Below are positions 1 to 64,000 of a stretch of DNA of 64,000 nt, piece by piece. The number at the start of each line of letters is the position of its first letter. Position 1 is the stretch's first letter. The DNA is from Ancylomarina euxina. Its GTDB lineage: Bacteria; Bacteroidota; Bacteroidia; Bacteroidales; Marinifilaceae. Location: assembly GCF_003863355.1 (NCBI RefSeq), contig NZ_QQWG01000009.1, forward strand, positions 1-64,000. Direction: 5' to 3'. Below the pieces are notes generated by a model, which was not told where the DNA came from, did no database searches, and saw only the letters and a program-made list of their open reading frames with translations. The position numbers and the translations under genes were made by a program.

Positions 1-11
1 CGTAAAATAAG

Positions 12-70
12 AACTTTTATTCCTTCAGAACAAGGGGAGATGATACTCTCTCCATTGTTCTGTAAAAGTT
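12..70. repeat. Nested inverted repeat (large hairpin)
   Basis: Three nested arms pair. AACTTTTA (12-19) pairs with TAAAAGTT (63-70), CAGAACAA (26-33) with TTGTTCTG (55-62), and GGAGA (36-40) with TCTCC (49-53). Neither side has a long T tract, so it is not a textbook terminator. It lies just past the 3' end of the nuclease-like ORF and may be an mRNA end structure or a remnant of a small palindromic element. Confidence 0.6.
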
Positions 71-112
71 ATCATAAACTAAACTTACATATAATCACCT
101 AAGTTGCATTGG

Positions 113-496
113 TTACTTGAATCTAGGATCTAAAATCTGTTGTAATTCATCAATAGATGCATATTTCACAGGCTTAGGAAAATCCTCACCTTTATACCAA
201 AGCTCTAGATATATGCCCTCTTTATTACCCGAGTCTTTAATGTATTCCGTTAGTTGCTTACAATTCCCTTGATCAACTTTAGCATGATGAGCGTTCTTTA
301 ACTCAACACAAACTTTAAAAGATTTACCATTCTTTGTATAATGAAAAAAGAAATCCAAACTTCCGTTAGCAGAAACTCTTTCTCTAGAAATATTGATACC
401 CTTCATTTCCGCTAAAGGGCTAATCAGGTTGTCAATAATTCGCTGAGCAGAAACCTCACTGATAGGCAGATTAGAGCCATTATCAATAGTCCACAT
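113..496 (-). CDS. Small PD-(D/E)XK nuclease-like protein
   Basis: A 127-residue protein of no recognised named family. The core resembles a PD-(D/E)XK fold: a strand with GSLDFFF (D48) is followed by a strand with VELKNA (E65, K67) and a helix with a Q-L-x-x-Y pattern, the order of a minimal restriction-endonuclease-like core. There is no signal peptide, membrane segment or extra DNA-binding domain. The ATG has GGAGG 13 bases upstream. The frame stays open for about 20 codons before the ATG but has no earlier start codon, so a truncated N-terminus cannot be excluded. It lies 120 bases after the DUF4833 gene, with a possible promoter box between them. The nuclease assignment is by pattern only. 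Confidence 0.55.
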   Translation of the reverse strand: MWTIDNGSNLPISEVSAQRIIDNLISPLAEMKGINISRERVSANGSLDFFFHYTKNGKSFKVCVELKNAHHAKVDQGNCKQLTEYIKDSGNKEGIYLELWYKGEDFPKPVKYASIDELQQILDPRFK

Positions 497-570
497 ATTT
501 TTGTGTAAGCCTCCAAGTTCTATGGATTTCTTTATCGTCTTTTCGAGAAAAGAACGTCATATATTCGACT

Positions 571-578
571 CAAAAATA
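571..578 (-). promoter_or_regulatory. Possible -7 box for the nuclease-like gene
   Basis: Read on the minus strand this is TATTTTTG, a full match to the Bacteroidota -7 consensus TAnnTTTG, about 75 bases before the ATG at 496. No good -33 TTTG was found, so the call is weak. Confidence 0.3.
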
Positions 579-616
579 ATTCAGACATATCATACCTGAA
601 GTTGCCATTTATGATA

Positions 617-1141
617 TTAATTGACTTCAATCTTTTCTTGTTTTAAATTCTCACTTTTGGGAATATGCGTGTAAACTTCAAGGTATTTTACTTTGGTCCA
701 TAGTCCGGCATCATTAGCGATTACAAATATATGGTCCAAACTTGAAGCTATTTGGCCTTCTCCCTGAAAGATTTCTGCTTTAAAAGGAGCAGTTTGTTTT
801 AATCTTAGTTTTAGTTTTTTGTAAGAGACTAACTGTATGTCATATTCTTGAGAATTGTTTTCTACTAATTTGTGTTTAACACCGAAAGCAAACCTATTCT
901 CAAGTCGAGTTAGTGGTTCAATAACACTTCCTTCTTCATATAGAACCCAATGTATTTTGATGGGCATATCCGGATTTAAGTTCCCATTAGTATCAAAATT
1001 AGCTTCATAAACTACAGTATTCGTATTATGAGTACGTTGAATATAAAACAAATGCCCTTCACTTTTTGTTGGAATAGGATAGCGTACAGGTGATCCTGAT
1101 AATGCTGAAAGAAATATAAGTGTGATATTTAAGAAGTTCAT
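617..1141 (-). CDS. DUF4833 secreted protein
   Basis: Matches the DUF4833 family, which has no assigned biochemical function: the stretches LFYIQRTHNTNTVVY, PIKIHWV and VKYLEVYTH are its typical strands. The best start is the ATG at 1141, whose bases overlap the TGA of the preceding reductase gene (ATGA), not a start 24 bases upstream. With this start the protein is 174 residues and opens with a hydrophobic stretch (NFLNITLIFLSALSG) that looks like a signal peptide, so it probably acts in the periplasm or at the outer membrane. It is the last gene of the tightly coupled spt operon, suggesting a link to sphingolipids; that link is inference. Confidence 0.75.
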   Translation of the reverse strand: MNFLNITLIFLSALSGSPVRYPIPTKSEGHLFYIQRTHNTNTVVYEANFDTNGNLNPDMPIKIHWVLYEEGSVIEPLTRLENRFAFGVKHKLVENNSQEYDIQLVSYKKLKLRLKQTAPFKAEIFQGEGQIASSLDHIFVIANDAGLWTKVKYLEVYTHIPKSENLKQEKIEVN

Positions 1142-2142
1142 AAACAGTTGTTTTGTTTGTACCAATTAATCGTTTCTTCTATACCCTTTCCCAACTTATA
1201 TTCTGGGGTATAGTTGAATGCAATTTGTGTTTCTTTTGAATTACAAGACCAGTTAAGACTAGTGAGTTCTTTAAATTTATCATGGTTTAATACCGAAGTC
1301 TTATTCATCATTTTAGCAAATGACTCAGTAAAATGTGCAATTGCTTTTACAATGATTTCTGGTAAAACAAGTGGTATAGTCCATTTATTTAATACTTTTT
1401 TAGTGATCTCAGATAACTCTTTACAGGTGTATGTTTGCCCATCTGAAACGATAAAGGATCGGTTTGCTATATCTGAGGAACAGGATTGAATGACTAATCG
1501 AGCTAAATCTTTCACATAAATGAAGGATAACAATTGTTTGGGACTACTGATGTAAGGTTCAAGATGTCGATTTATCGCTTTAAAGAGAGTTAGAAAATCT
1601 TTTTCTCTTGGTCCATATACTGCAGTTGGTCGAAAAATTAAATAGGGAACATCGTTTTGTTTGCTTAAATATTGTTCCACCTTAAATTTACTCCTCCCAT
1701 ATGCAGTGATTGGTTGAGGCGTTTGTTCCAATTCAATGGGAGCTAATGTTTTTGGGTCACCTGGTCCTAGCGCAGCCAAACTACTCATCAAAATGAACTT
1801 CTTTGGCATAAAATTGGCATCAACCAATGATTGTAATAAGTTCTGTGTGTATTGGTTGTTTACTAATTCAAAATTGTCAGAATTAATAGCTTGTGTTGCT
1901 CCAGCATTGTGAATCACATAGTCAAACTTTGAAAAGTATTGACTGAGTACATACCATTTTTGTCTTAACTTTTCTGGATTAGACAGATCGAGAATTAAGG
2001 TTTGAATACGATAATTATTTAAAGATTTCAGATTACTAGTACTTCTTACACCTGCAAATACCTCATGCCCTTGTTTAAGCGCTTCTTCTACTAAAAAACT
2101 ACCTATAAATCCATTGGCTCCAGTTATTAATATTTTACTCAT
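1138..2142 (-). CDS. Extended SDR reductase/epimerase, candidate ceramide reductase
   Basis: A 334-residue extended short-chain dehydrogenase. The nucleotide-binding motif TGANGFIG is at 7-14, the catalytic Ser region MSSLAALG at 119-126 and the Y-x3-K pair (YGRSK) at 148-152. The length fits NAD-dependent epimerase/dehydratases. The start overlaps the acyltransferase stop by 8 bases and the stop overlaps the DUF4833 start by 4, so the genes are translationally coupled. In Caulobacter the ceramide reductase CerR belongs to this superfamily and acts with Spt and a GNAT-type ceramide synthase, so reduction of a 3-keto sphingolipid intermediate is the likely role. The superfamily is broad; a sugar-nucleotide substrate is the main alternative. 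Confidence 0.7.
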   Translation of the reverse strand: MSKILITGANGFIGSFLVEEALKQGHEVFAGVRSTSNLKSLNNYRIQTLILDLSNPEKLRQKWYVLSQYFSKFDYVIHNAGATQAINSDNFELVNNQYTQNLLQSLVDANFMPKKFILMSSLAALGPGDPKTLAPIELEQTPQPITAYGRSKFKVEQYLSKQNDVPYLIFRPTAVYGPREKDFLTLFKAINRHLEPYISSPKQLLSFIYVKDLARLVIQSCSSDIANRSFIVSDGQTYTCKELSEITKKVLNKWTIPLVLPEIIVKAIAHFTESFAKMMNKTSVLNHDKFKELTSLNWSCNSKETQIAFNYTPEYKLGKGIEETINWYKQNNCL

Positions 2143-3265
2143 GATCTATATGTTTGATGTAACATCTACGTCTTTTGTGCTGTTCATGTGGTATAAAGCG
2201 CCACATGGATTGAACTTGTTTATTATCTTCTAACTCAATATTACTTTCAGCGATATGAATACCAAGTTTTGCAGCTCCGTTTATAATGTCACTCATAATA
2301 ATGGCATTGGCACCTTTGCTTTGATATTGCGAATCGACGGCAATCAGATAAAGATCTAATCGCTTATTCTTTTTAAGAGCCCTTAGCATCTCAAATGCAC
2401 CTCTAGGAAAGAGTTTTCCTTTCGCTTTTTGAAGAGCATGAGTAAATGAAGGCAAGGAAATTCCTACTCCAACGAGCTTTCCATCCGAATCTGCAACAAG
2501 ACTGATTAAATTTAAATTAACAAAACTCAAATAAGCCTTTGTGTAATAATCCATTTGATCTCTAGTTAATGGAATATAGCCGTACAAATCCTTATAGCTT
2601 TCATTGATTAATTTGAAGATATCAGGAGCCATTGCTTTAAGCTCTTTTATCGATTTAGGTTTTAAAGAAATCAGCTCGTTTCTATCCTTACATCTTTTTG
2701 CAAGTAAACTTATTTTATCGGCGACAGTTTCATCAGGATGTAATTCGTATTCGACCCAATCTGTACTTTTCTCGAAGCCTAATCTTACGAGATGTTTTTC
2801 GTAGTAGCGATAGTTATAGATTGTAGCCATTGTTCCCTTGCGATCAAACCCCTTGATCAACAAGCCTTGGCGATCCATATCTGTAAATCCCATTGGACCA
2901 TGCACATTTATAACAGAATGCTGTTTTAGCCAAGTTAAAGCAACTTCCATTAATTTTTCTGATATAGAAAAATCATCCTCAAAATCGAACCACCCGAAGC
3001 GACCAATATTCTCTCCTTCCTTTTCTTGTTCTTTAGTATTGATAATTGCGGCAATACGCCCAACAATTTTATTATCTCTGTAGGCTATCCAATAATTGCA
3101 TTTGCAAAACTGGTGTGCTGGATTTTTATCACGTTTTAAAGTCTTAAGTTCATCCAAATGAAGAGGAAAGGCGACCTGAGAATTATTTCGATAGAGTTTT
3201 GTATAAAACTTGACAAATTTCTTAAGCTCTGAGGAGGTTTTAACTTCTCTAATTTCTAATGGCAT
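2135..3265 (-). CDS. Double GNAT-fold N-acyltransferase, candidate bacterial ceramide synthase
   Basis: A 376-residue protein with two GNAT-like halves. The N-terminal half has the beta4 segment VGRIAA (68-73). The C-terminal half has VGVGISLP (265-272) and an acyl-CoA loop QYQSKGAN (313-320), close to the Q/R-x-x-G-x-G/A motif. No signal peptide or membrane helix is seen, so it should be cytoplasmic or peripheral. It overlaps spt by 10 bases and the SDR gene by 8. GNAT proteins serve as ceramide synthase (bCerS) in Caulobacter, so N-acylation of the sphingoid base from the Spt reaction is the simplest reading. The GNAT fold is seen in the sequence; the substrate is inferred from context. Confidence 0.7.
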   Translation of the reverse strand: MPLEIREVKTSSELKKFVKFYTKLYRNNSQVAFPLHLDELKTLKRDKNPAHQFCKCNYWIAYRDNKIVGRIAAIINTKEQEKEGENIGRFGWFDFEDDFSISEKLMEVALTWLKQHSVINVHGPMGFTDMDRQGLLIKGFDRKGTMATIYNYRYYEKHLVRLGFEKSTDWVEYELHPDETVADKISLLAKRCKDRNELISLKPKSIKELKAMAPDIFKLINESYKDLYGYIPLTRDQMDYYTKAYLSFVNLNLISLVADSDGKLVGVGISLPSFTHALQKAKGKLFPRGAFEMLRALKKNKRLDLYLIAVDSQYQSKGANAIIMSDIINGAAKLGIHIAESNIELEDNKQVQSMWRFIPHEQHKRRRCYIKHIDHE

Positions 3266-4464
3266 ACTGCCTCCTCTGGAATATAAGATTTAACAACTTC
3301 ACTAATAACACTAATAGCATATTCAATTTGCTCTTTACTATGTGCTGCAGTTAATGAGAAGCGCAGTAGTGCATCATGTTCTTTAACGCCTGGGGCAACA
3401 ACAGGATTTACATAAATGCCTTTATCTAAAAGTTTCTTTGCAACACGAAAAGTTAAAATACTGTCTCGAATATAAATCGGAATAATAGGTGTCTCGGCCA
3501 TACCAATATCTAAGTTATGCTCACGCATTAATCTCAAAGCGTATTGTGTATTATCCCATAACTTTAATCGATATGAGTCATCCGATTTAATTAATTTTAG
3601 TGAAGCTAAAACGCTTGCGGTTGCAGAAGGAGGAAGACTGGCACTAAACATATATGAACGTGAGGCGTGACTCAAATAATCAATAATATCCTTGTTGCCA
3701 GCTACAAATCCTCCGACTGAAGCCATCGATTTACTAAAAGTTCCTCCAATGAGATCCACTTGATCAGTAATACCGTAATGCGATGCGGTACCAGCACCAT
3801 TTTTACCCAAAACACCAATGGCATGTGCACAGTCTACAAAAGTAAAAGCATCGTGTTTTTGAGCCACTTGTACAATTTTATCTAGCTTAGCAATATCACC
3901 ATCCATGGAGAAAATTCCATCCGTAATAATCAATTTCACACCGCTTGAATTTCTAACTCTATTGAGCTTTCTATCCAAATCAAAAATGTCGTTATGCTTG
4001 TATTTAATGCGTTGAGCTAAACTCATACGACAACCATCGATAATGGAAGCATGATTAAGTTCATCGATGAAAACATGATCACCTTTACTTGCCATAGCTG
4101 GTAATACGCCTGTATTAACCTGAAATCCGGTTGGGAATATAATAACAGCTTCCTTTCCTAGGAAATCCTTTAATTCATTTTCCAATTCGTGATGTAAATC
4201 AAGGGTCCCATTCATAAAACGGCTACCTGTACACGAAGTTCCATACTTTTGAATGGCTTGCTTTGCTGCTTCTTTAATTAGAGGATGATTATTTAATCCT
4301 AAGTAATTGTTTGATCCAAACATTAAAACCTCTTTCCCTTCGATAACCGCAGTATCTGATTGTGGAGAAGAAATAGGTCGAAAAAATGGATACATATTGG
4401 TTTCACGTAAAAGTTTAGCTTGTATTACTAGGTTGCTATTTTTTACAAAATCGTATTTACTCAT
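3256..4464 (-). CDS. spt: Serine palmitoyltransferase (alpha-oxoamine synthase family)
   Basis: A 402-residue PLP enzyme of the alpha-oxoamine synthase family. It condenses serine with an acyl-CoA or acyl-ACP to 3-ketosphinganine, the first step of sphingolipid synthesis. Visible residues are the cofactor-stacking His in DELNHAS (H138), the D-x-x-H pair DCAHAIG (D211, H214) and the PLP lysine in GTFSKS (K245). Length matches bacterial SPT. Close relatives are KBL (2-amino-3-ketobutyrate CoA ligase) and BioF; the absence of tdh or bio genes and the overlap with an acyltransferase and a reductase favour SPT. It probably heads the four-gene unit, 93 bases downstream of the LtaS-like gene with no terminator between, so read-through is possible. 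Confidence 0.85.
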   Translation of the reverse strand: MSKYDFVKNSNLVIQAKLLRETNMYPFFRPISSPQSDTAVIEGKEVLMFGSNNYLGLNNHPLIKEAAKQAIQKYGTSCTGSRFMNGTLDLHHELENELKDFLGKEAVIIFPTGFQVNTGVLPAMASKGDHVFIDELNHASIIDGCRMSLAQRIKYKHNDIFDLDRKLNRVRNSSGVKLIITDGIFSMDGDIAKLDKIVQVAQKHDAFTFVDCAHAIGVLGKNGAGTASHYGITDQVDLIGGTFSKSMASVGGFVAGNKDIIDYLSHASRSYMFSASLPPSATASVLASLKLIKSDDSYRLKLWDNTQYALRLMREHNLDIGMAETPIIPIYIRDSILTFRVAKKLLDKGIYVNPVVAPGVKEHDALLRFSLTAAHSKEQIEYAISVISEVVKSYIPEEAVCH

Positions 4465-4557
4465 GTCAATTGTTTTTTTAGTTAAAAAAAGATTTTCAAA
4501 ATCATCTCATTTCTTGATCTGTTTCCAACTATTTGTTGAGATAAAAAGGTGCTTGGT

Positions 4558-6459
4558 TTAGATATATTTTGCTGTGTAGTTTTTAATCCAATTTCTTAAA
4601 ATTAGAAGCATTATATTGATCTGTTCTGTTTCTTTCTGAATCAGATTATTCTTCTGAAAAGGATCATTTTTAATTTGATACAGTGCCTTACATTCTTTAC
4701 CATCAAAAAGAAGTAAGTAATCGTCTTGAATCATTTGGTAGCATTGATTGATTATACTGATCGCAAATTTTTCAGAATTCGGGTCTAATAGATCATGACC
4801 TGCAGATCTAAAATCTTGGTCATAATTCAGATAATTAAGAACAGTAGGGAAAATGTCAATTTGTTGTGCACATTCTTCTCTCTTGCCTTTCAGGTCTTTA
4901 CCTGGCGCATAAAACATGAGTGGAATGGCAAAAGCGTTGGCAGATGTTGCATACTCTTTGTGCCATGGTGTAATGGCATGATCAGCCGTTATAACAAATA
5001 ATGTGTTTTTATACCAAGGCATTTCCGCAGCTGTTTTAAAGAACAGTCGAAGCGCATGATCTGTATAATTCATGGTTTCATGAATTCCATCTGTTCCTTT
5101 AGGGAATATGCCTTTATATTTAGCTGGAACAACATATGGATTATGAGAAGACAAAGTGAAAACTGTAGCTAAAAAAGGCTTCTTACATTGGTTTAACTCC
5201 TTGGCCATATAATTTAAATAGGGCTCATCGAATATTCCCCAGGTTCCATCAAAATCATTGGTATAAGGGTATTCATTTAGACCATAATACGTGTCAATAT
5301 CTGCAGCTTTGCAATAATCAGCAAATCCCATTGTTGCGTTGTGGGAACCATGGAAGAACATGGTCTCATATCCTTTTTGCTTAAGGCAGAAAGCTAAACC
5401 TGGAACTTTTTCAGCTGGTTTGTTTGATAAAATAAATGGGGTTTGAGATGCTGGTATCGAAGAAATGATTGCTGGTAATGCATCCATGCTTTTACGTCCA
5501 TTAGCATAAGCATTGGTAAAATATAAACTTTCATGCATTAGGGAATCTAAGAATGGAGCATAGCCGGGGTAATTCCCATTTTCTAAGTTTGGATTAAGGC
5601 TTTTAAAAGTCTCTTTTGTAAAACTCTCAAGTATAATAATCACGACATTATCAGGACGGAAGGCTTTTTTATTTAGGAGCTTAGATTCAGCCTTCAGTTT
5701 TGATGAAACTGGCATTTCCTGAGAATATGCCTTAATTGGCGCTTTCTCAAAATATGAAGCCAAAAGAGTAAAAGCAGAATTAAGAACGATTCCTGCATCT
5801 TCAACTTGCTCAACATCTTGTATCGCATCTTTTATTTCTAAGGAATCACCAAAAATGTTTAAATTGTTTTTAATTCCCGCAATGCACAGAAACAAGACAG
5901 ATAAACATACTGCTAAAGCTGTTTTGTAATTGAATTCTCGTTGAGTTTTAACTCGTTTTGTTAAGGTAAAGAGGAAGAATCTGATAAGAATAAACACCAA
6001 TAGGCCTAATAGAACAAAAGCATACCAATAGGTGAAAAAGAATTCACCTCCCAAGGAAGACATATTAGCTTGAGTTCCTAAATAATCGAATATTGAAAAT
6101 GTAAGTCGTTTAAGCGTATAAGGGTAATAAAATATATCAGCTAGATTGGCTACCAAGGCTATTGTACTTGTCAATGCGTAAATAGCCATTAATACATATT
6201 GATACCATTTATTCTCACACCACCTAAAGGGTAGTAAGCATAAAAGAATAAAGGGGGTATTAATCATACAGACCGCTGCCAAATCGAATTTAATGCCATC
6301 GATAATATAAAAAGGGTATTGATACCAGTCCGTGTTACTGAATAAGGCTTGGTTGAAACCAATAAAAAGTAATCTGCTCAATTGAAAAAGGAACATCAGT
6401 AATAGTAACTGATAAGATAAAACTTTGAGTTTAGACTTTGTGTTTATTCTAAGTTGCAT
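4558..6459 (-). CDS. LtaS-like membrane sulfatase-fold transferase (phosphoglycerol/phosphoethanolamine type)
   Basis: A 633-residue protein with about five membrane helices in residues 15-200 and a periplasmic alkaline-phosphatase/sulfatase domain from about 268. The metal site is visible as NVVIIILESF (E278), the nucleophile position as GRKSMDA (S324, aligning with the LtaS threonine) and a D-H pair as ITADHA. LtaS, OpgB and EptA relatives move phosphoglycerol or phosphoethanolamine from phospholipids to an acceptor at the outer face of the inner membrane. This phylum lacks lipoteichoic acid, so the acceptor is something else. Lying 93 bases before spt, a ceramide headgroup is an attractive but unproven acceptor. 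The serine instead of threonine at the nucleophile is seen in relatives. Confidence 0.75.
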   Translation of the reverse strand: MQLRINTKSKLKVLSYQLLLLMFLFQLSRLLFIGFNQALFSNTDWYQYPFYIIDGIKFDLAAVCMINTPFILLCLLPFRWCENKWYQYVLMAIYALTSTIALVANLADIFYYPYTLKRLTFSIFDYLGTQANMSSLGGEFFFTYWYAFVLLGLLVFILIRFFLFTLTKRVKTQREFNYKTALAVCLSVLFLCIAGIKNNLNIFGDSLEIKDAIQDVEQVEDAGIVLNSAFTLLASYFEKAPIKAYSQEMPVSSKLKAESKLLNKKAFRPDNVVIIILESFTKETFKSLNPNLENGNYPGYAPFLDSLMHESLYFTNAYANGRKSMDALPAIISSIPASQTPFILSNKPAEKVPGLAFCLKQKGYETMFFHGSHNATMGFADYCKAADIDTYYGLNEYPYTNDFDGTWGIFDEPYLNYMAKELNQCKKPFLATVFTLSSHNPYVVPAKYKGIFPKGTDGIHETMNYTDHALRLFFKTAAEMPWYKNTLFVITADHAITPWHKEYATSANAFAIPLMFYAPGKDLKGKREECAQQIDIFPTVLNYLNYDQDFRSAGHDLLDPNSEKFAISIINQCYQMIQDDYLLLFDGKECKALYQIKNDPFQKNNLIQKETEQINIMLLILRNWIKNYTAKYI

Positions 6460-6504
6460 TTAAATATAAATAAGGGAATTGTAAATCTTGTTATTGAGTC
6501 AGTT

Positions 6505-9066
6505 CTAAAAACTTACTTCTATTCTGAAACGAAAACCGTGTTTAGATGAGAATTTATTAAAAGCATCTCCCCTATTAATTCGATTGACATATTCCACTCT
6601 TAAGCATTTAAAAATGTTGGTGATCCCGAAACCCATTTCCATATAAGGTGCCTTGTTAGGTGCCTGAAGCATATTGGGCATATTTAAAACCTTATCGTGT
6701 TCTCCCAATAGTTTGCCATAGTAGGCTTTGAATGTGACTATTTCGCGTAGATTGAGTTTTTTGACCAGAGGCAGCTTGTTGAAAATGATACCACCACAGT
6801 TTAAACTCAAGTGTGCACTCATGTACAAATCACTTGCAAATGAAGTATGATGTAATAAATTGAAATGATAACGTGCAGCACCAATATCGCGTGTTCCTCG
6901 GGGTAATTGAAGTAAAGGATAAGGCACATTGCCAAGGATAGCTCCACCTTCAACCATCGTCTTTAGAAACATAGGTCCCATATTCACTCTATTTTTCATT
7001 GAGACATTTAGGTTGGCGTAATAACCTGATTTATTACCACTAGCTATTGGTAATTTATACTGCCCTAGAAGAGTTGTGAAATGGAATACTGGTTTTTGGT
7101 TTCCGTAGTATATACGAGAAAAATACCCCTCATCGTAATCTTGACCAAAGGATAACCTTAAATCGAGCATTAGATTTTGTGTGTCGAAGTAGGGTAAATC
7201 ATCACCCCTTTTATTAAATATTAAATTGTAATTTGAATAATAACGGTTTAATGAAGGTCTAATCAACAGCCCAAAACTTTTATTTAACTGATGTTCATAG
7301 GTGATATCGAAATGACGATTTCGCATCATATAAGGATTTGGAATTTTTGATGTGAAAGAAGATACGATGTTCCCGCCTCCTTGTTGATAGGGATTCTCAC
7401 GGATGAATTCAATAAATTTATTTTTCGTCAGGTCGAAATAATCATAGTGGTAATTGGTAGATAAAATACTTCTTTGAGTATTAGGTAATAGATATTTCAT
7501 ATTCCCACCATAAGCGAACTCTTTGTTTTTATTTCCATAACCAACATATGCACCCAGCATAAAATTCTTAAAGAGTTTCTCACTGGTTCTTAGAGGTATC
7601 GTAAAACGATTTCCTTCAATCTCATTTTTACGATAAAATGAAAAGTAAGGACCAAGATCAAGTTTCCCCATATTGTAATAACCATTAATGGTCATCGCAC
7701 TAAATTTGTCAGCAACTCTTATAAATTTATTTTCTTTTAATTTTTTGATGCCTGTATATGCAGATCGTTCAAAGGAATCTAGTGGAGCGAATTCTTTTCT
7801 TATAGCTAGAATTTCTTCACTACTCTCAATTGAATTTTGAATTAAATATTCTGATTTAGAATTTGTATTTAGTAATTGTATTGTGTTGGTATTTGCATTT
7901 CTGTAGCAAATTAATTTCTGGACATCAAAATTCTTTTTCTTTCGCTTTTTGCCCTCTTTTTTATTGAGAGTCAATTTTAAATTTATTTTCTGTGTTTTAT
8001 AGAACCACTGATCTTTATTCAGTTTTTCATAGTTGACAAAAACTTCTAAATCCTTCACGAAATTTAGATTTGCCGAATTGGGTAAGGACGCTTTTATTTC
8101 GGTTAAAGCCCAGCTTTCAGACTCTACCCAAAAATGCCCTTTGAAAGTGATATTCTTATAACTTTTTGGGAAATAATTAAACTTGTAGTGTTTGATATTA
8201 TTATAAATAGTACTATCACTTAAGTATATATTGTAGTAAAGAAGGCCAGTATTCGATATTGGACTTGGAAATCCTCTAGCTAGAATATTAATTTGATTAT
8301 TATAAAAATTGAATTCGGTTGTAATTTTCTTTTCTAAGATAGATTTTACTTGTGTATTAATCTGAGAAAGAATACCATCTGTTTTTTGAGCTATTACCTG
8401 ACTTTGTTTCCTTTTATCAGCCCTTTGATGCGAACTCACTGTTTCATCCATAAAAAAGGGCATCATAAGAGTTGATTCTGAAGTCTTTACAAATGCATCA
8501 GCAGACTCTTTGAATGTTCCAGATTGTGCTGTTTTAATTCCTAAATTGGAAAGGAATACGGTTGTTCTTGTATAATCTGTATACGACAAATTGGATAAGT
8601 GATCAGGATTATTTCTTTTTCTATTTTTAACAACTTTCCTAAGTAAAGATCTTTCGTAAGCGTTATCTGGTTTTACTATAATCTCATTCAATGAATAGAC
8701 ATCTTCTTCAAGAAGAATATCTAATATCTGTTCTTGGTTTTTGACAGTGATTTCGTTGGTTTTATACCCAATGAATTTGATGACAAGTGTACAAGGGAAT
8801 TTTTCTACATCTAAAATAAATGAGCCTTCTATATCCGACATCATACCATTTGTTGTGTTTTTAATAACAACATTCGCAAATGGAATACTCTCTTTAGTTT
8901 TAGAATCTCTTATTGAACCACTTATTGTAGATGCTATTGATGAATGTGAAATCAACACGAAAACACATATCAATAGTTTATAAAAAAAATATTTTAAACG
9001 TGAAGACTCTGCATTATATATTAATTTACAAGAACTGCTATTGGTCGTGTTTGTGCTTTTACTCAT
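6505..9066 (-). CDS. DUF5686 / carboxypeptidase-regulatory-like outer-membrane protein
   Basis: An 853-residue protein. A hydrophobic segment at about 27-45, after a polar N-terminus, acts as a long signal peptide; the real start may be internal. Next comes a CarboxypepD_reg-like beta-sandwich (ISGSIRDSKTKESIPFANVVIKN, 48 to about 130). The rest is a DUF5686 domain, with a soluble part and then beta-strands rich in aromatics that end in a terminal Phe, as expected of an outer-membrane barrel. DUF5686 is a Bacteroidota family of unknown role. The gene ends 45 bases before the LtaS-like gene, on the same strand, so they may be cotranscribed. The upstream side diverges from the sigma-factor locus. 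Confidence 0.8.
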   Translation of the reverse strand: MSKSTNTTNSSSCKLIYNAESSRLKYFFYKLLICVFVLISHSSIASTISGSIRDSKTKESIPFANVVIKNTTNGMMSDIEGSFILDVEKFPCTLVIKFIGYKTNEITVKNQEQILDILLEEDVYSLNEIIVKPDNAYERSLLRKVVKNRKRNNPDHLSNLSYTDYTRTTVFLSNLGIKTAQSGTFKESADAFVKTSESTLMMPFFMDETVSSHQRADKRKQSQVIAQKTDGILSQINTQVKSILEKKITTEFNFYNNQINILARGFPSPISNTGLLYYNIYLSDSTIYNNIKHYKFNYFPKSYKNITFKGHFWVESESWALTEIKASLPNSANLNFVKDLEVFVNYEKLNKDQWFYKTQKINLKLTLNKKEGKKRKKKNFDVQKLICYRNANTNTIQLLNTNSKSEYLIQNSIESSEEILAIRKEFAPLDSFERSAYTGIKKLKENKFIRVADKFSAMTINGYYNMGKLDLGPYFSFYRKNEIEGNRFTIPLRTSEKLFKNFMLGAYVGYGNKNKEFAYGGNMKYLLPNTQRSILSTNYHYDYFDLTKNKFIEFIRENPYQQGGGNIVSSFTSKIPNPYMMRNRHFDITYEHQLNKSFGLLIRPSLNRYYSNYNLIFNKRGDDLPYFDTQNLMLDLRLSFGQDYDEGYFSRIYYGNQKPVFHFTTLLGQYKLPIASGNKSGYYANLNVSMKNRVNMGPMFLKTMVEGGAILGNVPYPLLQLPRGTRDIGAARYHFNLLHHTSFASDLYMSAHLSLNCGGIIFNKLPLVKKLNLREIVTFKAYYGKLLGEHDKVLNMPNMLQAPNKAPYMEMGFGITNIFKCLRVEYVNRINRGDAFNKFSSKHGFRFRIEVSF

Positions 9067-9332
9067 ATTGTATATTGAGAAATTGATATTATAAAATCTT
9101 TAACTTTAATGAGACATTTCGATTGGGAAAAACACGTACTCCCATTTAAGAAAAAAACAATTATTATTACCCTTATTATATTCGTTGTAATTACTTATTG
9201 AAATATTTTCACTTTGAGTAAGTGTATTTGCATTCTCACTTGTCATACTAGAATTAGCGCTTATCGTGAATAAAAGAGATAAGCGGTTAGCTATAAATAT
9301 TAAAGCATTTATCTGTAAACAGAGAAACATAT

Positions 9333-9908
9333 ATGACTCATCAGCAAGCAAACCAAACTTTGGTTCTGGTAAACGAAACAAGTATAGAACAGTGGTATAC
9401 TACCTACTATTCCTTATTATGTGTTTATGCCAATAAATTTTTAAAAGATCTCGACCTTTCGCGCGAGTTAGTGCAAGATGTATTTGTAAATCTTTATGAT
9501 AAAAAAGAAGCGTTAAGCATACATACATCGGCTAAGTCACATTTATACCAATCGGTAAAAAATGCCTGCCTCAGCAGCATCAAACAAAAACAGACATATG
9601 CCTTGCATCACGAGAACATTAAGTATTTAAATGGGGACTACAGTTACGAAACAGATGAACTGTATGGGCAAAGTGAACTCGAATATGAATTGTATAAGGC
9701 CATTGAGGAATTGCCAAAAAAATGTCGCGATATTTTTAAGATGAATCGCATAGAGGGGTTGAACAATCAGGAAATAGCCGATTATTTAAATATCTCGAAG
9801 CGCACAGTAGAGACACAAATTAGCAAAGCCCTAAAAGCCCTTCGCAATCAACTAGCTCCTAGCCTACTTAAAACTATCCTCTTGTTTCTATTATCGAGCA
9901 TAGAATAA
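9333..9908 (+). CDS. ECF sigma factor, sigma-70 family (Bacteroidota expansion type)
   Basis: A 191-residue extracytoplasmic-function sigma factor. Region 2 covers about residues 18-88 (SRELVQDVFVNLY matches the core-binding helix). Region 4 covers about 128-180, with the helix-turn-helix NNQEIADYLNISKRTVETQISKALKALR. The C-terminal tail is hydrophobic, common in this family. The FecR-type anti-sigma gene starts 74 bases downstream on the same strand and a STN-containing TonB receptor follows at 12305, so this is the transcriptional output of a FecI/FecR/FecA-like surface signalling system. Its promoters cannot be predicted from this window alone. Confidence 0.9.
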   Translation: MTHQQANQTLVLVNETSIEQWYTTYYSLLCVYANKFLKDLDLSRELVQDVFVNLYDKKEALSIHTSAKSHLYQSVKNACLSSIKQKQTYALHHENIKYLNGDYSYETDELYGQSELEYELYKAIEELPKKCRDIFKMNRIEGLNNQEIADYLNISKRTVETQISKALKALRNQLAPSLLKTILLFLLSSIE

Positions 9909-9982
9909 AAAAATGAAGTTTTTTTTAATTAGAGGTACGTGTTATCAACCCTTAACTTGTCTTAGTAACAGAAAAGCATAAA

Positions 9983-10945
9983 ATGGAAGATCGAAATCAA
10001 CATATCAACGAGGTAGTTTTGCAAAATGTATTGCAAGGAAGCGCCAGTGCAGCCCAAGAAAAGGAGCTGAACGAATGGTTGCAAGCTTCGGATGCCAATA
10101 AAGCTCTTTTCGAAAAAATGAAGCAGATTTGGTCCGCCAGTAAGCAGCTAAAGGAATTTTCTGAAATTGACGAAAAAGCCGATTGGAAAAAAATTAAAGC
10201 CAAACGTCGAGCAAAAAAGAACAGATTAGGACCCTGGCTAAAATATGCTGCTGCCATAATGATCACAATGGGTTTCAGCCTTATTTATCTTCACGAAAAC
10301 ACTGTAGGTTTTGGCAAAATTGCTCAGATTAAAACAGAGCAAGAGAAGAGCGAACTACTACTTGCCGATGGAACAAAGGTGTATTTAAACAAAAACAGCA
10401 GGTTGGTTTATCCTAAAAAATTTGATGATGATAAACGATTGGTGAAACTACAAGGCGAGGCTTTCTTTGATGTGAAACCCAATGCCAATAAACCCTTTAT
10501 TGTTGAATCGGGTGAAGCAATTATAAAAGTTTTAGGCACCAGTTTTAATGTTTATAATAAGGTTGACAATAGTACAGAACTAAGTGTAAAAACGGGTAAG
10601 GTGAGTCTAAAATCGAGGAAAGATAAAGACCAAGAATTAGTATTGGTAAAAGGTGATGTCGGTTTACTTAGAAATCATAAAGTGATTAAACTGAAATCGA
10701 AATTTAAGAATCAAGATTCGTGGAGAACTAGGGCGCTTAAATTCCATCAGGCACCCCTAACACTGGTTTTAAAAGATTTGGAAAAGCACTACCAAGTAAA
10801 ATTTGAAAATAGAAACCAGAAAATAAAGGATTTAGAAATCACTCTTGCTTTCGATAATGAAGAAATTGAAAAGGTTATTCATCAGCTTGAGTTATTACTG
10901 CAAGTAAAAATTATAAAACACAAAAATATCTATATCATAAAATAA
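9983..10945 (+). CDS. FecR-family anti-sigma factor
   Basis: A 320-residue single-pass inner-membrane protein. The cytoplasmic N-terminus (1-80) contains the WLQASDANKALFEKM-type segment that binds the sigma factor. One helix lies at about 86-103 (LKYAAAIMITMGFSLIYL). A periplasmic FecR domain covers about 120-215 (LLLADGTKVYLNKNSRLVYP, LQGEAFFDV, VLGTSFNV), and a C-terminal DUF4974 domain (about 248-319) meets the STN domain of the receptor. It follows the sigma gene by 74 bases and precedes a small secreted protein by 8. It is expected to hold the sigma factor inactive until the receptor signals. Confidence 0.9.
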   Translation: MEDRNQHINEVVLQNVLQGSASAAQEKELNEWLQASDANKALFEKMKQIWSASKQLKEFSEIDEKADWKKIKAKRRAKKNRLGPWLKYAAAIMITMGFSLIYLHENTVGFGKIAQIKTEQEKSELLLADGTKVYLNKNSRLVYPKKFDDDKRLVKLQGEAFFDVKPNANKPFIVESGEAIIKVLGTSFNVYNKVDNSTELSVKTGKVSLKSRKDKDQELVLVKGDVGLLRNHKVIKLKSKFKNQDSWRTRALKFHQAPLTLVLKDLEKHYQVKFENRNQKIKDLEITLAFDNEEIEKVIHQLELLLQVKIIKHKNIYIIK

Positions 10946-10953
10946 AAATCGAA

Positions 10954-11409
10954 ATGAAAAAAGTATTAGTATTAGCAATTATTGCCTTAGCATTTGTATT
11001 CGAGTCGAACGCACAATCAATAAAATACAAAGTAATTACTTCAATTGAGTCTATCGTACCAATGGGATTGGGTCGTTCTAGAATTATCGAAGAAAAGAAT
11101 CCAATGGATGCACAGAAATTTACAACAGAACGTACCAATGGGAAAAAAAGTAAGCAAAAAGATGTAAAACGTAAGGATGCCAAAGTAGACCGATTTGCTG
11201 AAACTAAGCTTTTAAATTTCTACTCAATTGCAGGTATCAATTTCCAGAATATCGCTTCGAATGATGCTCTATTATCATCGAAAATGAACACACTTGTTAG
11301 CGAAGGATGGGAATTAGCTTTTGTGAACTCTGCTGTTGAATCGGATAGTGGTAAAGGCGATGGTAAAGGTATTTTTATTACTCGTTACATCTTTAAAAAA
11401 CAGATATAA
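10954..11409 (+). CDS. Small secreted protein of unknown function, DUF4177-like tail
   Basis: A 151-residue protein with a clear signal peptide (KKVLVLAIIALAFVFESNAQ, cut after about residue 21). The middle is very basic and low in complexity (NGKKSKQKDVKRKDAK). The C-terminal part reads FYSIAGINFQNIAS ... LNTLVSEGWELAFVNS-like, resembling DUF4177 proteins, in which a short alpha/beta unit ends in GWELV. No enzyme motif is visible. It starts only 8 bases after the FecR stop, so it belongs to the signalling operon; a periplasmic accessory role is possible but not shown. Confidence 0.65.
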   Translation: MKKVLVLAIIALAFVFESNAQSIKYKVITSIESIVPMGLGRSRIIEEKNPMDAQKFTTERTNGKKSKQKDVKRKDAKVDRFAETKLLNFYSIAGINFQNIASNDALLSSKMNTLVSEGWELAFVNSAVESDSGKGDGKGIFITRYIFKKQI

Positions 11410-11562
11410 GAGACTGAAGATAAGATAGGTCTCCATCATCTTAAATAAATAACTATGATATTAAAATCCATATTTACTGAATTGAGAATAGATTGGAGTT
11501 TACGAAAATCTATCTTAAAACCATATTATACAGCACTACACCATATACATAACAAATATGTG

Positions 11563-12135
11563 ATGCTTAATTGGACTAAGCAGAAAGGAAATAGGCGCAC
11601 TTCGGATAGAATAATCAATGTATTCATAAGTATGATACTCCTTATGGGAATCAGTTCTTGTTCTGAATCACCTCTATCGGATGTTGAAATTTACAACCCA
11701 TCAAGTCTGTACGTTTCTGCTCATATTTATCAAGATTTCGATAACAATAAAGAATTGATTATTAAGGTGAATGATAAAAATGGCAATTATGTAGACTTGC
11801 TAAACGGTGGCGTATCGGTAAATGGAAGAGACTGTGATTTGAAGCATGCTAGTTTTGGTGGACTTGGCAAAACTTATGTGTATTATCCTAATTATTACGT
11901 TGATGAATTTAAAGTTGAAATTTGGTACAACTCTCACGACTCCTATACATTTTATATTGAGGCACCTTATTTTCCAGGTTTTATGACCAATAAGAGAATG
12001 ACTCATGTCGATTTACGGCATTCAGGAAACAAATTCACAGGGCAAAACACCTATACAGGTACGCCATTTCATAATAGAGAAATTGATTTTAATTTCGATA
12101 TCATGAAAGAAGAATCACAAATGAGAATGAAATAA
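11563..12135 (+). CDS. Putative lipoprotein of unknown function
   Basis: An open frame runs from 11455, but the ATG at 11563 is the better start: from there the protein has a basic N-terminus, a hydrophobic stretch (INVFISMILLMG) and a lipobox-like GISSC, giving a 190-residue lipoprotein precursor. The mature part is beta-rich, with many Tyr and Asn (VYYPNYYVDEFKVEIWYN), as in secreted immunoglobulin-like domains. No family was recognised. It lies between the small secreted protein and the TonB receptor and is followed by a hairpin at 12178, so it probably ends the sigma-FecR transcript. Confidence 0.6.
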   Translation: MLNWTKQKGNRRTSDRIINVFISMILLMGISSCSESPLSDVEIYNPSSLYVSAHIYQDFDNNKELIIKVNDKNGNYVDLLNGGVSVNGRDCDLKHASFGGLGKTYVYYPNYYVDEFKVEIWYNSHDSYTFYIEAPYFPGFMTNKRMTHVDLRHSGNKFTGQNTYTGTPFHNREIDFNFDIMKEESQMRMK

Positions 12136-12177
12136 GTTTTTAATAGATGATGCATTCATAGTCATTTTGAATTATGA

Positions 12178-12211
12178 GCCCCACCGAAATATCGGTGGGG
12201 CATTTGTATTT
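12178..12211 (+). terminator. Hairpin terminator after the lipoprotein gene
   Basis: GCCCCACCGA (12178-12187) pairs perfectly with TCGGTGGGGC (12192-12201) around a 4-base loop and is followed by a T-rich stretch (ATTTGTATTT). It separates the sigma-FecR genes from the receptor gene, which then needs its own promoter or read-through. Confidence 0.7.
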
Positions 12212-12304
12212 ATAAGTGAGCAAAGAAGAATCATTTGAAGAATATTGTTTAAACTGAAAATTCTATACAAATTTGCGGCCGTTTCGATTTACACACAATT
12301 ACCT

Positions 12305-14899
12305 ATGCGATTTACACTTACTCTAATTTTCATATCCTTACTAAGCATTTCATCATTTGCTCAAAAAGTAAGTTTAAAACAGAAAATCAATCTACATAAG
12401 CAGACTTACAAGATTGAGCAAATTTTCCAAGAAATACAGAGCCAGACAGGCATAGAGTTAAGCTACACCAGCCAAATCAATACCGATGAAAAAATCAGAA
12501 TCGAATCGACAATTGCCAGTCTCGATCATTACCTACAACAATGTATCAACACCCAAAAATTCCGTTGGGTATTAGATGACAATAAGATTTTTATTATCCC
12601 CATCCCTTCAAAGGAGCAAACAGTTAGAATCAGCGGTTTTATTTATGATGCCGATACAGGCGAAAGTCTGATTAATGCCAGTATCTACAATCCCAATAGT
12701 CATATAGGTACTGTAAGCAACAATTTTGGTTTCTTTAGTTTTAAGCAACAGAAACAAAATGCCCAGGTCAGAATATCATACGTGGGATACGAGGATACAA
12801 ATATCGATCTGTCGCAAAGCGCCGACACCGTTGTCAATATCAAATTAAAAGCCCATAAGATATTAAATGAGGTAAAAGTGCTTGCTGATGAAAATGCCAA
12901 TAATATTAACCACCTATTTTTAAGCACCTATAATATTACTGCTCAGGATTTAAATAAAAAATCGGTGCTGGGTGAAGATGATTTTTATAGAAACCTGCTC
13001 TATTTACCAGGTGTGCAATCGGCAAATGAGGCTTCTAGCGGTTTAATTGTTCGTAGTGGTTCTCCCGATCAGAACTTGGTCCTGTTAGACGATGTACCTG
13101 TCTATTATCAATCTCATCTTTTGGGACTATTTTCGATATTTAATCCCGATGCCATTCATCAAGCCCGATTGATAAAAGGCGGGTTCCCAGCACAATATGG
13201 AGGACGTATTTCATCCGTTTTGGATATTAGAATGAAAGATGGCAATCATAAAAAAATTGAGGGCGATTTCTCCATAGGTCTACTCACCACAAAACTAAAT
13301 ATTCGAGGACCTATTATTAAAGAAAAAACCTCTTTTAACCTGTCTTTACGTCGCTCCTACTTAGATCTTATTTCGTCAGCACTACTTAATTTGGCCGATT
13401 CGGATGTTAAATTTTCCTACTACTTTGGAGATTTAAATTTTAAACTCTCACATAAATTCTCGAACAGAGACAAGCTGTATTTAAGCACCTACTGGGGAGG
13501 CGATTTAGCCAAATTACAGGCTACAGACATTTCTTTTTTCGATGATGAAGCACAAAAAAGTATCAATAAAGTGGCATGGGGTAATTTCACCAACTCACTA
13601 CGTTGGAATCATGTTTATAACGATAAACTATTTGGAAATACTTCTCTCATACTAAGTCGCTACACGTTTTTGGTAAAGGATATTCGTGAAACTAAAGACG
13701 AAAATAATGTTTATAAAGAAAGCTTTTATCATGAATTTTACTCAGGCATACGCGATTATTCATTTAAATCGGAGTTCGATTATATCCCCCAGTCCAAATA
13801 CTATAACAAGTTTGGTATCGAAGCTAATTTTCATCGAACGAAACCCGGAAGTAGTTTCTACGACAATGCACAAGTCGATATAGAGGACTCTATGAAGGAT
13901 AGAAACATTGATGCTTTAGAATTCGCTCTGTATTTTCAAAACCAAACCCAATGGAATAAGAAGCTACTTACAAGTCTTGGCCTCAGGTTTACCTCCTTTA
14001 TGCTGAAAAGTAAAAGTTACATTTCTTTAGAACCACGATTAACGGCACAATACCGTATAAACCCTAAACTGAGCTTAAACACGGGCTATTCTATGATGTC
14101 GCAGTATATGCATTTAATTACATCGAGTACATTAAATCTTCCTACTGATGTGTGGCTCCCTGTAGGTGAAAATATCAAACCCATTAGGTCTCACCAGCTT
14201 AATATGGGTAGCATTTGGCAAATCAGCAATCAATGGTTACTGAATTCTGAACTGTTCTACAAGCACACAAAAAACACTTTAGAGTTTAGTAAAAACGCTT
14301 ACCTCTACGAAGGGAAACACAAATGGTCGAGTATGGTTGAAGCCGGAAAAGGCTGGAGCACCGGCTTTGAGTTATTAATCAAGAAACACAAAGGAAATAC
14401 GCAAGGGCATTTGGCTTATACACTTGCAAAATCGGAGGTTAAGTATAAATACTTGAATAAGGGGATGGCTTACCCCTCTCCTTACGATCGCCGTCACGAT
14501 CTCTCCATACAAGTAAGCCAAAAACTAAGTTCGAAAATCGATATCAATATCAATTGGATTTTTGGTAGTGGTTTACCACTCACCATCCCCAATATGTCGG
14601 TGAATACCCTTTCGCCCTATCAGCAGGCAGAAATTACCGAAACGCCTGTTTTCTCTCAACGTAATTCGGTTCGCATGCCAAATTCCCAAAGAATGGATAT
14701 TTCTATCAATTTTAAGAAGAAGAAAAAGCGAGGGACACGTGTTTGGAATCTGAGTTTTTACAACATTTACAATCGAAAAAATGCCAGCTACGTTTACTTA
14801 CAACAAAAGTATAACGATCAAGGCAAATCAGAATACAATATTAAGCAATTGAGCTTTTTTGGTTTTATACCTAGTGTTTCTTATTCCTATCAATTTTAG
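12305..14899 (+). CDS. TonB-dependent receptor with STN signalling domain
   Basis: The ATG at 12305 gives a normal signal peptide (RFTLTLIFISLLSISSFAQ); the frame is open from 12245 but that extension is unlikely. The product is about 864 residues. In order: an STN domain (about 25-105, YKIEQIFQEIQSQTGIELSY), a carboxypeptidase-regulatory-like domain (about 108-190), a plug domain (DFYRNLLYLPGVQSANEASSG, LVLLDDVPVY, GGFPAQYGGRISS) and a 22-strand-type barrel ending in YQF. STN domains contact FecR-type anti-sigmas, so this is the sensor for the sigma/FecR pair at 9333-10945 as well as a transporter. The DUF4249 lipoprotein 8 bases downstream is its likely surface partner. The ligand is not evident. 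Confidence 0.9.
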   Translation: MRFTLTLIFISLLSISSFAQKVSLKQKINLHKQTYKIEQIFQEIQSQTGIELSYTSQINTDEKIRIESTIASLDHYLQQCINTQKFRWVLDDNKIFIIPIPSKEQTVRISGFIYDADTGESLINASIYNPNSHIGTVSNNFGFFSFKQQKQNAQVRISYVGYEDTNIDLSQSADTVVNIKLKAHKILNEVKVLADENANNINHLFLSTYNITAQDLNKKSVLGEDDFYRNLLYLPGVQSANEASSGLIVRSGSPDQNLVLLDDVPVYYQSHLLGLFSIFNPDAIHQARLIKGGFPAQYGGRISSVLDIRMKDGNHKKIEGDFSIGLLTTKLNIRGPIIKEKTSFNLSLRRSYLDLISSALLNLADSDVKFSYYFGDLNFKLSHKFSNRDKLYLSTYWGGDLAKLQATDISFFDDEAQKSINKVAWGNFTNSLRWNHVYNDKLFGNTSLILSRYTFLVKDIRETKDENNVYKESFYHEFYSGIRDYSFKSEFDYIPQSKYYNKFGIEANFHRTKPGSSFYDNAQVDIEDSMKDRNIDALEFALYFQNQTQWNKKLLTSLGLRFTSFMLKSKSYISLEPRLTAQYRINPKLSLNTGYSMMSQYMHLITSSTLNLPTDVWLPVGENIKPIRSHQLNMGSIWQISNQWLLNSELFYKHTKNTLEFSKNAYLYEGKHKWSSMVEAGKGWSTGFELLIKKHKGNTQGHLAYTLAKSEVKYKYLNKGMAYPSPYDRRHDLSIQVSQKLSSKIDININWIFGSGLPLTIPNMSVNTLSPYQQAEITETPVFSQRNSVRMPNSQRMDISINFKKKKKRGTRVWNLSFYNIYNRKNASYVYLQQKYNDQGKSEYNIKQLSFFGFIPSVSYSYQF

Positions 14900-14907
14900 T
14901 TTGTGTT

Positions 14908-15810
<903 letters not shown>

Positions 15811-15923
15811 ACCCAATTTATTTATCAAAACAGAAATTGAGCGAGATACTATAGATCAGAAGCACGCTTAGAAATTTCACTAAGACAATCAACAACTTAG
15901 GTTTTAAAAGCCTGTTTATGACG

Positions 15924-16340
15924 TTATTTTTCAAAAAAATTTCTAATCAACTGTGAAAATCCTTTTTTCCTTGTAATGTGACCAGTCCAAAAAGGCAATG
16001 TGTTTTCACCCTGAATATGCATATAAATCTCACCCCAGCTTGGCAAGCCTCCAAAATTACGATCGTCAATATAAATATCAGCATTTATCTTTCGGCTAAT
16101 GCTATCATCAAAAATTTCCTCTGGGTAATTTTTATTTACAGCATAAAATTCCAGGCCATTCTCTTTACAAAATTCAACTGCAGCATCCAATTCTTTCCCG
16201 GCACGGTATGTCCATAAAATTAGTTGGTGACCTTGCTCTTGTATCAATTTTAAACTCTCAATGGCAAAAGGAATCTCTTTTCCCAAATCAGGATATCGAT
16301 GTTCTACGATTGTACCGTCAAAATCAACTGCTATAATCAT
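15924..16340 (-). CDS. HAD-family hydrolase (small phosphatase)
   Basis: A 138-residue compact HAD protein. Motif I is DFDGT (D6, D8), motif II is LILWTYR, and motif III/IV is DIYIDDRNFGG near residues 91-101. There is no cap domain of note. Such small HAD proteins are common in Bacteroidota and are annotated only as hydrolases; the substrate cannot be told. The gene stands alone, convergent with the DUF4249 gene, and lies 437 bases from the divergently oriented trxB. Confidence 0.8.
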   Translation of the reverse strand: MIIAVDFDGTIVEHRYPDLGKEIPFAIESLKLIQEQGHQLILWTYRAGKELDAAVEFCKENGLEFYAVNKNYPEEIFDDSISRKINADIYIDDRNFGGLPSWGEIYMHIQGENTLPFWTGHITRKKGFSQLIRNFFEK

Positions 16341-16777
16341 GCTTAAGTGCTTGGTTTATTGTCTTAAATTATTAAAAGTATACGACATAGTGGCCAAAAC
16401 TTTACATTATTTATAAATTAGACCTCATTCCATCTTGGAAGAATAGTTTTGATTCAATTATCACACGCTAATTCTGATTCTAAAAAAAGCATTAAGCAAA
16501 AAAAAGCGACAAACATATTTATCGCGAAATAAGAAACACTTTATTCAATAACAACTCAACGAACTTTCCCTACATGAGTATATTAGCAGCGTGTAAAAAT
16601 CAAGTAAAGTTCATTTTTTGATTTCTACCCTATTCTAAATAAGTTCAATTTACAGATCCCAGTATACATCTTATTGATAAATAACGTTTTTTAAGACACT
16701 GAAAGTCTGAACTTAAATAGATATTTTATAGATTTGCTCATTCAAAATTATTTAGAATTAGAACAAAAAAACATAAA
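16341..16777. other. Intergenic region between the HAD gene and trxB
   Basis: AT-rich and without a convincing ORF or RNA gene. The only clear signal is the candidate trxB promoter at 16706-16736. Confidence 0.6.
16706..16736 (+). promoter_or_regulatory. Candidate trxB promoter
   Basis: TCTG (16706-16709; one mismatch to the -33 TTTG) is followed after 19 bases by TAGATTTG (16729-16736), a full match to the -7 TAnnTTTG. The trxB start is 41 bases downstream. Confidence 0.5.
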
Positions 16778-17773
16778 ATGGATCTTTTTAAGCCTATGAA
16801 CTTAGAGGAAAAAAAATCGACTGCGCCTGAAGGTGATATTGAAAGAGTAAAATGTCTAATTGTAGGATCAGGCCCAGCTGGCTACACAGCTGCAATCTAC
16901 GCTGCTCGGGCTAATCTTAGCCCAGTTCTTATTGAAGGATTGCAGCCTGGCGGACAATTAACAACAACAACTGAAATTGATAATTTTCCTGGATACGCTG
17001 ATGGCGTTACAGGTACCGAAATGATGGCTGACCTTAAAAAGCAAGCTCAACGTTTTGGAACAGACTGTCGTTGGGGCGTTGTTACTTCTGTTGACTTCTC
17101 ATCATATCCTCATAAAGTTGTGGTTGATGGCAACAAAACTATCGAAGCCGAATCTGTAATTTTAGGAACAGGTGCTACTGCAAAATACTTGGGTATTGAG
17201 TCGGAGACTAAATATGCAGGATCAGGTGTTTCGGCTTGTGCAACTTGTGATGGTTTCTTTTACCGTGGTATGGATGTAGCCGTTGTTGGTGGTGGTGACA
17301 CTGCTGCTGAAGAAGCAACTTATCTGGCTGGTCTTTGTAATAAAGTCTATTTAATTGTTCGTAAACCTTTCTTACGTGCATCAAAAGCTATGCAAGATCG
17401 TGTTGAACGTACTGACAATATAGAAGTTCTATATGAACACAACACTAAAGAGATTACTGGTGATGGTGTTGTTCAAGGTGCAACTTTAATCAAAAGATTA
17501 GGCGAAGAGAATGAAGAAGAAGTTAAAATCAAAATTGATGGTTTCTTCTTAGCAATTGGACATACTCCAAACTCAGATTTCTTTAAGCAATATATTAAGA
17601 CTGACGAGCATGGTTACGTTATAACAGAGCCAGATTCAACCAGAACTAACGTGCCTGGTGTATTTGCTTGTGGTGACCTCAAAGACTCAGTATACCGCCA
17701 AGCTGTTACATCTGCAGGTTCAGGTTGTATGGCTGCCATGGATGCTGAAAAATTTCTTGCTGAGCACGAGTAA
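16778..17773 (+). CDS. trxB: Thioredoxin-disulfide reductase
   Basis: A 331-residue flavoprotein that reduces thioredoxin with NADPH. The FAD motif is GSGPAGYTAAIYAARA (30-45), the redox pair is CATC (C154, C157), and the NADPH motif is GGGDTAAEEA. The C-terminal FAD contact reads VFACGDLKDSVYRQAVTSAG. Length is normal. The first 20 residues (DLFKPMNLEEKKSTAPEGD) extend beyond the usual start; an alternative ATG is at codon 7. It stands alone with its own promoter and terminator. Confidence 0.95.
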   Translation: MDLFKPMNLEEKKSTAPEGDIERVKCLIVGSGPAGYTAAIYAARANLSPVLIEGLQPGGQLTTTTEIDNFPGYADGVTGTEMMADLKKQAQRFGTDCRWGVVTSVDFSSYPHKVVVDGNKTIEAESVILGTGATAKYLGIESETKYAGSGVSACATCDGFFYRGMDVAVVGGGDTAAEEATYLAGLCNKVYLIVRKPFLRASKAMQDRVERTDNIEVLYEHNTKEITGDGVVQGATLIKRLGEENEEEVKIKIDGFFLAIGHTPNSDFFKQYIKTDEHGYVITEPDSTRTNVPGVFACGDLKDSVYRQAVTSAGSGCMAAMDAEKFLAEHE

Positions 17774-17798
17774 TACAAATCAAATCGAATAACTCAAA

Positions 17799-17828
17799 AA
17801 CACTGCCTATTATGGGCGGTGTTTTTTT
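17799..17828 (+). terminator. trxB: trxB terminator
   Basis: AACACTGCC (17799-17807) pairs with GGCGGTGTT (17815-17823), with one T-G wobble, followed by a run of T. Confidence 0.8.
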
Positions 17829-17851
17829 GTTTTTAGAGAATCAAGACGGAA

Positions 17852-17885
17852 TAAAAAAAACGCCCTTTAAAAAAAAAAGAGCGTT
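17852..17885 (-). terminator. Terminator of the [2Fe-2S] protein gene
   Basis: On the minus strand AACGCTC (17885-17879) pairs with GGGCGTT (17865-17859), with one wobble, and a run of T follows. The loop is a long T/A tract. Confidence 0.65.
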
Positions 17886-17906
17886 TCATTTTATATTTTT
17901 TTTAGC

Positions 17907-18128
17907 CTACCACAACTTAAACTTACTTGTACTTGCAGGCTTTTTCGGGGCTACTTTAGGAACTTCTGAGTCTAAAATCGTATTAATATAACTCATACAT
18001 TTTCCACATCCCGTATTAGCACCCGTGTATCGACGAATTTCCTCGATAGTCGTTGCATATTTCTCGTGAATAGCTTTATCTATAGTCTCTCTGTCAACCA
18101 TCTGACAATTACAAACAATATCTCTCAT
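17907..18128 (-). CDS. BFD-like [2Fe-2S]-binding protein
   Basis: A 73-residue protein with the four-cysteine pattern of bacterioferritin-associated ferredoxin: C6-x-C8 near the start and C41-x2-C44 after the short helix pair (TGANTGCGKC). BFD proteins bind a [2Fe-2S] cluster and pass electrons to bacterioferritin to release iron; in this phylum stand-alone copies are common. A Lys/Pro/Ser-rich tail (about 55-70) is extra. No bacterioferritin gene is next to it, so the partner is unknown. Confidence 0.85.
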   Translation of the reverse strand: MRDIVCNCQMVDRETIDKAIHEKYATTIEEIRRYTGANTGCGKCMSYINTILDSEVPKVAPKKPASTSKFKLW

Positions 18129-18224
18129 TCTATATTTCGTATTTTCAATAATTATACTTCTGCCAAAAGCAATTCAGGATAAATATGATAAATCCTTTAG
18201 CTTTTCTTTCTAAAACAAAGATAT

Positions 18225-18253
18225 AAAAAAAGACTCGCTATTTGTAACGAGTC
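18225..18253 (-). terminator. Terminator of the HD hydrolase gene
   Basis: On the minus strand GACTCG (18253-18248) pairs with CGAGTC (18237-18232) around a 10-base loop, and seven or more T follow. Confidence 0.8.
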
Positions 18254-18285
18254 TACATAAATATTATTGATGTATTGATTGAGTT

Positions 18286-19065
18286 CTACAATTGATTTTC
18301 CATGAAAATCTTCATGTTTCGATACATGTCAATAACGACATCACTTTTAGGAAGGGTTTCGAAAATAGCCTTTATGTAACTTTTCTCGCTCACTATTTTA
18401 AAACTTCTCTTGTGTTTCATATCAAAAATCCACGACATCTGAGATAATTTCAAATCATTCACCGTCTCAACATCTTCACGTCTAACGACCTTTTCAGCCA
18501 TAATAGCACTGCTCACTTTTTTGGCAATCGCTGGCATATCCTTTAACTCCATATCTAAATGTCTGTTAGGATGAACCTTTTTATGAGTGTAATAATCAGA
18601 AACAATTCTCAACACATCAATTCGATCAGCATCGCGAAGCAGATCAATCAAAATAAGTGATTGTTCATCAGAAATCTTTGGTAATTCGCTTAAATCATGC
18701 ATTTTCACACAATCAATCACCAACAGTCTTTCCTCTTCTTCCAAGCCCATCAATACGTCATGTTCTTCAATCACATTCAAACCAATCTGAATATGATTTG
18801 AATATTCATTATCGGCATAAGTACCATGCTTCACCAACTGGTCAAATCGTCCGATATCATGCAAGAGAGCTGCTGTTTGAAGTAGAAATAAATTTGATTC
18901 ATCAATATTTATACTCAAAGCCAACTCATTAACATTCTCTATAACACGAGAAGCATGTTCTTTCAAAAGGTCAATATTGATCTGAATTTCAGAATCTTCA
19001 CTTGAAAATTCTAAAACGTAAGCATCATACCAAGTTCTAATCTTATTATAGGATTCTTCTACCAC
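18286..19065 (-). CDS. HD-domain phosphohydrolase
   Basis: A 259-residue HD-superfamily protein. The metal residues appear in order: H37 (LKEHASRV), H69-D70 (ALLHDIGRFDQ) and the C-terminal Asp in LRDADRIDVLR. This fits a metal-dependent phosphohydrolase acting on nucleotides or other phosphate esters; no GGDEF, PDE or RelA signature defines a substrate. There is no signal peptide. It has its own candidate promoter and terminator and is monocistronic. Confidence 0.75.
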   Translation of the reverse strand: MVEESYNKIRTWYDAYVLEFSSEDSEIQINIDLLKEHASRVIENVNELALSINIDESNLFLLQTAALLHDIGRFDQLVKHGTYADNEYSNHIQIGLNVIEEHDVLMGLEEEERLLVIDCVKMHDLSELPKISDEQSLILIDLLRDADRIDVLRIVSDYYTHKKVHPNRHLDMELKDMPAIAKKVSSAIMAEKVVRREDVETVNDLKLSQMSWIFDMKHKRSFKIVSEKSYIKAIFETLPKSDVVIDMYRNMKIFMENQL

Positions 19066-19090
19066 TGTAAGTCTAATTTGATAATTCCTG

Positions 19091-19120
19091 CAAAACTACA
19101 TCTTTTCCTCAAATTGCAAA
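19091..19120 (-). promoter_or_regulatory. Candidate promoter of the HD hydrolase gene
   Basis: On the minus strand TTTG (19120-19117) is followed after 18 bases by TAGTTTTG (19098-19091), matching TAnnTTTG. The spacer is one base short of the usual 19-21. The start codon is 25 bases downstream. Confidence 0.4.
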
Positions 19121-19195
19121 AGGATTTTGAACATGACTTGCTAATTTCAATCCCAACATAAAATACGAACAAGTATACCAGTAGCTGCCAGCCAA

Positions 19196-19993
19196 TTACA
19201 AACTATAAAGACCTAAAGCACGAAGAGAAAACAACAAAATAATCAGAATTAACAACCACCTGACAAAATTAGATCCCCAACTTAAAGCAAAATGAGAGGC
19301 TACGACTCCTCCTGCAACATTTCCGATAGCAGCGATCAGCCCAACACCATAATGAACCTGGCCGTTAAGCATATACACCAACAAAGCAAAAGGACTATAT
19401 AGGAAGACGATGAAAACTTTCAAAGCGTTAGCTTTAACTAAATCAAAACCTCCTTGCAAAACCAAAGCTGCTAAAAGAAAAATACCTACTCCAATATGAA
19501 TAAAACCGCCATATATACCAATTAGAAAAAAAAGAAGAAAAGATTTTAGACCCAAGCGCTTCTTTTGAAGTACGTCTACACCTTTGAGCCATCTTTGAGG
19601 CTTTAGAAAAATAAAAACACCCATGATCAGCATCACTACTGCAATAACAATCTCAAAAATATCCTTATGAATATTAACTGCGATTTGAGCCCCTAAAATG
19701 GAACCTAAAACAGTGGGCAAAGCTAAAAACAAGCCTTTTTTAATATCTAAAACGCCTTTCCGTTTAAAATTTAAGCTAGCTGATAAAGTCTGCATAATAA
19801 CTCCTAAACGAATTGTTCCGTTGGCAAAAGGTGCTGATAAACCTAAAAACATAAATAAGGAATAGGAAATGACTGTACCACTCCCTGCTAAAGTGTTAAT
19901 AAATCCCACAAAAAAACCAGCACCAATTAACAAAGCGATTATAGGTAAAGAATAGATGTCCAATTCTTGTAGATACTGTATAATTCCAGACAT
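19196..19993 (-). CDS. TSUP-family (TauE/SafE) membrane transporter
   Basis: A 265-residue polytopic protein with about eight hydrophobic helices and the internal duplication of the TSUP family: the Gly-rich FFVGFINTLAGSGTVIS near the start is echoed by FFLIGIYGGFIHIGVGIFLL in the second half. These carriers export sulfite, sulfonates or other small organic anions. Nothing nearby suggests the substrate. The gene is single and diverges from nadB. Confidence 0.85.
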   Translation of the reverse strand: MSGIIQYLQELDIYSLPIIALLIGAGFFVGFINTLAGSGTVISYSLFMFLGLSAPFANGTIRLGVIMQTLSASLNFKRKGVLDIKKGLFLALPTVLGSILGAQIAVNIHKDIFEIVIAVVMLIMGVFIFLKPQRWLKGVDVLQKKRLGLKSFLLFFLIGIYGGFIHIGVGIFLLAALVLQGGFDLVKANALKVFIVFLYSPFALLVYMLNGQVHYGVGLIAAIGNVAGGVVASHFALSWGSNFVRWLLILIILLFSLRALGLYSL

Positions 19994-20335
19994 AATTCTG
20001 ATTTAAATCATTATAAAAATAGCTCTTATGACTAATTAATCTTAAGTGTGAATTTATAATTTTTAATAAAACAATTAAGGTTTTTTATTAAATCAGAGTG
20101 TCATTTCAAAAAAAACAAAGACTACATCCCTTCAACGAATACTTGATAACACATCAAATAGTAACAAACTGAAACAAATGAAATACCACATTCCAAGCCC
20201 TTTTTTATGAGTAAAACAAGCTTCAACCTTAATTTTAGCTTATTTTTGGTGAACTAAACCGCTAAAAAGACCTATTTTCGCAGCAAGATTAAAAAGTCTT
20301 CGTTCGAAACGAATAAAAAACGATTTCAAAAAAAA
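19994..20335. other. Divergent regulatory region between the TSUP gene and nadB
   Basis: AT-rich, no ORF. It contains a full -7 match TATTTTTG at 20241-20248, without a clear -33, and a palindrome at 20299-20313 close to the nadB start. Confidence 0.5.
20299..20313. promoter_or_regulatory. Palindrome before nadB, possible operator
   Basis: TTCGTT-CGA-AACGAA, a perfect 6+6 inverted repeat ending 22 bases before the nadB start. It lies within the presumed leader of the nadBCA transcript. It does not match an NAD-regulator site that I recognise. Confidence 0.3.
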
Positions 20336-21913
20336 ATGTTTACAGAAAAAGAGTATGATTTTTTGATTATTGGTAGCGGGTTAGCTGGACTATATGCAGC
20401 CAATTGTGCATCTGACTTTGGACGAGTTGTTCTCGTGACTAAGACTAATCTCAATGTTAGCAATTCCTATTATGCACAAGGGGGAATTGCTGCTGTAACA
20501 GATTCAAACGACTCTCCAGATTTACATTTGAAAGATACTTTCGAAGCAGGGCGTGGCTTGTGCGATTATCCTCCTGTTAATATTCTGGTTAACGAGGGGC
20601 CTGAAAGAATCAAAGACCTGATAGATATGGGTATGCAATTTGACACACTTGAGGGTGAGTTATCTCGCGGACTCGAAGGCGGGCATCACAGAAGAAGAGT
20701 CTTGCATGCTGGTGGAGATTCCACAGGGAAAGAGTTGGTTCAGTTTTTAACTCAAAAAATACGAGACAACAAAAATATTGAAGTTCTCGAAAATCAGATG
20801 GTTTATAAGCTATTATGCGAGAATAAACAATGCTTTGGTGTTCTTACTTATAATCCTTGTGATCATACCAATCTTAAAATAAAGGCTAAGCATACATTTT
20901 TAGCCATGGGAGGTGCTTCAGCAATTTATCAACGAACAACCAATCCTGATACTACAGTTGGTGATGGAATTGCCTTGGCTTATGCTGAAGGCGTTGAACT
21001 TGCTGACATGGAGTTTATTCAATTTCACCCTTCTGCCTTTTACTCTGAAGACGGTAACACCTTTCTCATAAGCGAAGCCGTTCGTGGAGAAGGAGCCCAA
21101 CTATTCAATAAAAAGGGAGAACGTTTCATGCTCAACAAACATGAGCTTGCTGAATTAGCTCCTCGTGATGTGGTTGCTCGTTCTATTTTTGAACAAATGC
21201 AAGAGAATAAGGATGACTTTGTTTACTTAAGACTCGATCATCTGGATTCAAAAAAAATAAAACAACGCTTCCCTACTCTCTATAAAAAGTGTGCTGAGTT
21301 TGGAGTCGATATGTGTATTCAAGTTCCAATTGCTCCTGCTGCTCATTATATGGTTGGTGGAATTAAAACTGGATTAAACGGCGAAACTAATATCGCAAAC
21401 CTCTACAGTTTCGGTGAACTTGCTTCATCTGGTGTAATGGGAGCTAATCGCTTAGCATCCAATTCCCTTTTAGAGTGTTTGGTGTTTGGTAAACGTGCCA
21501 TCATACATGCGACAAGTCAATCTATAAATAATTATTGTCCTGAGTTTAATTCAAAGGAATTACATTTAAATCCTGAAATAGAACCTGAGTTTCTAAATCA
21601 AGTCAATCTCATTGCAAATGCAATGAATAGCCAATTAGGAATTGTTCGCTGTCAGGCAGATATCAATAATTTAATTGACAACTTAGAATTTATTAAGCAA
21701 AATTTCCCATTCGATACAAATGAATATTATAGCACTCGCATGCTAAACTTAATCCAAGTCTGCGAACTGATGGCCCAAGCTGCTCTTCAACGTGAAGAGA
21801 GTCGTGGCGGTCATATTAGAAGCGATTTCGAAAAAGAAAATAAAGCCTATATGGCTCACTCAATACAAACCAAAGACAAAGACTTGTGCTTTGTTCCCAT
21901 CGAAAACAAATAA
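20336..21913 (+). CDS. nadB: L-aspartate oxidase
   Basis: A 525-residue flavoprotein oxidising L-aspartate to iminoaspartate, the first step of de novo NAD synthesis. The FAD motif is FLIIGSGLAGLYAA (10-23). Other family landmarks are SYYAQGGIAAV, GHHRRRVLHAGGDSTG and the succinate-dehydrogenase-like FIQFHPSAF and APAAHYMVGGI. Length is normal. It heads the operon nadB-nadC-nadA with gaps of 13 and 12 bases. Confidence 0.95.
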   Translation: MFTEKEYDFLIIGSGLAGLYAANCASDFGRVVLVTKTNLNVSNSYYAQGGIAAVTDSNDSPDLHLKDTFEAGRGLCDYPPVNILVNEGPERIKDLIDMGMQFDTLEGELSRGLEGGHHRRRVLHAGGDSTGKELVQFLTQKIRDNKNIEVLENQMVYKLLCENKQCFGVLTYNPCDHTNLKIKAKHTFLAMGGASAIYQRTTNPDTTVGDGIALAYAEGVELADMEFIQFHPSAFYSEDGNTFLISEAVRGEGAQLFNKKGERFMLNKHELAELAPRDVVARSIFEQMQENKDDFVYLRLDHLDSKKIKQRFPTLYKKCAEFGVDMCIQVPIAPAAHYMVGGIKTGLNGETNIANLYSFGELASSGVMGANRLASNSLLECLVFGKRAIIHATSQSINNYCPEFNSKELHLNPEIEPEFLNQVNLIANAMNSQLGIVRCQADINNLIDNLEFIKQNFPFDTNEYYSTRMLNLIQVCELMAQAALQREESRGGHIRSDFEKENKAYMAHSIQTKDKDLCFVPIENK

Positions 21914-21926
21914 TAGAAGAATAAAA

Positions 21927-22778
21927 ATGGAAGAAACCGGACTAAACTTACAGGAAGTCGATTTCATTATAGATCACGCCTTTCGCGAAGACATCGGAAG
22001 TGGCGACATCACAAGCAACAGTTTAATTCCTGAAAGCACAACAGCTAAAGCTAGTATGACAGCAAAAGCTGATGGTGTTATTGCAGGCCTACCTATTGCT
22101 AGAAAAGTTTTTGAAAAATTAGACTCTAATCTTATTTGGAAGCCTCTTGTAAAAGATGGGGACAGCGTAAAAAAAGGAGATTTAATTGTTGAAATTGAAG
22201 CTAGTTTCAGAGCCCTTTTAACAGGAGAACGTCTAGCATTAAATTTACTGCAACGACTATCAGGTATTGCTACTGAAACGGCTAAGTACGTTAAGGAAGT
22301 TGAAGGGACAAAAGTTAAGATTCTAGATACCCGTAAAACCGTTCCTGGCCTACGTACCTTTGATAAGTATGCAGTGAAAATGGGTGGTGGTACCAATCAT
22401 CGTATTGGTTTATTCGACCTTGCAATGATTAAAGACAACCACATTAAGATTGCTGGTGGAATAGCTAAGGCTGTTGCCCAAGTTCGTGCAGCCATTCCTT
22501 CTGACATTAAAATTGAAGTCGAAACAACAACGCTAAACGAGGTAGCTCAGGCAGCTAATGCTGGGGCAGATATTATCATGCTAGATAATATGAGTAATGA
22601 ACTTATGACTGAAGCAGTACAGCTAATTGGTGGCAGATGTCTTGTTGAAGCTTCAGGAAATATGAATATTGATCGCTTAAAAGGCGTTGCAGCAACAGGT
22701 ATCGACGTGATTTCTGTGGGCGCATTAACACATTCAGTTATAGCTCTTGATATCAGCCAGAATATTTGCCAATTATAA
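21927..22778 (+). CDS. nadC: Quinolinate phosphoribosyltransferase
   Basis: The ATG at 21927 gives a 283-residue protein of normal NadC length; the frame is open back into nadB but that part reads as the nadB end in another frame. NadC converts quinolinate and PRPP to nicotinate mononucleotide with loss of CO2. Seen motifs are ERLALNLLQRLSGIAT, DTRKTVPGLR (substrate-binding Arg/Lys), GGGTNHRIGLFD and MIKDNHI, with the barrel-end EASGNMN and ISVGALTHS. Confidence 0.95.
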   Translation: MEETGLNLQEVDFIIDHAFREDIGSGDITSNSLIPESTTAKASMTAKADGVIAGLPIARKVFEKLDSNLIWKPLVKDGDSVKKGDLIVEIEASFRALLTGERLALNLLQRLSGIATETAKYVKEVEGTKVKILDTRKTVPGLRTFDKYAVKMGGGTNHRIGLFDLAMIKDNHIKIAGGIAKAVAQVRAAIPSDIKIEVETTTLNEVAQAANAGADIIMLDNMSNELMTEAVQLIGGRCLVEASGNMNIDRLKGVAATGIDVISVGALTHSVIALDISQNICQL

Positions 22779-22790
22779 TCAGAGATTAAG

Positions 22791-23717
22791 ATGGAAAAAC
22801 AAGAAATAATCAAGCAAATTGAAGACTTGAAAGCGAAGAAGAATGCTGTTATTCTTGCACACTATTATACCGATACAGAAATTCAGGATTTAGCTGATTA
22901 CGTTGGTGATTCATTAGGTTTAGCTAGACAAGCTGCTGAAACTACAGCAGACATCATTGTATTCTGTGGAGTTCACTTTATGGCTGAAACGGCAGCTATT
23001 ACTTCTCCTGAAAAGAAGGTTTTAATTCCTGCTCAACGTTGTGGTTGCTCATTAGCTGAAAGTATTACAGGTTCTGATTTAAGAAAGTGGAAAGAAGCTA
23101 ATCCTGAAGGTTTAATAGTTTCCTATGTAAACACAACGGCTGAAGTTAAAGCTGAAACGGATTATTGCTGTACCTCATCGAATGCTTTGCAAGTGATAGA
23201 ACACTTGGGTAAGGATAAAAAAATATTCTTTACACCTGATAAGAACCTGGGGGCTTATCTAAATAAGAAAACAGGTTATAATATGGAGTTATGGGATGGT
23301 GATTGTTGCGTTCATGAATGCATATCTTCTGATATGGTTTTAGATATGCACCAGCAATATCCTGATGCAGATATTCTAATTCATCCTGAAAGTAATTGCT
23401 CTGGTGATGATTTGATTTTAGCTCATCCTAAAACATTCTTCTACTCTACTGCTGGAATTATAAAACACGCTAAAGAGTCGGATAAGAAACAATTTATTAT
23501 CGCAACCGAGAAAGGCACTTTACACCAACTACAGAAAGAGAATCCTGACAAGGAGTTCATTTTAGTTCATCCTAAAGTTATCTGTGGTTCTATGAAGAAA
23601 GTAACGCTACAAGGCTTATACGAAGCTCTGCTTCATGAGCAATATCGTGTAGAGATAGATCCTGAGATTACAAAAAAAGCTCAACTCTCTATAAACAGGA
23701 TGTTAGAGATTGGATAA
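22791..23717 (+). CDS. nadA: Quinolinate synthase
   Basis: A 308-residue [4Fe-4S] enzyme condensing iminoaspartate with dihydroxyacetone phosphate to quinolinate. The likely cluster ligands are C86 (RCGCSLAE), C203 (HPESNCSG) and C265 (VICGSMKK), matching the three conserved positions. The middle motif is HPESNCSGDD where many homologues have HPEC, a short local variant. The substrate site YVNTTAEVKAETDYCCTSSNA is intact. It ends the nad operon and is followed by a strong terminator. Confidence 0.95.
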   Translation: MEKQEIIKQIEDLKAKKNAVILAHYYTDTEIQDLADYVGDSLGLARQAAETTADIIVFCGVHFMAETAAITSPEKKVLIPAQRCGCSLAESITGSDLRKWKEANPEGLIVSYVNTTAEVKAETDYCCTSSNALQVIEHLGKDKKIFFTPDKNLGAYLNKKTGYNMELWDGDCCVHECISSDMVLDMHQQYPDADILIHPESNCSGDDLILAHPKTFFYSTAGIIKHAKESDKKQFIIATEKGTLHQLQKENPDKEFILVHPKVICGSMKKVTLQGLYEALLHEQYRVEIDPEITKKAQLSINRMLEIG

Positions 23718-23724
23718 ATACACT

Positions 23725-23756
23725 AAGCCTTGTCAAAATTGACAAGGCTTTTTTTT
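23725..23756 (+). terminator. nadBCA operon terminator
   Basis: AAGCCTTGTCAA (23725-23736) pairs perfectly with TTGACAAGGCTT (23739-23750), followed by eight T. Confidence 0.9.
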
Positions 23757-23980
23757 ATGTACATAACACAAATTGGGAACAAAAACTATCCAATCTATCT
23801 CAGTCATAACAAAATACTTAATCCTTTACAATATCAGTCTATTTAGAACTAATATTATTAATTTAATAAACGATTTCATATAGAAAATCATATCTTTAGT
23901 CGGCAATAAAAAAAACAGTTTTAGCATGATGTTTCTTTAGCGCACATCTTTACCAACTAATCATATCCCAAGACTTATTT

Positions 23981-26107
23981 ATGTCTAAATTAACCACCCC
24001 CATACTCCTCCTTTTATTCCTCTGCTGGGCCAGCTTTGGCTTTTCAACAGATGATAAAACGAAGGATTCCACATCTAAGCATTTACAAGAACAATTTAAG
24101 AAATACAAGGATACAGATATTGATTCAAGCACATTTTACGCTTATCAGCTCATAAACCATTTAAACAAGTTCTCAAATGATAGCTTACTTGCAAGGACTC
24201 ATCAAGATCTTGCAAGAGCTTTTGAAGCAAACAAACAACTCGATTCATCATTTTATCATCTCAACACCGCACTTAATATAGCTAAAACAAATAACCTTCC
24301 ATATCTAATTGTCAGATCTCAGATATTAATTGGAATAAACTACAATACTAAATCTGAACATGAAAAGGCATTCTCTTATTTTAGTGAAGCTTTAAATTTG
24401 TCCCAGAAATATCAGTTTGCATACTATCAAGCAATCACATACAATCTACTGGGGAGTATTTACTGGGAACAAGATAATTTTCAAAAAGCACTCCAAGCAT
24501 TCTTAAGTGCAAATACCATTATAGAAAAAAATGATCTTAAAGATTTAAAATTAAGCACACTTGCAAATATAGCAAATATATACAGCGCTGATGAGCAATG
24601 GGAAACCGCACTTATTAAACTAAATGAAGTCTTGGCATTAGCCCAAGAGAATAATGATATTTACCAACAGGCAGTCGCTAATAATAATATCGGAACCGTA
24701 TATGAAGCTTTAAACAACTACAATAAAGCCCTGATACATTACCTTAGATCTCTGGAGATTCGAAAATCAGGAAACATAACAGCAGGACTGGCATCTAACT
24801 ATCACAATCTCGGTTCGATAAACTATCGCCTTGGTGATTATGAACAAGCCATTTACTTCCTAAACACATCTTTAGATATCGAGCAAGGAAGCAAATCAAA
24901 CCCCTTATACATATACAATTACGAATACCTCTCAAGAGTTTATATTAAGATAAAAAAATTTGAGAAGGCTGCCAGTTTTCTTTCAAAAGCCAAAACTTTA
25001 GCTAAAGAGCTAAACTTAATCAAAAAGCAGCTTGATTTAGCTAAACTGCAGACTGAATACTTTTTTGAAACTGGAAAATTAAAACTGGCTCAAAAAACCT
25101 TTGCAGAATATGATTCTCTAAGAGATGATTTTAGCGAAACTGAAAAATCTGAGAAGATTATTCAAATGCAGACGCTGTATGAAACAGAGAAAAAAGAAAA
25201 AGAAAACGACTTACTAAAAGCCCAAAATCAAATATCTCAGCATAATCTGAAAGAGGAAATCCAAAGAAAAAATCAATTCATTTTAGGCTTTGGAATTTCT
25301 ATTGTGATCCTCATTATTATCATCTTCCTTTTGCGAAGAATGTCTGGAGCTCACAAGACAATTAAGGATTTTAATAATAAACTAGAAGAATCAAATGAGA
25401 AACTAAGATTGATCAATAGCACCAAAGATAAATTCTTTTCAATCATTGCTCACGACTTACGATCCCCTCTGGGCGCTATTCTTAGCTTTTCAAATTTGAT
25501 AGACGACGAATGCTCTTCATCAAAAGAAATAGAAACTGTTGCAGAATACAACACCTATTTAAACCAATCTGCACGTAATTTGAATTCTCTACTTGAAAAC
25601 CTATTGCAATGGTCTAAATCTCAACTAGGAAATATAAAATACAAAGCCTCCATTTTTAACCTATCGGAAGTTATTGAGGAGAATATAGAAATTCAGAGAC
25701 TTAAAGCGAAAGAAAAATCCATAGAGATAATATCTCATGTTGATAAAAGCATTCATGTTAATGCAGATATAAACATGATTAATACGGTAATTCGCAACCT
25801 ACTTAGTAACGCCATCAAATTTTCATTTGCGAATTCAGAAATTAATCTCTTTACTAAAGTTGATGGTAAGGTCCTTCAATTATCAGTTCAAGATAAAGGC
25901 ATTGGTATTAGTCAATCGAAACAAGACAAACTCTTTAAAATTGACAGCAATATGTCCACATTGGGGACTAATAATGAAACAGGAACTGGTTTAGGTTTAA
26001 TTCTTTGTAAAGAATTTGTAGAAACTAATGGTGGTTCAATCTGGATTGAAAGTGAAGATAGCAAGGGGGCAAACTTCATATTTACGATCCCCTTACATAA
26101 TTCTTAA
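23981..26107 (+). CDS. TPR sensor histidine kinase
   Basis: A 708-residue protein: signal peptide (1-22), about seven tetratricopeptide repeats in the periplasmic part (about 55-395, for example YNLLGSIYWEQDNFQKALQAF), a coiled coil, one membrane helix at about 432-450, then a kinase core. The phospho-acceptor is H491 (IIAHDLRSPLG). ATP-site boxes are NLLSNAIKFS, DKGIGIS and GTGLGLILCKEFVE, all intact. No receiver or DNA-binding domain is attached and no response regulator is adjacent, so it is an orphan kinase. It converges tail to tail with the FMN-binding gene with one base between. Confidence 0.9.
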   Translation: MSKLTTPILLLLFLCWASFGFSTDDKTKDSTSKHLQEQFKKYKDTDIDSSTFYAYQLINHLNKFSNDSLLARTHQDLARAFEANKQLDSSFYHLNTALNIAKTNNLPYLIVRSQILIGINYNTKSEHEKAFSYFSEALNLSQKYQFAYYQAITYNLLGSIYWEQDNFQKALQAFLSANTIIEKNDLKDLKLSTLANIANIYSADEQWETALIKLNEVLALAQENNDIYQQAVANNNIGTVYEALNNYNKALIHYLRSLEIRKSGNITAGLASNYHNLGSINYRLGDYEQAIYFLNTSLDIEQGSKSNPLYIYNYEYLSRVYIKIKKFEKAASFLSKAKTLAKELNLIKKQLDLAKLQTEYFFETGKLKLAQKTFAEYDSLRDDFSETEKSEKIIQMQTLYETEKKEKENDLLKAQNQISQHNLKEEIQRKNQFILGFGISIVILIIIIFLLRRMSGAHKTIKDFNNKLEESNEKLRLINSTKDKFFSIIAHDLRSPLGAILSFSNLIDDECSSSKEIETVAEYNTYLNQSARNLNSLLENLLQWSKSQLGNIKYKASIFNLSEVIEENIEIQRLKAKEKSIEIISHVDKSIHVNADINMINTVIRNLLSNAIKFSFANSEINLFTKVDGKVLQLSVQDKGIGISQSKQDKLFKIDSNMSTLGTNNETGTGLGLILCKEFVETNGGSIWIESEDSKGANFIFTIPLHNS

Positions 26108-26108
26108 T

Positions 26109-26636
26109 TTATTTTTCCTGTTTATTAATCTCAGCAATCAACAAACTTAAATCTTTAACACCTAAAGTGATTGAAGGCGCAGAAAGAGTTGCTCCAGATA
26201 TACTATCAATATCTTTGTCTATTTGCAAAGATTCTCCTCTACTCTTACCAATAAATTGCTTCAACCAGGAACGAGACATGATTTCTCCTCCATAAGTTGA
26301 TCGGTAAACAAGCACAACAACTTTCTTAATAATCAGGTCAGCATCGAATATAACCATATAATCGAAGTAATCATTTTTACCTTTCGAAGATGCAAAACAA
26401 GCATATCCCAATTCGGATTCCGCTGCTTTTAAAAGAGACACCTTAACATTTTTTACTGAAGTATACGATAAAAGCAAACTATCAGGCACAAGCATATCCT
26501 TCAACTCAACCACCTTTTTAGGGTAAAGCTTCAACAAGGTATTATCAATTTTCTTTTGTATCGATTTTGGAAAATCAGCCGCATTAAGTAATAGGCTGGA
26601 AACCAGCAAACAAATTAAAATAGAAATCTTTCTCAT
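26109..26636 (-). CDS. FMN-binding-domain protein with flavinylation site
   Basis: A 175-residue exported protein (signal peptide 1-20) with an FMN-binding domain as in RnfG/NqrC. The motif DSISGAT (144-150) is the site at which ApbE attaches FMN to the Thr (T150). It follows the porin gene by 87 bases on the same strand. A role in periplasmic electron transfer is the family expectation; no redox partner or apbE gene is present in the window. Confidence 0.8.
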   Translation of the reverse strand: MRKISILICLLVSSLLLNAADFPKSIQKKIDNTLLKLYPKKVVELKDMLVPDSLLLSYTSVKNVKVSLLKAAESELGYACFASSKGKNDYFDYMVIFDADLIIKKVVVLVYRSTYGGEIMSRSWLKQFIGKSRGESLQIDKDIDSISGATLSAPSITLGVKDLSLLIAEINKQEK

Positions 26637-26655
26637 AAATATAATTTAAAACAGA

Positions 26656-26693
26656 AATTGCGAAGCACATGGAAAACCATCTACTTCGCAATT
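26656..26693. promoter_or_regulatory. Strong hairpin between the porin and FMN-binding genes
   Basis: AATTGCGAAG (26656-26665) pairs with CTTCGCAATT (26684-26693), and ATGG (26669-26672) with CCAT (26677-26680) inside. There is no long T run on the minus-strand side, so it may protect the porin mRNA or partly attenuate transcription of the next gene. Confidence 0.6.
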
Positions 26694-26723
26694 AAAGGTT
26701 ATAATACCTTAGTTAATATCCTC

Positions 26724-27902
26724 TTAGAACCAAACACCAACTCCAAAGTTTAAGAAGTAAGCCTTATCATCGTTTCCATTTTTTGAATACTGGTAATCTG
26801 CTTTTACAACAGCTCCTTTTGCTAAATGATAGCTCAATCCAACAACTAAATCTTGACGATCGTTGGCTTTGTTAGCCATTTCACCTGAAGCCATTTTATG
26901 CTGAGTATTGTAGTTTTCGTAACGCACGAATGGGATTAAAGCTTGTTCCTTACCGTGAAGTAAATCGTATCCCGCTTCAACATAGTAACCCATCATTTGT
27001 TTACCTAAATCAGCACCATCAGCAACTTTATTATACTCATCAACATTATTCAGGAAGGAATGAATATACTGTCCTTTTAATTGAAGAGCATCAAATTTGT
27101 AACGGAAATCAAGACCAAACATACTGATACCTACACGGGTTGAATCTGCAAAATTTTCAGCAATACTATCATCTTTATCTAATCCGTCGAATGCAGACGA
27201 CTGAGTTTTACCAAAGTAAGCAGAAAGACCCAAATTTAAACCTTTAACACCATAATAATCAACTTTAGCTGATAATGAAGGAGAAGTGAAAGTTGACTCA
27301 GCACCCTTCTGACGACCTTTACGTACACCATCCGAAGCTCTTAGCTTACTTGATCCGTCATAACCATTGAAACCATTCATGATATACATTTGGTATTTCA
27401 AAGGTGCATTAGCTAAACGACCATTAATACCGAAACCAATCTCTCTCCATGTTGTTGGAATAATTTTTTGATCAACACTTGGGCGCTCAACACCATTGAA
27501 AGTTGTTGGTTCGTGGTATTCGTTAACAATACCCATTGGTACCAACATCAAACCTGCACGTAAAGCTGTGTTTGGTCTAACATTGTAGTTTAAGAACGCC
27601 TGCTCAACGTAAACTTCCGATACATGTTCAAATTCAAGCTCAGTAACGAATGAAGTCTTATCGTTAAACTGATATCCAAAGAACATCACCATACGGTGAA
27701 CATCCATATTACCATTATAACGAGTTTGTCCACTCACTTGTTGATTGTAGTGAATCTCACCGTAGCCGCCAATGCTTAACCTTTCGTCTTTAACTCTTTC
27801 TAAAATTGTTGTACCAATACTCTTGTACTCATCTTTTACTTCTTGTGCTTTCAATCCAAAAACAAAAGCAATAGCCATCAATAACAATAATCCTTTTTTC
27901 AT
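26724..27902 (-). CDS. Outer-membrane porin (phosphate-selective porin O/P-like)
   Basis: A 392-residue beta-barrel precursor: signal peptide KKGLLLLMAIAFVFGLKAQ, then alternating strands with aromatic girdles and a C-terminal strand ending in VGVWF, the final-aromatic signal for barrel assembly. Segments such as LSIGGYGEIHYNQQV and FVTELEFEHVSEVYVEQAFLNY are typical of porin O/P-like proteins. The solute is unknown. It is cotranscribed with, and upstream of, the FMN-binding gene; the hairpin between may set their relative levels. Confidence 0.8.
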   Translation of the reverse strand: MKKGLLLLMAIAFVFGLKAQEVKDEYKSIGTTILERVKDERLSIGGYGEIHYNQQVSGQTRYNGNMDVHRMVMFFGYQFNDKTSFVTELEFEHVSEVYVEQAFLNYNVRPNTALRAGLMLVPMGIVNEYHEPTTFNGVERPSVDQKIIPTTWREIGFGINGRLANAPLKYQMYIMNGFNGYDGSSKLRASDGVRKGRQKGAESTFTSPSLSAKVDYYGVKGLNLGLSAYFGKTQSSAFDGLDKDDSIAENFADSTRVGISMFGLDFRYKFDALQLKGQYIHSFLNNVDEYNKVADGADLGKQMMGYYVEAGYDLLHGKEQALIPFVRYENYNTQHKMASGEMANKANDRQDLVVGLSYHLAKGAVVKADYQYSKNGNDDKAYFLNFGVGVWF

Positions 27903-28102
27903 TTTTTATATAGTTTAGATATAATCCCTTTTAAACAAAAATCAACCTTTGTTTGACGCTGCTAAACTAGATCTAATCTTAATGAAAGGAAATACCTACA
28001 TATAGGTATTTTTATCTATTCTTAATAAACTCAGTCGAAACACATCCATAAATCCATATATTTTTATACTTTCGCTTACATAAATATATCAAAACACAAA
28101 TA

Positions 28103-29455
28103 ATGAATATCACATCATATATACAGCAATTCTTCATCGATTTCATTCAGATTTTAAATGAAATGTCACCTTACCTAATGCTGGGTTTCTTCTTTGCAGG
28201 TCTTTTAAAAGTTGCCATTCCACAAAAATTCATAGACAAGTACATGGGGCAAAAGAATGGCAGATCGGTACTAAATGCTTCACTACTGGGTATTCCTATG
28301 CCTTTATGCTCCTGTGGTGTTATACCTACTGGTATCTCCTTTTATAAAAGTGGAGCAAGTAAAGGCTCATCAGTCTCTTTTCTAATCTCAACCCCACAAA
28401 CAGGAGTCGATTCTATACTGGTGACATACTCCCTTCTTGGGCTTCCATTTGCCATTATACGACCTATCATCGCTTTAGTTACAGGTTACGTGGGTGGCAT
28501 GTTAGCTAATCGATACGACAAAAGGGAGTATGGACTTGAAAAAAACATTCCAACTAAGACTGCTAGCTGTGATACAAATTGCAATACCAAAACTGAATCC
28601 GATTGTGGTTGTGGAGACTCTTGTGACATACAAACTGACAAAAAGCGTTCGAAAATCTACACCATGTTTAAATATGCCTTTGTCGATTTTCTACAGGATA
28701 TTTCAAAATGGTTGATTATAGGTTTGATTTTGGCTGCCCTCATTTCGGTTTTGATTCCTGATGATTTCTTTTCAAACTACGTAGGGAATGACTTTATTGG
28801 CATGTTGGTTATTCTACTTGCCTCAGTCCCTTTATATATCTGTGCCACCTCTTCGGTTCCTGTGGCTGCAGTCCTTTTAATGAAAGGCGTATCACCAGGT
28901 GCAGCCTTAGTTTTCCTTATGGCTGGTCCTGCTACCAATGCAGCAACCATTACAGTATTGAACAAGGTGCTGGGACGCAAAACTACTTTTGCCTATCTGA
29001 TATCCATCATCATGGGTGCTCTTGTTTTTGGCTTATTAATCGACCATGCCTTACCCAGTGAATGGTTCACTCTGCAAGGTCTTCATTCACACATGGGTGC
29101 TCATGAAGGTCACTTTTCCTTACCACTCTGGTTACAATGGGGTAGTAGTATCTCATTAACACTTTTGATTCTGAATGGATATCTCCAAAAGGCAATTCTT
29201 AAACGCAAGACCATACCTAGTTCAGTTATAGAAAACGAAACGGAAGATTATCTAATTTCTGTGCTAGGAATGAGTTGTAACCATTGTAAAAACTCAGTGG
29301 AAAAACATATTGGAGCTCTAAAGAATATCGACTTAGCAGAAGTTAACCTCGAACAAAAACGACTTCATATTTCTGGTAAAAAAATCAAACTAGAAACAAT
29401 TCAAAGAGAACTTGAAAGCTTGGGTTTTGAATTTGGAGGCGAAATTAATAATTGA
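28103..29455 (+). CDS. SO_0444-type permease fused to an HMA metal-binding domain
   Basis: A 450-residue membrane protein of the ArsP/DUF318-type permease family. Two helix bundles flank a cytosolic linker, and each carries the signature seen in LGIPMPLCSCGVIPTGISF and PLYICATSSVPVAA. The linker has a cluster of Cys (about 155-175, TNCNT, CGCGDSCD). The C-terminus (about 383-450) is an HMA domain with C392-x2-C395 (GMSCNHC). The parts fit export of copper, zinc or arsenic-like thiophilic ions. It is monocistronic, with no adjacent metal regulator, and is followed by a terminator. The metal is not predictable. Confidence 0.85.
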   Translation: MNITSYIQQFFIDFIQILNEMSPYLMLGFFFAGLLKVAIPQKFIDKYMGQKNGRSVLNASLLGIPMPLCSCGVIPTGISFYKSGASKGSSVSFLISTPQTGVDSILVTYSLLGLPFAIIRPIIALVTGYVGGMLANRYDKREYGLEKNIPTKTASCDTNCNTKTESDCGCGDSCDIQTDKKRSKIYTMFKYAFVDFLQDISKWLIIGLILAALISVLIPDDFFSNYVGNDFIGMLVILLASVPLYICATSSVPVAAVLLMKGVSPGAALVFLMAGPATNAATITVLNKVLGRKTTFAYLISIIMGALVFGLLIDHALPSEWFTLQGLHSHMGAHEGHFSLPLWLQWGSSISLTLLILNGYLQKAILKRKTIPSSVIENETEDYLISVLGMSCNHCKNSVEKHIGALKNIDLAEVNLEQKRLHISGKKIKLETIQRELESLGFEFGGEINN

Positions 29456-29479
29456 ACCATCCTAGCTTTAGATACTAAA

Positions 29480-29509
29480 AAAGGCAGCCTAAATAGCTGC
29501 CTTTTCGTT
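29480..29509. terminator. Bidirectional terminator
   Basis: AAGGCAGC (29481-29488) pairs with GCTGCCTT (29496-29503), with T runs on both strands. It serves the metal permease on the plus strand and the RND operon on the minus strand. Confidence 0.85.
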
Positions 29510-29537
29510 TCTAACCTAGAAATAAAGAAGTTAAATT

Positions 29538-30956
29538 CTACTTCTTCCATCCCCCACCTAATGCTTTATAAAGCTCAACAGTTGAATTCAATTGTTTGAA
29601 CTTAGAATTAATCAGATTGATCTCTGAAGAAAGAGCATTGCTTCTTGCTGTTAATACTTCCAAATAGGTTGTATTGCCATAAGCATTATTCAACAATTCT
29701 TCGGAGTAACTAACTGCATCACTTAAAGCTTTCACCTCTTGTTTTCTAATTTCGTAACGTTCTTGTTCAGTCTTATAACTGTAGAGCGCATCTGACACTT
29801 CTTTGCTTGCCGTTAACAACACTTTCTTAAAATTGTGTTTAGCTTCAGACTGTCTTGCCTTTGCTATTTCATACTGAGTTCTAATGCTTCGTTTATTAAA
29901 AAGAGGTTGAGTCAGATTTCCAATCACATTATTAAAAATCGAACTTGCACTAAACCAATCCTCAAATTTGATACTTTCTAATCCTAAACTAGCATTAACA
30001 CTAAAGCTTGGGTAAAAATTACTCTTTGCTACATTAGTTAATTCAAATGCATTCTTAAGGCCAAACTCTGCTGCCATTACATCTGGACGATTACTAAATA
30101 ATTGAACTGGAAAACCAGTATTCAACTCAAAATCTATTTGTTGATCTTTTAACTTTCCTCTCTCAACTGTCCCCACTGTTCTTCCCAACAAGAGTGAAAT
30201 CGTATTCTCAAGCAATGAAACATTTTGCTCTAAATCGAGAAGTAAAATCTGAGTGCTATACAATTGTGCTTCTGTCTGCTTAACTGCTGCCTCAGTTACC
30301 CGCCCAGCTTCTTTAAGACTTTTCATTGTCTCTAAGCTTTCTTTGCGATTACTTATAGTTCTACGAGCAACTTCCGCTTGAGCATCTAATGCCAATAACT
30401 GGTAGTAAGCTGAAGCCATATTGGCCACCAAGGCACTTTCCACTGCTCTTGTTGAGGCTTCAGATTGTAAATAAGCCGACTGACTGGCTCTCCTATTACT
30501 TCTTATCTTCCCCCAAATATCCGCTTCCCAAGAAATGTTTCCATTTAGTTGAAAATTCTCATAATTTGGACCATTCCCACCAGCGGCACTTCCAGAAAGA
30601 CTATTATCAGATCCTCTGTATTTACCTCCATTTGCACTTAAGCCTGCACTAGGAAGGTATCCCATTTTACCTTGCTTAAAATAAGCTTCGGCGGCATTTA
30701 CTCGATCTACTGCCATTAGCAGATCGAGATTTGAATTTAAAGCTTCACTTATTAATTTATTTAAATGTAAATCGGCAAACAACTTATCCCAAGGCATACT
30801 CGCTAAAGTAGCTGAATCTGTCGTTGATATATTCCTATATTGGTCCTGAACTTGGATTTCAGGTTGCTGATATTTTCTGGCAACAAAACAAGATTGTAAA
30901 CTCGTTGAGGCTAAAGCCAAAAATACCATTCCAAGTATTATTCTTTTTGTGTTCAT
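29538..30956 (-). CDS. RND efflux outer-membrane channel (TolC/OprM-type lipoprotein)
   Basis: A 472-residue outer-membrane factor lipoprotein with lipobox near STSLQSC (C23). The two OEP repeats are visible as long helices with coiled-coil heptads (LISEALNSNLDLLMAVDRVNAAEA and the C-terminal counterpart) and the conserved SWEADIWGKIR and LFSNRPDV segments. It completes a tripartite pump with the permease 11 bases upstream and the adaptor, as the last gene of the operon. Confidence 0.9.
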   Translation of the reverse strand: MNTKRIILGMVFLALASTSLQSCFVARKYQQPEIQVQDQYRNISTTDSATLASMPWDKLFADLHLNKLISEALNSNLDLLMAVDRVNAAEAYFKQGKMGYLPSAGLSANGGKYRGSDNSLSGSAAGGNGPNYENFQLNGNISWEADIWGKIRSNRRASQSAYLQSEASTRAVESALVANMASAYYQLLALDAQAEVARRTISNRKESLETMKSLKEAGRVTEAAVKQTEAQLYSTQILLLDLEQNVSLLENTISLLLGRTVGTVERGKLKDQQIDFELNTGFPVQLFSNRPDVMAAEFGLKNAFELTNVAKSNFYPSFSVNASLGLESIKFEDWFSASSIFNNVIGNLTQPLFNKRSIRTQYEIAKARQSEAKHNFKKVLLTASKEVSDALYSYKTEQERYEIRKQEVKALSDAVSYSEELLNNAYGNTTYLEVLTARSNALSSEINLINSKFKQLNSTVELYKALGGGWKK

Positions 30957-30967
30957 TGTCTTTCTAA

Positions 30968-33900
30968 TTATTGAATGCTTTCCAATTCTTTTCCTTCAAC
31001 CTCTTCTGTTTCTGTCTGTGGAGCCCCCGATATTCTTTCCTGAATATGCTGGAAGACAACAAAAAAGACTGGAATTACAAAAACGCCAAACAGAGTACCT
31101 ATAAGCATACCTCCCACAGCACCAGTACCGATTGAACGGTTCCCCACTGCACCAGCTCCTGTTGACAACATCAATGGCATTAATCCGAGAATAAAAGCAA
31201 ATGAAGTCATCAAAATCGGACGCAATCGGGCCTTAGCACCCTCAACGGCAGCTTGTGCAATACTCATGCCTTCTCGTCGGCGCTGAAGGGCAAACTCTAC
31301 AATCAGAATCGCATTTTTTGCCAGCAAACCAATCAACATGATCAGGGCAACCTGAAAGTAAATGTTATTATCTAAGCCAACCATATTGATGAAAAATATA
31401 CTTCCAAAAATACCGATAGGCAACGACAAGATGATAGAGAAAGGTAGAATGTAAGATTCGTACTGAGCCGATAAAAGGAAATACACAAAAATCAAACTCA
31501 GGATAAAAACAATAATCGCTTTATTACCCGCTTTCTGCTCTTCACGAGTCATTCCTGAAAATTCATAGCTATAGCTAGCAGGTAATACTTCGGCAGCCAC
31601 TTCCTGAATAGCCTGAATAGCATCTCCGGTACTGTAACCTGGATTCACATTACCATTTACAGTTGACGAATTGAACAGGTTGAAGCGGCTAACCACATCG
31701 GGACCATTTACCTTGGTCATATTCACAAACTGACTCACGGAAACCAATTCACCTTTGCCATTCTTAATAAAAATAGTATTAAGCGATTCGGCAGTAGCCC
31801 TATCCTCAGGATCAGCCTGAATCATAACCCGATATTGTTTTCCGAATCGGTTAAAATCAGCTGCATACCAGCTGCCATAATAACCTTGCAAAGTCGCAAA
31901 CAGACCGTTAACCGATATTCCTGCTTCTTTCACCTTCTCAACATTAACGTCCATTTCGTATTGTGGAAATCCCGTGTTGAATGAGGTCACGGCATACTTG
32001 ATTTCGGGACGCTGATTTAATGCCATCAAAAACTTATGGGTATTAGCCATCAAACCGTCGAAACTCCCGTTGGTTTTGTCCTGCAGTTGCATTTCGAAAC
32101 CGTCTGAATTACCAAACCCCCTCACCGTAGGCGGTGTAAAGAATAAAATTCGAGCCTCAGCAATACCTGCTGTTTTGCCAAACAATTGGCCCACCACAGC
32201 CTTAACCTTCTGATAATCTTCCTTACGCTGATTCCAGGGTTTTAACTTGATTACCGCAAAAGCCTTTGAGCCCCCCCGGGTGCCACTCAACAAACTAAAG
32301 CCATTCACAAACATACGGGTATCAACAACATCCATTTCCTTAATAATGGCATCAACTTTATCTGTCACTTCAACCGTACGATCCAGCGTACTTCCGGGAG
32401 GTAAGCTTATGTCACAGAAAATCATTCCCTGATCCTCATTGGGAATAAATCCAGTTTGCGTGGTTTTAAACATCCAGCCAGCCAAAACAACAAATACGAC
32501 AAGTATTAAACCTGACAACCATTTTTTATTGATTAGGAAACGAACCGAATTGGTATATCTGTCGGTCACCGCATCAAAACCCGTATTGAATGAGGTATAA
32601 AAACGACTCTTCAATCCCTTTTTGTGAGCATTGCTAGGATTATGAGGTTTCAGTAAAAGAGCACAAAGTGCCGGGCTCAAAGTCAAGGCATTAATAGCCG
32701 AAATAACAATAGCCACGGCCAGTGTAAGGGCAAACTGCTGATAGAAAGCTCCAGTAGGGCCTTCGAGGAAGGACACCGGTACAAACACTGCCGCCATAAC
32801 CAGCGTAATGGAGATAATGGCCCCCGTAATTTCACTCATGGCAGAAAGGGTTGCTTTCTTCCCACTCGTGGCACCCGCATCGAGCTTGGCATGCACGGCC
32901 TCGACCACCACAATGGCATCATCGACTACAATACCAATAGCCAAAACCAAAGCAAACAGGGTTAGCATATTAATGGAGAACCCGAATAATTGCAAGCAAA
33001 AGAAAGTCCCAATTATAGAAACGGGTACAGCAATCGCAGGAATTAGAGTCGATCGGAAATCCTGAAGAAATAAGAAAACCACCAAGAACACAAGAAGGAA
33101 TGCCTCAATTAGTGTCATAACAACATGATCGATGGAAGCATCTAAAAACTCATTGGTATTAAAAGGAATAACATACTTAATACCTGGAGGGAAATCATTC
33201 GATGATTCTTCAAGCACTTTCTCAATCTCTTTTACAATTTCTTGTGCATTCGATCCTGCCGTTTGATAAACCGCCATAGCCACCGAAGGGAAACCAGCCG
33301 TTTTATTTTGAATGGAATAATTAAAAGCACCCAATTCTACTTTTGCCACATCCTTCAATCTCAAGAAGTTGTTATTGCCTTCCGATCGCAGAATGATATC
33401 CTCATATTCTGATACTTCTGAAAACTTCCCCTTGTAACGTATCACATATTCGAAAGACTGGGAAGAGTTTTCACCAAACTTACCGGGAGCAGCCTCAATA
33501 TTCTGCTCATTTAACGCATTCACAATATCCTGTGGAGACAAACCGTAAACAGCCATTTTCTCAGGCTTCAACCAAATTCTCATGGAATAATCTCGAGAAC
33601 CAAACACATTAGCATCACCCACACCATTGATACGTTTGATCAAGGGAATCATATTGATACGGGCATAATTCTCAACAAAAGTCGCGTCGAAATCCTTATT
33701 TTCCGAATACAATGAGAAGAACATCAACACCCCATTCTGAACCTTTTGAGTCGTTAACCCTGCTTTAATCACCTGCGAAGGCAATTTGCTGTTAACTGTA
33801 GCCACACGATTCTGCACCTTTACCGCAGCGATATCAGCATCGGTACCCAATTCGAAATAAACATTGATGGTAGCAGATCCATCGTTACTGGAGCTGGACG

Positions 33901-34135
33901 ACATATAAGTCATGCCCTCCACACCATTCACAGCCTCTTCGATAGGGACAACCACCGATTTCAAAACGGTTTCGGCGTTGGCTCCCGGATAAGAGGTTGA
34001 AATTTTCACCGTTGGTGGTGCAATCTCAGGAAATTGCTGAACCGGAAGAGAGGTTAAACCCAATACGCCCAGAATAACAATTAATATGGAGATAACAGTC
34101 GATAATACCGGCCGTTCTATAAATTTTTGAAACAT
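30968..34135 (-). CDS. RND multidrug efflux permease (HAE1 family, AcrB-like)
   Basis: A 1055-residue inner-membrane proton-driven drug transporter with 12 predicted helices and two large periplasmic loops. The N-terminus FIERPVLSTVISILIVILGVLGL is typical; the proton-relay Asp pair is in IGIVVDDAIVVVEAVHAKL and the second-half counterpart in LAKNAILIVEFA. The gene appears richer in G+C than its flanks (by eye) and contains a G7 run (32271-32277). Upstream by 43 bases is the adaptor gene. The substrate range cannot be told. Confidence 0.95.
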   Translation of the reverse strand: MFQKFIERPVLSTVISILIVILGVLGLTSLPVQQFPEIAPPTVKISTSYPGANAETVLKSVVVPIEEAVNGVEGMTYMSSSSSNDGSATINVYFELGTDADIAAVKVQNRVATVNSKLPSQVIKAGLTTQKVQNGVLMFFSLYSENKDFDATFVENYARINMIPLIKRINGVGDANVFGSRDYSMRIWLKPEKMAVYGLSPQDIVNALNEQNIEAAPGKFGENSSQSFEYVIRYKGKFSEVSEYEDIILRSEGNNNFLRLKDVAKVELGAFNYSIQNKTAGFPSVAMAVYQTAGSNAQEIVKEIEKVLEESSNDFPPGIKYVIPFNTNEFLDASIDHVVMTLIEAFLLVFLVVFLFLQDFRSTLIPAIAVPVSIIGTFFCLQLFGFSINMLTLFALVLAIGIVVDDAIVVVEAVHAKLDAGATSGKKATLSAMSEITGAIISITLVMAAVFVPVSFLEGPTGAFYQQFALTLAVAIVISAINALTLSPALCALLLKPHNPSNAHKKGLKSRFYTSFNTGFDAVTDRYTNSVRFLINKKWLSGLILVVFVVLAGWMFKTTQTGFIPNEDQGMIFCDISLPPGSTLDRTVEVTDKVDAIIKEMDVVDTRMFVNGFSLLSGTRGGSKAFAVIKLKPWNQRKEDYQKVKAVVGQLFGKTAGIAEARILFFTPPTVRGFGNSDGFEMQLQDKTNGSFDGLMANTHKFLMALNQRPEIKYAVTSFNTGFPQYEMDVNVEKVKEAGISVNGLFATLQGYYGSWYAADFNRFGKQYRVMIQADPEDRATAESLNTIFIKNGKGELVSVSQFVNMTKVNGPDVVSRFNLFNSSTVNGNVNPGYSTGDAIQAIQEVAAEVLPASYSYEFSGMTREEQKAGNKAIIVFILSLIFVYFLLSAQYESYILPFSIILSLPIGIFGSIFFINMVGLDNNIYFQVALIMLIGLLAKNAILIVEFALQRRREGMSIAQAAVEGAKARLRPILMTSFAFILGLMPLMLSTGAGAVGNRSIGTGAVGGMLIGTLFGVFVIPVFFVVFQHIQERISGAPQTETEEVEGKELESIQ

Positions 34136-34178
34136 TATATACCTTTTTAGATAATTATTACCATTTGATAATTCAGGA

Positions 34179-35345
34179 TTATTTGTCAGATAAAACTTCC
34201 TTGTTTAAACCTTTCTGAACGGCTAAGTCAACAGAATTTGGCATGATTTGCATGCCTTCTCGAAGTTTGATTAAGCCATCATGTACGATAACTTCACCAG
34301 CCTTAATACCACTTTGCACAATGATATTATTTCCCACAGTCTCAGAGACAATCACTTCTTTTGAATTAACCTTATCTCCCTCACCTACGACATAAACAAA
34401 ACGCTTACCTTGTAATTCAAAAGTCGATTTCTCAGGTAGAAGAATGGCACTTTTTATTTGAGTTGGGAACTTAATTCTGCCACTATTACCATTGCGCAAC
34501 AATCTGTTACTGTTTGGAAATTTTGCACGGTAATTCACACTACCAGTTCTGGGATTCACCATACCATTGATAGTTTCAATTTTCCCCTTATGATTATACA
34601 AACTACCATCAGCCAAAGACAATTCAACTTCAGGCATTTGGCCGATTTTCTCTGCCATGCTATTACCTCCTAAACTTCGAATGAACTCCAAAAGTTGTTT
34701 CTCATTCATGCTAAAATAGGCATACACATTATTAATATTTGAAACTGTTGTTAAAGCCATAGCTTCATTGCGACCAACCAAACTGCCGACTTTATATGGG
34801 ATACTGCCAACAATACCATCCACAGGACTGGTGATAATGGTATAATCCAGGTTTTCCTTTGCATTTAAATAGTTAGCCTCAACTGCATTTAATTGAGCTT
34901 TAGCCGCATTCAGCTTACTGGTTGCTGTTTTCAGCTCGATACCACTGATGATATTCATCTCAACCAAAGGCCTTATTTTTTCAAGTTCAACTTGTGACAC
35001 TTCAACCTGAGATTTTGCAACCTCTATATTGGCTTTGGCAGCATTAAGCTGTTGGTTTAAAGTCTCAGCACTAAGTTTAAACATGAGCTGTCCTTTTCTA
35101 ACGGTAGCCCCTTCGTCTATGTATATCTTTTCGATAAAACCATCCACCTTTGAACGGATTTCCACATTTTGTTCTCCTTCTATATTGGCAGCATATTCCT
35201 TATAAATTGTCACATCAGCTTTTTCGACAGTTTGAACCAGAAAAGGAGCTGCCTTATGAGCCATTTGTGGTTTTCCTGATTGGTCACAGGAAGACAAAGC
35301 CAATAGGGCTATGCCAGTAATTGCTAGAAATTTACTTTTAATCAT
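34179..35345 (-). CDS. RND efflux periplasmic adaptor (membrane fusion protein)
   Basis: A 388-residue lipoprotein (LALSSC, C20) of the HlyD/AcrA type. In order: a barrel/lipoyl part with VDGFIEKIYIDEGATVRKGQLMF, a long helical hairpin (about 95-160) that docks on the channel, the second lipoyl half (SPVDGIVGSIPYKVGSLVG) and a beta-barrel/membrane-proximal part. First gene of the pump operon, with its own upstream palindromic site. Confidence 0.92.
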   Translation of the reverse strand: MIKSKFLAITGIALLALSSCDQSGKPQMAHKAAPFLVQTVEKADVTIYKEYAANIEGEQNVEIRSKVDGFIEKIYIDEGATVRKGQLMFKLSAETLNQQLNAAKANIEVAKSQVEVSQVELEKIRPLVEMNIISGIELKTATSKLNAAKAQLNAVEANYLNAKENLDYTIITSPVDGIVGSIPYKVGSLVGRNEAMALTTVSNINNVYAYFSMNEKQLLEFIRSLGGNSMAEKIGQMPEVELSLADGSLYNHKGKIETINGMVNPRTGSVNYRAKFPNSNRLLRNGNSGRIKFPTQIKSAILLPEKSTFELQGKRFVYVVGEGDKVNSKEVIVSETVGNNIIVQSGIKAGEVIVHDGLIKLREGMQIMPNSVDLAVQKGLNKEVLSDK

Positions 35346-35390
35346 GATTGTGTTTAAATTATATAGGATTTAATAATGCACAGTTCGTTT

Positions 35391-35410
35391 AGTTCGCCAC
35401 ACACCGAACT
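35391..35410. promoter_or_regulatory. Candidate operator for the RND operon
   Basis: AGTTCG (35391-35396) and CGAACT (35405-35410) form an inverted repeat of the form GTTCG-N8-CGAAC, 46-65 bases upstream of the adaptor start. An extra half site AGTTCG is at 35382-35387. The same architecture occurs before the regulator gene, so the GbsR/MarR protein probably binds both. Confidence 0.6.
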
Positions 35411-35419
35411 ACATGAGCA

Positions 35420-35446
35420 CAAAAAATAATACAGAATGTCTGTATT
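35420..35446 (-). terminator. Terminator of the regulator gene
   Basis: On the minus strand AATACAGA (35446-35439) pairs with TCTGTATT (35435-35428), followed by a run of T. It separates the regulator from the pump genes, which then start from their own promoter. Confidence 0.7.
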
Positions 35447-35472
35447 TATTTAATTAGTATGTTAATGGATGA

Positions 35473-35976
35473 TTAGCGATGCGAATTCATGTCACAATTT
35501 GCTCTTACATTTTCTTTAAGCGTCTCTAAAAGAGATAATGAATTTGAAAGAAAGTCGAGATAAGGGTATGATTTATTAATAGTTGGATCACCATTGGCTT
35601 CATGAATTTCTTCCCTAAAATCAGCGATTTCCTTGACTATTTGATATTCCATTCTATACTGAACAATCTCATCGTCAACACGGGCCAGTAAGGATTCAGG
35701 AGATAGAATAAAGTACTTTTTACGATCACCAGGTTTGGTATAAAATGTAAGCATTCCCCTATTCGAAAGCAATTGAATGTTTGTAGAAATGGTACTCTTA
35801 CTAGCAGACAGAAAAGTAACCAATTCGTCAAAAGTCGTTCCCTCACCTCTATCAACAACCAAACTGGCAAAAATTCGAGCTGCTATTGGAGGCAGATTAT
35901 CCTGACGCTCCATAAAGAGACCAAATTTCTCTACCAATTCCTTTTTACGCATTTCTAAGCTCTTCTCTGAATTCAT
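35473..35976 (-). CDS. GbsR/MarR-type transcriptional regulator
   Basis: A 167-residue winged helix-turn-helix protein of the GbsR subgroup of MarR. The HTH reads TTFDELVTFLSASKSTISTNIQLLSNRGMLTFYTKPGDRKKYF (about residues 38-80), where the Ser/Thr-rich recognition helix and basic wing are typical, followed by C-terminal dimerisation helices. It lies upstream of the RND pump on the same strand, the usual place for a drug-responsive repressor. A palindrome lying over its own promoter supports autorepression. Confidence 0.88.
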   Translation of the reverse strand: MNSEKSLEMRKKELVEKFGLFMERQDNLPPIAARIFASLVVDRGEGTTFDELVTFLSASKSTISTNIQLLSNRGMLTFYTKPGDRKKYFILSPESLLARVDDEIVQYRMEYQIVKEIADFREEIHEANGDPTINKSYPYLDFLSNSLSLLETLKENVRANCDMNSHR

Positions 35977-35996
35977 CGTTTTAATATTTAATGATG

Positions 35997-36027
35997 CAAA
36001 TATACCATCAGTTCGGTTACTTCCGAA
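35997..36027 (-). promoter_or_regulatory. Candidate promoter of the regulator gene
   Basis: On the minus strand TATATTTG (36004-35997) is a full -7 match, with TTCG (36027-36024; one mismatch to TTTG) 19 bases upstream. The -33 element lies inside the palindrome at 36011-36028. Confidence 0.5.
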
Positions 36028-36028
36028 C
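36011..36028. promoter_or_regulatory. Candidate autoregulatory operator
   Basis: GTTCGG-TTACTT-CCGAAC, a perfect 6+6 inverted repeat of the GTTCG-N8-CGAAC type, overlapping the -33 region and spacer of the regulator promoter. Confidence 0.65.
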
Positions 36029-36081
36029 CAACAAGTGTTAAAAAATAAAAAAACACAAATAAAGTCCTAAAACCAGCGAAA

Positions 36082-36119
36082 AAAAAAATCCAGATCAATG
36101 ACTCACACTGATCTGGATT
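36082..36119 (-). terminator. Terminator of the VF530-family gene
   Basis: On the minus strand AATCCAGATCA (36119-36109) pairs perfectly with TGATCTGGATT (36097-36087), followed by a run of T. Confidence 0.85.
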
Positions 36120-36169
36120 ATATATGTATATGCACGGATTAAAGCAAAACATCTACATTAAAAATAGCT

Positions 36170-36406
36170 TTATTTATAGGTTTCCAAATATAATTGCTCA
36201 ACCTGTTCTCTAGCCCATGGTGTTTTTCTAAGAAAAGTCAAGCTCGACTTGATAGATGGATTAGACTGAAAACAACGTATTTGTATTCTATCGCCCAATT
36301 CTTTCCAACCATAAATAGCATGTAAATATTCCAACATATCAACCAACTTCACCCCATGCAAAGGGTTGGATGCTTGCACTTGTGTGACTTTCTTGCTCTC
36401 CTCCAT
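36170..36406 (-). CDS. VF530-family small DNA-binding protein (DUF2132)
   Basis: A 78-residue protein matching VF530/DUF2132 almost throughout: NPLHGVKLVDMLEYL, YGWKELG, CFQSNPSIKSSLTFLRKTPWAR. The family is a small helical fold reported to bind DNA; its biological role is unclear. It is monocistronic, with a possible -7 box TACATTTG (36460-36453, minus) and a perfect 11-base palindrome GGAACGGTTCC (36441-36451) between that box and the start. Confidence 0.9.
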   Translation of the reverse strand: MEESKKVTQVQASNPLHGVKLVDMLEYLHAIYGWKELGDRIQIRCFQSNPSIKSSLTFLRKTPWAREQVEQLYLETYK

Positions 36407-36905
36407 CTAAACCGAATCTAATTATACAATACCCGCTTAAGGAACGGTTCCGCAAATGTAATGAAAGGGATTAGAAATAATCTTCATTTAGAAATCTATA
36501 TTATCGAAAAAAAACTTCAGGAAAAAAGAAGATTAAACCATTCTATTTAATTTTTCACATTATTACTGAAATAAAACGCTATTGATGGGACAAAAATTTA
36601 ACATCAATACATTTAGAAATACAACTCTCAATAAACGACTTTATCATCTTTTTATCCAATAATATATCCCAAGAACCAATCATACTTAAAAACACTATTA
36701 GTCTTGCAGTTACACAACCACAACCATCAATATACTCAACCGATGTTTAGACTGAAATTCCTTTTTATTCCATTAAAAAATAGTAAGGTCACTTATTTTT
36801 TATTTATATTTAGACTGCTTAATTCAAAATCATGCATCAATTAACCACGCTTATCTAAATTAAAACAGATATTCAATTGAGCATAATTTATTCAAAACCC
36901 TAACT
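36407..36905. other. Divergent intergenic region before the acyl-CoA carboxylase operon
   Basis: Strongly AT-rich. The left part holds the VF530 promoter signals; no complete promoter pair was found for the carboxylase operon, and no ORF or stable RNA was recognised. Confidence 0.5.
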
Positions 36906-38429
36906 ATGACCAAAAGAATAACAAGAGTTCTTGTAGCTAATAGAGGTGAAATTGCCTTAAGAGTTATGAGATCATGTAGGGAAATTGGCATTCAATCAAT
37001 TGCTGTATATTCTGACGTTGATCGTACATCGATGCACGTTAGATATGCCAATTATGCCTACCCTATTGGACCTGCTCCATCTAATGAAAGCTACCTTAAC
37101 ATCGATAAAATTATTGAGGTTGCCAAAATATCAAAAGCTGACGCCATACATCCTGGCTATGGATTTTTAAGTGAAAATGCTGAATTTTCAAAAAGATGTC
37201 AGGAAGAAGGCATCATATTTATTGGTCCGACCCCTGAAATTATCTCAACTATGGGTGATAAAATTACAGCCCGTACAACCATGATCAACTCTGGTGTTCC
37301 TGTTGTTCCTGGAACCAAAGAAAATCTAGAAGACGACGAAATGGCTCTCAGAGTTGTCAAAGAAGTAGGATTACCCGTCATGATAAAAGCCTCAGCTGGT
37401 GGTGGAGGGAAAGGTATGAGAATGGTAGATAAAGAAGAAAATATTCTAAGCTCCTTGCGTGCTGCCCGTTCCGAAGCCCTGTCATCTTTTGGTGATGATT
37501 CTGTTTACGTTGAAAAATACATTTCTTCTCCACATCATATCGAATTTCAAATTCTTGGAGACAAGCACGGAAATGTTATCCATCTCTGCGAAAGAGAATG
37601 TTCTGTGCAACGTCGTCACCAAAAAGTGGTTGAAGAAACACCTTCTCCATTAATGACCCCTGAGTTAAGAGAGAAGATGGGGAAATCTGCTGTAGAAGCC
37701 GCAAAGGCAGTAAATTATCACGGAGCTGGAACCATCGAATTCCTTGTTGATAACAATCTAAATTACTACTTCTTAGAGATGAATACCCGACTTCAGGTTG
37801 AACATCCTATCACCGAAAGGGTAACCGGATACGACCTTGTAAAGGCTCAGATTCAAATTGCTGAAGGCAGACCTCTCGAAATAAAACAAGAAGATATCTT
37901 CCAATTTGGACATTCGATAGAATGCCGAATTTACGCTGAAGACACCGACAATAACTTTATGCCAAGCCCTGGACTCATTACTCACATTACAGAACCTATG
38001 GGACTTGGTGTTAGAACGGATGGCTATGTTTACGAAGGTTATGAAATTCCAATTCATTATGACCCCATGATTTCGAAGCTTATTATTTGGGCCAGAACCA
38101 GAGCCGAAGCGATTGAAAGAATGAGTAGAGCACTGTATGAATATAAAATTACTGGTGTAAAAACTTCGATTAAATTTTTGGAGAGAATAATGGAATGCCC
38201 CGACTTTAAGGAAGGAAAATATGACACGCACTTTATTCAGAATAATGAAGATTTCCTAATGGCTCCAGATTCTTCAAAAGAAAGATTTGAAGATCTCGCA
38301 ATTGTAGCCGCTTTTCTCGACTATAATCACAAACTCAAAAATGCTCCAGGTAGCGACATTATTTCTTCAGGAACCAAATGGAAAGAATTTGGAAGAAGAT
38401 CTGCCATGCATAGAGCCAATAAAAATTAA
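36906..38429 (+). CDS. Biotin carboxylase subunit of acyl-CoA carboxylase
   Basis: A 507-residue biotin carboxylase (AccC/PccA N-terminal type) that carboxylates biotin on the carrier protein using ATP and bicarbonate. Motifs: VLVANRGEIALRVMR (6-20), the ATP-grasp glycine loop KASAGGGGKGMRMV, ECSVQRRHQKVVEE and MNTRLQVEHPITERVTG. The length is that of a free-standing subunit plus a C-terminal extension of about 50 residues. First gene of a three-gene operon with the carrier (20 bases on) and the transferase. Confidence 0.93.
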   Translation: MTKRITRVLVANRGEIALRVMRSCREIGIQSIAVYSDVDRTSMHVRYANYAYPIGPAPSNESYLNIDKIIEVAKISKADAIHPGYGFLSENAEFSKRCQEEGIIFIGPTPEIISTMGDKITARTTMINSGVPVVPGTKENLEDDEMALRVVKEVGLPVMIKASAGGGGKGMRMVDKEENILSSLRAARSEALSSFGDDSVYVEKYISSPHHIEFQILGDKHGNVIHLCERECSVQRRHQKVVEETPSPLMTPELREKMGKSAVEAAKAVNYHGAGTIEFLVDNNLNYYFLEMNTRLQVEHPITERVTGYDLVKAQIQIAEGRPLEIKQEDIFQFGHSIECRIYAEDTDNNFMPSPGLITHITEPMGLGVRTDGYVYEGYEIPIHYDPMISKLIIWARTRAEAIERMSRALYEYKITGVKTSIKFLERIMECPDFKEGKYDTHFIQNNEDFLMAPDSSKERFEDLAIVAAFLDYNHKLKNAPGSDIISSGTKWKEFGRRSAMHRANKN

Positions 38430-38449
38430 TCCACATATAAAAATAGATT

Positions 38450-38959
38450 ATGGCACTGGAAATAAAACTAGGAGACAGAATTGCTAAAGTCGAATTGCTG
38501 GACCAATCAGGCAATCAGATTAAAATAATGGTGGATAATAATGAATACGATTTGGATTGTTACCAAGTTGAAAAAGGTATTTATTCTATTTTATTCAAAG
38601 GGCGTTCATACAATGTTGAACTTATCGCTACCGATTCTCCAAAGAAATACTCCGTCAATACATTTTATCATTCATACGATGCTGAAATAATTGATGCTGA
38701 AACTAAATATTTACAAGCCCGAAAAGGCGGTGATATAGAAGATGAAAAAGGCACTATCGTATCACCTATGCCAGGAAAAGTCGTTAAAATACCTGTTCAA
38801 CTAGGCGATGAAGTAAAAAAAGGCGATACCCTTATTATCATTTCAGCAATGAAAATGGAAAGCGAATACAAGGCAGGGAAAGATGGGACCATTTCTGAAA
38901 TTTTTGTAAAAGAAGAAGATACGATTAAAGCCAATCAAGCATTGATACATATCGAATAA
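38450..38959 (+). CDS. Biotin carboxyl carrier subunit
   Basis: A 169-residue carrier. The C-terminal biotinyl domain (about 100-169) has SPMPGKVVKI and the biotin-attachment motif AMKM (K135). The N-terminal 90 residues form a separate beta-rich part resembling the domain that couples carboxylase and transferase in propionyl-CoA carboxylases, favouring an acyl-CoA carboxylase complex over fatty-acid AccB. Confidence 0.92.
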   Translation: MALEIKLGDRIAKVELLDQSGNQIKIMVDNNEYDLDCYQVEKGIYSILFKGRSYNVELIATDSPKKYSVNTFYHSYDAEIIDAETKYLQARKGGDIEDEKGTIVSPMPGKVVKIPVQLGDEVKKGDTLIIISAMKMESEYKAGKDGTISEIFVKEEDTIKANQALIHIE

Positions 38960-39027
38960 GTCAAAAACAAAGTTATGAGTATTATACTCATCGATATTCA
39001 AATTCCTATCAATAAAAAAAAAGAATC

Positions 39028-40563
39028 ATGCTTACTATAGAAGATAAAATCAAAAAATTTGAGACACTAAGCAAAGCTGCCGAACTGGGTGGTGGCGAAG
39101 AACGAATTGCCAAGCATCACGCGGGAGGAAAGAAAACTGCTCGTGAAAGAATCCATGATTTGATGGATCCCGATACCTTTACCGAAATTGATAAGATGGT
39201 GACTCACCGTTCCACAGATTTTGGGATGGAAAAGACAAAAATACTGGGCGATGGTGTTGTTTCTGGCTACGGTAAAATTGATGGTAGACTATGTTATGTT
39301 TTTGCACAGGACTTTACCGTGTTTGGCGGTTCGCTTAGCAGTGCCAATGCCGATAAAATCGTAAAGGTTACCAAACTTGCCATGAAAATGGGAGCTCCAA
39401 TTATTGGGCTCAACGATTCGGGTGGAGCCCGAATTCAGGAAGGTGTACAGTCTTTGGCTGGTTACGCTGATATTTTCTACCAGAACGTAAGAGGGTCAGG
39501 TGTTATCCCACAGATTTCAGCCATTATGGGTCCTTGCGCCGGTGGTGCGGTTTACTCCCCTGCCCTTACCGACTTTATTATGATGGTAAAGGATACCTCT
39601 TATATGTTTGTAACTGGGCCTGATGTGATTAAAACCGTCACTCACGAAGAAGTTACAAAAGAAGAATTGGGGGGAGCGATTACACATAACTCAAAATCAG
39701 GCGTAGCCCATTTGGTTGCTGACGACGATGAGCAAGCCATGATGATGCTACGAGAGCTGATGACCTTTCTTCCATCCAATAATATGGAAGATCCACCGGT
39801 TAAGCCTTGCACCGATAATATTCACCGAGAGGATGAAAAATTACAGCAAATGGTTCCTGTTGATCCCAACAAGCCCTATAATATCAAAGACATTATTGAA
39901 ACGGTGGTTGATGATAAGAACTTCTTTGAATTGATGCCACTCTATGCTCAGAACATCACCATTGGTTTTGCTCGTTTGGGTGGACAACCAGTTGGTATAG
40001 TTGCTAATAATCCAGCCTTCTTAGCAGGTGTTCTTGATATCAATTCGTCAACAAAAGCGGCTCGTTTTGTACGCTTTTGCGATGCCTTTAATATTCCTCT
40101 GGTTACTTTGGTTGATGTGCCGGGTTTCTTGCCAGGAACCGAACAAGAATATGGCGGAATTATCAAGCATGGAGCCAAACTTTTATATGCCTTTGCTGAA
40201 GCCACAGTGCCTAAGATTACCCTAATTACCCGTAAGGCTTATGGTGGAGCCTACGACGTAATGGCTTCCAAACATATTGGAGCCGATATTAATTACTCTT
40301 TCCCAACGGGTGAAATTGCCGTAATGGGTGCCGAAGGTGCTGTGAATATAATGAGTAAAAACCTGAGCGACGCAGAAAGAGCTGAGGCTATTGAGGATTA
40401 CCGCGACAAATTTGCGAATCCTTATAAAGCAGCTGAAATGGGTTATATCGATGAAGTGATTCAACCTAAACAATCGCGTTACAAGTTGATTCAGGCATTG
40501 GAGATGTGTCGTAACAAGAGCGAACACAACCCACCCAAAAAACACGGGAATATTCCTCTTTAA
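39028..40563 (+). CDS. Acyl-CoA carboxylase carboxyltransferase subunit (PccB/MmdA type)
   Basis: A 511-residue crotonase-fold transferase. It has both oxyanion-hole regions ([47 protein letters not shown] in the N-half; [23 protein letters not shown] and [18 protein letters not shown] in the C-half). The family includes propionyl-CoA carboxylase beta and methylmalonyl-CoA decarboxylase alpha; the pairing with a biotin carboxylase points to propionyl-CoA (or acetyl-CoA) carboxylation rather than Na+-pumping decarboxylation. Followed by a strong terminator. Confidence 0.93.
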
Positions 40564-40585
40564 TCAATTACATACAACAGTAAAG

Positions 40586-40627
40586 CAGGCTATTGAATTC
40601 GAGGTTCAATAGCCTGTATTTTTTTAT
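40586..40627 (+). terminator. Carboxylase operon terminator
   Basis: CAGGCTATTGAA (40586-40597) pairs perfectly with TTCAATAGCCTG (40605-40616), followed by a T-rich run. Confidence 0.9.
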
Positions 40628-40715
40628 AGACAAAAATCCACACAATGATTTATAAGCATGATCCATCAGCCTGTCGTTCCCCCTTTCTGGCGTTAAAGAA
40701 CAAGAAAAACTTAAA

Positions 40716-40888
40716 CCTCCATGCACACTAAGTACTAATGTAAATCAACTTTGTGTTCTTTGCGGTAAAAAAAAAATCAAACCACCAAGCACACGAAGAA
40801 CACTAAGGAAAAATCTAAGTCAACTTTGTGTCCCTTGGATTCTTTGCGGGCTTTGCGATAAAACTTAGTGCACTTTGCGGTAGATTTT
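40716..40888. repeat. Degenerate CTTTGTG/CTTTGCGG intergenic repeats
   Basis: Two imperfect copies and one extra arm. Copy 1 (40716-40770) has a left arm around CACACTAAG and a right arm CAACTTTGTG + TTCTTTGCGGT. Copy 2 (40781-40862) has a left arm ACCACCAAGCACACGAAG + AACACTAAGG and a right arm CAACTTTGTG ... TTCTTTGCGG. A third arm is at 40864-40888. Left and right arms are near reverse complements. No ORF is associated. Confidence 0.7.
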
Positions 40889-40940
40889 ATTTTTTGGACT
40901 CTTCTTTTTTCAGCATTCCAAAATGAATAGTCTGAATATA

Positions 40941-41255
40941 TTATGGCAGAATTTCCTTGTGAAGACTCACTTCAAATTCCTTAACATGAAGCGGTTTACC
41001 TTCATTAAAGAATTCTACAATATAGGGTTTAGCGCAGTGTGCATCAAAAGTCTTTTGATCGAACCATTTTTCAATAAACGTAATTCGATTCTCATCCTCG
41101 ATACACTGATTCAATTCGTAGCGAATACATCCACCCTCTTGAAGGGTGGCAGGAATCAGGGCATGCAGATTTTTAATCAAATCATTAACTTCACCTGAAA
41201 CTGCAATAAACTTCGCAATACAAACCAATTGGCTTTCGTTTTTTCTGATATCCAT
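40941..41255 (-). CDS. ABM-domain monooxygenase-like protein
   Basis: A 104-residue protein of the antibiotic biosynthesis monooxygenase fold (YgiN-like quinol monooxygenase group), a dimeric alpha-beta barrel. Typical segments: VCIAKFIAVSGEVNDLIKNL, GCIRYELNQ, RITFIEKWFDQKTFDAH and the His near FDAHCAKPYIVEF. Substrate unknown. It lies 28 bases after the small membrane protein gene on the same strand, so the pair is probably cotranscribed. Confidence 0.85.
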   Translation of the reverse strand: MDIRKNESQLVCIAKFIAVSGEVNDLIKNLHALIPATLQEGGCIRYELNQCIEDENRITFIEKWFDQKTFDAHCAKPYIVEFFNEGKPLHVKEFEVSLHKEILP

Positions 41256-41283
41256 ATCTATAATGTTCTAAACTTGATTGCTA

Positions 41284-41649
41284 TTACTTCAATTTATTCT
41301 GCTGACGTCGAGCCATAACGACTAAGATATAACCAATAATAACGGGGCCATAAGCCGCAAAAAGAAACTTACCTAATACCAATATCTTAAAATAAACGGC
41401 AAAAGTTAATCCCCCACCTATCAGCATCAAGGCATAACCAATCAGTCGTAAATCTTTGGGTTTCATTTTTCCCGAAGTCTGAGCATACTCCAAAGCCTTG
41501 GCATCAATTTCTCTGATGATATTCTTAATCTGAGCATCATCAAGATCTTTAGCCTTTAACTCTTTTCTTATTTCAGAGAAATCCATTCCCGACTTCTTTT
41601 TCTCTAAATAATAATCAACCAGTTCTTTAGTTTGACTCATTATATTCAT
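41284..41649 (-). CDS. Small two-helix membrane protein of unknown function
   Basis: A 121-residue protein, or 118 from the ATG at codon 4. The first 65 residues are charged and helical (TKELVDYYLEKKKSG, DDAQIKNIIREIDAKA); two membrane helices follow (about 68-86 and 91-112). No family was recognised. It is the first gene of a probable pair with the ABM protein. Confidence 0.7.
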   Translation of the reverse strand: MNIMSQTKELVDYYLEKKKSGMDFSEIRKELKAKDLDDAQIKNIIREIDAKALEYAQTSGKMKPKDLRLIGYALMLIGGGLTFAVYFKILVLGKFLFAAYGPVIIGYILVVMARRQQNKLK

Positions 41650-41864
41650 TTTTAAGATTCAATAAAGGCTCTCTTGCTTATTCAGCTAAGTAGGCCCTTT
41701 TAATAAGTTATAAAAACCTAAAAATAAGTTTTTATTTAAGATTTGGGAAACGCAAAGTTCATTAAATCCAAACAATTTCTATTAAACATTATATATAGTA
41801 AGATATTTTACTTAAATTCATAACTGTTTAAGTGAATCGCAGATAAATCTCGCTGTTCACAAAA
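41650..41864. other. AT-rich intergenic stretch
   Basis: Non-coding, AT-rich. A small inverted repeat, AGTAA-N-TTACT type, lies around 41799-41816. Nothing else was recognised. It adjoins the structured leader that starts at 41865. Confidence 0.4.
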
Positions 41865-41950
41865 TAAGGTAAACCATCGGCTGGTCATCAACCGGACGAC
41901 TTTGGCGAGACAACTGGAAGAGGAGGCCGATGGAGCCCGTTAAGGTAAAC
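41865..41950 (+). ncRNA. Candidate structured RNA leader
   Basis: A GC-rich island in AT-rich surroundings. CCATCGGC (41874-41881) pairs perfectly with GCCGATGG (41926-41933). Inside are a hairpin CTGGT-CATCA-ACCGG (41881-41895) and a second, weaker arm. The perfect 10-base direct repeat TAAGGTAAAC flanks it (41865-41874 and 41941-41950). An AGGAGG (41921-41926) and an ATG (41930) lie in or beside the closing stem, so folding would hide them. It matches no riboswitch class that I know. Confidence 0.4.
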
Positions 41951-41965
41951 TATTTTTTTATAATC

Positions 41966-42664
41966 ATGAATTATCAATCAGATTTTGAAACCTGGAAAGA
42001 CAGGATTGAAGCCCTCCCGCTTTCGGAAGTGAAATTACCGAACCAACCTATCGACGAAGTTACCGCTGGAGCTGAAACACTTGCCAAGGAGGCTGGCAAG
42101 GACAAGGACGCATTGGTTGAGGCAGGGCTCGATGCGACTCTAATAGATGAACTGCCTACCCTATCGGGAGCCGTAAGGTTTTCTCAGGCTGAATGGATGA
42201 GCGAATTCAATGCTCAGCAGGAAGCGCAGAAAGATTGGTTGGAACAATCGCCGCTGGCTTATAAGTTGCGTGACGAAATTGTCCATCATTTTAGTTTTGC
42301 ATATCGCAACGAGCCTAAAATAAAAACTAAGATTTCGAGAATAAAGGAGGGCTCTACGCATGCAGATATGATACAGGATTTAATCGAATTGGCTGTACTG
42401 GGAGATAAAAATCCTGAACCGCTTAGCAAAATTAATTTCGATGTGACATTAAACCAACAAGCGCGAACGACATCGCACAGAATGTCAGAATTGTTGGCAT
42501 TATCCAACGGATCGAAGGATGAAACCAGTGCCAGCAAGCTCTTGCGCGACAAGGCTTATACCCTTTTAACGAATCATATGAGTACCATACGCGAATATGG
42601 CAAATATGTATTCTGGAAAGACGAAAATCGTAAGGAAAAGTATATGGCGAACTATAAGGCATAA
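41966..42664 (+). CDS. Helical protein of unknown function with structured leader
   Basis: Two in-frame starts are possible: ATG 41930, inside the structured leader, or ATG 41966, preferred because the sequence looks like a protein from there (NYQSDFETWKDRIEAL) and the first ATG would be hidden by the stem. The 232-residue product is acidic and mostly helical, without signal peptide, membrane segment or known motif; an Ala/Glu/Lys-rich part (about 35-60) is followed by a longer helical domain ending near YGKYVFWKDENRKEKYMANYK. No family was recognised. It has its own leader and a terminator with a tandem-repeat tail, so it looks like a self-contained cassette. Confidence 0.65.
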   Translation: MNYQSDFETWKDRIEALPLSEVKLPNQPIDEVTAGAETLAKEAGKDKDALVEAGLDATLIDELPTLSGAVRFSQAEWMSEFNAQQEAQKDWLEQSPLAYKLRDEIVHHFSFAYRNEPKIKTKISRIKEGSTHADMIQDLIELAVLGDKNPEPLSKINFDVTLNQQARTTSHRMSELLALSNGSKDETSASKLLRDKAYTLLTNHMSTIREYGKYVFWKDENRKEKYMANYKA

Positions 42665-42687
42665 TCTGAATACCCCATTAATACTAG

Positions 42688-42722
42688 CCCCGAGAAGGAG
42701 AAACCCTCCCCTCGGGGTTTTT
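42688..42722 (+). terminator. Terminator of the unknown helical gene
   Basis: CCCCGAG (42688-42694) pairs with CTCGGGG (42711-42717), with inner GGAG/CTCC pairing, followed by five T. Confidence 0.85.
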
Positions 42723-42727
42723 ACACT

Positions 42728-42888
42728 CCCATTGGGCAGCAGATGCCTCCCCTGAGTTAAATATTGGCTTCCATTGAGTATAAAATGCCTTCCCGCAAAC
42801 TTATGAGCCGCCCATTACTCAAATATTGGCTCCAATTGGATCAAATGTACTCCCCTGATAAGCTTTGAGCCACCCATTGGCAAAGTTT
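42728..42888. repeat. Degenerate tandem repeats, unit about 62 bases
   Basis: Two full units (42759-42820 and 42821 to about 42885) and a partial one (42728-42758). Shared landmarks per unit are AAATATTGGCT, CCATTGAG/CAATTGGA, ATG-(C/T)-x-TCCC and GAGCC(G/A)CCCATT. No ORF spans them. Confidence 0.7.
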
Positions 42889-43265
42889 GATATCAACATG
42901 ATAAAGACTGTTTATAATTACTCTTTTTTTGAGAATAATGTCACAAAAGGAAAGAGTTTCTTAAAGCTCTATTTCTTCAAGACCTGGTTGAACTGGTATT
43001 AGTCAGATCCAAGTTCTTTTTATCCGTACTCTAATCGCAGTCTTATTTACTAAAGCTAAGTTCAGTTTTAGTAAAATTGATGATAAAGAATAAAGATCGA
43101 AAAATATAAGACTTCTGCTTATCTAAAAAAAAAATGTATCTTAATAATCAAAATGTATTCTAAACTTCATAAACACATAACATTAATATAGTTTTAAAAA
43201 ATGTTTATTAAATTGAGTAGAATATAAGCATTAAATCATATACGATTATAAAAACGTTGTAGAGT
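42889..43265. other. AT-rich stretch before the hybrid kinase
   Basis: No ORF, RNA gene or full promoter match seen. Confidence 0.5.
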
Positions 43266-46200
43266 ATGAAAATCCTTACCAATTGGAAGACATGGTTATT
43301 ATTTGTTGTCAGCTTATTTCTCACATGCCTGGCCTCTTTTTTTATTAAGTCTGAAATTGATAAAAAAAATGAAGCTGAATTTATCTTTGAATGCAACGAA
43401 ATCACTAGTAAAATTAATCTAAGATTACATGCTCATGCACAACTATTAAGAAGCGGAGCTGCACTTTTTAGCGTCTCAGACACTGTAACGCGTGAGACTT
43501 GGAGTGATTATATAAAAAAATCAAAAGTAGACTCGAATTTGCCAGGAATCCTTGGGACAGGATTTTCCTTACTTGTCCAGAAGACTCGATTGGAACAACA
43601 CATTCAACAAATCAGAAATGAAGGTTTTTCCGACTACAAGGTCTGGCCAGAAAGCCATGGTGACACATCTACAGCAATTATTTTTCTTGAACCCTTCTCT
43701 CAACGAAATATACGTGCCTTTGGCTTTGATATGATGAGTGAATCGGTTCGAAGGGAAGCAATGGAACGAGCCCGTGATTTAGACATAGCTGCTCTTTCAG
43801 GAAAAGTCCTTTTAGTTCAGGAAACAAAAACAGACGTACAAGCTGGAAGTTTAATGTATGTTCCGGTATACCAAAAAGGAGCTGCAATAAATACGATTGA
43901 ACAAAGACGTTCTGCTATCGTAGGATGGGTTTACAGTCCTTATCGCATGACTGATCTGATGTTGGGTATTTTGGACAAATGGGAATTGAAGCATAATAGA
44001 AAAACCTTTTACTTACACATTTTCGATGAAAAGGATTGTTCTTCACAATCCCTTTTGTTTGAATCTCACAAAATTGAAGAACAGGAAGAGTCCGAAAATA
44101 TACGTTTCTCTTTAAATGTACCTATTGATTTTAATGGCCATCAATGGACATTGGTGTTTTCTCAAAAAAAAGAAAATTTTATTATTGATTACATTATCTC
44201 GTGGACGGTATTAATTGGAGGTCTAATTATTAGTATTTTACTATTGTTGCTCACCAATTCAATGCTTAGCACAAAGCGTAAGGCACAAAAAATAGCAGCT
44301 ACATTAACTTCTGAGCTAAAAGAAAATGAACGTTTACTGAAAGAATCACAAGAAATTGCACACTTAGGAACCTATTCCCTTGATTTAAAAACAGGTGTTT
44401 GGAAAAGCTCAGAAATACTCGATGCTATTTTCGGGATCGATAAAAATTACACACATTCAATTGAAGGATGGAGTGCTATTATTCATCCCGATTACAGAGA
44501 ATTAATGCTTGATTATTTTCAAAATGAAGTAATCGCTCAAAGGTTACCTTTTAATAAAGAATATAAAATAACTAGACTATACAATAAAGACGAACGTTGG
44601 GTACATGGTTTAGGTAAATTGGAATTTGATAGCAATGATAATCCTATCCGGTTAATAGGTACAATAAGTGATATTACTGAACAGAAACTTGCGCGGGAAC
44701 AATTAAACTTAAGTCGCGAACAATACCGAAGCTTATTTGAGAATTCCCCATTGGGTATTTATCAAACAACACCAGAAGGAAAGGTCTTAAACGCTAATCA
44801 GGCACTCTTGAAGATGCTGGAATTTGATTCTTTATCTGAACTACAAAGCCGGGACCTTGCAAAAGAGGGCTATAGTCAAGATTCCAACATTACCCGTAAG
44901 CAGTTTGTTGATATAATAGAAAGAGATGGATATGTAACAGGCTTGGAAGAAAATTGGACGACTAAAAATGGAAAGGTTATTCCAATTCGCGAAAATGCAA
45001 GAGTGGTGAAAGGAAATGATGGGAAAGTCTTATTTTATGAAGGGACAGTGGAAAATATCACTGAACGAAAAAAAGCCGAGCTTGAAATTCAAAATATAAC
45101 CAACCGCTTAAAACTTGCTACAAGTGCAGCCAATATTGGAATTTGGGATTTGGATGTCATTAATAATGTTTTATTTTGGGATGATTCCATGTACAAACTT
45201 TATGGAATTTCATCCAAAACCTTTTTAGGCGCATATGAAGCTTGGGAGGCGGGACTTCATCCAGATGATTTATTAAGAGGCCGTGAGGAAATCCAGATGG
45301 CTTTAAAAGGTGAAAAAGAGTTTGATACAGAATTTCGTGTGCTTTGGCCTGATAAATCTGTTCATTATATAAAAGCAAATGGTTTTGTTACCCATGATGT
45401 ATCGGGTAAGCCAATCCGTATACTGGGAACAAATATGGATATTACAGATCGCAAACTCGCCGAAAAACAAATTCGCTTAAGTCAGGAGCGATATTCAATA
45501 GCCGTTGAGGGCTCCAATGATGGCATCTGGGATTGGAATACAGTTACTAACGATGTCTTTTTCTCACCCCCATGGAAAAGCATGCTGGGCTATGACGATG
45601 AGGAATTAGAAAATAACTTCAACACCTGGGAAACTCTACTTCATCCCGACGATTATGAGCGCGCTTTATCCACGATTCAATCTTACTTCAATAATGAGAT
45701 TCTGGAATATGAAGTAGAATTCAGGATGCAACATAAAGATGGAACATACAGATGGATTCTGTCAAAGGGAAAAGCCTTGCGTGACGAAAATGGAAAGCCT
45801 TATCGTATGGCTGGCTCACATAGCGATATTACATCTCGTAAACTGGCTGAGGAAGAAATCAATCGATTAAGTGAGCATAATCAGTTGATTCTGAATTCTA
45901 TTGGAGAGGGAATTTACGGACTGGATTTAGAAGGTAGAATGACCTTTGTAAACCCGGCTGCGGCTGTCATGATAGGAAAACCTGTTGAAGAACTTATTGG
46001 CAAACAAAGCCATGCAGGACACCATCATACCCATCTGGACGGATCTCAATATCCCCATAAAGACTGTCTTATTCATAATGTTTTTCGTACAGGAGTAGAG
46101 AGTCATGTGGATAATGAAGTGTTTTGGAGGGCGGATGACACGAGTTTCCCTGTTGAATACATATGTACGCCGATAAAAAACGACTCAGGAAATTTGATAG

Positions 46201-48566
46201 GTGCAGTTGTTGTATTTAAAGATATTACAGAACGCAAAAAAGCCGAGAAAGATCTAAAAGAAAGTGAAAAACGCCTTCGCTCTATCATCGAGACATCTCC
46301 TGTTCCGATGGTGATTTCTAAGCTTTCTGAAGGGATTATTGTAATGGCAAATGAAAGTTTTGGTAAACTTTTTAAAATTTCTTTACTGAATGTGATTGGA
46401 CAAAAAACACCTGATTTTTATGCTAATCCTGACGATCGAAAAAAAATAGTGAAGAAACTAATTAAGGATGGATTTATTAATAATTATGAAATCGTTTTAA
46501 AAAAATTAGATGGCGAATTATTCTGGGGGAGTGTATCGCTTAAATTAATGACCCTTGATAATGAACAGGTCTTAATAGCAGGATTTCATGATATCACAGA
46601 AATGAAAAATGCTGAGGAAGAAATAATGAAGCATCGTGAACATCTGGAAGAAATGGTCTCTGAAAGAACCCGGGACCTGACGATTTCGCAAAAGAAGCTT
46701 CAGCAAAGCCTCAGAGATATTACAGATTACAAATTTGCCCTTGACGAATCAAGCCTTGTTGCGATTACCGACAATAAAGGAATTATTATTTATGCGAATG
46801 ATATTTTTTGTAGAACATCACAATACAGCCGGGAAGAACTCATTGGAAATACCCATCGAATTATAAATTCAGCTTATCATTCAAGTGATTTTTTCATTGA
46901 TTTGTGGCGTACAATTTCAATGGGTAAAGTCTGGCGTGGAGAAGTTAAGAATAAAGCCAAAGATGGCAGTTTTAACTGGGTAGATTCTACGATTGTTCCT
47001 TTTCTTGATGAACAGGGGAAGCCCTATCAGTATGTATCAGTTCGATTTGATATTACTGAAAAAAAACTCTCCGAAGAAGATTTAATCAAAGCCAAAGAAG
47101 TCGCAGATTCTGCTAACCGTGCCAAGAGCGAATTTTTGGCTAATATGAGTCACGAAATTCGAACACCAATGAATGCCGTTATTGGATTTTCTGACCTTCT
47201 ATCAAAAACCGTGAAAGATGAAAAACAGCGTTCACAAGTGGAGTCGATTCGTAGCAGTGGCAAAAACTTATTAAAGATTATCAATGATATTCTAGATCTC
47301 TCAAAAATTGAAGCAGGTAAAATTGATATCATACCTGTACCGATCAACCTTTATAGTCTAATAAGTGAAATCGAAAATATGTTTGCTCCGAAGGTGAATG
47401 AAAAAAAGATTGAATTCTCTATCGAATACGAAAGCGCAATTCCACAGCTACTTCTTTTGGATGAAATTCGTTTGCGACAAATTCTATTCAACCTCATTGG
47501 AAATGCACTTAAATTCACTGATAAAGGACATGTTATCTTAACAGTTGATGTGCATAGAAATTTGATCGATAATTATGACCTGATTCTTCATGTTGAGGAT
47601 ACGGGCATAGGTATTCCAATTAGTCAACAGGAATTGATCTTTGAGCCTTTCAGCCAACAAGCAGGACAAAATTCAAAATATGGAGGTACCGGCTTGGGAT
47701 TATCCATCACGAAAAAACTGATTGAAAATATGGGAGGCACGATTAGTCTTGAAAGCAAAGTGGATAAAGGAAGTAACTTCAAGATTACGATTCCTAATAT
47801 CCCGGCTTTAACCGATCAATCTGAGATACATGAAGATAAATTTGATCATTCAGCAACCCGGTTTGATGAAGCCCGAATTCTGCTTGTTGACGACAATGCA
47901 GAAAACAGAAATCTGATTAAGGATCTGTTGGAGCATTCACAATTGACTGTTTTTGAAGCAACCAATGGTGAAGAAGCCATCGTAATTGCAAAGGAGCATC
48001 AACCTGATTTAATACTAATGGACTTGCGTATGCCTGTGATGGATGGTTATGAAGCGACCAGAATATTAAAAAACACCAAGAGTACAAAATCAATTCCAAT
48101 CATTGCAATTTCAGCTTCTACAAGAAAAATCATGAATGGAGATCGCTCAAAAACAATTTTTGATGAATTCCTTATGAAACCATTGGATGCTGCAGATCTG
48201 TTCGTCAAAATGAAAAAATATCTTAATCATAAATCTGTCGTTAAAACAGTTGATGAGGATGCTGACACTTTAAATATTGCGCTTACGGATGAACAATTAC
48301 AAAATCTCCCGGAACTTATAGCAACACTCGAAAACAGTTTTATACCAACCTATATGCATGTAAGCAACTCTCAAATGATTGATGAAATTGAAGAATTCGG
48401 AAAAGATTTGCAGATTTTAGCAAAAAACAGTCAGATTAAACCTCTTCTGAATCATGCCACTGACATTTGCAGTTTAGCTGATAATTTTGAGATAGAAAAA
48501 TTATTAAAAACATTAGGCGAATTTCCAAAAATCATAGCTCAACTTAAAACCTATATACATAATTGA
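43266..48566 (+). CDS. Giant CHASE/multi-PAS hybrid histidine kinase
   Basis: A 1766-residue membrane kinase. In order: helix at about 10-28; periplasmic CHASE domain (about 75-270); helix at about 308-330; seven PAS/PAC units ending in the repeated D-I-T/S-E-x-K signatures (about 360-1275); HisKA with H1296 (MSHEIRTP); HATPase with LIGNALKFT, DTGIGIP and GTGLGLSITKK; receiver with phospho-acceptor D1586 (LMDLRMPVMDG); and a helical C-terminal domain (about 1665-1766). The fifth PAS has a His-rich HAGHHHTHLDG and Cys segment that may bind metal. No DNA-binding output is present; the REC-kinase gene follows by 7 bases. Confidence 0.92.
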   Translation: MKILTNWKTWLLFVVSLFLTCLASFFIKSEIDKKNEAEFIFECNEITSKINLRLHAHAQLLRSGAALFSVSDTVTRETWSDYIKKSKVDSNLPGILGTGFSLLVQKTRLEQHIQQIRNEGFSDYKVWPESHGDTSTAIIFLEPFSQRNIRAFGFDMMSESVRREAMERARDLDIAALSGKVLLVQETKTDVQAGSLMYVPVYQKGAAINTIEQRRSAIVGWVYSPYRMTDLMLGILDKWELKHNRKTFYLHIFDEKDCSSQSLLFESHKIEEQEESENIRFSLNVPIDFNGHQWTLVFSQKKENFIIDYIISWTVLIGGLIISILLLLLTNSMLSTKRKAQKIAATLTSELKENERLLKESQEIAHLGTYSLDLKTGVWKSSEILDAIFGIDKNYTHSIEGWSAIIHPDYRELMLDYFQNEVIAQRLPFNKEYKITRLYNKDERWVHGLGKLEFDSNDNPIRLIGTISDITEQKLAREQLNLSREQYRSLFENSPLGIYQTTPEGKVLNANQALLKMLEFDSLSELQSRDLAKEGYSQDSNITRKQFVDIIERDGYVTGLEENWTTKNGKVIPIRENARVVKGNDGKVLFYEGTVENITERKKAELEIQNITNRLKLATSAANIGIWDLDVINNVLFWDDSMYKLYGISSKTFLGAYEAWEAGLHPDDLLRGREEIQMALKGEKEFDTEFRVLWPDKSVHYIKANGFVTHDVSGKPIRILGTNMDITDRKLAEKQIRLSQERYSIAVEGSNDGIWDWNTVTNDVFFSPPWKSMLGYDDEELENNFNTWETLLHPDDYERALSTIQSYFNNEILEYEVEFRMQHKDGTYRWILSKGKALRDENGKPYRMAGSHSDITSRKLAEEEINRLSEHNQLILNSIGEGIYGLDLEGRMTFVNPAAAVMIGKPVEELIGKQSHAGHHHTHLDGSQYPHKDCLIHNVFRTGVESHVDNEVFWRADDTSFPVEYICTPIKNDSGNLIGAVVVFKDITERKKAEKDLKESEKRLRSIIETSPVPMVISKLSEGIIVMANESFGKLFKISLLNVIGQKTPDFYANPDDRKKIVKKLIKDGFINNYEIVLKKLDGELFWGSVSLKLMTLDNEQVLIAGFHDITEMKNAEEEIMKHREHLEEMVSERTRDLTISQKKLQQSLRDITDYKFALDESSLVAITDNKGIIIYANDIFCRTSQYSREELIGNTHRIINSAYHSSDFFIDLWRTISMGKVWRGEVKNKAKDGSFNWVDSTIVPFLDEQGKPYQYVSVRFDITEKKLSEEDLIKAKEVADSANRAKSEFLANMSHEIRTPMNAVIGFSDLLSKTVKDEKQRSQVESIRSSGKNLLKIINDILDLSKIEAGKIDIIPVPINLYSLISEIENMFAPKVNEKKIEFSIEYESAIPQLLLLDEIRLRQILFNLIGNALKFTDKGHVILTVDVHRNLIDNYDLILHVEDTGIGIPISQQELIFEPFSQQAGQNSKYGGTGLGLSITKKLIENMGGTISLESKVDKGSNFKITIPNIPALTDQSEIHEDKFDHSATRFDEARILLVDDNAENRNLIKDLLEHSQLTVFEATNGEEAIVIAKEHQPDLILMDLRMPVMDGYEATRILKNTKSTKSIPIIAISASTRKIMNGDRSKTIFDEFLMKPLDAADLFVKMKKYLNHKSVVKTVDEDADTLNIALTDEQLQNLPELIATLENSFIPTYMHVSNSQMIDEIEEFGKDLQILAKNSQIKPLLNHATDICSLADNFEIEKLLKTLGEFPKIIAQLKTYIHN

Positions 48567-48573
48567 TATCGCT

Positions 48574-49752
48574 ATGGAAACAATTAGTAATAATAAAATT
48601 AAGATACTCGCTGTTGATGATAACCCGAAGAACATTCAGGTCATTGGGAGTATTTTACGCGATGCTGGTTATTCTGTCGGGTTTGCTAATGATGGTCAGC
48701 AAGCCCTAGATCTTTTAAGTAAAATACAAGATTTCGATTTGGTTCTTTTGGATGTCAATATGCCCATAATGGATGGTTTTGAAACCTGCAAGGCCATGCG
48801 TAATAACAAGAATCTGAAGGAAATTCCAGTTATATTTCTAACCGCACTAAATGATCCTAAAGACCTTGTTGCAGGGTTCGAAGTGGGAGGTCAGGATTAT
48901 GTAACCAAACCTTTTAATTCAAAAGAAATCTTATCGCGTGTCAAAACACATATCGACCTGAAAAGGAATAAAGACCAGCTTAAAAAAGTAAACCAATGGC
49001 TTGAAGAAAAAGTTGAGGAACGCACTAAAGAACTTCAAAAAACAAACGTGAAACTTGAAGAAGCCAATCAGGAATTAAGGGAGCTCGACAAAGCGAAATC
49101 TGACTTTCTTTCCCTTATTAGTCATCAAATAAAAACACCTCTAAATGGCATAATCGGTTTTATTACTGTTCTGAAAAACGAAGAGGTTGATTCAAATATT
49201 AAAGAGATGATACATTATCTTGAGATTTCTGCCAATCGGCTGGATAGGTTCGCTAGTGTGAGCTTAAAAATTACCGAATTACGTACAAAAAAAATTGAGC
49301 TTCAAAAAAGAGATATCATATTAGCTGATTTAGTTGAATCAGCACAGGCAAATCTTACAGAACGAATTAAAACCAAAGACATTAGCATAACCTATGATGG
49401 TAAGCTAGATCATACAGTTATTAATGGCGCGCAGGAACTAGTTGGATTTTGCTTTGAAAGTGTTATTAAAAATGCGGTTAATTATTCACCCAACGAAGGA
49501 GTTATTCATGTGAAAGTCGAGACTGACGTAGAAAAAACAGTCTGTTCTTTTATTGATCAGGGGGAAGGATTTAATTCAGATACGTTGAAAAATTTATTCC
49601 AATTATTTGTACCCAGTTCGGAATATTTAGATGAGAATAATGGTCTTGATTTAGCTCTGGTGAAACTTATTATGGATGCCCATGGCGGAAAAATCATAGC
49701 CACTAACAATAAAGAGAAAGGAACTATTGTTTCATTAATTTTTCCAAATTAA
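48574..49752 (+). CDS. Receiver-histidine kinase hybrid
   Basis: A 392-residue cytoplasmic protein: N-terminal receiver with D60 (LLDVNMPIMDG), coiled coil (about 128-175), HisKA with H184 (LISHQIKTPLNG), and an ATPase-like domain (about 290-392). The N-box is present (NAVNYSP) and the G1 box reads DQGEGF, but the G2 box expected as G-x-G-L-G-L reads NNGLDLALVK, so ATP binding may be altered. It starts 7 bases after the giant kinase and is likely its phosphorelay partner. No transcription-factor domain is attached. Confidence 0.85.
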   Translation: METISNNKIKILAVDDNPKNIQVIGSILRDAGYSVGFANDGQQALDLLSKIQDFDLVLLDVNMPIMDGFETCKAMRNNKNLKEIPVIFLTALNDPKDLVAGFEVGGQDYVTKPFNSKEILSRVKTHIDLKRNKDQLKKVNQWLEEKVEERTKELQKTNVKLEEANQELRELDKAKSDFLSLISHQIKTPLNGIIGFITVLKNEEVDSNIKEMIHYLEISANRLDRFASVSLKITELRTKKIELQKRDIILADLVESAQANLTERIKTKDISITYDGKLDHTVINGAQELVGFCFESVIKNAVNYSPNEGVIHVKVETDVEKTVCSFIDQGEGFNSDTLKNLFQLFVPSSEYLDENNGLDLALVKLIMDAHGGKIIATNNKEKGTIVSLIFPN

Positions 49753-49823
49753 ACTCAATGTATTTTCAGTTTTAATCATGAATATCAGGACTTTATTGAG
49801 AGTTTCAGGACTATCAAAATAAA

Positions 49824-49860
49824 AAAAGCTTCACAAATCATCGATTTGTAAAGCTTTTTT
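49824..49860. terminator. Bidirectional terminator
   Basis: AAAAGCTT-x-ACAAATC pairs with GATTTGT-xx-AAGCTTTT, with A/T tracts on both sides. It ends the kinase operon on the plus strand and the tRNA transcript on the minus strand. Confidence 0.75.
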
Positions 49861-49864
49861 TATG

Positions 49865-49948
49865 TGCCCAGATCGGGACTCGAACCCGAACAACCATAAG
49901 GCCACCAGCCCCTCAAGCTGGCGCGTCTACCAATTTCGCCACCTGGGC
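49865..49948 (-). tRNA. tRNA-Leu (anticodon GAG)
   Basis: An 84-base type II tRNA on the minus strand. The acceptor stem GCCCAGG pairs with TCTGGGC (one wobble). The anticodon stem CCAGC/GCTGG encloses the loop TTGAGGG, anticodon GAG. There is a long variable arm and a T arm TCGGG-TTCGAGT-CCCGA. The discriminator is A and CCA is not encoded. Confidence 0.97.
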
Positions 49949-50089
49949 TTGTTTTGCGTGACAACAAAAGTAATAAATATGTTCTATATGCAAAGGAATA
50001 AGAGAATCAATTAAAATAAAAAAGACTGATAAATGATCAAAAAACAGATTTTCAAAGCTTAAGCTCAAAGGTGCTTTCAAGCCTTTTTA

Positions 50090-50097
50090 TATCTTTG
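50090..50097 (+). promoter_or_regulatory. Possible -7 box for the gene at 50121
   Basis: TATCTTTG matches TAnnTTTG. It overlaps the upstream GTG at 50097, supporting the ATG at 50121 as the true start. No -33 was found. Confidence 0.35.
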
Positions 50098-50120
50098 TGC
50101 CATATTATAATTTATTCAAT

Positions 50121-50669
50121 ATGTCAGAACAGATACAAGACTATAGCTATCTCGATCAAATAGCCCTACAAAAAGAGAAATGGAATGATCTAAATAAATC
50201 TGAATTACAGGTGATGTGCTTCAGAACTTTCCTGCTTTATGGGCAATCACAAAATAAAAACATGATACTCACCGTTTTCGAAATGTATGAGTTCCTCATG
50301 GCCAGTTCTTCTGCTACAGATCGCACTAAGATGCTAACCGCACTTAGTGCTAACATTAGAAAAAAGAATACAAAGGCAATTATGGCGCTTTTCCCTTTTA
50401 TACAAGTGGAGGAAGATGCTAACATCATTCGTACATCAGCTCAGTTTTTTGTCAATCTATCAATTATCTCAAACAAGGAAGCCATTTCAGGTGCTAAAAT
50501 TCTTTTAGAACTGATTCGAGAGGATTTAAACGATGCTCGTTCTGCCTATGTTCTTTTAGGACTACTTGATATTGATAATGAAAAGGTGAATGCACAAGTG
50601 AGTCTCATCTATTCTGAGCTTGGCAGTGAGGTTAAAACTATTCTACACAATAATGGAGTAAAGGTATAG
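50121..50669 (+). CDS. Helical protein of unknown function
   Basis: Starting at ATG 50121 the product has 182 residues. It is all-alpha, with short helical pairs that look HEAT-like (TMIL-type, SSSATDRTKMLTALSANIRKK, NIIRTSAQFFVNLSIISNKEA). No catalytic motif, signal peptide or membrane segment was seen and no family was recognised. It is monocistronic, with a possible -7 box and a good terminator. Confidence 0.65.
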   Translation: MSEQIQDYSYLDQIALQKEKWNDLNKSELQVMCFRTFLLYGQSQNKNMILTVFEMYEFLMASSSATDRTKMLTALSANIRKKNTKAIMALFPFIQVEEDANIIRTSAQFFVNLSIISNKEAISGAKILLELIREDLNDARSAYVLLGLLDIDNEKVNAQVSLIYSELGSEVKTILHNNGVKV

Positions 50670-50698
50670 TAAGCACCATTCTTAAAAGACCCTAGAAA

Positions 50699-50730
50699 AT
50701 GTGATTCCATAATGGAATCACATTTTTTTT
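50699..50730 (+). terminator. Terminator
   Basis: GTGATTCCAT (50701-50710) pairs with ATGGAATCAC (50712-50721), the innermost pairs being open in practice, followed by eight T. Confidence 0.85.
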
Positions 50731-51219
50731 ATCTACGAATTTACTTTTATAAAAGTAGACAACATAAGACATAGCATAAAAGTAAAATCAGAGATTCAAT
50801 TCCGCCCCCTTTAGATCCACACACAATCAACACATTAGGAGCTATTTTTTTTATTTTTTTATTAAACCTTTTTTAATAACTTTATTAATCGATTGTTTTT
50901 ATGCTTAAAATATACAGATCCTAATGCTAATAAATCGAATTGTATTTATCAATTAGTCGATGAACAAAAAAACACATAATTGTTAAGCGATACAGATGAA
51001 ATTAAAGATAAATAGATTCGAAACAAGCACAATCTTGAGCTAATAAACCATACTGACTTTAATAATTTACTAATTCTGTTGCAGGACTTTAATAGTTTGA
51101 AATTAATAGATCATATGAAATGAGCTAGCCATTGTATCTAATACAAATATTGGTTGATTGGGCTACTTCTGCCGATAATTCGGAATAGATTATATTTAGA
51201 AACATGGAATAATTAAAGT
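50731..51219. other. AT-rich region before the glycogen genes
   Basis: No ORF or RNA gene was recognised. A near-consensus -7 (TATATTTA, 51191-51198) lies 21 bases before the GT4 gene, without a clear -33. Confidence 0.45.
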
Positions 51220-52524
51220 ATGAAAGTATTAATGTTTGGATGGGAGTTCCCCCCCCATATTTCGGGTGGTTTAGGCACAGCTTGCTACGGTTTAACCAAA
51301 GGAATGTCTAAAATTAATGATCTCGATATTGTGTTTGTCGTACCCAAAGCATACGGCGACGAAGATCAAAACAATATGGAATTGCTTGGAGCCAACAATA
51401 CAAAAGTTAGTCAGATCCCGAAAAATATTGAAGAATTTAGACGCAAACACATTTACCTCGAAGTAAATGCGATGCTTATCCCATATAATGATCCAGAAAA
51501 GCGTTATACTTTTTTTAGCGATGACTTTATTGACAATCAAAATTTATTTGATGTCGATGAAAAAGGTAAAATAAAATTCACTGGCTTATATGGCGATAAG
51601 CTTATTGAAGAGATATATAAATATGCTTATGTCGCCTCGGTTATCAGCCAAGAGAACGAACACGACGTGATTCACGCCCACGACTGGTTGGCATACCCAG
51701 CAGGAATTGCCGCCAAAGAAGTATCAGGAAAACCTCTTGTTATTCATGTACATGCTACAGATTTCGACCGTAGTGGAGGAAAGGTAAACCCGACGGTTTT
51801 CGATATAGAAAAAAGAGGTATGGATGCTGCCGATCAGATTATCACCGTAAGCAATCTGACCAGACAGATAGTGATTGAGAAATACGGACAGAACCCCAAC
51901 AAAGTAACAACGGTATATAATGCTGTTGAACCCATCACCAAGAAAGAAAGAAAGGACGTTAAGAAAGATAGTAATGAAAAAATAGTAACATTTCTAGGGC
52001 GAATTACATTGCAAAAAGGACCCGAATATTTCATAGAGGCTGCCAAACTTGTTTTGCAAAAAAACAATAATGTCAGATTCGTAATGGCAGGCAGTGGCGA
52101 TATGCTTGAAAAAATGATTGATCGTGTTGCTCAATTAGGTATCTCTGACAAATTCCATTTCCCAGGTTTTTTGAAAGGCTCTGAGGTTTTCGAAATGCTT
52201 CACAAGAGTGATGTTTACGTGATGCCCTCGGTATCAGAACCCTTTGGCATATCTCCGCTCGAAGCTATGCAATCCGATGTACCAACCATTATAACGAATC
52301 AATCCGGCGTCTCAGAAATACTAACTCATGCAGCCAAATTCGACTATTGGGATGTTCATGCTTTAGCCGATGCGATTTATGGTATTGTGACTTACGATAC
52401 CCTACCTAAAATGTTTAAAAAGAACGGAAGAGTCGAAGTCGATAATTTGAAATGGGAGAACTCAGCTCTCAACGTATACGATGTTTATATAAAAGCAATA
52501 GAAAATAAACAATTCGTATTCTAA
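51220..52524 (+). CDS. GT4-family glycosyltransferase (glycogen-synthase-like)
   Basis: A 434-residue retaining GT-B enzyme. Start WEFPPHISGGLGTACYGLTKG carries the N-domain glycine loop; other landmarks are VIHAHDWLAYPA, FLGRITLQKGPEY, and the nucleotide-sugar E-x7-E region SEPFGISPLEAM. It opens a plus-strand run with the GH57 and fusion genes (43 and 177 bases apart), the Bacteroidota glycogen arrangement, so a role in alpha-glucan synthesis is likely; donor and acceptor are not known. Codons 10-13 contain a C8 run (51249-51256). Confidence 0.85.
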   Translation: MKVLMFGWEFPPHISGGLGTACYGLTKGMSKINDLDIVFVVPKAYGDEDQNNMELLGANNTKVSQIPKNIEEFRRKHIYLEVNAMLIPYNDPEKRYTFFSDDFIDNQNLFDVDEKGKIKFTGLYGDKLIEEIYKYAYVASVISQENEHDVIHAHDWLAYPAGIAAKEVSGKPLVIHVHATDFDRSGGKVNPTVFDIEKRGMDAADQIITVSNLTRQIVIEKYGQNPNKVTTVYNAVEPITKKERKDVKKDSNEKIVTFLGRITLQKGPEYFIEAAKLVLQKNNNVRFVMAGSGDMLEKMIDRVAQLGISDKFHFPGFLKGSEVFEMLHKSDVYVMPSVSEPFGISPLEAMQSDVPTIITNQSGVSEILTHAAKFDYWDVHALADAIYGIVTYDTLPKMFKKNGRVEVDNLKWENSALNVYDVYIKAIENKQFVF

Positions 52525-52567
52525 ATCACCTACTCCTAGGATATTCATTACAATCAAATACGAAAAT

Positions 52568-53788
52568 ATGAAAGCAATATGTTTATATTTCCAGGTACAC
52601 CAACCACTCAGACTTAGACGATATCGTTTTTTTGAAATTGGCAACGATCATTATTATTACGACGATTATACCAACGAAAGTATTACACAAAAAATTGCAA
52701 AGGAATGCTATTTACCGGCCAATGCAATTCTCTTAAATTTGATTCAGTCGTTAAAAGGAAAGTTTAAATTATCCTTTTCTATCACAGGACTGGCGCTAGA
52801 TCAATTTGAACACTATGCCCCCGAAGTGATTGAAAGCTTTCAAATGCTGGCTGCAACCGGATATGTTGAATTTCTGGCAGAAACCTATTCCCACTCTTTA
52901 GCTTCGCTCAATAATAAAGACGAATTTGCCGCGCAAGTGCAGACACACTCTCAACGTATAGAGAAACTATTCGGACAAAAACCCAAGATTTTCAGGAATA
53001 CCGAACTCATCTATTCCGATCATATTGGCGAAATGATAGCCAAACTGGGTTACGAAGGTATTTTGGCTGGAGGAGCAAGACAATTAGTAGAATCAAATAA
53101 GCCAAATTATCTATACTCTAACTTCATAAACCCAAATCTGAGGGTTATGGTGAAAAACAAAAGGTTAAGTGATGCCATAACCTCTCGATTCTCAGATAAA
53201 AACGGATTAACTGCTGAAAAGTTCACAAAACTGCTTAATAAAGGAAATCAAAATGGAAATATTGTCAATATCTTCTTAGACTACGAGATCTTCAACGAAA
53301 ATCAAACAAAGAATACGAGCATGTTGAATTTCTTCACTGAATTACCAAAGGTTATTTTATCAAATACAGAATTTGAATTTGCGACTTTTTCCGAAATCGT
53401 AAAAAATCAAGAACCTATTGGGGCTATAAACATGCCACAGCCAGTTTCATGGAACAAAAAAGAAGATAATTTATCGGCCTGGCAGGGTAACGACTTACAG
53501 AAAGAAGCAAGTCGTAAATTGTATATATTACGCAATTCTGTTCTCAGAGTAGATAATGATCACATAAACATGGACTGGAAGTTTTTGCAATCGTCAGATC
53601 ATTTCTATTATATGAGCAACAATTTCTTTACAGATGGTGATATTCATAACTGTTGTAGTCCATATAATTCACCCTACGATGCATTTATCAACTACATGAA
53701 TATTTTGAGCGATTTCAAAAATAGACTCACAGAATTAAATATGCATAAGGCTGAAGCTATTCCCGGGTATGAATATCAGAAAGTTTAA
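52568..53788 (+). CDS. GH57-family alpha-glucan hydrolase/transferase
   Basis: A 406-residue GH57 protein. Conserved regions are visible in order: HQP (11-13), the second region around AETYSHSL, the nucleophile region FRNTELIYSD (E146), the acid/base region FLDYEIF (D238) and a C-terminal helical part. GH57 covers alpha-amylase, 4-alpha-glucanotransferase, branching enzyme and amylopullulanase; the short length and the neighbourhood favour an intracellular alpha-amylase-like enzyme in glycogen turnover. Confidence 0.85.
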   Translation: MKAICLYFQVHQPLRLRRYRFFEIGNDHYYYDDYTNESITQKIAKECYLPANAILLNLIQSLKGKFKLSFSITGLALDQFEHYAPEVIESFQMLAATGYVEFLAETYSHSLASLNNKDEFAAQVQTHSQRIEKLFGQKPKIFRNTELIYSDHIGEMIAKLGYEGILAGGARQLVESNKPNYLYSNFINPNLRVMVKNKRLSDAITSRFSDKNGLTAEKFTKLLNKGNQNGNIVNIFLDYEIFNENQTKNTSMLNFFTELPKVILSNTEFEFATFSEIVKNQEPIGAINMPQPVSWNKKEDNLSAWQGNDLQKEASRKLYILRNSVLRVDNDHINMDWKFLQSSDHFYYMSNNFFTDGDIHNCCSPYNSPYDAFINYMNILSDFKNRLTELNMHKAEAIPGYEYQKV

Positions 53789-53965
53789 AATGCAACATGA
53801 TTCTTCAATGCCAGTAAAAATAGAATATTCTTAAAAACATAGTGCTCAGCAACATGCAAACTAAAGTTTACTAGAACTTTAATAAATATATTCAGGAATA
53901 GCTTTAGTTAAGAATCAGACCGAAAATGGATTTTAATTTCATTGAGAATTTTGAGTTGATGAATT

Positions 53966-56900
53966 ATGAAGGAAATAAAAGGAAAACCAGATTATATTTT
54001 TGAGGTTAGTTGGGAAGTTTGCAATAAAATTGGAGGCATACACACTGTAATTTCAACAAAGGCATTATCTCTAAAAAAAGCTTTCGGCGATAACATCATC
54101 TATATCGGGCCTGATTTATGGAATGAAAATAACCCCTGTCAGGAATTCAAAGAGGATTTGACTTTATTTAAAGAATGGAAACTACAAGTGGCTTCTTGTG
54201 GTATAAACGTCAAGATTGGTCGTTGGTTAATCCTAGGGAATCCACTTGCCATACTTATCGATTTTAAGAGTCTAATACCTCGTAAAGATGAGATTTTTAC
54301 ACATCTATGGGAAGTCTATAGATTGGAATCCTTAAATGCCGAATGGGAATTTGTGGAAGCTGCTCTATTTGGCTATGCCAGTGGTATCGTAATAGAAAGT
54401 TTTATCGATTTTCAGCTATCAGACTCAGATATTCCATTGGCTCATTTCCACGAATGGATGTCGGGTACTGGTTGCCTTTATATTGAGATGAATTCTCCTG
54501 AAATCACGACCATATTCACCACGCATGCTACCATGATGGGGCGTGTATTGGCCAGTAATTACGAGAATTTATATGCCAATTTAGTTTATTTTGATGCTAA
54601 AGAAAAAGCTGAACAATACAATGTTATTTCTAAATGTTCACTTGAGAAATCAGCTGCCATTGCAGCCGACTGTTTAACTACTGTAAGCCATATTACTTCA
54701 TGGGAATGTCGTCAGTTTTATGGTCGTCCGGTAAATATGATTACCCCCAATGGTTTTGAAGAGGATTTAATACCCAGTGATATTGAACTGGAAGAAAAAC
54801 GGAATATAGCCCGCCAAAGTTTCAAGCGTGTTGCCGAAGCTTTGTTCGGATATCAATTGCCAGCAGATACACTATTTATTGGTACTAGCGGAAGATACGA
54901 ATATAAAAATAAGGGTATCGACATCTTTTTAGAATCACTAGCCAAACTCAATCTCAACAAAAGCCTAAATCGAGAAATTGTAGCCTTTTTATTTATTCCA
55001 GGCGATCCCAAAGGACCTCGACAAGATCTATTAGAAAATATTAAACATGAAAGAAGTAAGACCTTATCAATACCGTATGTCACCCATTATCTGGGAAATA
55101 CGAATCAAGATCCCATTCTCAATAAAATACAAAATATCTGTTTAAAAAACACAGACAAAGATAAAGTTAAAGTGATTCTTTGTCCAACTTATTTAAATGG
55201 TGAAGATGGTATTTTCAACCTATCATATTACAATTTACTTGTGGGATTAGACTTGTCTGTTTTCCCATCATACTATGAGCCTTGGGGGTATACGCCTCAT
55301 GAAAGTATTGCTTTTAAAGTACCTACCATCACGACCACTTTGGCAGGCTTTGGGAAATGGGTAAACAAAACGAATGGTCAAGATTTTAGCGGAGTTGAAG
55401 TATTAGAACGTACTGATCTCAATACATTGGAATTAATCAAAAATCTTAGTCAATCTATTTTATCATTCTCAAGAAACTCCGAAAAAGACTTGCAAGTCAT
55501 TCGAAACAAAGCTCAGGCTTTATCAAAGAAAGCTTTATGGAAAAATTTTATCAACTATTATCTTCAAGCATACGAAATTGCCATGAAAAATAATGTAAAT
55601 CGAAATACTACCAATAGAGATACAAACTTCGAATATTTAAACCAGCAACTAGAAACCCCTAAAAGCAATCAGGTTAGCTGGAGAAAGTTATTTATAGGAT
55701 CAAATTTACCCGAATCAATCAAGGGACTCGAAGAGCTTTCAATGAATATCTGGTGGTCGTGGAATTATCATGCAATTGACCTTTTTAAATTTATCGATCC
55801 GATACTTTGGCATAAATGCAACAAAAATCCCATACTACTATTAAAACAAATCCCAAGCAAGCGTCTAATACAATTAGTAACTGATGATGACTTTATTAAA
55901 AAATATAATCATGTTTATCAGGACTTTAAAGATTATCTGGCTGTTGAACCAGAAATTAAACAGCCTAAGATTGCATATTTTAGTATGGAATATGGTTTAA
56001 ATGATAATCTTAAAATTTATTCAGGAGGCCTTGGGATTTTAGCTGGAGACTACTTGAAAGAAGCGAGCGATTCTAATATAAATATGATCGGAATCGGTTT
56101 AATGTACCGATTTGGTTATTTTACTCAAAGTCTCTCTTTAAATGGAGAACAACAAGTCACTAACGAAGAACAAAAATTAAGTCACCTACCAATCACCCAA
56201 GTAAGGGATTCAATAGGTTTGCCTATAACGATCAGTATTGAAATTGCCAATCATAGTGTAGATGCAATAATCTATCGAGTAAATGTAGGTCGTATTCCTC
56301 TTTACCTGCTAGATACCAATATCGAAACAAACTCAGAAGAAGACAAAGCAATTACTCATCAACTTTATAGCGGTAATTGGGACAATCGTATCAAGCAAGA
56401 AATTATTTTAGGAATGGGGGGTATCAGAACTTTAAACGCTCTCGATATTCATCCAGACTTGTATCACTGTAACGAAGGCCATGCAGCCCTTATCAATGTG
56501 GAGCTATTGACACAATTATGCGCACAGTCACATAATTTCAGCGAAGCCCTCGAAATTGTAAGGACATCCTCATTATTTACAACGCATACTCCTGTTCCCG
56601 CTGGACACGATACATTTGAAGAAGGTATGATTCGTCATTACCTTGCCCATATTCCATCGCAACTTGGAATTAACTGGGAACAGTTTCTCTCTTTGGGAAG
56701 AGTTAATCCTAAAGATCATAATGAGAAATTTTCAATGAGTAATCTGGCGGCCAACACTTCTCATCAAATGAACGGTGTGAGCTGGCTACATGGAAAAGTA
56801 TCTCGACAAATATTCAATAATCTTTACGCAGGCTATTTCCCCGAAGAGTTACACATAGACTACGTGACCAATGGCGTACATTATCCAACATGGACAGCTA

Positions 56901-58204
56901 AAGAATGGCGTTCTCTATACGAATCCGAATTCCCAAAGAATTTCATACAAGACCAATCAAATTCGGAACATTGGGAAAAGATATATGATGTTGACGATGA
57001 GAAAATTTGGGAAATACGCCAAGAATTGCGAAAGAATCTCATCTATTTTGTAAAAAACAAATTCAGAAAAAGCTGGATTCGTCGTTACGAAGATCCACGC
57101 AGAATGCTTGAAATTATTGAATCAATTAATGAAAATGCTTTAACTATCGGTTTTGCACGTCGATTTGCAACCTATAAACGTGCACATCTCCTGTTTAGCG
57201 ACCTAAATCAATTATCTAAACTCGTGAATAATCCGGAACGTCCTATTCAATTTATATTTGCAGGGAAAGCTCACCCAGCAGATAAAGCAGGTCAGGATTT
57301 AATTAAAAATATTGTCAAGATATCGCGTCGACCAGAGTTTGCTGGTAAAATTCTATTTCTTGAAAACTATGACATTGAACTGGGTAAGCGGCTTGTTAAA
57401 GGAGTTGATATATGGATGAATACACCTACCAGACCTCTTGAAGCATCTGGAACCTCGGGTGAAAAAGCCGTGATGAATGGCGTTCTGAACTTTAGTGTTC
57501 TCGATGGCTGGTGGATGGAAGGTTATAAAAAAGAAGCAGGTTGGGCTATAACAGAAAAACGAACTTACGAAAGTCAGGATTTACAAGATCAACTGGATGC
57601 TAAAATCATCTATAGCAAATTCGAAAATGAAATAATTCCTTTATTTTATGATCGTGAAGATGGGAAATTACCTATAAAATGGATACAGTACATCAAAAAA
57701 TGTATAGCTGAAATTGCTCCACATTATACGACTAAACGTATGATGGATGACTACAACGATAAGTTCTACTCAAAAATGTATGAAAAAGTTCAGAAACTGA
57801 AAGAAAACAACTTCCAGTTAGCTAAAAACATTGTTAATTGGAAACAACATATCCTTAGTCATTGGGACAATATAGAAGTGATTTCAGTAGATGCACCCAA
57901 CACACAAAAAAAACAGTATATCGCTAGCGACAACTATAATATCGAGGTTGTTTTAGATTTGAAAGAACTCATTAACGATTCTATATGTGTTGAACTTGTT
58001 ATGCGTTCATCTATTTATCCTGAGAACTTGGGTAAAATACTTACCCGAAAGCTAGTACTGAATTCAAAAGTCAACAGCTTGGCTTTTTATAAGCTAAATT
58101 TAACTCTTGACGATGCTGGAGTTTTCGATTTTGGACTCAGAATATATGCTGAAAATAATGATTTACCTCATCGTCAGGATTTCTGTTACGTAAAATGGAT
58201 CTAA
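53966..58204 (+). CDS. Fused GT3-type glycogen synthase and GT35 alpha-glucan phosphorylase
   Basis: A 1412-residue fusion. The N-terminal half (about 1-545) is glycogen synthase of the eukaryote-like GT3 group: IFEVSWEVCNKIGGIHTVIS at the start, HFHEWMSG, FTTHATMMGR and the E-x7-E segment YEPWGYTPHES. The C-terminal half (about 565-1412) is an alpha-glucan phosphorylase: YFSMEYGLNDNLKIYSGGLGILAGD, NEGHAAL, HTPVPAGHDTF and the PLP-lysine region EASGTSGEKA (K1167). GT3 enzymes use UDP-glucose, in keeping with the lack of glgC here. Both halves look intact. The C-terminal 200 residues contain an added beta-sandwich-like tail. Confidence 0.9.
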   Translation: MKEIKGKPDYIFEVSWEVCNKIGGIHTVISTKALSLKKAFGDNIIYIGPDLWNENNPCQEFKEDLTLFKEWKLQVASCGINVKIGRWLILGNPLAILIDFKSLIPRKDEIFTHLWEVYRLESLNAEWEFVEAALFGYASGIVIESFIDFQLSDSDIPLAHFHEWMSGTGCLYIEMNSPEITTIFTTHATMMGRVLASNYENLYANLVYFDAKEKAEQYNVISKCSLEKSAAIAADCLTTVSHITSWECRQFYGRPVNMITPNGFEEDLIPSDIELEEKRNIARQSFKRVAEALFGYQLPADTLFIGTSGRYEYKNKGIDIFLESLAKLNLNKSLNREIVAFLFIPGDPKGPRQDLLENIKHERSKTLSIPYVTHYLGNTNQDPILNKIQNICLKNTDKDKVKVILCPTYLNGEDGIFNLSYYNLLVGLDLSVFPSYYEPWGYTPHESIAFKVPTITTTLAGFGKWVNKTNGQDFSGVEVLERTDLNTLELIKNLSQSILSFSRNSEKDLQVIRNKAQALSKKALWKNFINYYLQAYEIAMKNNVNRNTTNRDTNFEYLNQQLETPKSNQVSWRKLFIGSNLPESIKGLEELSMNIWWSWNYHAIDLFKFIDPILWHKCNKNPILLLKQIPSKRLIQLVTDDDFIKKYNHVYQDFKDYLAVEPEIKQPKIAYFSMEYGLNDNLKIYSGGLGILAGDYLKEASDSNINMIGIGLMYRFGYFTQSLSLNGEQQVTNEEQKLSHLPITQVRDSIGLPITISIEIANHSVDAIIYRVNVGRIPLYLLDTNIETNSEEDKAITHQLYSGNWDNRIKQEIILGMGGIRTLNALDIHPDLYHCNEGHAALINVELLTQLCAQSHNFSEALEIVRTSSLFTTHTPVPAGHDTFEEGMIRHYLAHIPSQLGINWEQFLSLGRVNPKDHNEKFSMSNLAANTSHQMNGVSWLHGKVSRQIFNNLYAGYFPEELHIDYVTNGVHYPTWTAKEWRSLYESEFPKNFIQDQSNSEHWEKIYDVDDEKIWEIRQELRKNLIYFVKNKFRKSWIRRYEDPRRMLEIIESINENALTIGFARRFATYKRAHLLFSDLNQLSKLVNNPERPIQFIFAGKAHPADKAGQDLIKNIVKISRRPEFAGKILFLENYDIELGKRLVKGVDIWMNTPTRPLEASGTSGEKAVMNGVLNFSVLDGWWMEGYKKEAGWAITEKRTYESQDLQDQLDAKIIYSKFENEIIPLFYDREDGKLPIKWIQYIKKCIAEIAPHYTTKRMMDDYNDKFYSKMYEKVQKLKENNFQLAKNIVNWKQHILSHWDNIEVISVDAPNTQKKQYIASDNYNIEVVLDLKELINDSICVELVMRSSIYPENLGKILTRKLVLNSKVNSLAFYKLNLTLDDAGVFDFGLRIYAENNDLPHRQDFCYVKWI

Positions 58205-58205
58205 C

Positions 58206-58243
58206 AAAAAAACGACTGGTCATATGACCAGTCGTTTTTTTTT
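58206..58243. terminator. Bidirectional terminator
   Basis: AACGACTGGTCA (58211-58222) pairs with TGACCAGTCGTT (58225-58236), flanked by A and T runs on either side, between the fusion gene and the small minus-strand gene. Confidence 0.9.
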
Positions 58244-58246
58244 GTT

Positions 58247-58477
58247 CTACAAATACTGTTCGTAGAAATCGCGACACTCATCTTGCTCTTGAGAACTTCG
58301 ATCTTCCAAAAACTGAATTCTATAAAGAAATGCTCTTTCATCAGGGGTCATTTCTCTTTCGCTATCTGGCGAGTTAAAATTTTCGCCTTTTAACTTTTGA
58401 AATCTTTCAATTACGCTTGAATCACTTTGTTTTACAAGCCATTCAATTAATTCTAATTTTTCGGTTTGTTGATTCAT
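58247..58477 (-). CDS. Small acidic protein of unknown function
   Basis: A 76-residue protein rich in Glu, Gln and Ser, helical at both ends (KLELIEWLVKQSDSSVIERFQKLK and DERAFLYRIQFLEDR). No family was recognised. The N-terminal pattern resembles short antitoxin-like or addiction-module proteins, but no toxin ORF lies next to it, so this is not claimed. It has a terminator at its end and stands alone between glycogen genes. Confidence 0.55.
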   Translation of the reverse strand: MNQQTEKLELIEWLVKQSDSSVIERFQKLKGENFNSPDSEREMTPDERAFLYRIQFLEDRSSQEQDECRDFYEQYL

Positions 58478-58638
58478 GATGTGTTAAGTAGTTTGTTTTG
58501 CTTAGTAGTTTTCACCTATAGACTAACAAGTTAGTTATTTTTACAGCAACATAATAATTTAATGCGGTTTTTTTTCTTTAAATAACAAAAACATCAGTAT
58601 TGGTAATCCCCAAAAGACAGCAAACACAAAAGTTCATT

Positions 58639-60330
58639 TTAGAAGCTTGATATTTTACATACCAAATATCCCCATTTAGGGAGTTTAAACGACTTCCCTT
58701 TGTTCAAAAATTCTTCACAAGTTATTGTATCTATAGTTGCATTATTAGCTTCTAACCTCAATTTTCCATTCTTTGGCATCCCCATTAATTCAAAAGCATG
58801 CTTGGGAATTTTAACCCGAATCTCTTTCTCACAATTGTAAAAATTTACAATCATCAATAAATGTTGCAAATGGGTATATCTTAGATAAAAATAATATCGA
58901 GATGTATCGGATTCAGAGGAGGCAGGATTGTACCACATTAAATCATAAAACTCTCCATTAACGACAGCATCCTTTTGCGCAATATTAAGAATATCATGAT
59001 ACGACTTTCTCAGTTCCTTCTGAGAGTTTAATAAACGTCCACCATCGAACTTGCCATCATTCATCCATTTTTGATACTGTGGTACTCGCCAATAATCAAA
59101 AAGGGTAGTTTTACCATCATCCTTACTATAACCTGAAACGCCATCAGCAGCCTCTCCAACCTCTTGACCAAAATATAGCATAATCGGCCCCTTATTCAGA
59201 GTAGCTACGATAAACATAGCAGGAATAGCTCTTGTAGGCTCACCAGCAAAAAATGCAGATGCTATTCGCTGTTCATCATGGTTTTCTAGAAAACGTAACA
59301 TATGAGCATCCTTTCCATTCAAATTTTGCCAACACTGTGAAATATCCGACGTCTTGCTATCGCCCTGAATCACTCTTTTTAGTGTATCATATAATCCAAC
59401 TTTATCATACAAATAATCAAATTTTCCATATTCTATATAACTATCATATTTTTGAGGATCATAAACCTCAGCAATAAAGATCAGGTTTGGGAAGCTTAAT
59501 TTGACAACTGATATCAACCAATTCCAAAACTCGACAGGCACCATTTCAACCATATCACAACGGAAAGCATCCACCCCCATTGCTGCCCAATAAGAAATTA
59601 CCTGCTCCATTTTAAGCCAGGTATCAGGAATAGGATCAAAATGCTTATTCCTGCCATTCAAATAATCGATACCATAATTCAGCTTCACCGTTTCGTACCA
59701 ATCGTTTACGGAGGGGTAAGCTGAGAAAATATCATTCCCAGTCGCTTTGGCAGGTTTTTCAGAATAACTGGCGATAGGATGTTTCTCCAATAAAGAATCA
59801 GGCAAGTACAAGTTCTCATTGGGCATATAGTAGAAATTATTATCCCTATCAAAAGCCTTTGAATTATCATCATCTTTCCCAAAATCAACAATTCCCAAAG
59901 GCTTTTTATCAGAATAATATTCCCGAGCCAAATGATTGGGTATAAAATCGATGATCACCTTCATATTCGCCTGATGCGTTCGCTCTATCAAATCTTGAAA
60001 CTCCTCAATTCGCTTATCCGCATCAACCGCCAAATCAGGATTCACATCGTAATAATCTTTAATAGCATAAGGAGATCCCGCTTTTCCCTTTATAACCAGA
60101 GGATTCCCATCAGGAATATCACAGTCAGGATACCCCTTAACAAGAGCATGTTCGATAATACCTGTATACCAGATATGAGTAATTCCTAGTTTATGGATTT
60201 CAGATAATGCTTTTTCCGAGATGTCATCCATCTTTCCTACACCATTCTCATCTCGGTTTCCATTGAGTTTACATTCCTCGTTTTTATTTCCAAACAAACG
60301 GGTTAAGATTTGGTATATGATTGGTTTCAT
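58639..60330 (-). CDS. GH13-family alpha-amylase
   Basis: A 563-residue cytoplasmic GH13 enzyme without signal peptide. The (beta/alpha)8 regions are visible: DFIPNHLA, the nucleophile region DAFRCDMVEMVP, the acid/base region FIAEVYDP and the transition-state region FLENHDEQR, then a beta-sandwich C-domain. It lies 130 bases after glgB on the same strand, in the glycogen block, so intracellular breakdown or trimming of alpha-glucan is the likely role. A transferase activity cannot be excluded. Confidence 0.88.
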   Translation of the reverse strand: MKPIIYQILTRLFGNKNEECKLNGNRDENGVGKMDDISEKALSEIHKLGITHIWYTGIIEHALVKGYPDCDIPDGNPLVIKGKAGSPYAIKDYYDVNPDLAVDADKRIEEFQDLIERTHQANMKVIIDFIPNHLAREYYSDKKPLGIVDFGKDDDNSKAFDRDNNFYYMPNENLYLPDSLLEKHPIASYSEKPAKATGNDIFSAYPSVNDWYETVKLNYGIDYLNGRNKHFDPIPDTWLKMEQVISYWAAMGVDAFRCDMVEMVPVEFWNWLISVVKLSFPNLIFIAEVYDPQKYDSYIEYGKFDYLYDKVGLYDTLKRVIQGDSKTSDISQCWQNLNGKDAHMLRFLENHDEQRIASAFFAGEPTRAIPAMFIVATLNKGPIMLYFGQEVGEAADGVSGYSKDDGKTTLFDYWRVPQYQKWMNDGKFDGGRLLNSQKELRKSYHDILNIAQKDAVVNGEFYDLMWYNPASSESDTSRYYFYLRYTHLQHLLMIVNFYNCEKEIRVKIPKHAFELMGMPKNGKLRLEANNATIDTITCEEFLNKGKSFKLPKWGYLVCKISSF

Positions 60331-60460
60331 GTTTTTCTAGACGCTGTTTAAAAATGAATTTAATAATCGAACACAGTTAAAAGAATAAGCATATTCGTTT
60401 AAAAGATATCTAAATAAAATTGACTGAATCCTTATATCAGAAACTCATCCTATTAAAAAA

Positions 60461-62479
60461 TCAAACCAACCTCGTTGAAGGAATATGTTCAAAAACCAAG
60501 GCACAATACGATGGTATATATAAACTCAGCTTATGAATTCTAGCCAAGGGGGCTGAGCTAAAAGAATAATACATTTGTAATGTATCAACACGATTGTAAC
60601 CCCCGAACTCTTCAGCATCGGTGCTTAAAGCCAAGTGATATTTCCCCGGACGAACTGGAAGCTCATAACCTGCAAATGATTCAGATGAATTAAAATTAAA
60701 TACGAAAAGTAGATCACCACGATAAAAGGCCAAAACTTGGTTAATTTCATCTTGCTGAGTCAATTCGGGGAAACTTGAGGTAAATTTCAGTTTTTCATTG
60801 ATCAAATGAATCATTGCCTCATCAAATTTATTTAAACTCTCAAAGCGCAATTCCTTATTTTCAGCTAAACTCCATTGTCTTTTGGCATGTTGGTACGACC
60901 AATTATTACCTTGACGTGGAAAATCTATCCACTCGGGATGTCCAAATTCGTTACCCATAAAATTAAGATAGCCACCACCTGAACTGGCAATGGTAATCAA
61001 GCGAATCATCTTGTGTAGAGCAATTCCTTTATCTACTGCCAAACACTGGCTGTCCTTGTGCATATTCCAATACATTTCTTTATCAATCAGTCGAAAGATT
61101 ATCGTTTTGTCCCCCACCAAAGCTTGGTCGTGAGACTCGGCATAACTGATCGTTTTTTCTTCTACCCGCTTATTTGATAATTCCCAAAACATGCTTCCAA
61201 CGCTCCACTCCTCTCCTTTCACCTCTTTAATCAACTTGATCCAATAATCGGGTACTCCCATAGCCAAACGATAATCAAAACCTATTCCTCCATCAGCAAC
61301 TGGAGCTGCAAGTCCAGGATAACCACTCATTTCTTCGGCAACTGAAATCGAATCCGGATTGATTTGTTTCATCAGCTTATTCGCTAACATCAAATAAGTA
61401 ATCCCATCCTCATCCTGTTCTCCATCAAAATACAAATCGTAGGAGGTAAAATCACAGTCCAGACCATGATTCAAATATAGCATCGATGTAACCCCATCGA
61501 AACGAAAACCATCACAATGAAATTCGCTCATCCAGTACTTGATATTGGATAAAAGAAAATGTAAAACCTCATTTTTACCATAATCAAAACAGAGAGAATC
61601 CCATGCCTTATGATTTCTTCTATCTCCTTCATGAAAATATTGATAAGCACTGCCATCAAAATTACCCAACCCTTCTTCCTCATTTTTCACAGAATGTGAA
61701 TGTACCAAATCGATAATCACGCGAATACCCATACCATGAGCCTCATCAATCAGAGATTTTAAATCTTCGGGCGTTCCAAATCGTGAAGACACCGCAAAAT
61801 AATTGGAAACATGATAACCAAAAGAACCATAGTATGGATGTTCCTGAACAGCCATTAGCTGAATCGTATTATAACCAGCCTGTTTTATTTTTGGTAGAAT
61901 ATTCTTTTTGAACTCATTGTAACTGCCCACTTTCTCCTCTTCAGATGCCATTCCAACATGGGCTTCATATATGAGAAGTGATTTTGACTCAGGTATTCTC
62001 CTATCATTTTGCCATACAAAACTTATTGGAGGCTGCCATACCTGAGCACTAAAAACCAAGGATTCAGAATCCTGAACAGCTCTTGTGACATAAGCAGGAA
62101 GACGTTGACCATGACCAGATTGCCAATGAACAGAGAACCGGTATAGGTCACCATGTTTAAGTGCAGAATCAACTAACTCCAGCTCCCAAACACCATTTTC
62201 TTTCTGAGTGAATTCAAACTCAGTTGAATCTTGCCAATGGTTCAGTTCTCCTAGCAAATAGATTTGAGTCGCATTGGGTGCCCACTCTCGAAAAATCCAT
62301 CCATGCTCAGTTCTTTGCAAACCAAAGTACAAATGACCATTTGAGAAAGACTCAAGAGAATCCAATCCTTGTAGGATTTCTGCTTCTTTTTTCTCTGCAG
62401 CAAGTTTTCTTCCGTATATTTTTGATTGATAATTCTCTAAAAATGGGTCAGCATCTATAAGCTTCAAAGTCTGGATCAT
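60461..62479 (-). CDS. glgB: 1,4-alpha-glucan branching enzyme
   Basis: The ATG at 62479 gives 672 residues beginning IQTLKLIDADPFLENYQSKI, the usual branching-enzyme start; the frame extends 24 codons upstream but that part is unlike the family. N-terminal CBM48-like domain (FREWAPNATQIYLLGELNHW), then the GH13 barrel: DLVHSHSV, nucleophile region DGFRFDGVTSMLY, acid/base region SVAEEMSGYPG, and AESHDQALVGDK. It resembles eukaryote-like GH13_8 branching enzymes more than E. coli GlgB in its short N-terminus. It creates alpha-1,6 branches in the glucan built by the neighbouring synthase. Confidence 0.93.
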   Translation of the reverse strand: MIQTLKLIDADPFLENYQSKIYGRKLAAEKKEAEILQGLDSLESFSNGHLYFGLQRTEHGWIFREWAPNATQIYLLGELNHWQDSTEFEFTQKENGVWELELVDSALKHGDLYRFSVHWQSGHGQRLPAYVTRAVQDSESLVFSAQVWQPPISFVWQNDRRIPESKSLLIYEAHVGMASEEEKVGSYNEFKKNILPKIKQAGYNTIQLMAVQEHPYYGSFGYHVSNYFAVSSRFGTPEDLKSLIDEAHGMGIRVIIDLVHSHSVKNEEEGLGNFDGSAYQYFHEGDRRNHKAWDSLCFDYGKNEVLHFLLSNIKYWMSEFHCDGFRFDGVTSMLYLNHGLDCDFTSYDLYFDGEQDEDGITYLMLANKLMKQINPDSISVAEEMSGYPGLAAPVADGGIGFDYRLAMGVPDYWIKLIKEVKGEEWSVGSMFWELSNKRVEEKTISYAESHDQALVGDKTIIFRLIDKEMYWNMHKDSQCLAVDKGIALHKMIRLITIASSGGGYLNFMGNEFGHPEWIDFPRQGNNWSYQHAKRQWSLAENKELRFESLNKFDEAMIHLINEKLKFTSSFPELTQQDEINQVLAFYRGDLLFVFNFNSSESFAGYELPVRPGKYHLALSTDAEEFGGYNRVDTLQMYYSFSSAPLARIHKLSLYIPSYCALVFEHIPSTRLV

Positions 62480-62575
62480 TGGACTGTTAGTTTTGAGTAT
62501 TAGATTTTGGATAATATTACATCCCAAGTTACTAAAAATACAGTTAGACAACTAACATAAAACAAATGTTTAGAT

Positions 62576-62605
62576 AAAAAAATAGCGACTCCTAATGGAA
62601 TCGCT
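62576..62605 (-). terminator. Terminator of the dipeptidase gene
   Basis: On the minus strand AGCGATTCC (62605-62597) pairs with GGAGTCGCT (62592-62584), with one wobble, followed by a T run. Confidence 0.8.
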
Positions 62606-62632
62606 TTTCGAAATTATTTTTAGAGATAAACT

Positions 62633-64000
62633 CTAGTTTGAAGGGACATTAACTAGAATATCCAGTATGTGTTTCCAGAACTTATCTACAGTTTCAATAT
62701 TAATTCTCTCGTCAGGTGAGTGAACATCGCGTAGAGTTGGTCCGAAAGAGATCATGTCCATATTTGGATACTTCTCAAGGAATAAACCACACTCCAAACC
62801 TGCATGAATTGAACGTGCAATTGGCTCTACATTAAACAAACGCTTGTATGAAGCAACTGCCACTTTCAAAATTGCTGAGCTAGGATTAGGAGCCCATCCT
62901 GGGTAACCATCGGTATGCTCAATTTCAGCACCTGCCATCGTAAAGGCAACCCCTACATTCTGTGCAATATTGTATTTCTCGCTATCAACGTCGCTACGCT
63001 GCGAAGTGGTAATAAAGATCTTATCGCCATCGATAAATTTAACAGAAGCCAAGTTATTTGAAGTCTCAACCATTCCCGGCATACGCGAACTCATGGTAAA
63101 TACACCATGTGGACAAGCATAAAGGGCATCGAATAGATTATTTGAAGTCTGCTTATCACAAACGAAAGCTGGCATATCAGTAGACTCCAATTCAATCTTC
63201 AATTTAGGCTCAGCAATAGACCATACGTTTTCCATTTCAGCTGCATAAAGGTTCAAATCGATACGGATTTGCTCTTTAAATTTTGAAGGAATGACAACAA
63301 CTGCAGAAGCTTCGCGAGGAATAGCATTACGCAAGTTTCCACCAGCAAAATCAGCTAAACGAACATCGTATTTCTTATTGATTTCCCATAAGAAACGGTT
63401 CAGAATCTTATTGGAGTTACCTCGATTCTTATTGATTTCATCACCTGAGTGACCACCTTGCAAACCGCTTACATCTAAACGAACAGCGAAATAACCAGCA
63501 GGAATATCTTCCCTAGTATATGACATAGTCGCCAAAGTATCAATACCCCCTGCACAACCTAAGAAAATCTCACCCTCATCTTCGGAGTCAAGATTCAATA
63601 GAATATTACCACTAACAAAATCAGGTTGAAGAGCAAAAGCTCCTGACAAACCTGTCTCCTCATCAACAGTAAACAAACACTCAATCGGTCCATGCTCAAC
63701 ATCATTAGAAGTCAACAGAGCCATTTCAGCAGCAACACCAATACCATCGTCAGCACCCAGAGTTGTTCCTTTAGCTTTTACCCACTCACCATCAATCCAA
63801 GGAATAATAGGATCGGTATCGAAGTTGTGCTCTGTTGAAGAGTTCTTCTCACAAACCATATCCATATGCGACTGTAAAACGACAGTTTTAAGATTTTCAT
63901 AGCCTGGAGTTGCCGGCTTCTTAATTAAAACATTACCAATCTCGTCGCGCTTGGTTTCAAGATTGTGTTTCTTACCAAAGTCCATTAGGAATTCAATAAT
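62633..64000 (-). CDS. pepD: Aminoacyl-histidine dipeptidase (PepD), 5' end outside the window
   Basis: M20-family metallopeptidase. The 450 residues from the ATG at 63985 are not the whole protein: the frame stays open to the edge, reading IIEFL before that Met, as in the family's N-terminus, so the gene is truncated by the window. Metal and catalytic positions are seen: LQSHMDMVCEKN (His, Asp), LGADDGIGV (Asp), DEETGLSGA (Glu-Glu), LDSEDEGEIFLGCAGG (Asp) and the C-terminal His in SIHAGLECGLF. A dimerisation insert lies in the middle. PepD cleaves Xaa-His and related dipeptides in the cytoplasm. Confidence 0.93.
   Translation of the reverse strand: MIEFLMDFGKKHNLETKRDEIGNVLIKKPATPGYENLKTVVLQSHMDMVCEKNSSTEHNFDTDPIIPWIDGEWVKAKGTTLGADDGIGVAAEMALLTSNDVEHGPIECLFTVDEETGLSGAFALQPDFVSGNILLNLDSEDEGEIFLGCAGGIDTLATMSYTREDIPAGYFAVRLDVSGLQGGHSGDEINKNRGNSNKILNRFLWEINKKYDVRLADFAGGNLRNAIPREASAVVVIPSKFKEQIRIDLNLYAAEMENVWSIAEPKLKIELESTDMPAFVCDKQTSNNLFDALYACPHGVFTMSSRMPGMVETSNNLASVKFIDGDKIFITTSQRSDVDSEKYNIAQNVGVAFTMAGAEIEHTDGYPGWAPNPSSAILKVAVASYKRLFNVEPIARSIHAGLECGLFLEKYPNMDMISFGPTLRDVHSPDERINIETVDKFWKHILDILVNVPSN

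Follow-up and report, generated by a model that had tools for sequence, protein, structure and literature searches.

Introduction

The closest described counterparts of the locus studied here come from Caulobacter crescentus and Bacteroides thetaiotaomicron. In C. crescentus, spt, cerS and cerR (CC_1162, CC_1154 and CC_1164) are assigned to condensation, N-acylation and keto-reduction; the available part of that report adds that the organism makes phosphosphingolipid head groups and that a probable dedicated transport set (LptC2/F2/G2 and a potential flippase) lies nearby (PMC11324152). B. thetaiotaomicron has an inositol-phosphoceramide operon, BT1522-BT1526, and the same source, as far as available, presents a putative alternative inositol cluster in B. 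vulgatus and Prevotella, composed of NTP transferase, CDP-alcohol phosphotransferase and HAD genes (PMC9246714). Sphingolipids are reported, in the accessible part of another paper, to make up much of the outer-membrane vesicle lipid of B. thetaiotaomicron (PMC8791184).

Here, we analyzed a stretch of 64,000 nucleotides from Ancylomarina euxina (hereafter the window), in which a compact putative ceramide operon with a DUF4833 gene had been predicted. To our knowledge, no route by which Bacteroidota sphingolipids reach the outer membrane has been described, and a literature search by title and abstract opening returned no paper on such a route. DUF4833 was not found named in the literature searched. 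The locus probably makes a ceramide-type lipid and aids its movement to the outer membrane. With synthesis genes, a DUF4833 protein predicted to be secreted and an outer-membrane barrel in one compact unit, such a route becomes directly testable with few deletions, and DUF4833 gains its first functional context.

Results

A conserved six-gene unit

The original prediction delimited four genes at positions 617-4464. This extent is too short, as two more genes on the same strand precede spt, and the unit spans 617-9066:

6505-9066, minus strand: outer-membrane protein (OMP), first gene of six; CarbopepD_reg_2, DUF5686 and a C-terminal barrel modeled as Omp85-like
4558-6459, minus strand: LtaS-like sulfatase-fold membrane phosphotransferase, candidate head-group enzyme
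3256-4464, minus strand: spt, well-supported serine palmitoyltransferase; 402 aa; PLP Lys245, Ala275
2135-3265, minus strand: GNAT-type N-acyltransferase, probable (dihydro)ceramide synthase; 376 aa
1138-2142, minus strand: extended SDR, probable 3-keto reductase of ceramide or long-chain base (CerR-like); 334 aa; TGxxGxxG, YxxxK
617-1141, minus strand: DUF4833 protein, probable periplasmic lipid-pathway factor; signal-like N-terminal segment, all-beta domain

The DUF4833 ORF (617-1165) encodes 182 aa from a TTG start or 174 aa from the ATG at 1141. With the ATG start, the ORF coordinates reproduce the predicted overlaps of 10, 8 and 4 bases within 617-4464. The LtaS-like gene is separated from spt by 93 bases and from the OMP gene by 45 bases. 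The six-gene order is identical in all four loci holding the unit (the window and three relatives, L050, L051 and L052), and the 10/8/4 overlaps are repeated in two genomes of the same genus (L051 and L052). Comparison of the window with these two genomes revealed purifying selection on all six genes (dN/dS 0.026-0.124). The repeated overlaps and the purifying selection indicate that the overlapping arrangement is not due to chance. None of the 63 flanking genes compared matched across the loci holding the unit, suggesting that it moves or persists as a block. GC content varied between 0.30 and 0.38 over positions 1-20000, and no sharp step was found at the unit. Promoter-like sites were no commoner than in shuffled sequences (37 versus a mean of 41.3), and we therefore claim no promoter. 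The inositol-phosphoceramide genes (MIPS, PI-phosphate synthase and IPC synthase) are absent from the six genes and from the scanned neighbors at 113-496, 9333-9908, 9983-10945 and 12245-14899.

The predicted sphingolipid synthesis genes

The spt product matched Aminotran_1_2 with 194.9 bits, above the Pfam cut-off. Against solved chains, it scored 425 bits with Spt (3a2b/8guh), 305.6 with the best AONS/KBL-type chain and 236 with cysteate acyltransferase (CFAT). The PLP-binding Lys245 (TFSK) and the active-site His138 (HASIIDG) are present and align with PDB 3a2b/8guh. The Bacteroidota Spt equivalog NF047600 of NCBIfam was the top-scoring model with 544.7 bits, under its cut-off of 640. Thirty residues after the PLP lysine, the window protein carries Ala275, versus Lys279 in the CFAT of the same genome; in the accessible part of one report, Ala versus Lys at this position separates Spt from cysteate acyltransferases (PMC9304779). 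A CFAT identity was ruled out by the scores and this position. At the sequence level, the assignment as serine palmitoyltransferase is well supported. KBL- and BioF-like paralogs are separate genes elsewhere in the genome.

The GNAT protein matched Acetyltransf_1 with 29.8 bits (Pfam cut-off 20.7), no single stretch passing an E-value of 0.001 alone. The motif QSKGANA, a candidate acyl-thioester loop, is present, and the same pattern was not matched in loci L044 or L021. In a sample of 198 Bacteroidota genomes (the phylum sample), with adjacencies read by eye, 13 of the 15 genomes with both genes have GNAT and Spt no more than 0.2 kb apart, and 12 genomes have GNAT within 1 kb of CFAT. We regard the GNAT gene as a probable (dihydro)ceramide synthase.

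The SDR carries the cofactor and catalytic motifs of extended SDRs (TGANGFIG at 7, YGRSK at 148). No N-terminal signal was found, and one internal hydrophobic stretch covers residues 255-271 (mean 1.52). The original prediction would be undermined if this enzyme acted on nucleotide sugars; with the GNAT acting on another amine, the unit would then make a glycolipid rather than ceramide. Among Pfam families, the SDR scores highest with Epimerase (99.3 bits, above cut-off), RmlD_sub_bind and GDP_Man_Dehyd also exceed their cut-offs, and most of the solved chains nearest to it are sugar epimerases. However, 3Beta_HSD exceeds its cut-off too, and no nucleotide-sugar equivalog cut-off was reached among the best 25 of 60 models (best 75.1 versus 367.65). 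Homologous SDRs occur alongside Spt and GNAT in L021 and L044, and with Spt in 34 of the 37 Spt-bearing loci among the 80 named DUF4833 loci described below. In addition, the dehydrogenase CC_1164 fills this role in Caulobacter, according to the available part of the report (PMC11324152). A glycolipid product is thus very unlikely, and from its context the SDR is a probable CerR-like 3-keto reductase of ceramide or long-chain base. Families and motifs of the three proteins support the predicted base formation, N-acylation and keto-reduction, the reactions themselves being putative.

The LtaS-like enzyme and the outer-membrane barrel

The LtaS-like protein has five predicted hydrophobic helices followed by the catalytic domain. 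It scored 82.5 bits with the NCBIfam model of LtaS-type phosphoglycerol transferase, far from the cut-off of 970, and is therefore called only LtaS-like. We did not find the gene in any of the 80 named DUF4833 loci.

In the OMP, the Pfam scan detected only CarbopepD_reg families and DUF5686; it detected no POTRA family, and CarbopepD_reg_2 stands at the N-terminus instead. The predicted model, of moderate confidence (pLDDT 69.9, pTM 0.52), contains a barrel of about 16 strands at residues ~478-850, with a long loop between strands 11 and 12 that carries a nearly invariant Arg723. The barrel matched solved folds by Foldseek (prob 1.00, E 1.2e-7) and by VIA (Z 19.3 over 308 residues, rmsd 4.9). 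Among the 50 VIA matches listed, the titles name BAM, SAM, TOC or TamA, plus one "membrane complex". As modeled, the barrel fold is Omp85-like. Identity between the window OMP and those of the inositol clusters L018 and L021 is only 24-25%. Because the genome of the window holds, at another site, a copy nearer to the L018 type (33%, C14), we abandoned the idea that the window and the inositol clusters share one and the same OMP gene.

DUF4833 is a predicted secreted protein with recurrent lipid-gene neighbors

The DUF4833 protein matched PF16117 with 98.6 bits (Pfam cut-off 23.1) and consists of a hydrophobic, signal-like N-terminal segment (residues 3-17) and an all-beta domain. Its predicted model is good (pLDDT 88.2, pTM 0.82). 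No solved chain matched it at E<=0.001 (best Foldseek E 0.11), no VIA match reached a Z of 5 (best 3.6 over 40 residues), the profile had 0 matches at E<=1 among PDB sequences, and no viral model matched at E<=0.001. With no solved fold matching, the structure gives no indication of lipid binding; the missing matches are no proof of a new fold. No relatives were found on viral contigs in a search sensitive to close relatives only. A role as a defense gene was rejected, with no PADLOC match at E<=0.1.

We then considered 80 named DUF4833 loci, among which one subfamily is overrepresented and many flanks are incomplete; panel genes were counted at E<=1e-6, each ORF receiving a single label. Panel lipid-synthesis genes were present in the covered flanks of 70 loci, 49 of which have Spt, GNAT or SDR; the 10 loci missing them are all from Pedobacter. 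The neighbors include the OMP family at 300 bits or more (69 loci), CDP-alcohol phosphotransferase (68), PAP2 (52), SDR (46), GNAT (43) and Spt (37, that of L184 being doubtful at 231.7 bits); the OMP match in L192 is weak (43.9 bits).

DUF4833 is fused behind a PI-phosphate-synthase-like CDP-alcohol phosphotransferase in 28 of the 80 loci, and the one fused protein scanned scored 406.8 bits with the BT1523 PI-phosphate synthase model (cut-off 350). DUF4833 might therefore serve head-group synthesis as an accessory domain that regulates or stabilizes a membrane phosphotransferase from the periplasm (in this unit the LtaS-like enzyme, elsewhere PI-phosphate synthase), and not be a transport factor. 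Flavobacterium-type clusters, in which a phosphotransferase, GtrA and DUF4833 occur without spt in the covered flanks (L020, L022, L025, L187 and L191), speak for the same role. However, the clusters of the window and L044 lack a CDP-alcohol phosphotransferase. A hydrophobic stretch is present in the linker of all 28 fused proteins, as is a hydrophobic N-terminal segment in 51 of the 52 unfused ones. CDP-alcohol phosphotransferases have a cytoplasmic active site, and the extra stretch, which suggests a periplasmic location for DUF4833, would put it across the membrane from that site. We consider the accessory role possible but on balance doubtful.

Coupling to spt is looser than the strict coupling first proposed. 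Across two genome samples, DUF4833 and Spt share a cluster (within ~14 kb) in only 8 of 22 loci. In the phylum sample, 12 of the 198 genomes carry DUF4833, 8 of them without Spt at a cut-off of E<=1e-105, which may miss distant Spts; in the relatives sample, the Spt and GNAT cut-offs were placed at visible gaps after inspecting the E-values. GNAT was found in 115 genomes of the phylum sample and Spt in 22, with both in 15 at the cut-offs used. Hence, at these cut-offs, DUF4833 and the GNAT gene occur mostly without spt, an outcome that the original prediction had named as refuting it. This is partly because both families also serve neighboring pathways: DUF4833 is also found in lipid clusters of other kinds, those for inositol phosphoceramide among them, and GNAT beside CFAT. 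Conversely, 18 of the 22 Spt genomes lack DUF4833, which is thus not needed for ceramide as such.

These counts could also reflect a general envelope role of DUF4833, as a secreted protein swept into lipid operons, its coupling in the window being without sphingolipid-specific meaning. Besides the 8 of 12 genomes without Spt, 10 of the 22 sampled loci lack panel lipid genes (spt, GNAT, SDR, phosphotransferase and OMP), although two of these ten hold YceI, and in an eleventh the OMP is the sole panel gene. Some sampled loci are flanked by glycosyltransferases, fatty acid hydroxylase or housekeeping genes. In a 51-row DUF4833 tree, however, the rows linked to spt are spread over several distinct lineages (the window clade, L044, L045 and a large inositol clade), although some deep forks are weak and long branches meet. 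The 28 fusions likewise argue against a general envelope role, which we consider rather unlikely. The clusters and fusions extend support for DUF4833 as a secreted lipid-pathway factor beyond the first reading.

Discussion

The six-gene unit represents a known kind of operon in a testable new form. From family and context, Spt would carry out the condensation of serine and an acyl thioester, N-acylation of the base would fall to the GNAT, and the SDR would reduce the 3-keto group. The LtaS-like enzyme, judged by its family, probably adds phosphoglycerol or a similar head group at the periplasmic face. DUF4833, with its signal-like segment, or the extra hydrophobic stretch in fused forms, would be exported to the periplasm. 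Together with the Omp85-like barrel, it may act once the sphingolipid has been made, by presenting it at the outer membrane, handing it over or inserting it there. We give about an even chance to the proposal that the unit at 617-9066 builds dihydroceramide and delivers a phosphorylated form to the outer membrane by these steps.

In inositol-phosphoceramide clusters, the DUF4833 and OMP families are again present, there together with different head-group enzymes. DUF4833 and the POTRA-less, Omp85-like DUF5686 barrel might thus form a dedicated Bacteroidota sphingolipid export route, reused with differing head-group enzymes (inositol, and here perhaps glycerol phosphate) and, in one relative, next to an OlsF-like aminolipid synthase. 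In the accessible part of one study, TamL of F. johnsoniae, a tested Bacteroidota Omp85 protein, is most likely uninvolved in outer-membrane lipid transport (PMC12045153). We rate the export-route reading lower because of this result and hold it only tentatively, as an improbable one.

Compared with known systems, the modeled barrel of the window OMP shares with Omp85 proteins (BamA, TamA and Sam50) the ~16-strand fold and the long loop between strands 11 and 12, and differs in having no POTRA match and an N-terminal CarbopepD_reg_2. None of the five inositol genes of BT1522-BT1526 is in the window unit, whereas the named relatives of DUF4833 cluster with MIPS, PgpA, GtrA, PI-phosphate synthase and AUR1-like PAP2 genes. 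The available part of the account of that operon places a carboxypeptidase-regulatory-like protein, homologous to the operon's neighbor BT_1527, near both cluster types, and it does not name DUF4833 (PMC9246714). Matched by family name rather than sequence, the three families of the alternative cluster given there occur together in L018, L045 and Runella-type named loci, which add DUF4833, plus spt, GNAT and SDR where the flanks reach. With C. crescentus, first proposed to use the same three families, the window shares the three synthetic functions in a comparison made at the level of function. Unlike in Caulobacter, the trio forms one overlapping unit, and the SDR shows no N-terminal signal, whereas Caulobacter CerR is described as periplasmic in the available part of the report (PMC11087976). 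The window unit holds no lpt copies; where Caulobacter has LptC2/F2/G2 nearby, it has DUF4833 and the Omp85-like barrel.

A six-gene unit recurring in related genomes

The original prediction placed a compact ceramide operon at 617-4464. The four overlapping minus-strand genes were confirmed there, with overlaps of 10, 8 and 4 bases (DUF4833 counted from the ATG at 1141), and the Pfam scan returned the same family names. The predicted range is nevertheless too short, since two same-strand genes lie upstream.

617-4464, minus strand: spt, GNAT, SDR and DUF4833 genes
4558-6459, minus strand: LtaS-like gene, upstream of spt (gap 93 bases)
6505-9066, minus strand: DUF5686 outer-membrane barrel protein (OMP) gene, upstream of the LtaS-like gene (gap 45 bases)

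All six genes occur in conserved order at two loci from the same genus (L052 in genome G201 and L051 in G198) and at one from another genus of the family (L050 in G229). Genomes G199 and G200 of the same genus gave no DUF4833 match and no close GNAT (best E 1e-18 to 1e-20) or Spt (best E about 1e-86). Among 63 flanking genes of the four loci (39 from the window, 14 from L051, 9 from L050 and only 1 from L052), no cross-locus match was found at E<=1e-5. The six genes therefore behave like a portable cassette, suggesting, though not proving, horizontal transfer. The dN/dS values of the six genes against two relatives were 0.026-0.124, with some pairs near saturation at synonymous sites.

An ECF sigma factor gene and a FecR-type anti-sigma gene (9333-10945, plus strand) diverge from the OMP gene. 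This pair also adjoins DUF4833 in L027 and lies immediately upstream of the OMP gene in L046, and may be a regulator. Downstream of DUF4833, a 127-aa ORF (113-496, minus strand) weakly matches the C-terminus of EruA, a NACHT antiphage protein (27.1 bits, cut-off 1000); with PADLOC, nothing beyond a weak Cas10 hit (E 0.015) emerged.

Spt and GNAT

The solved chains nearest to Spt are Spt 3a2b/8guh (425 bits), from Sphingobacterium multivorum, compared with 305.6 bits for an AONS/KBL-type chain and 236 for cysteate acyltransferase (CFAT). The PLP-binding Lys245 and His138 are both present. Ala275 occupies the position of a lysine that, in a passage of PMC9304779, marks cysteate acyltransferases, and the CFAT of the same genome carries Lys there. 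All four loci of the unit have the unusual motif VDCAH, and the Spt-bearing loci L044 and L021 have VDDAH. The NCBI Bacteroidota Spt model was the top match, yet below its cut-off (544.7 versus 640). The CFAT gene lies on the same contig beyond the window (C77:123987-125117, loci L003 and L195; PDB 7u7h 597 bits, 28eh 543 bits); therefore, the organism is likely to produce both sphingolipids and sulfonolipids.

Across 198 Bacteroidota genomes, the GNAT family (E<=1e-40) was found in 115, Spt (E<=1e-105) in 22 and CFAT (E<=1e-100) in 74. Read by eye, GNAT and Spt occur together in 15 of the 198, at most 0.2 kb apart in 13; irrespective of distance, their co-occurrence was not significant in this sample (15/22 versus 100/176, p=0.22). 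In 12 of the 74 CFAT genomes, the GNAT gene is also no more than 1 kb away from CFAT (by eye; for example G118, G103, G130 and G182). The simplest reading is that the family comprises N-acyltransferases for serine- as well as cysteate-derived bases, the GNAT beside CFAT being a candidate sulfonolipid N-acyltransferase. Elsewhere the genome encodes two distant paralogs of the GNAT (26-27%; L196 9379-10572, L197 8787-9968).

SDR, LtaS-like and outer-membrane proteins

The motifs of extended SDRs are intact in the SDR, and sugar-type Pfam models exceed their cut-offs; no curated cut-off was reached among the 25 listed of 60 NCBIfam models. Its closest solved chains are mainly epimerases, with the mitochondrial complex I NDUFA9 chain matching weakly (E 2.1e-4). 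Caulobacter CerR is likened to NDUFA9 and described as periplasmic in passages of PMC11087976, whereas the SDR of the window lacks an N-terminal signal.

The LtaS-like protein belongs to the Sulfatase family (Pfam), with the uncharacterised VP1736 as its best solved match and lipoteichoic acid synthases next. It has five hydrophobic helices and metal-site-like motifs, and we infer a head-group role for it.

The OMP model (pLDDT 69.9, pTM 0.52) contains an Omp85-like barrel at about 467-852, and this predicted barrel matches solved folds with a Foldseek probability of 1.00 (E 1.2e-7; VIA Z 19.3 over 308 residues, rmsd 4.9). Arg723, near-invariant in alignment A3, lies between strands 699-711 and 747-756, the place of loop 6 in BamA. 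The Pfam scan detected no POTRA domain, and a literature search found no paper naming DUF5686. TamL of F. johnsoniae was concluded, in a passage of PMC12045153, to be most likely not a lipid transporter, which speaks against lipid functions of these barrels as a class. The window OMP shares 24-25% identity with the OMPs of inositol clusters L018 and L021; a closer L018-type homolog lies at C14:465538-468054 of the same genome. At L197 14548-17058, also in this genome, an OMP-family gene sits between TatC-like and LptB-like genes (both named by eye).

Distribution and neighbourhoods of DUF4833

Strict coupling of DUF4833 to spt, as originally predicted, did not hold. Among 22 loci from 21 sampled genomes (with roughly 10 kb of flank, or less where the contig ends; L029 is a fragment), Spt lies in the same cluster at 8: the window, L050, L051, L052, L044, L018 (with L112), L021 and L045 (with L111). 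No Spt accompanies the genes for a short-chain dehydrogenase, PhyH, a CDP-alcohol phosphotransferase and GtrA at loci L020, L022 and L025; in L046 the OMP gene overlaps DUF4833, and next come LysE and an acyltransferase resembling OlsF (395 bits, cut-off 620). The flanks of the other 10 of the 22 contain none of the spt, GNAT, SDR, phosphotransferase or OMP genes of our lipid-synthesis panel. DUF4833 adjoins YceI in L047 and L049, a fatty acid hydroxylase in L026 and glycosyltransferases in L023 and L024. The L047/L049 subfamily, with YceI and tRNA_anti-like neighbours and a conserved thioredoxin-domain gene (Pfam read for L047), represents a different genomic setting. In genome G138, DUF4833 apparently spans two ORFs (L025 9402-9975, plus strand), possibly a frameshift or pseudogene.

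DUF4833 was found in 12 of the 198 phylum genomes and 10 of 58 relatives, the window's genome being counted in both. With kinship ignored, the relatives with DUF4833 more often had strong GNAT (10/10 versus 17/48 others, p=0.00016; 9/9 without the window's genome) and Spt (7/10 versus 7/48, p=0.00093; 6/9 without it), and the phylum figures were 4/12 versus 18/186 for Spt (p=0.031), 10/12 versus 105/186 for GNAT (p=0.059) and 10/12 versus 64/186 for CFAT (p=0.0011). The CFAT figure is confounded by class, because 10 of the 11 further genomes carrying DUF4833 belong to the window's class, where CFAT is very common. DUF4833 is neither a strict partner of spt nor universal in ceramide makers.

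The loci from named genomes are the best 80 of 315 relatives, ranked by similarity to the Runella-type L018 protein, which favours one subfamily. Among these best 80 of 315, OMP is present at 70 (at least 300 bits at 69), CDP-alcohol phosphotransferase at 68, PAP2 at 52, GtrA at 48, SDR at 46, PgpA at 44, GNAT at 43, fatty acid hydroxylase at 41, Spt at 37 (one doubtful) and MIPS at 32; at least one panel synthesis gene occurs at 70, Spt, GNAT or SDR at 49, and no panel synthesis gene at 10, all Pedobacter. Spt is undercounted because contig ends or the 10-kb flank cut many loci inside GNAT. A contig binned as Azovibrio restrictus (L144) has an inositol-lipid cluster of Bacteroidota type, with the gene order of L145, and is probably mis-binned.

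Fusions, phylogeny and comparison with known operons

At 28 of these best 80 of 315 loci, DUF4833 is fused behind a phosphotransferase as the C-terminal half of the protein. The linker holds a hydrophobic stretch in all 28 fused forms (17-residue mean 1.76-2.66), and in 51 of 52 unfused forms the N-terminus carries a hydrophobic segment. The natural reading of these hydropathy profiles is that the linker stretch is a retained signal-like helix serving as an extra membrane pass, which would place DUF4833 in the periplasm. In a tree of 51 rows (all 20 of alignment A1 and 31 of the 80 named loci), the window clade groups with L046 (99/92), separate from the inositol clade, and Spt-linked rows are scattered over distinct lineages (L044, L045, the window clade and the inositol clade); the aligned rows are short, support is weak at some deep forks and the tool warned of long branches meeting. 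DUF4833 is a genuine candidate for acting late in the biogenesis of phosphosphingolipids. The analysis shows the order of the genes, their families and key residues, their recurrence, the fusions and the predicted folds; all reactions of the unit, export and a shared task of DUF4833 with the OMP are inferred.

A frequent order at the named loci is Spt-GNAT-SDR-MIPS-PgpA-GtrA-OMP-phosphotransferase-DUF4833-hydroxylase-PAP2. It combines ceramide genes with the families that make up the inositol-phosphoceramide operon of B. thetaiotaomicron, as described in PMC9246714 and PMC8791184. The L021 phosphotransferase exceeds the BT1523 model cut-off (398 versus 350), and its PAP2 protein is a sub-threshold match to the phosphoinositol dihydroceramide synthase model (325.7 versus 480). 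The ceramide trio of the window adds a member to a kind already known; a new variation on that kind is its tight union with an LtaS-like enzyme, an Omp85-like barrel and DUF4833.
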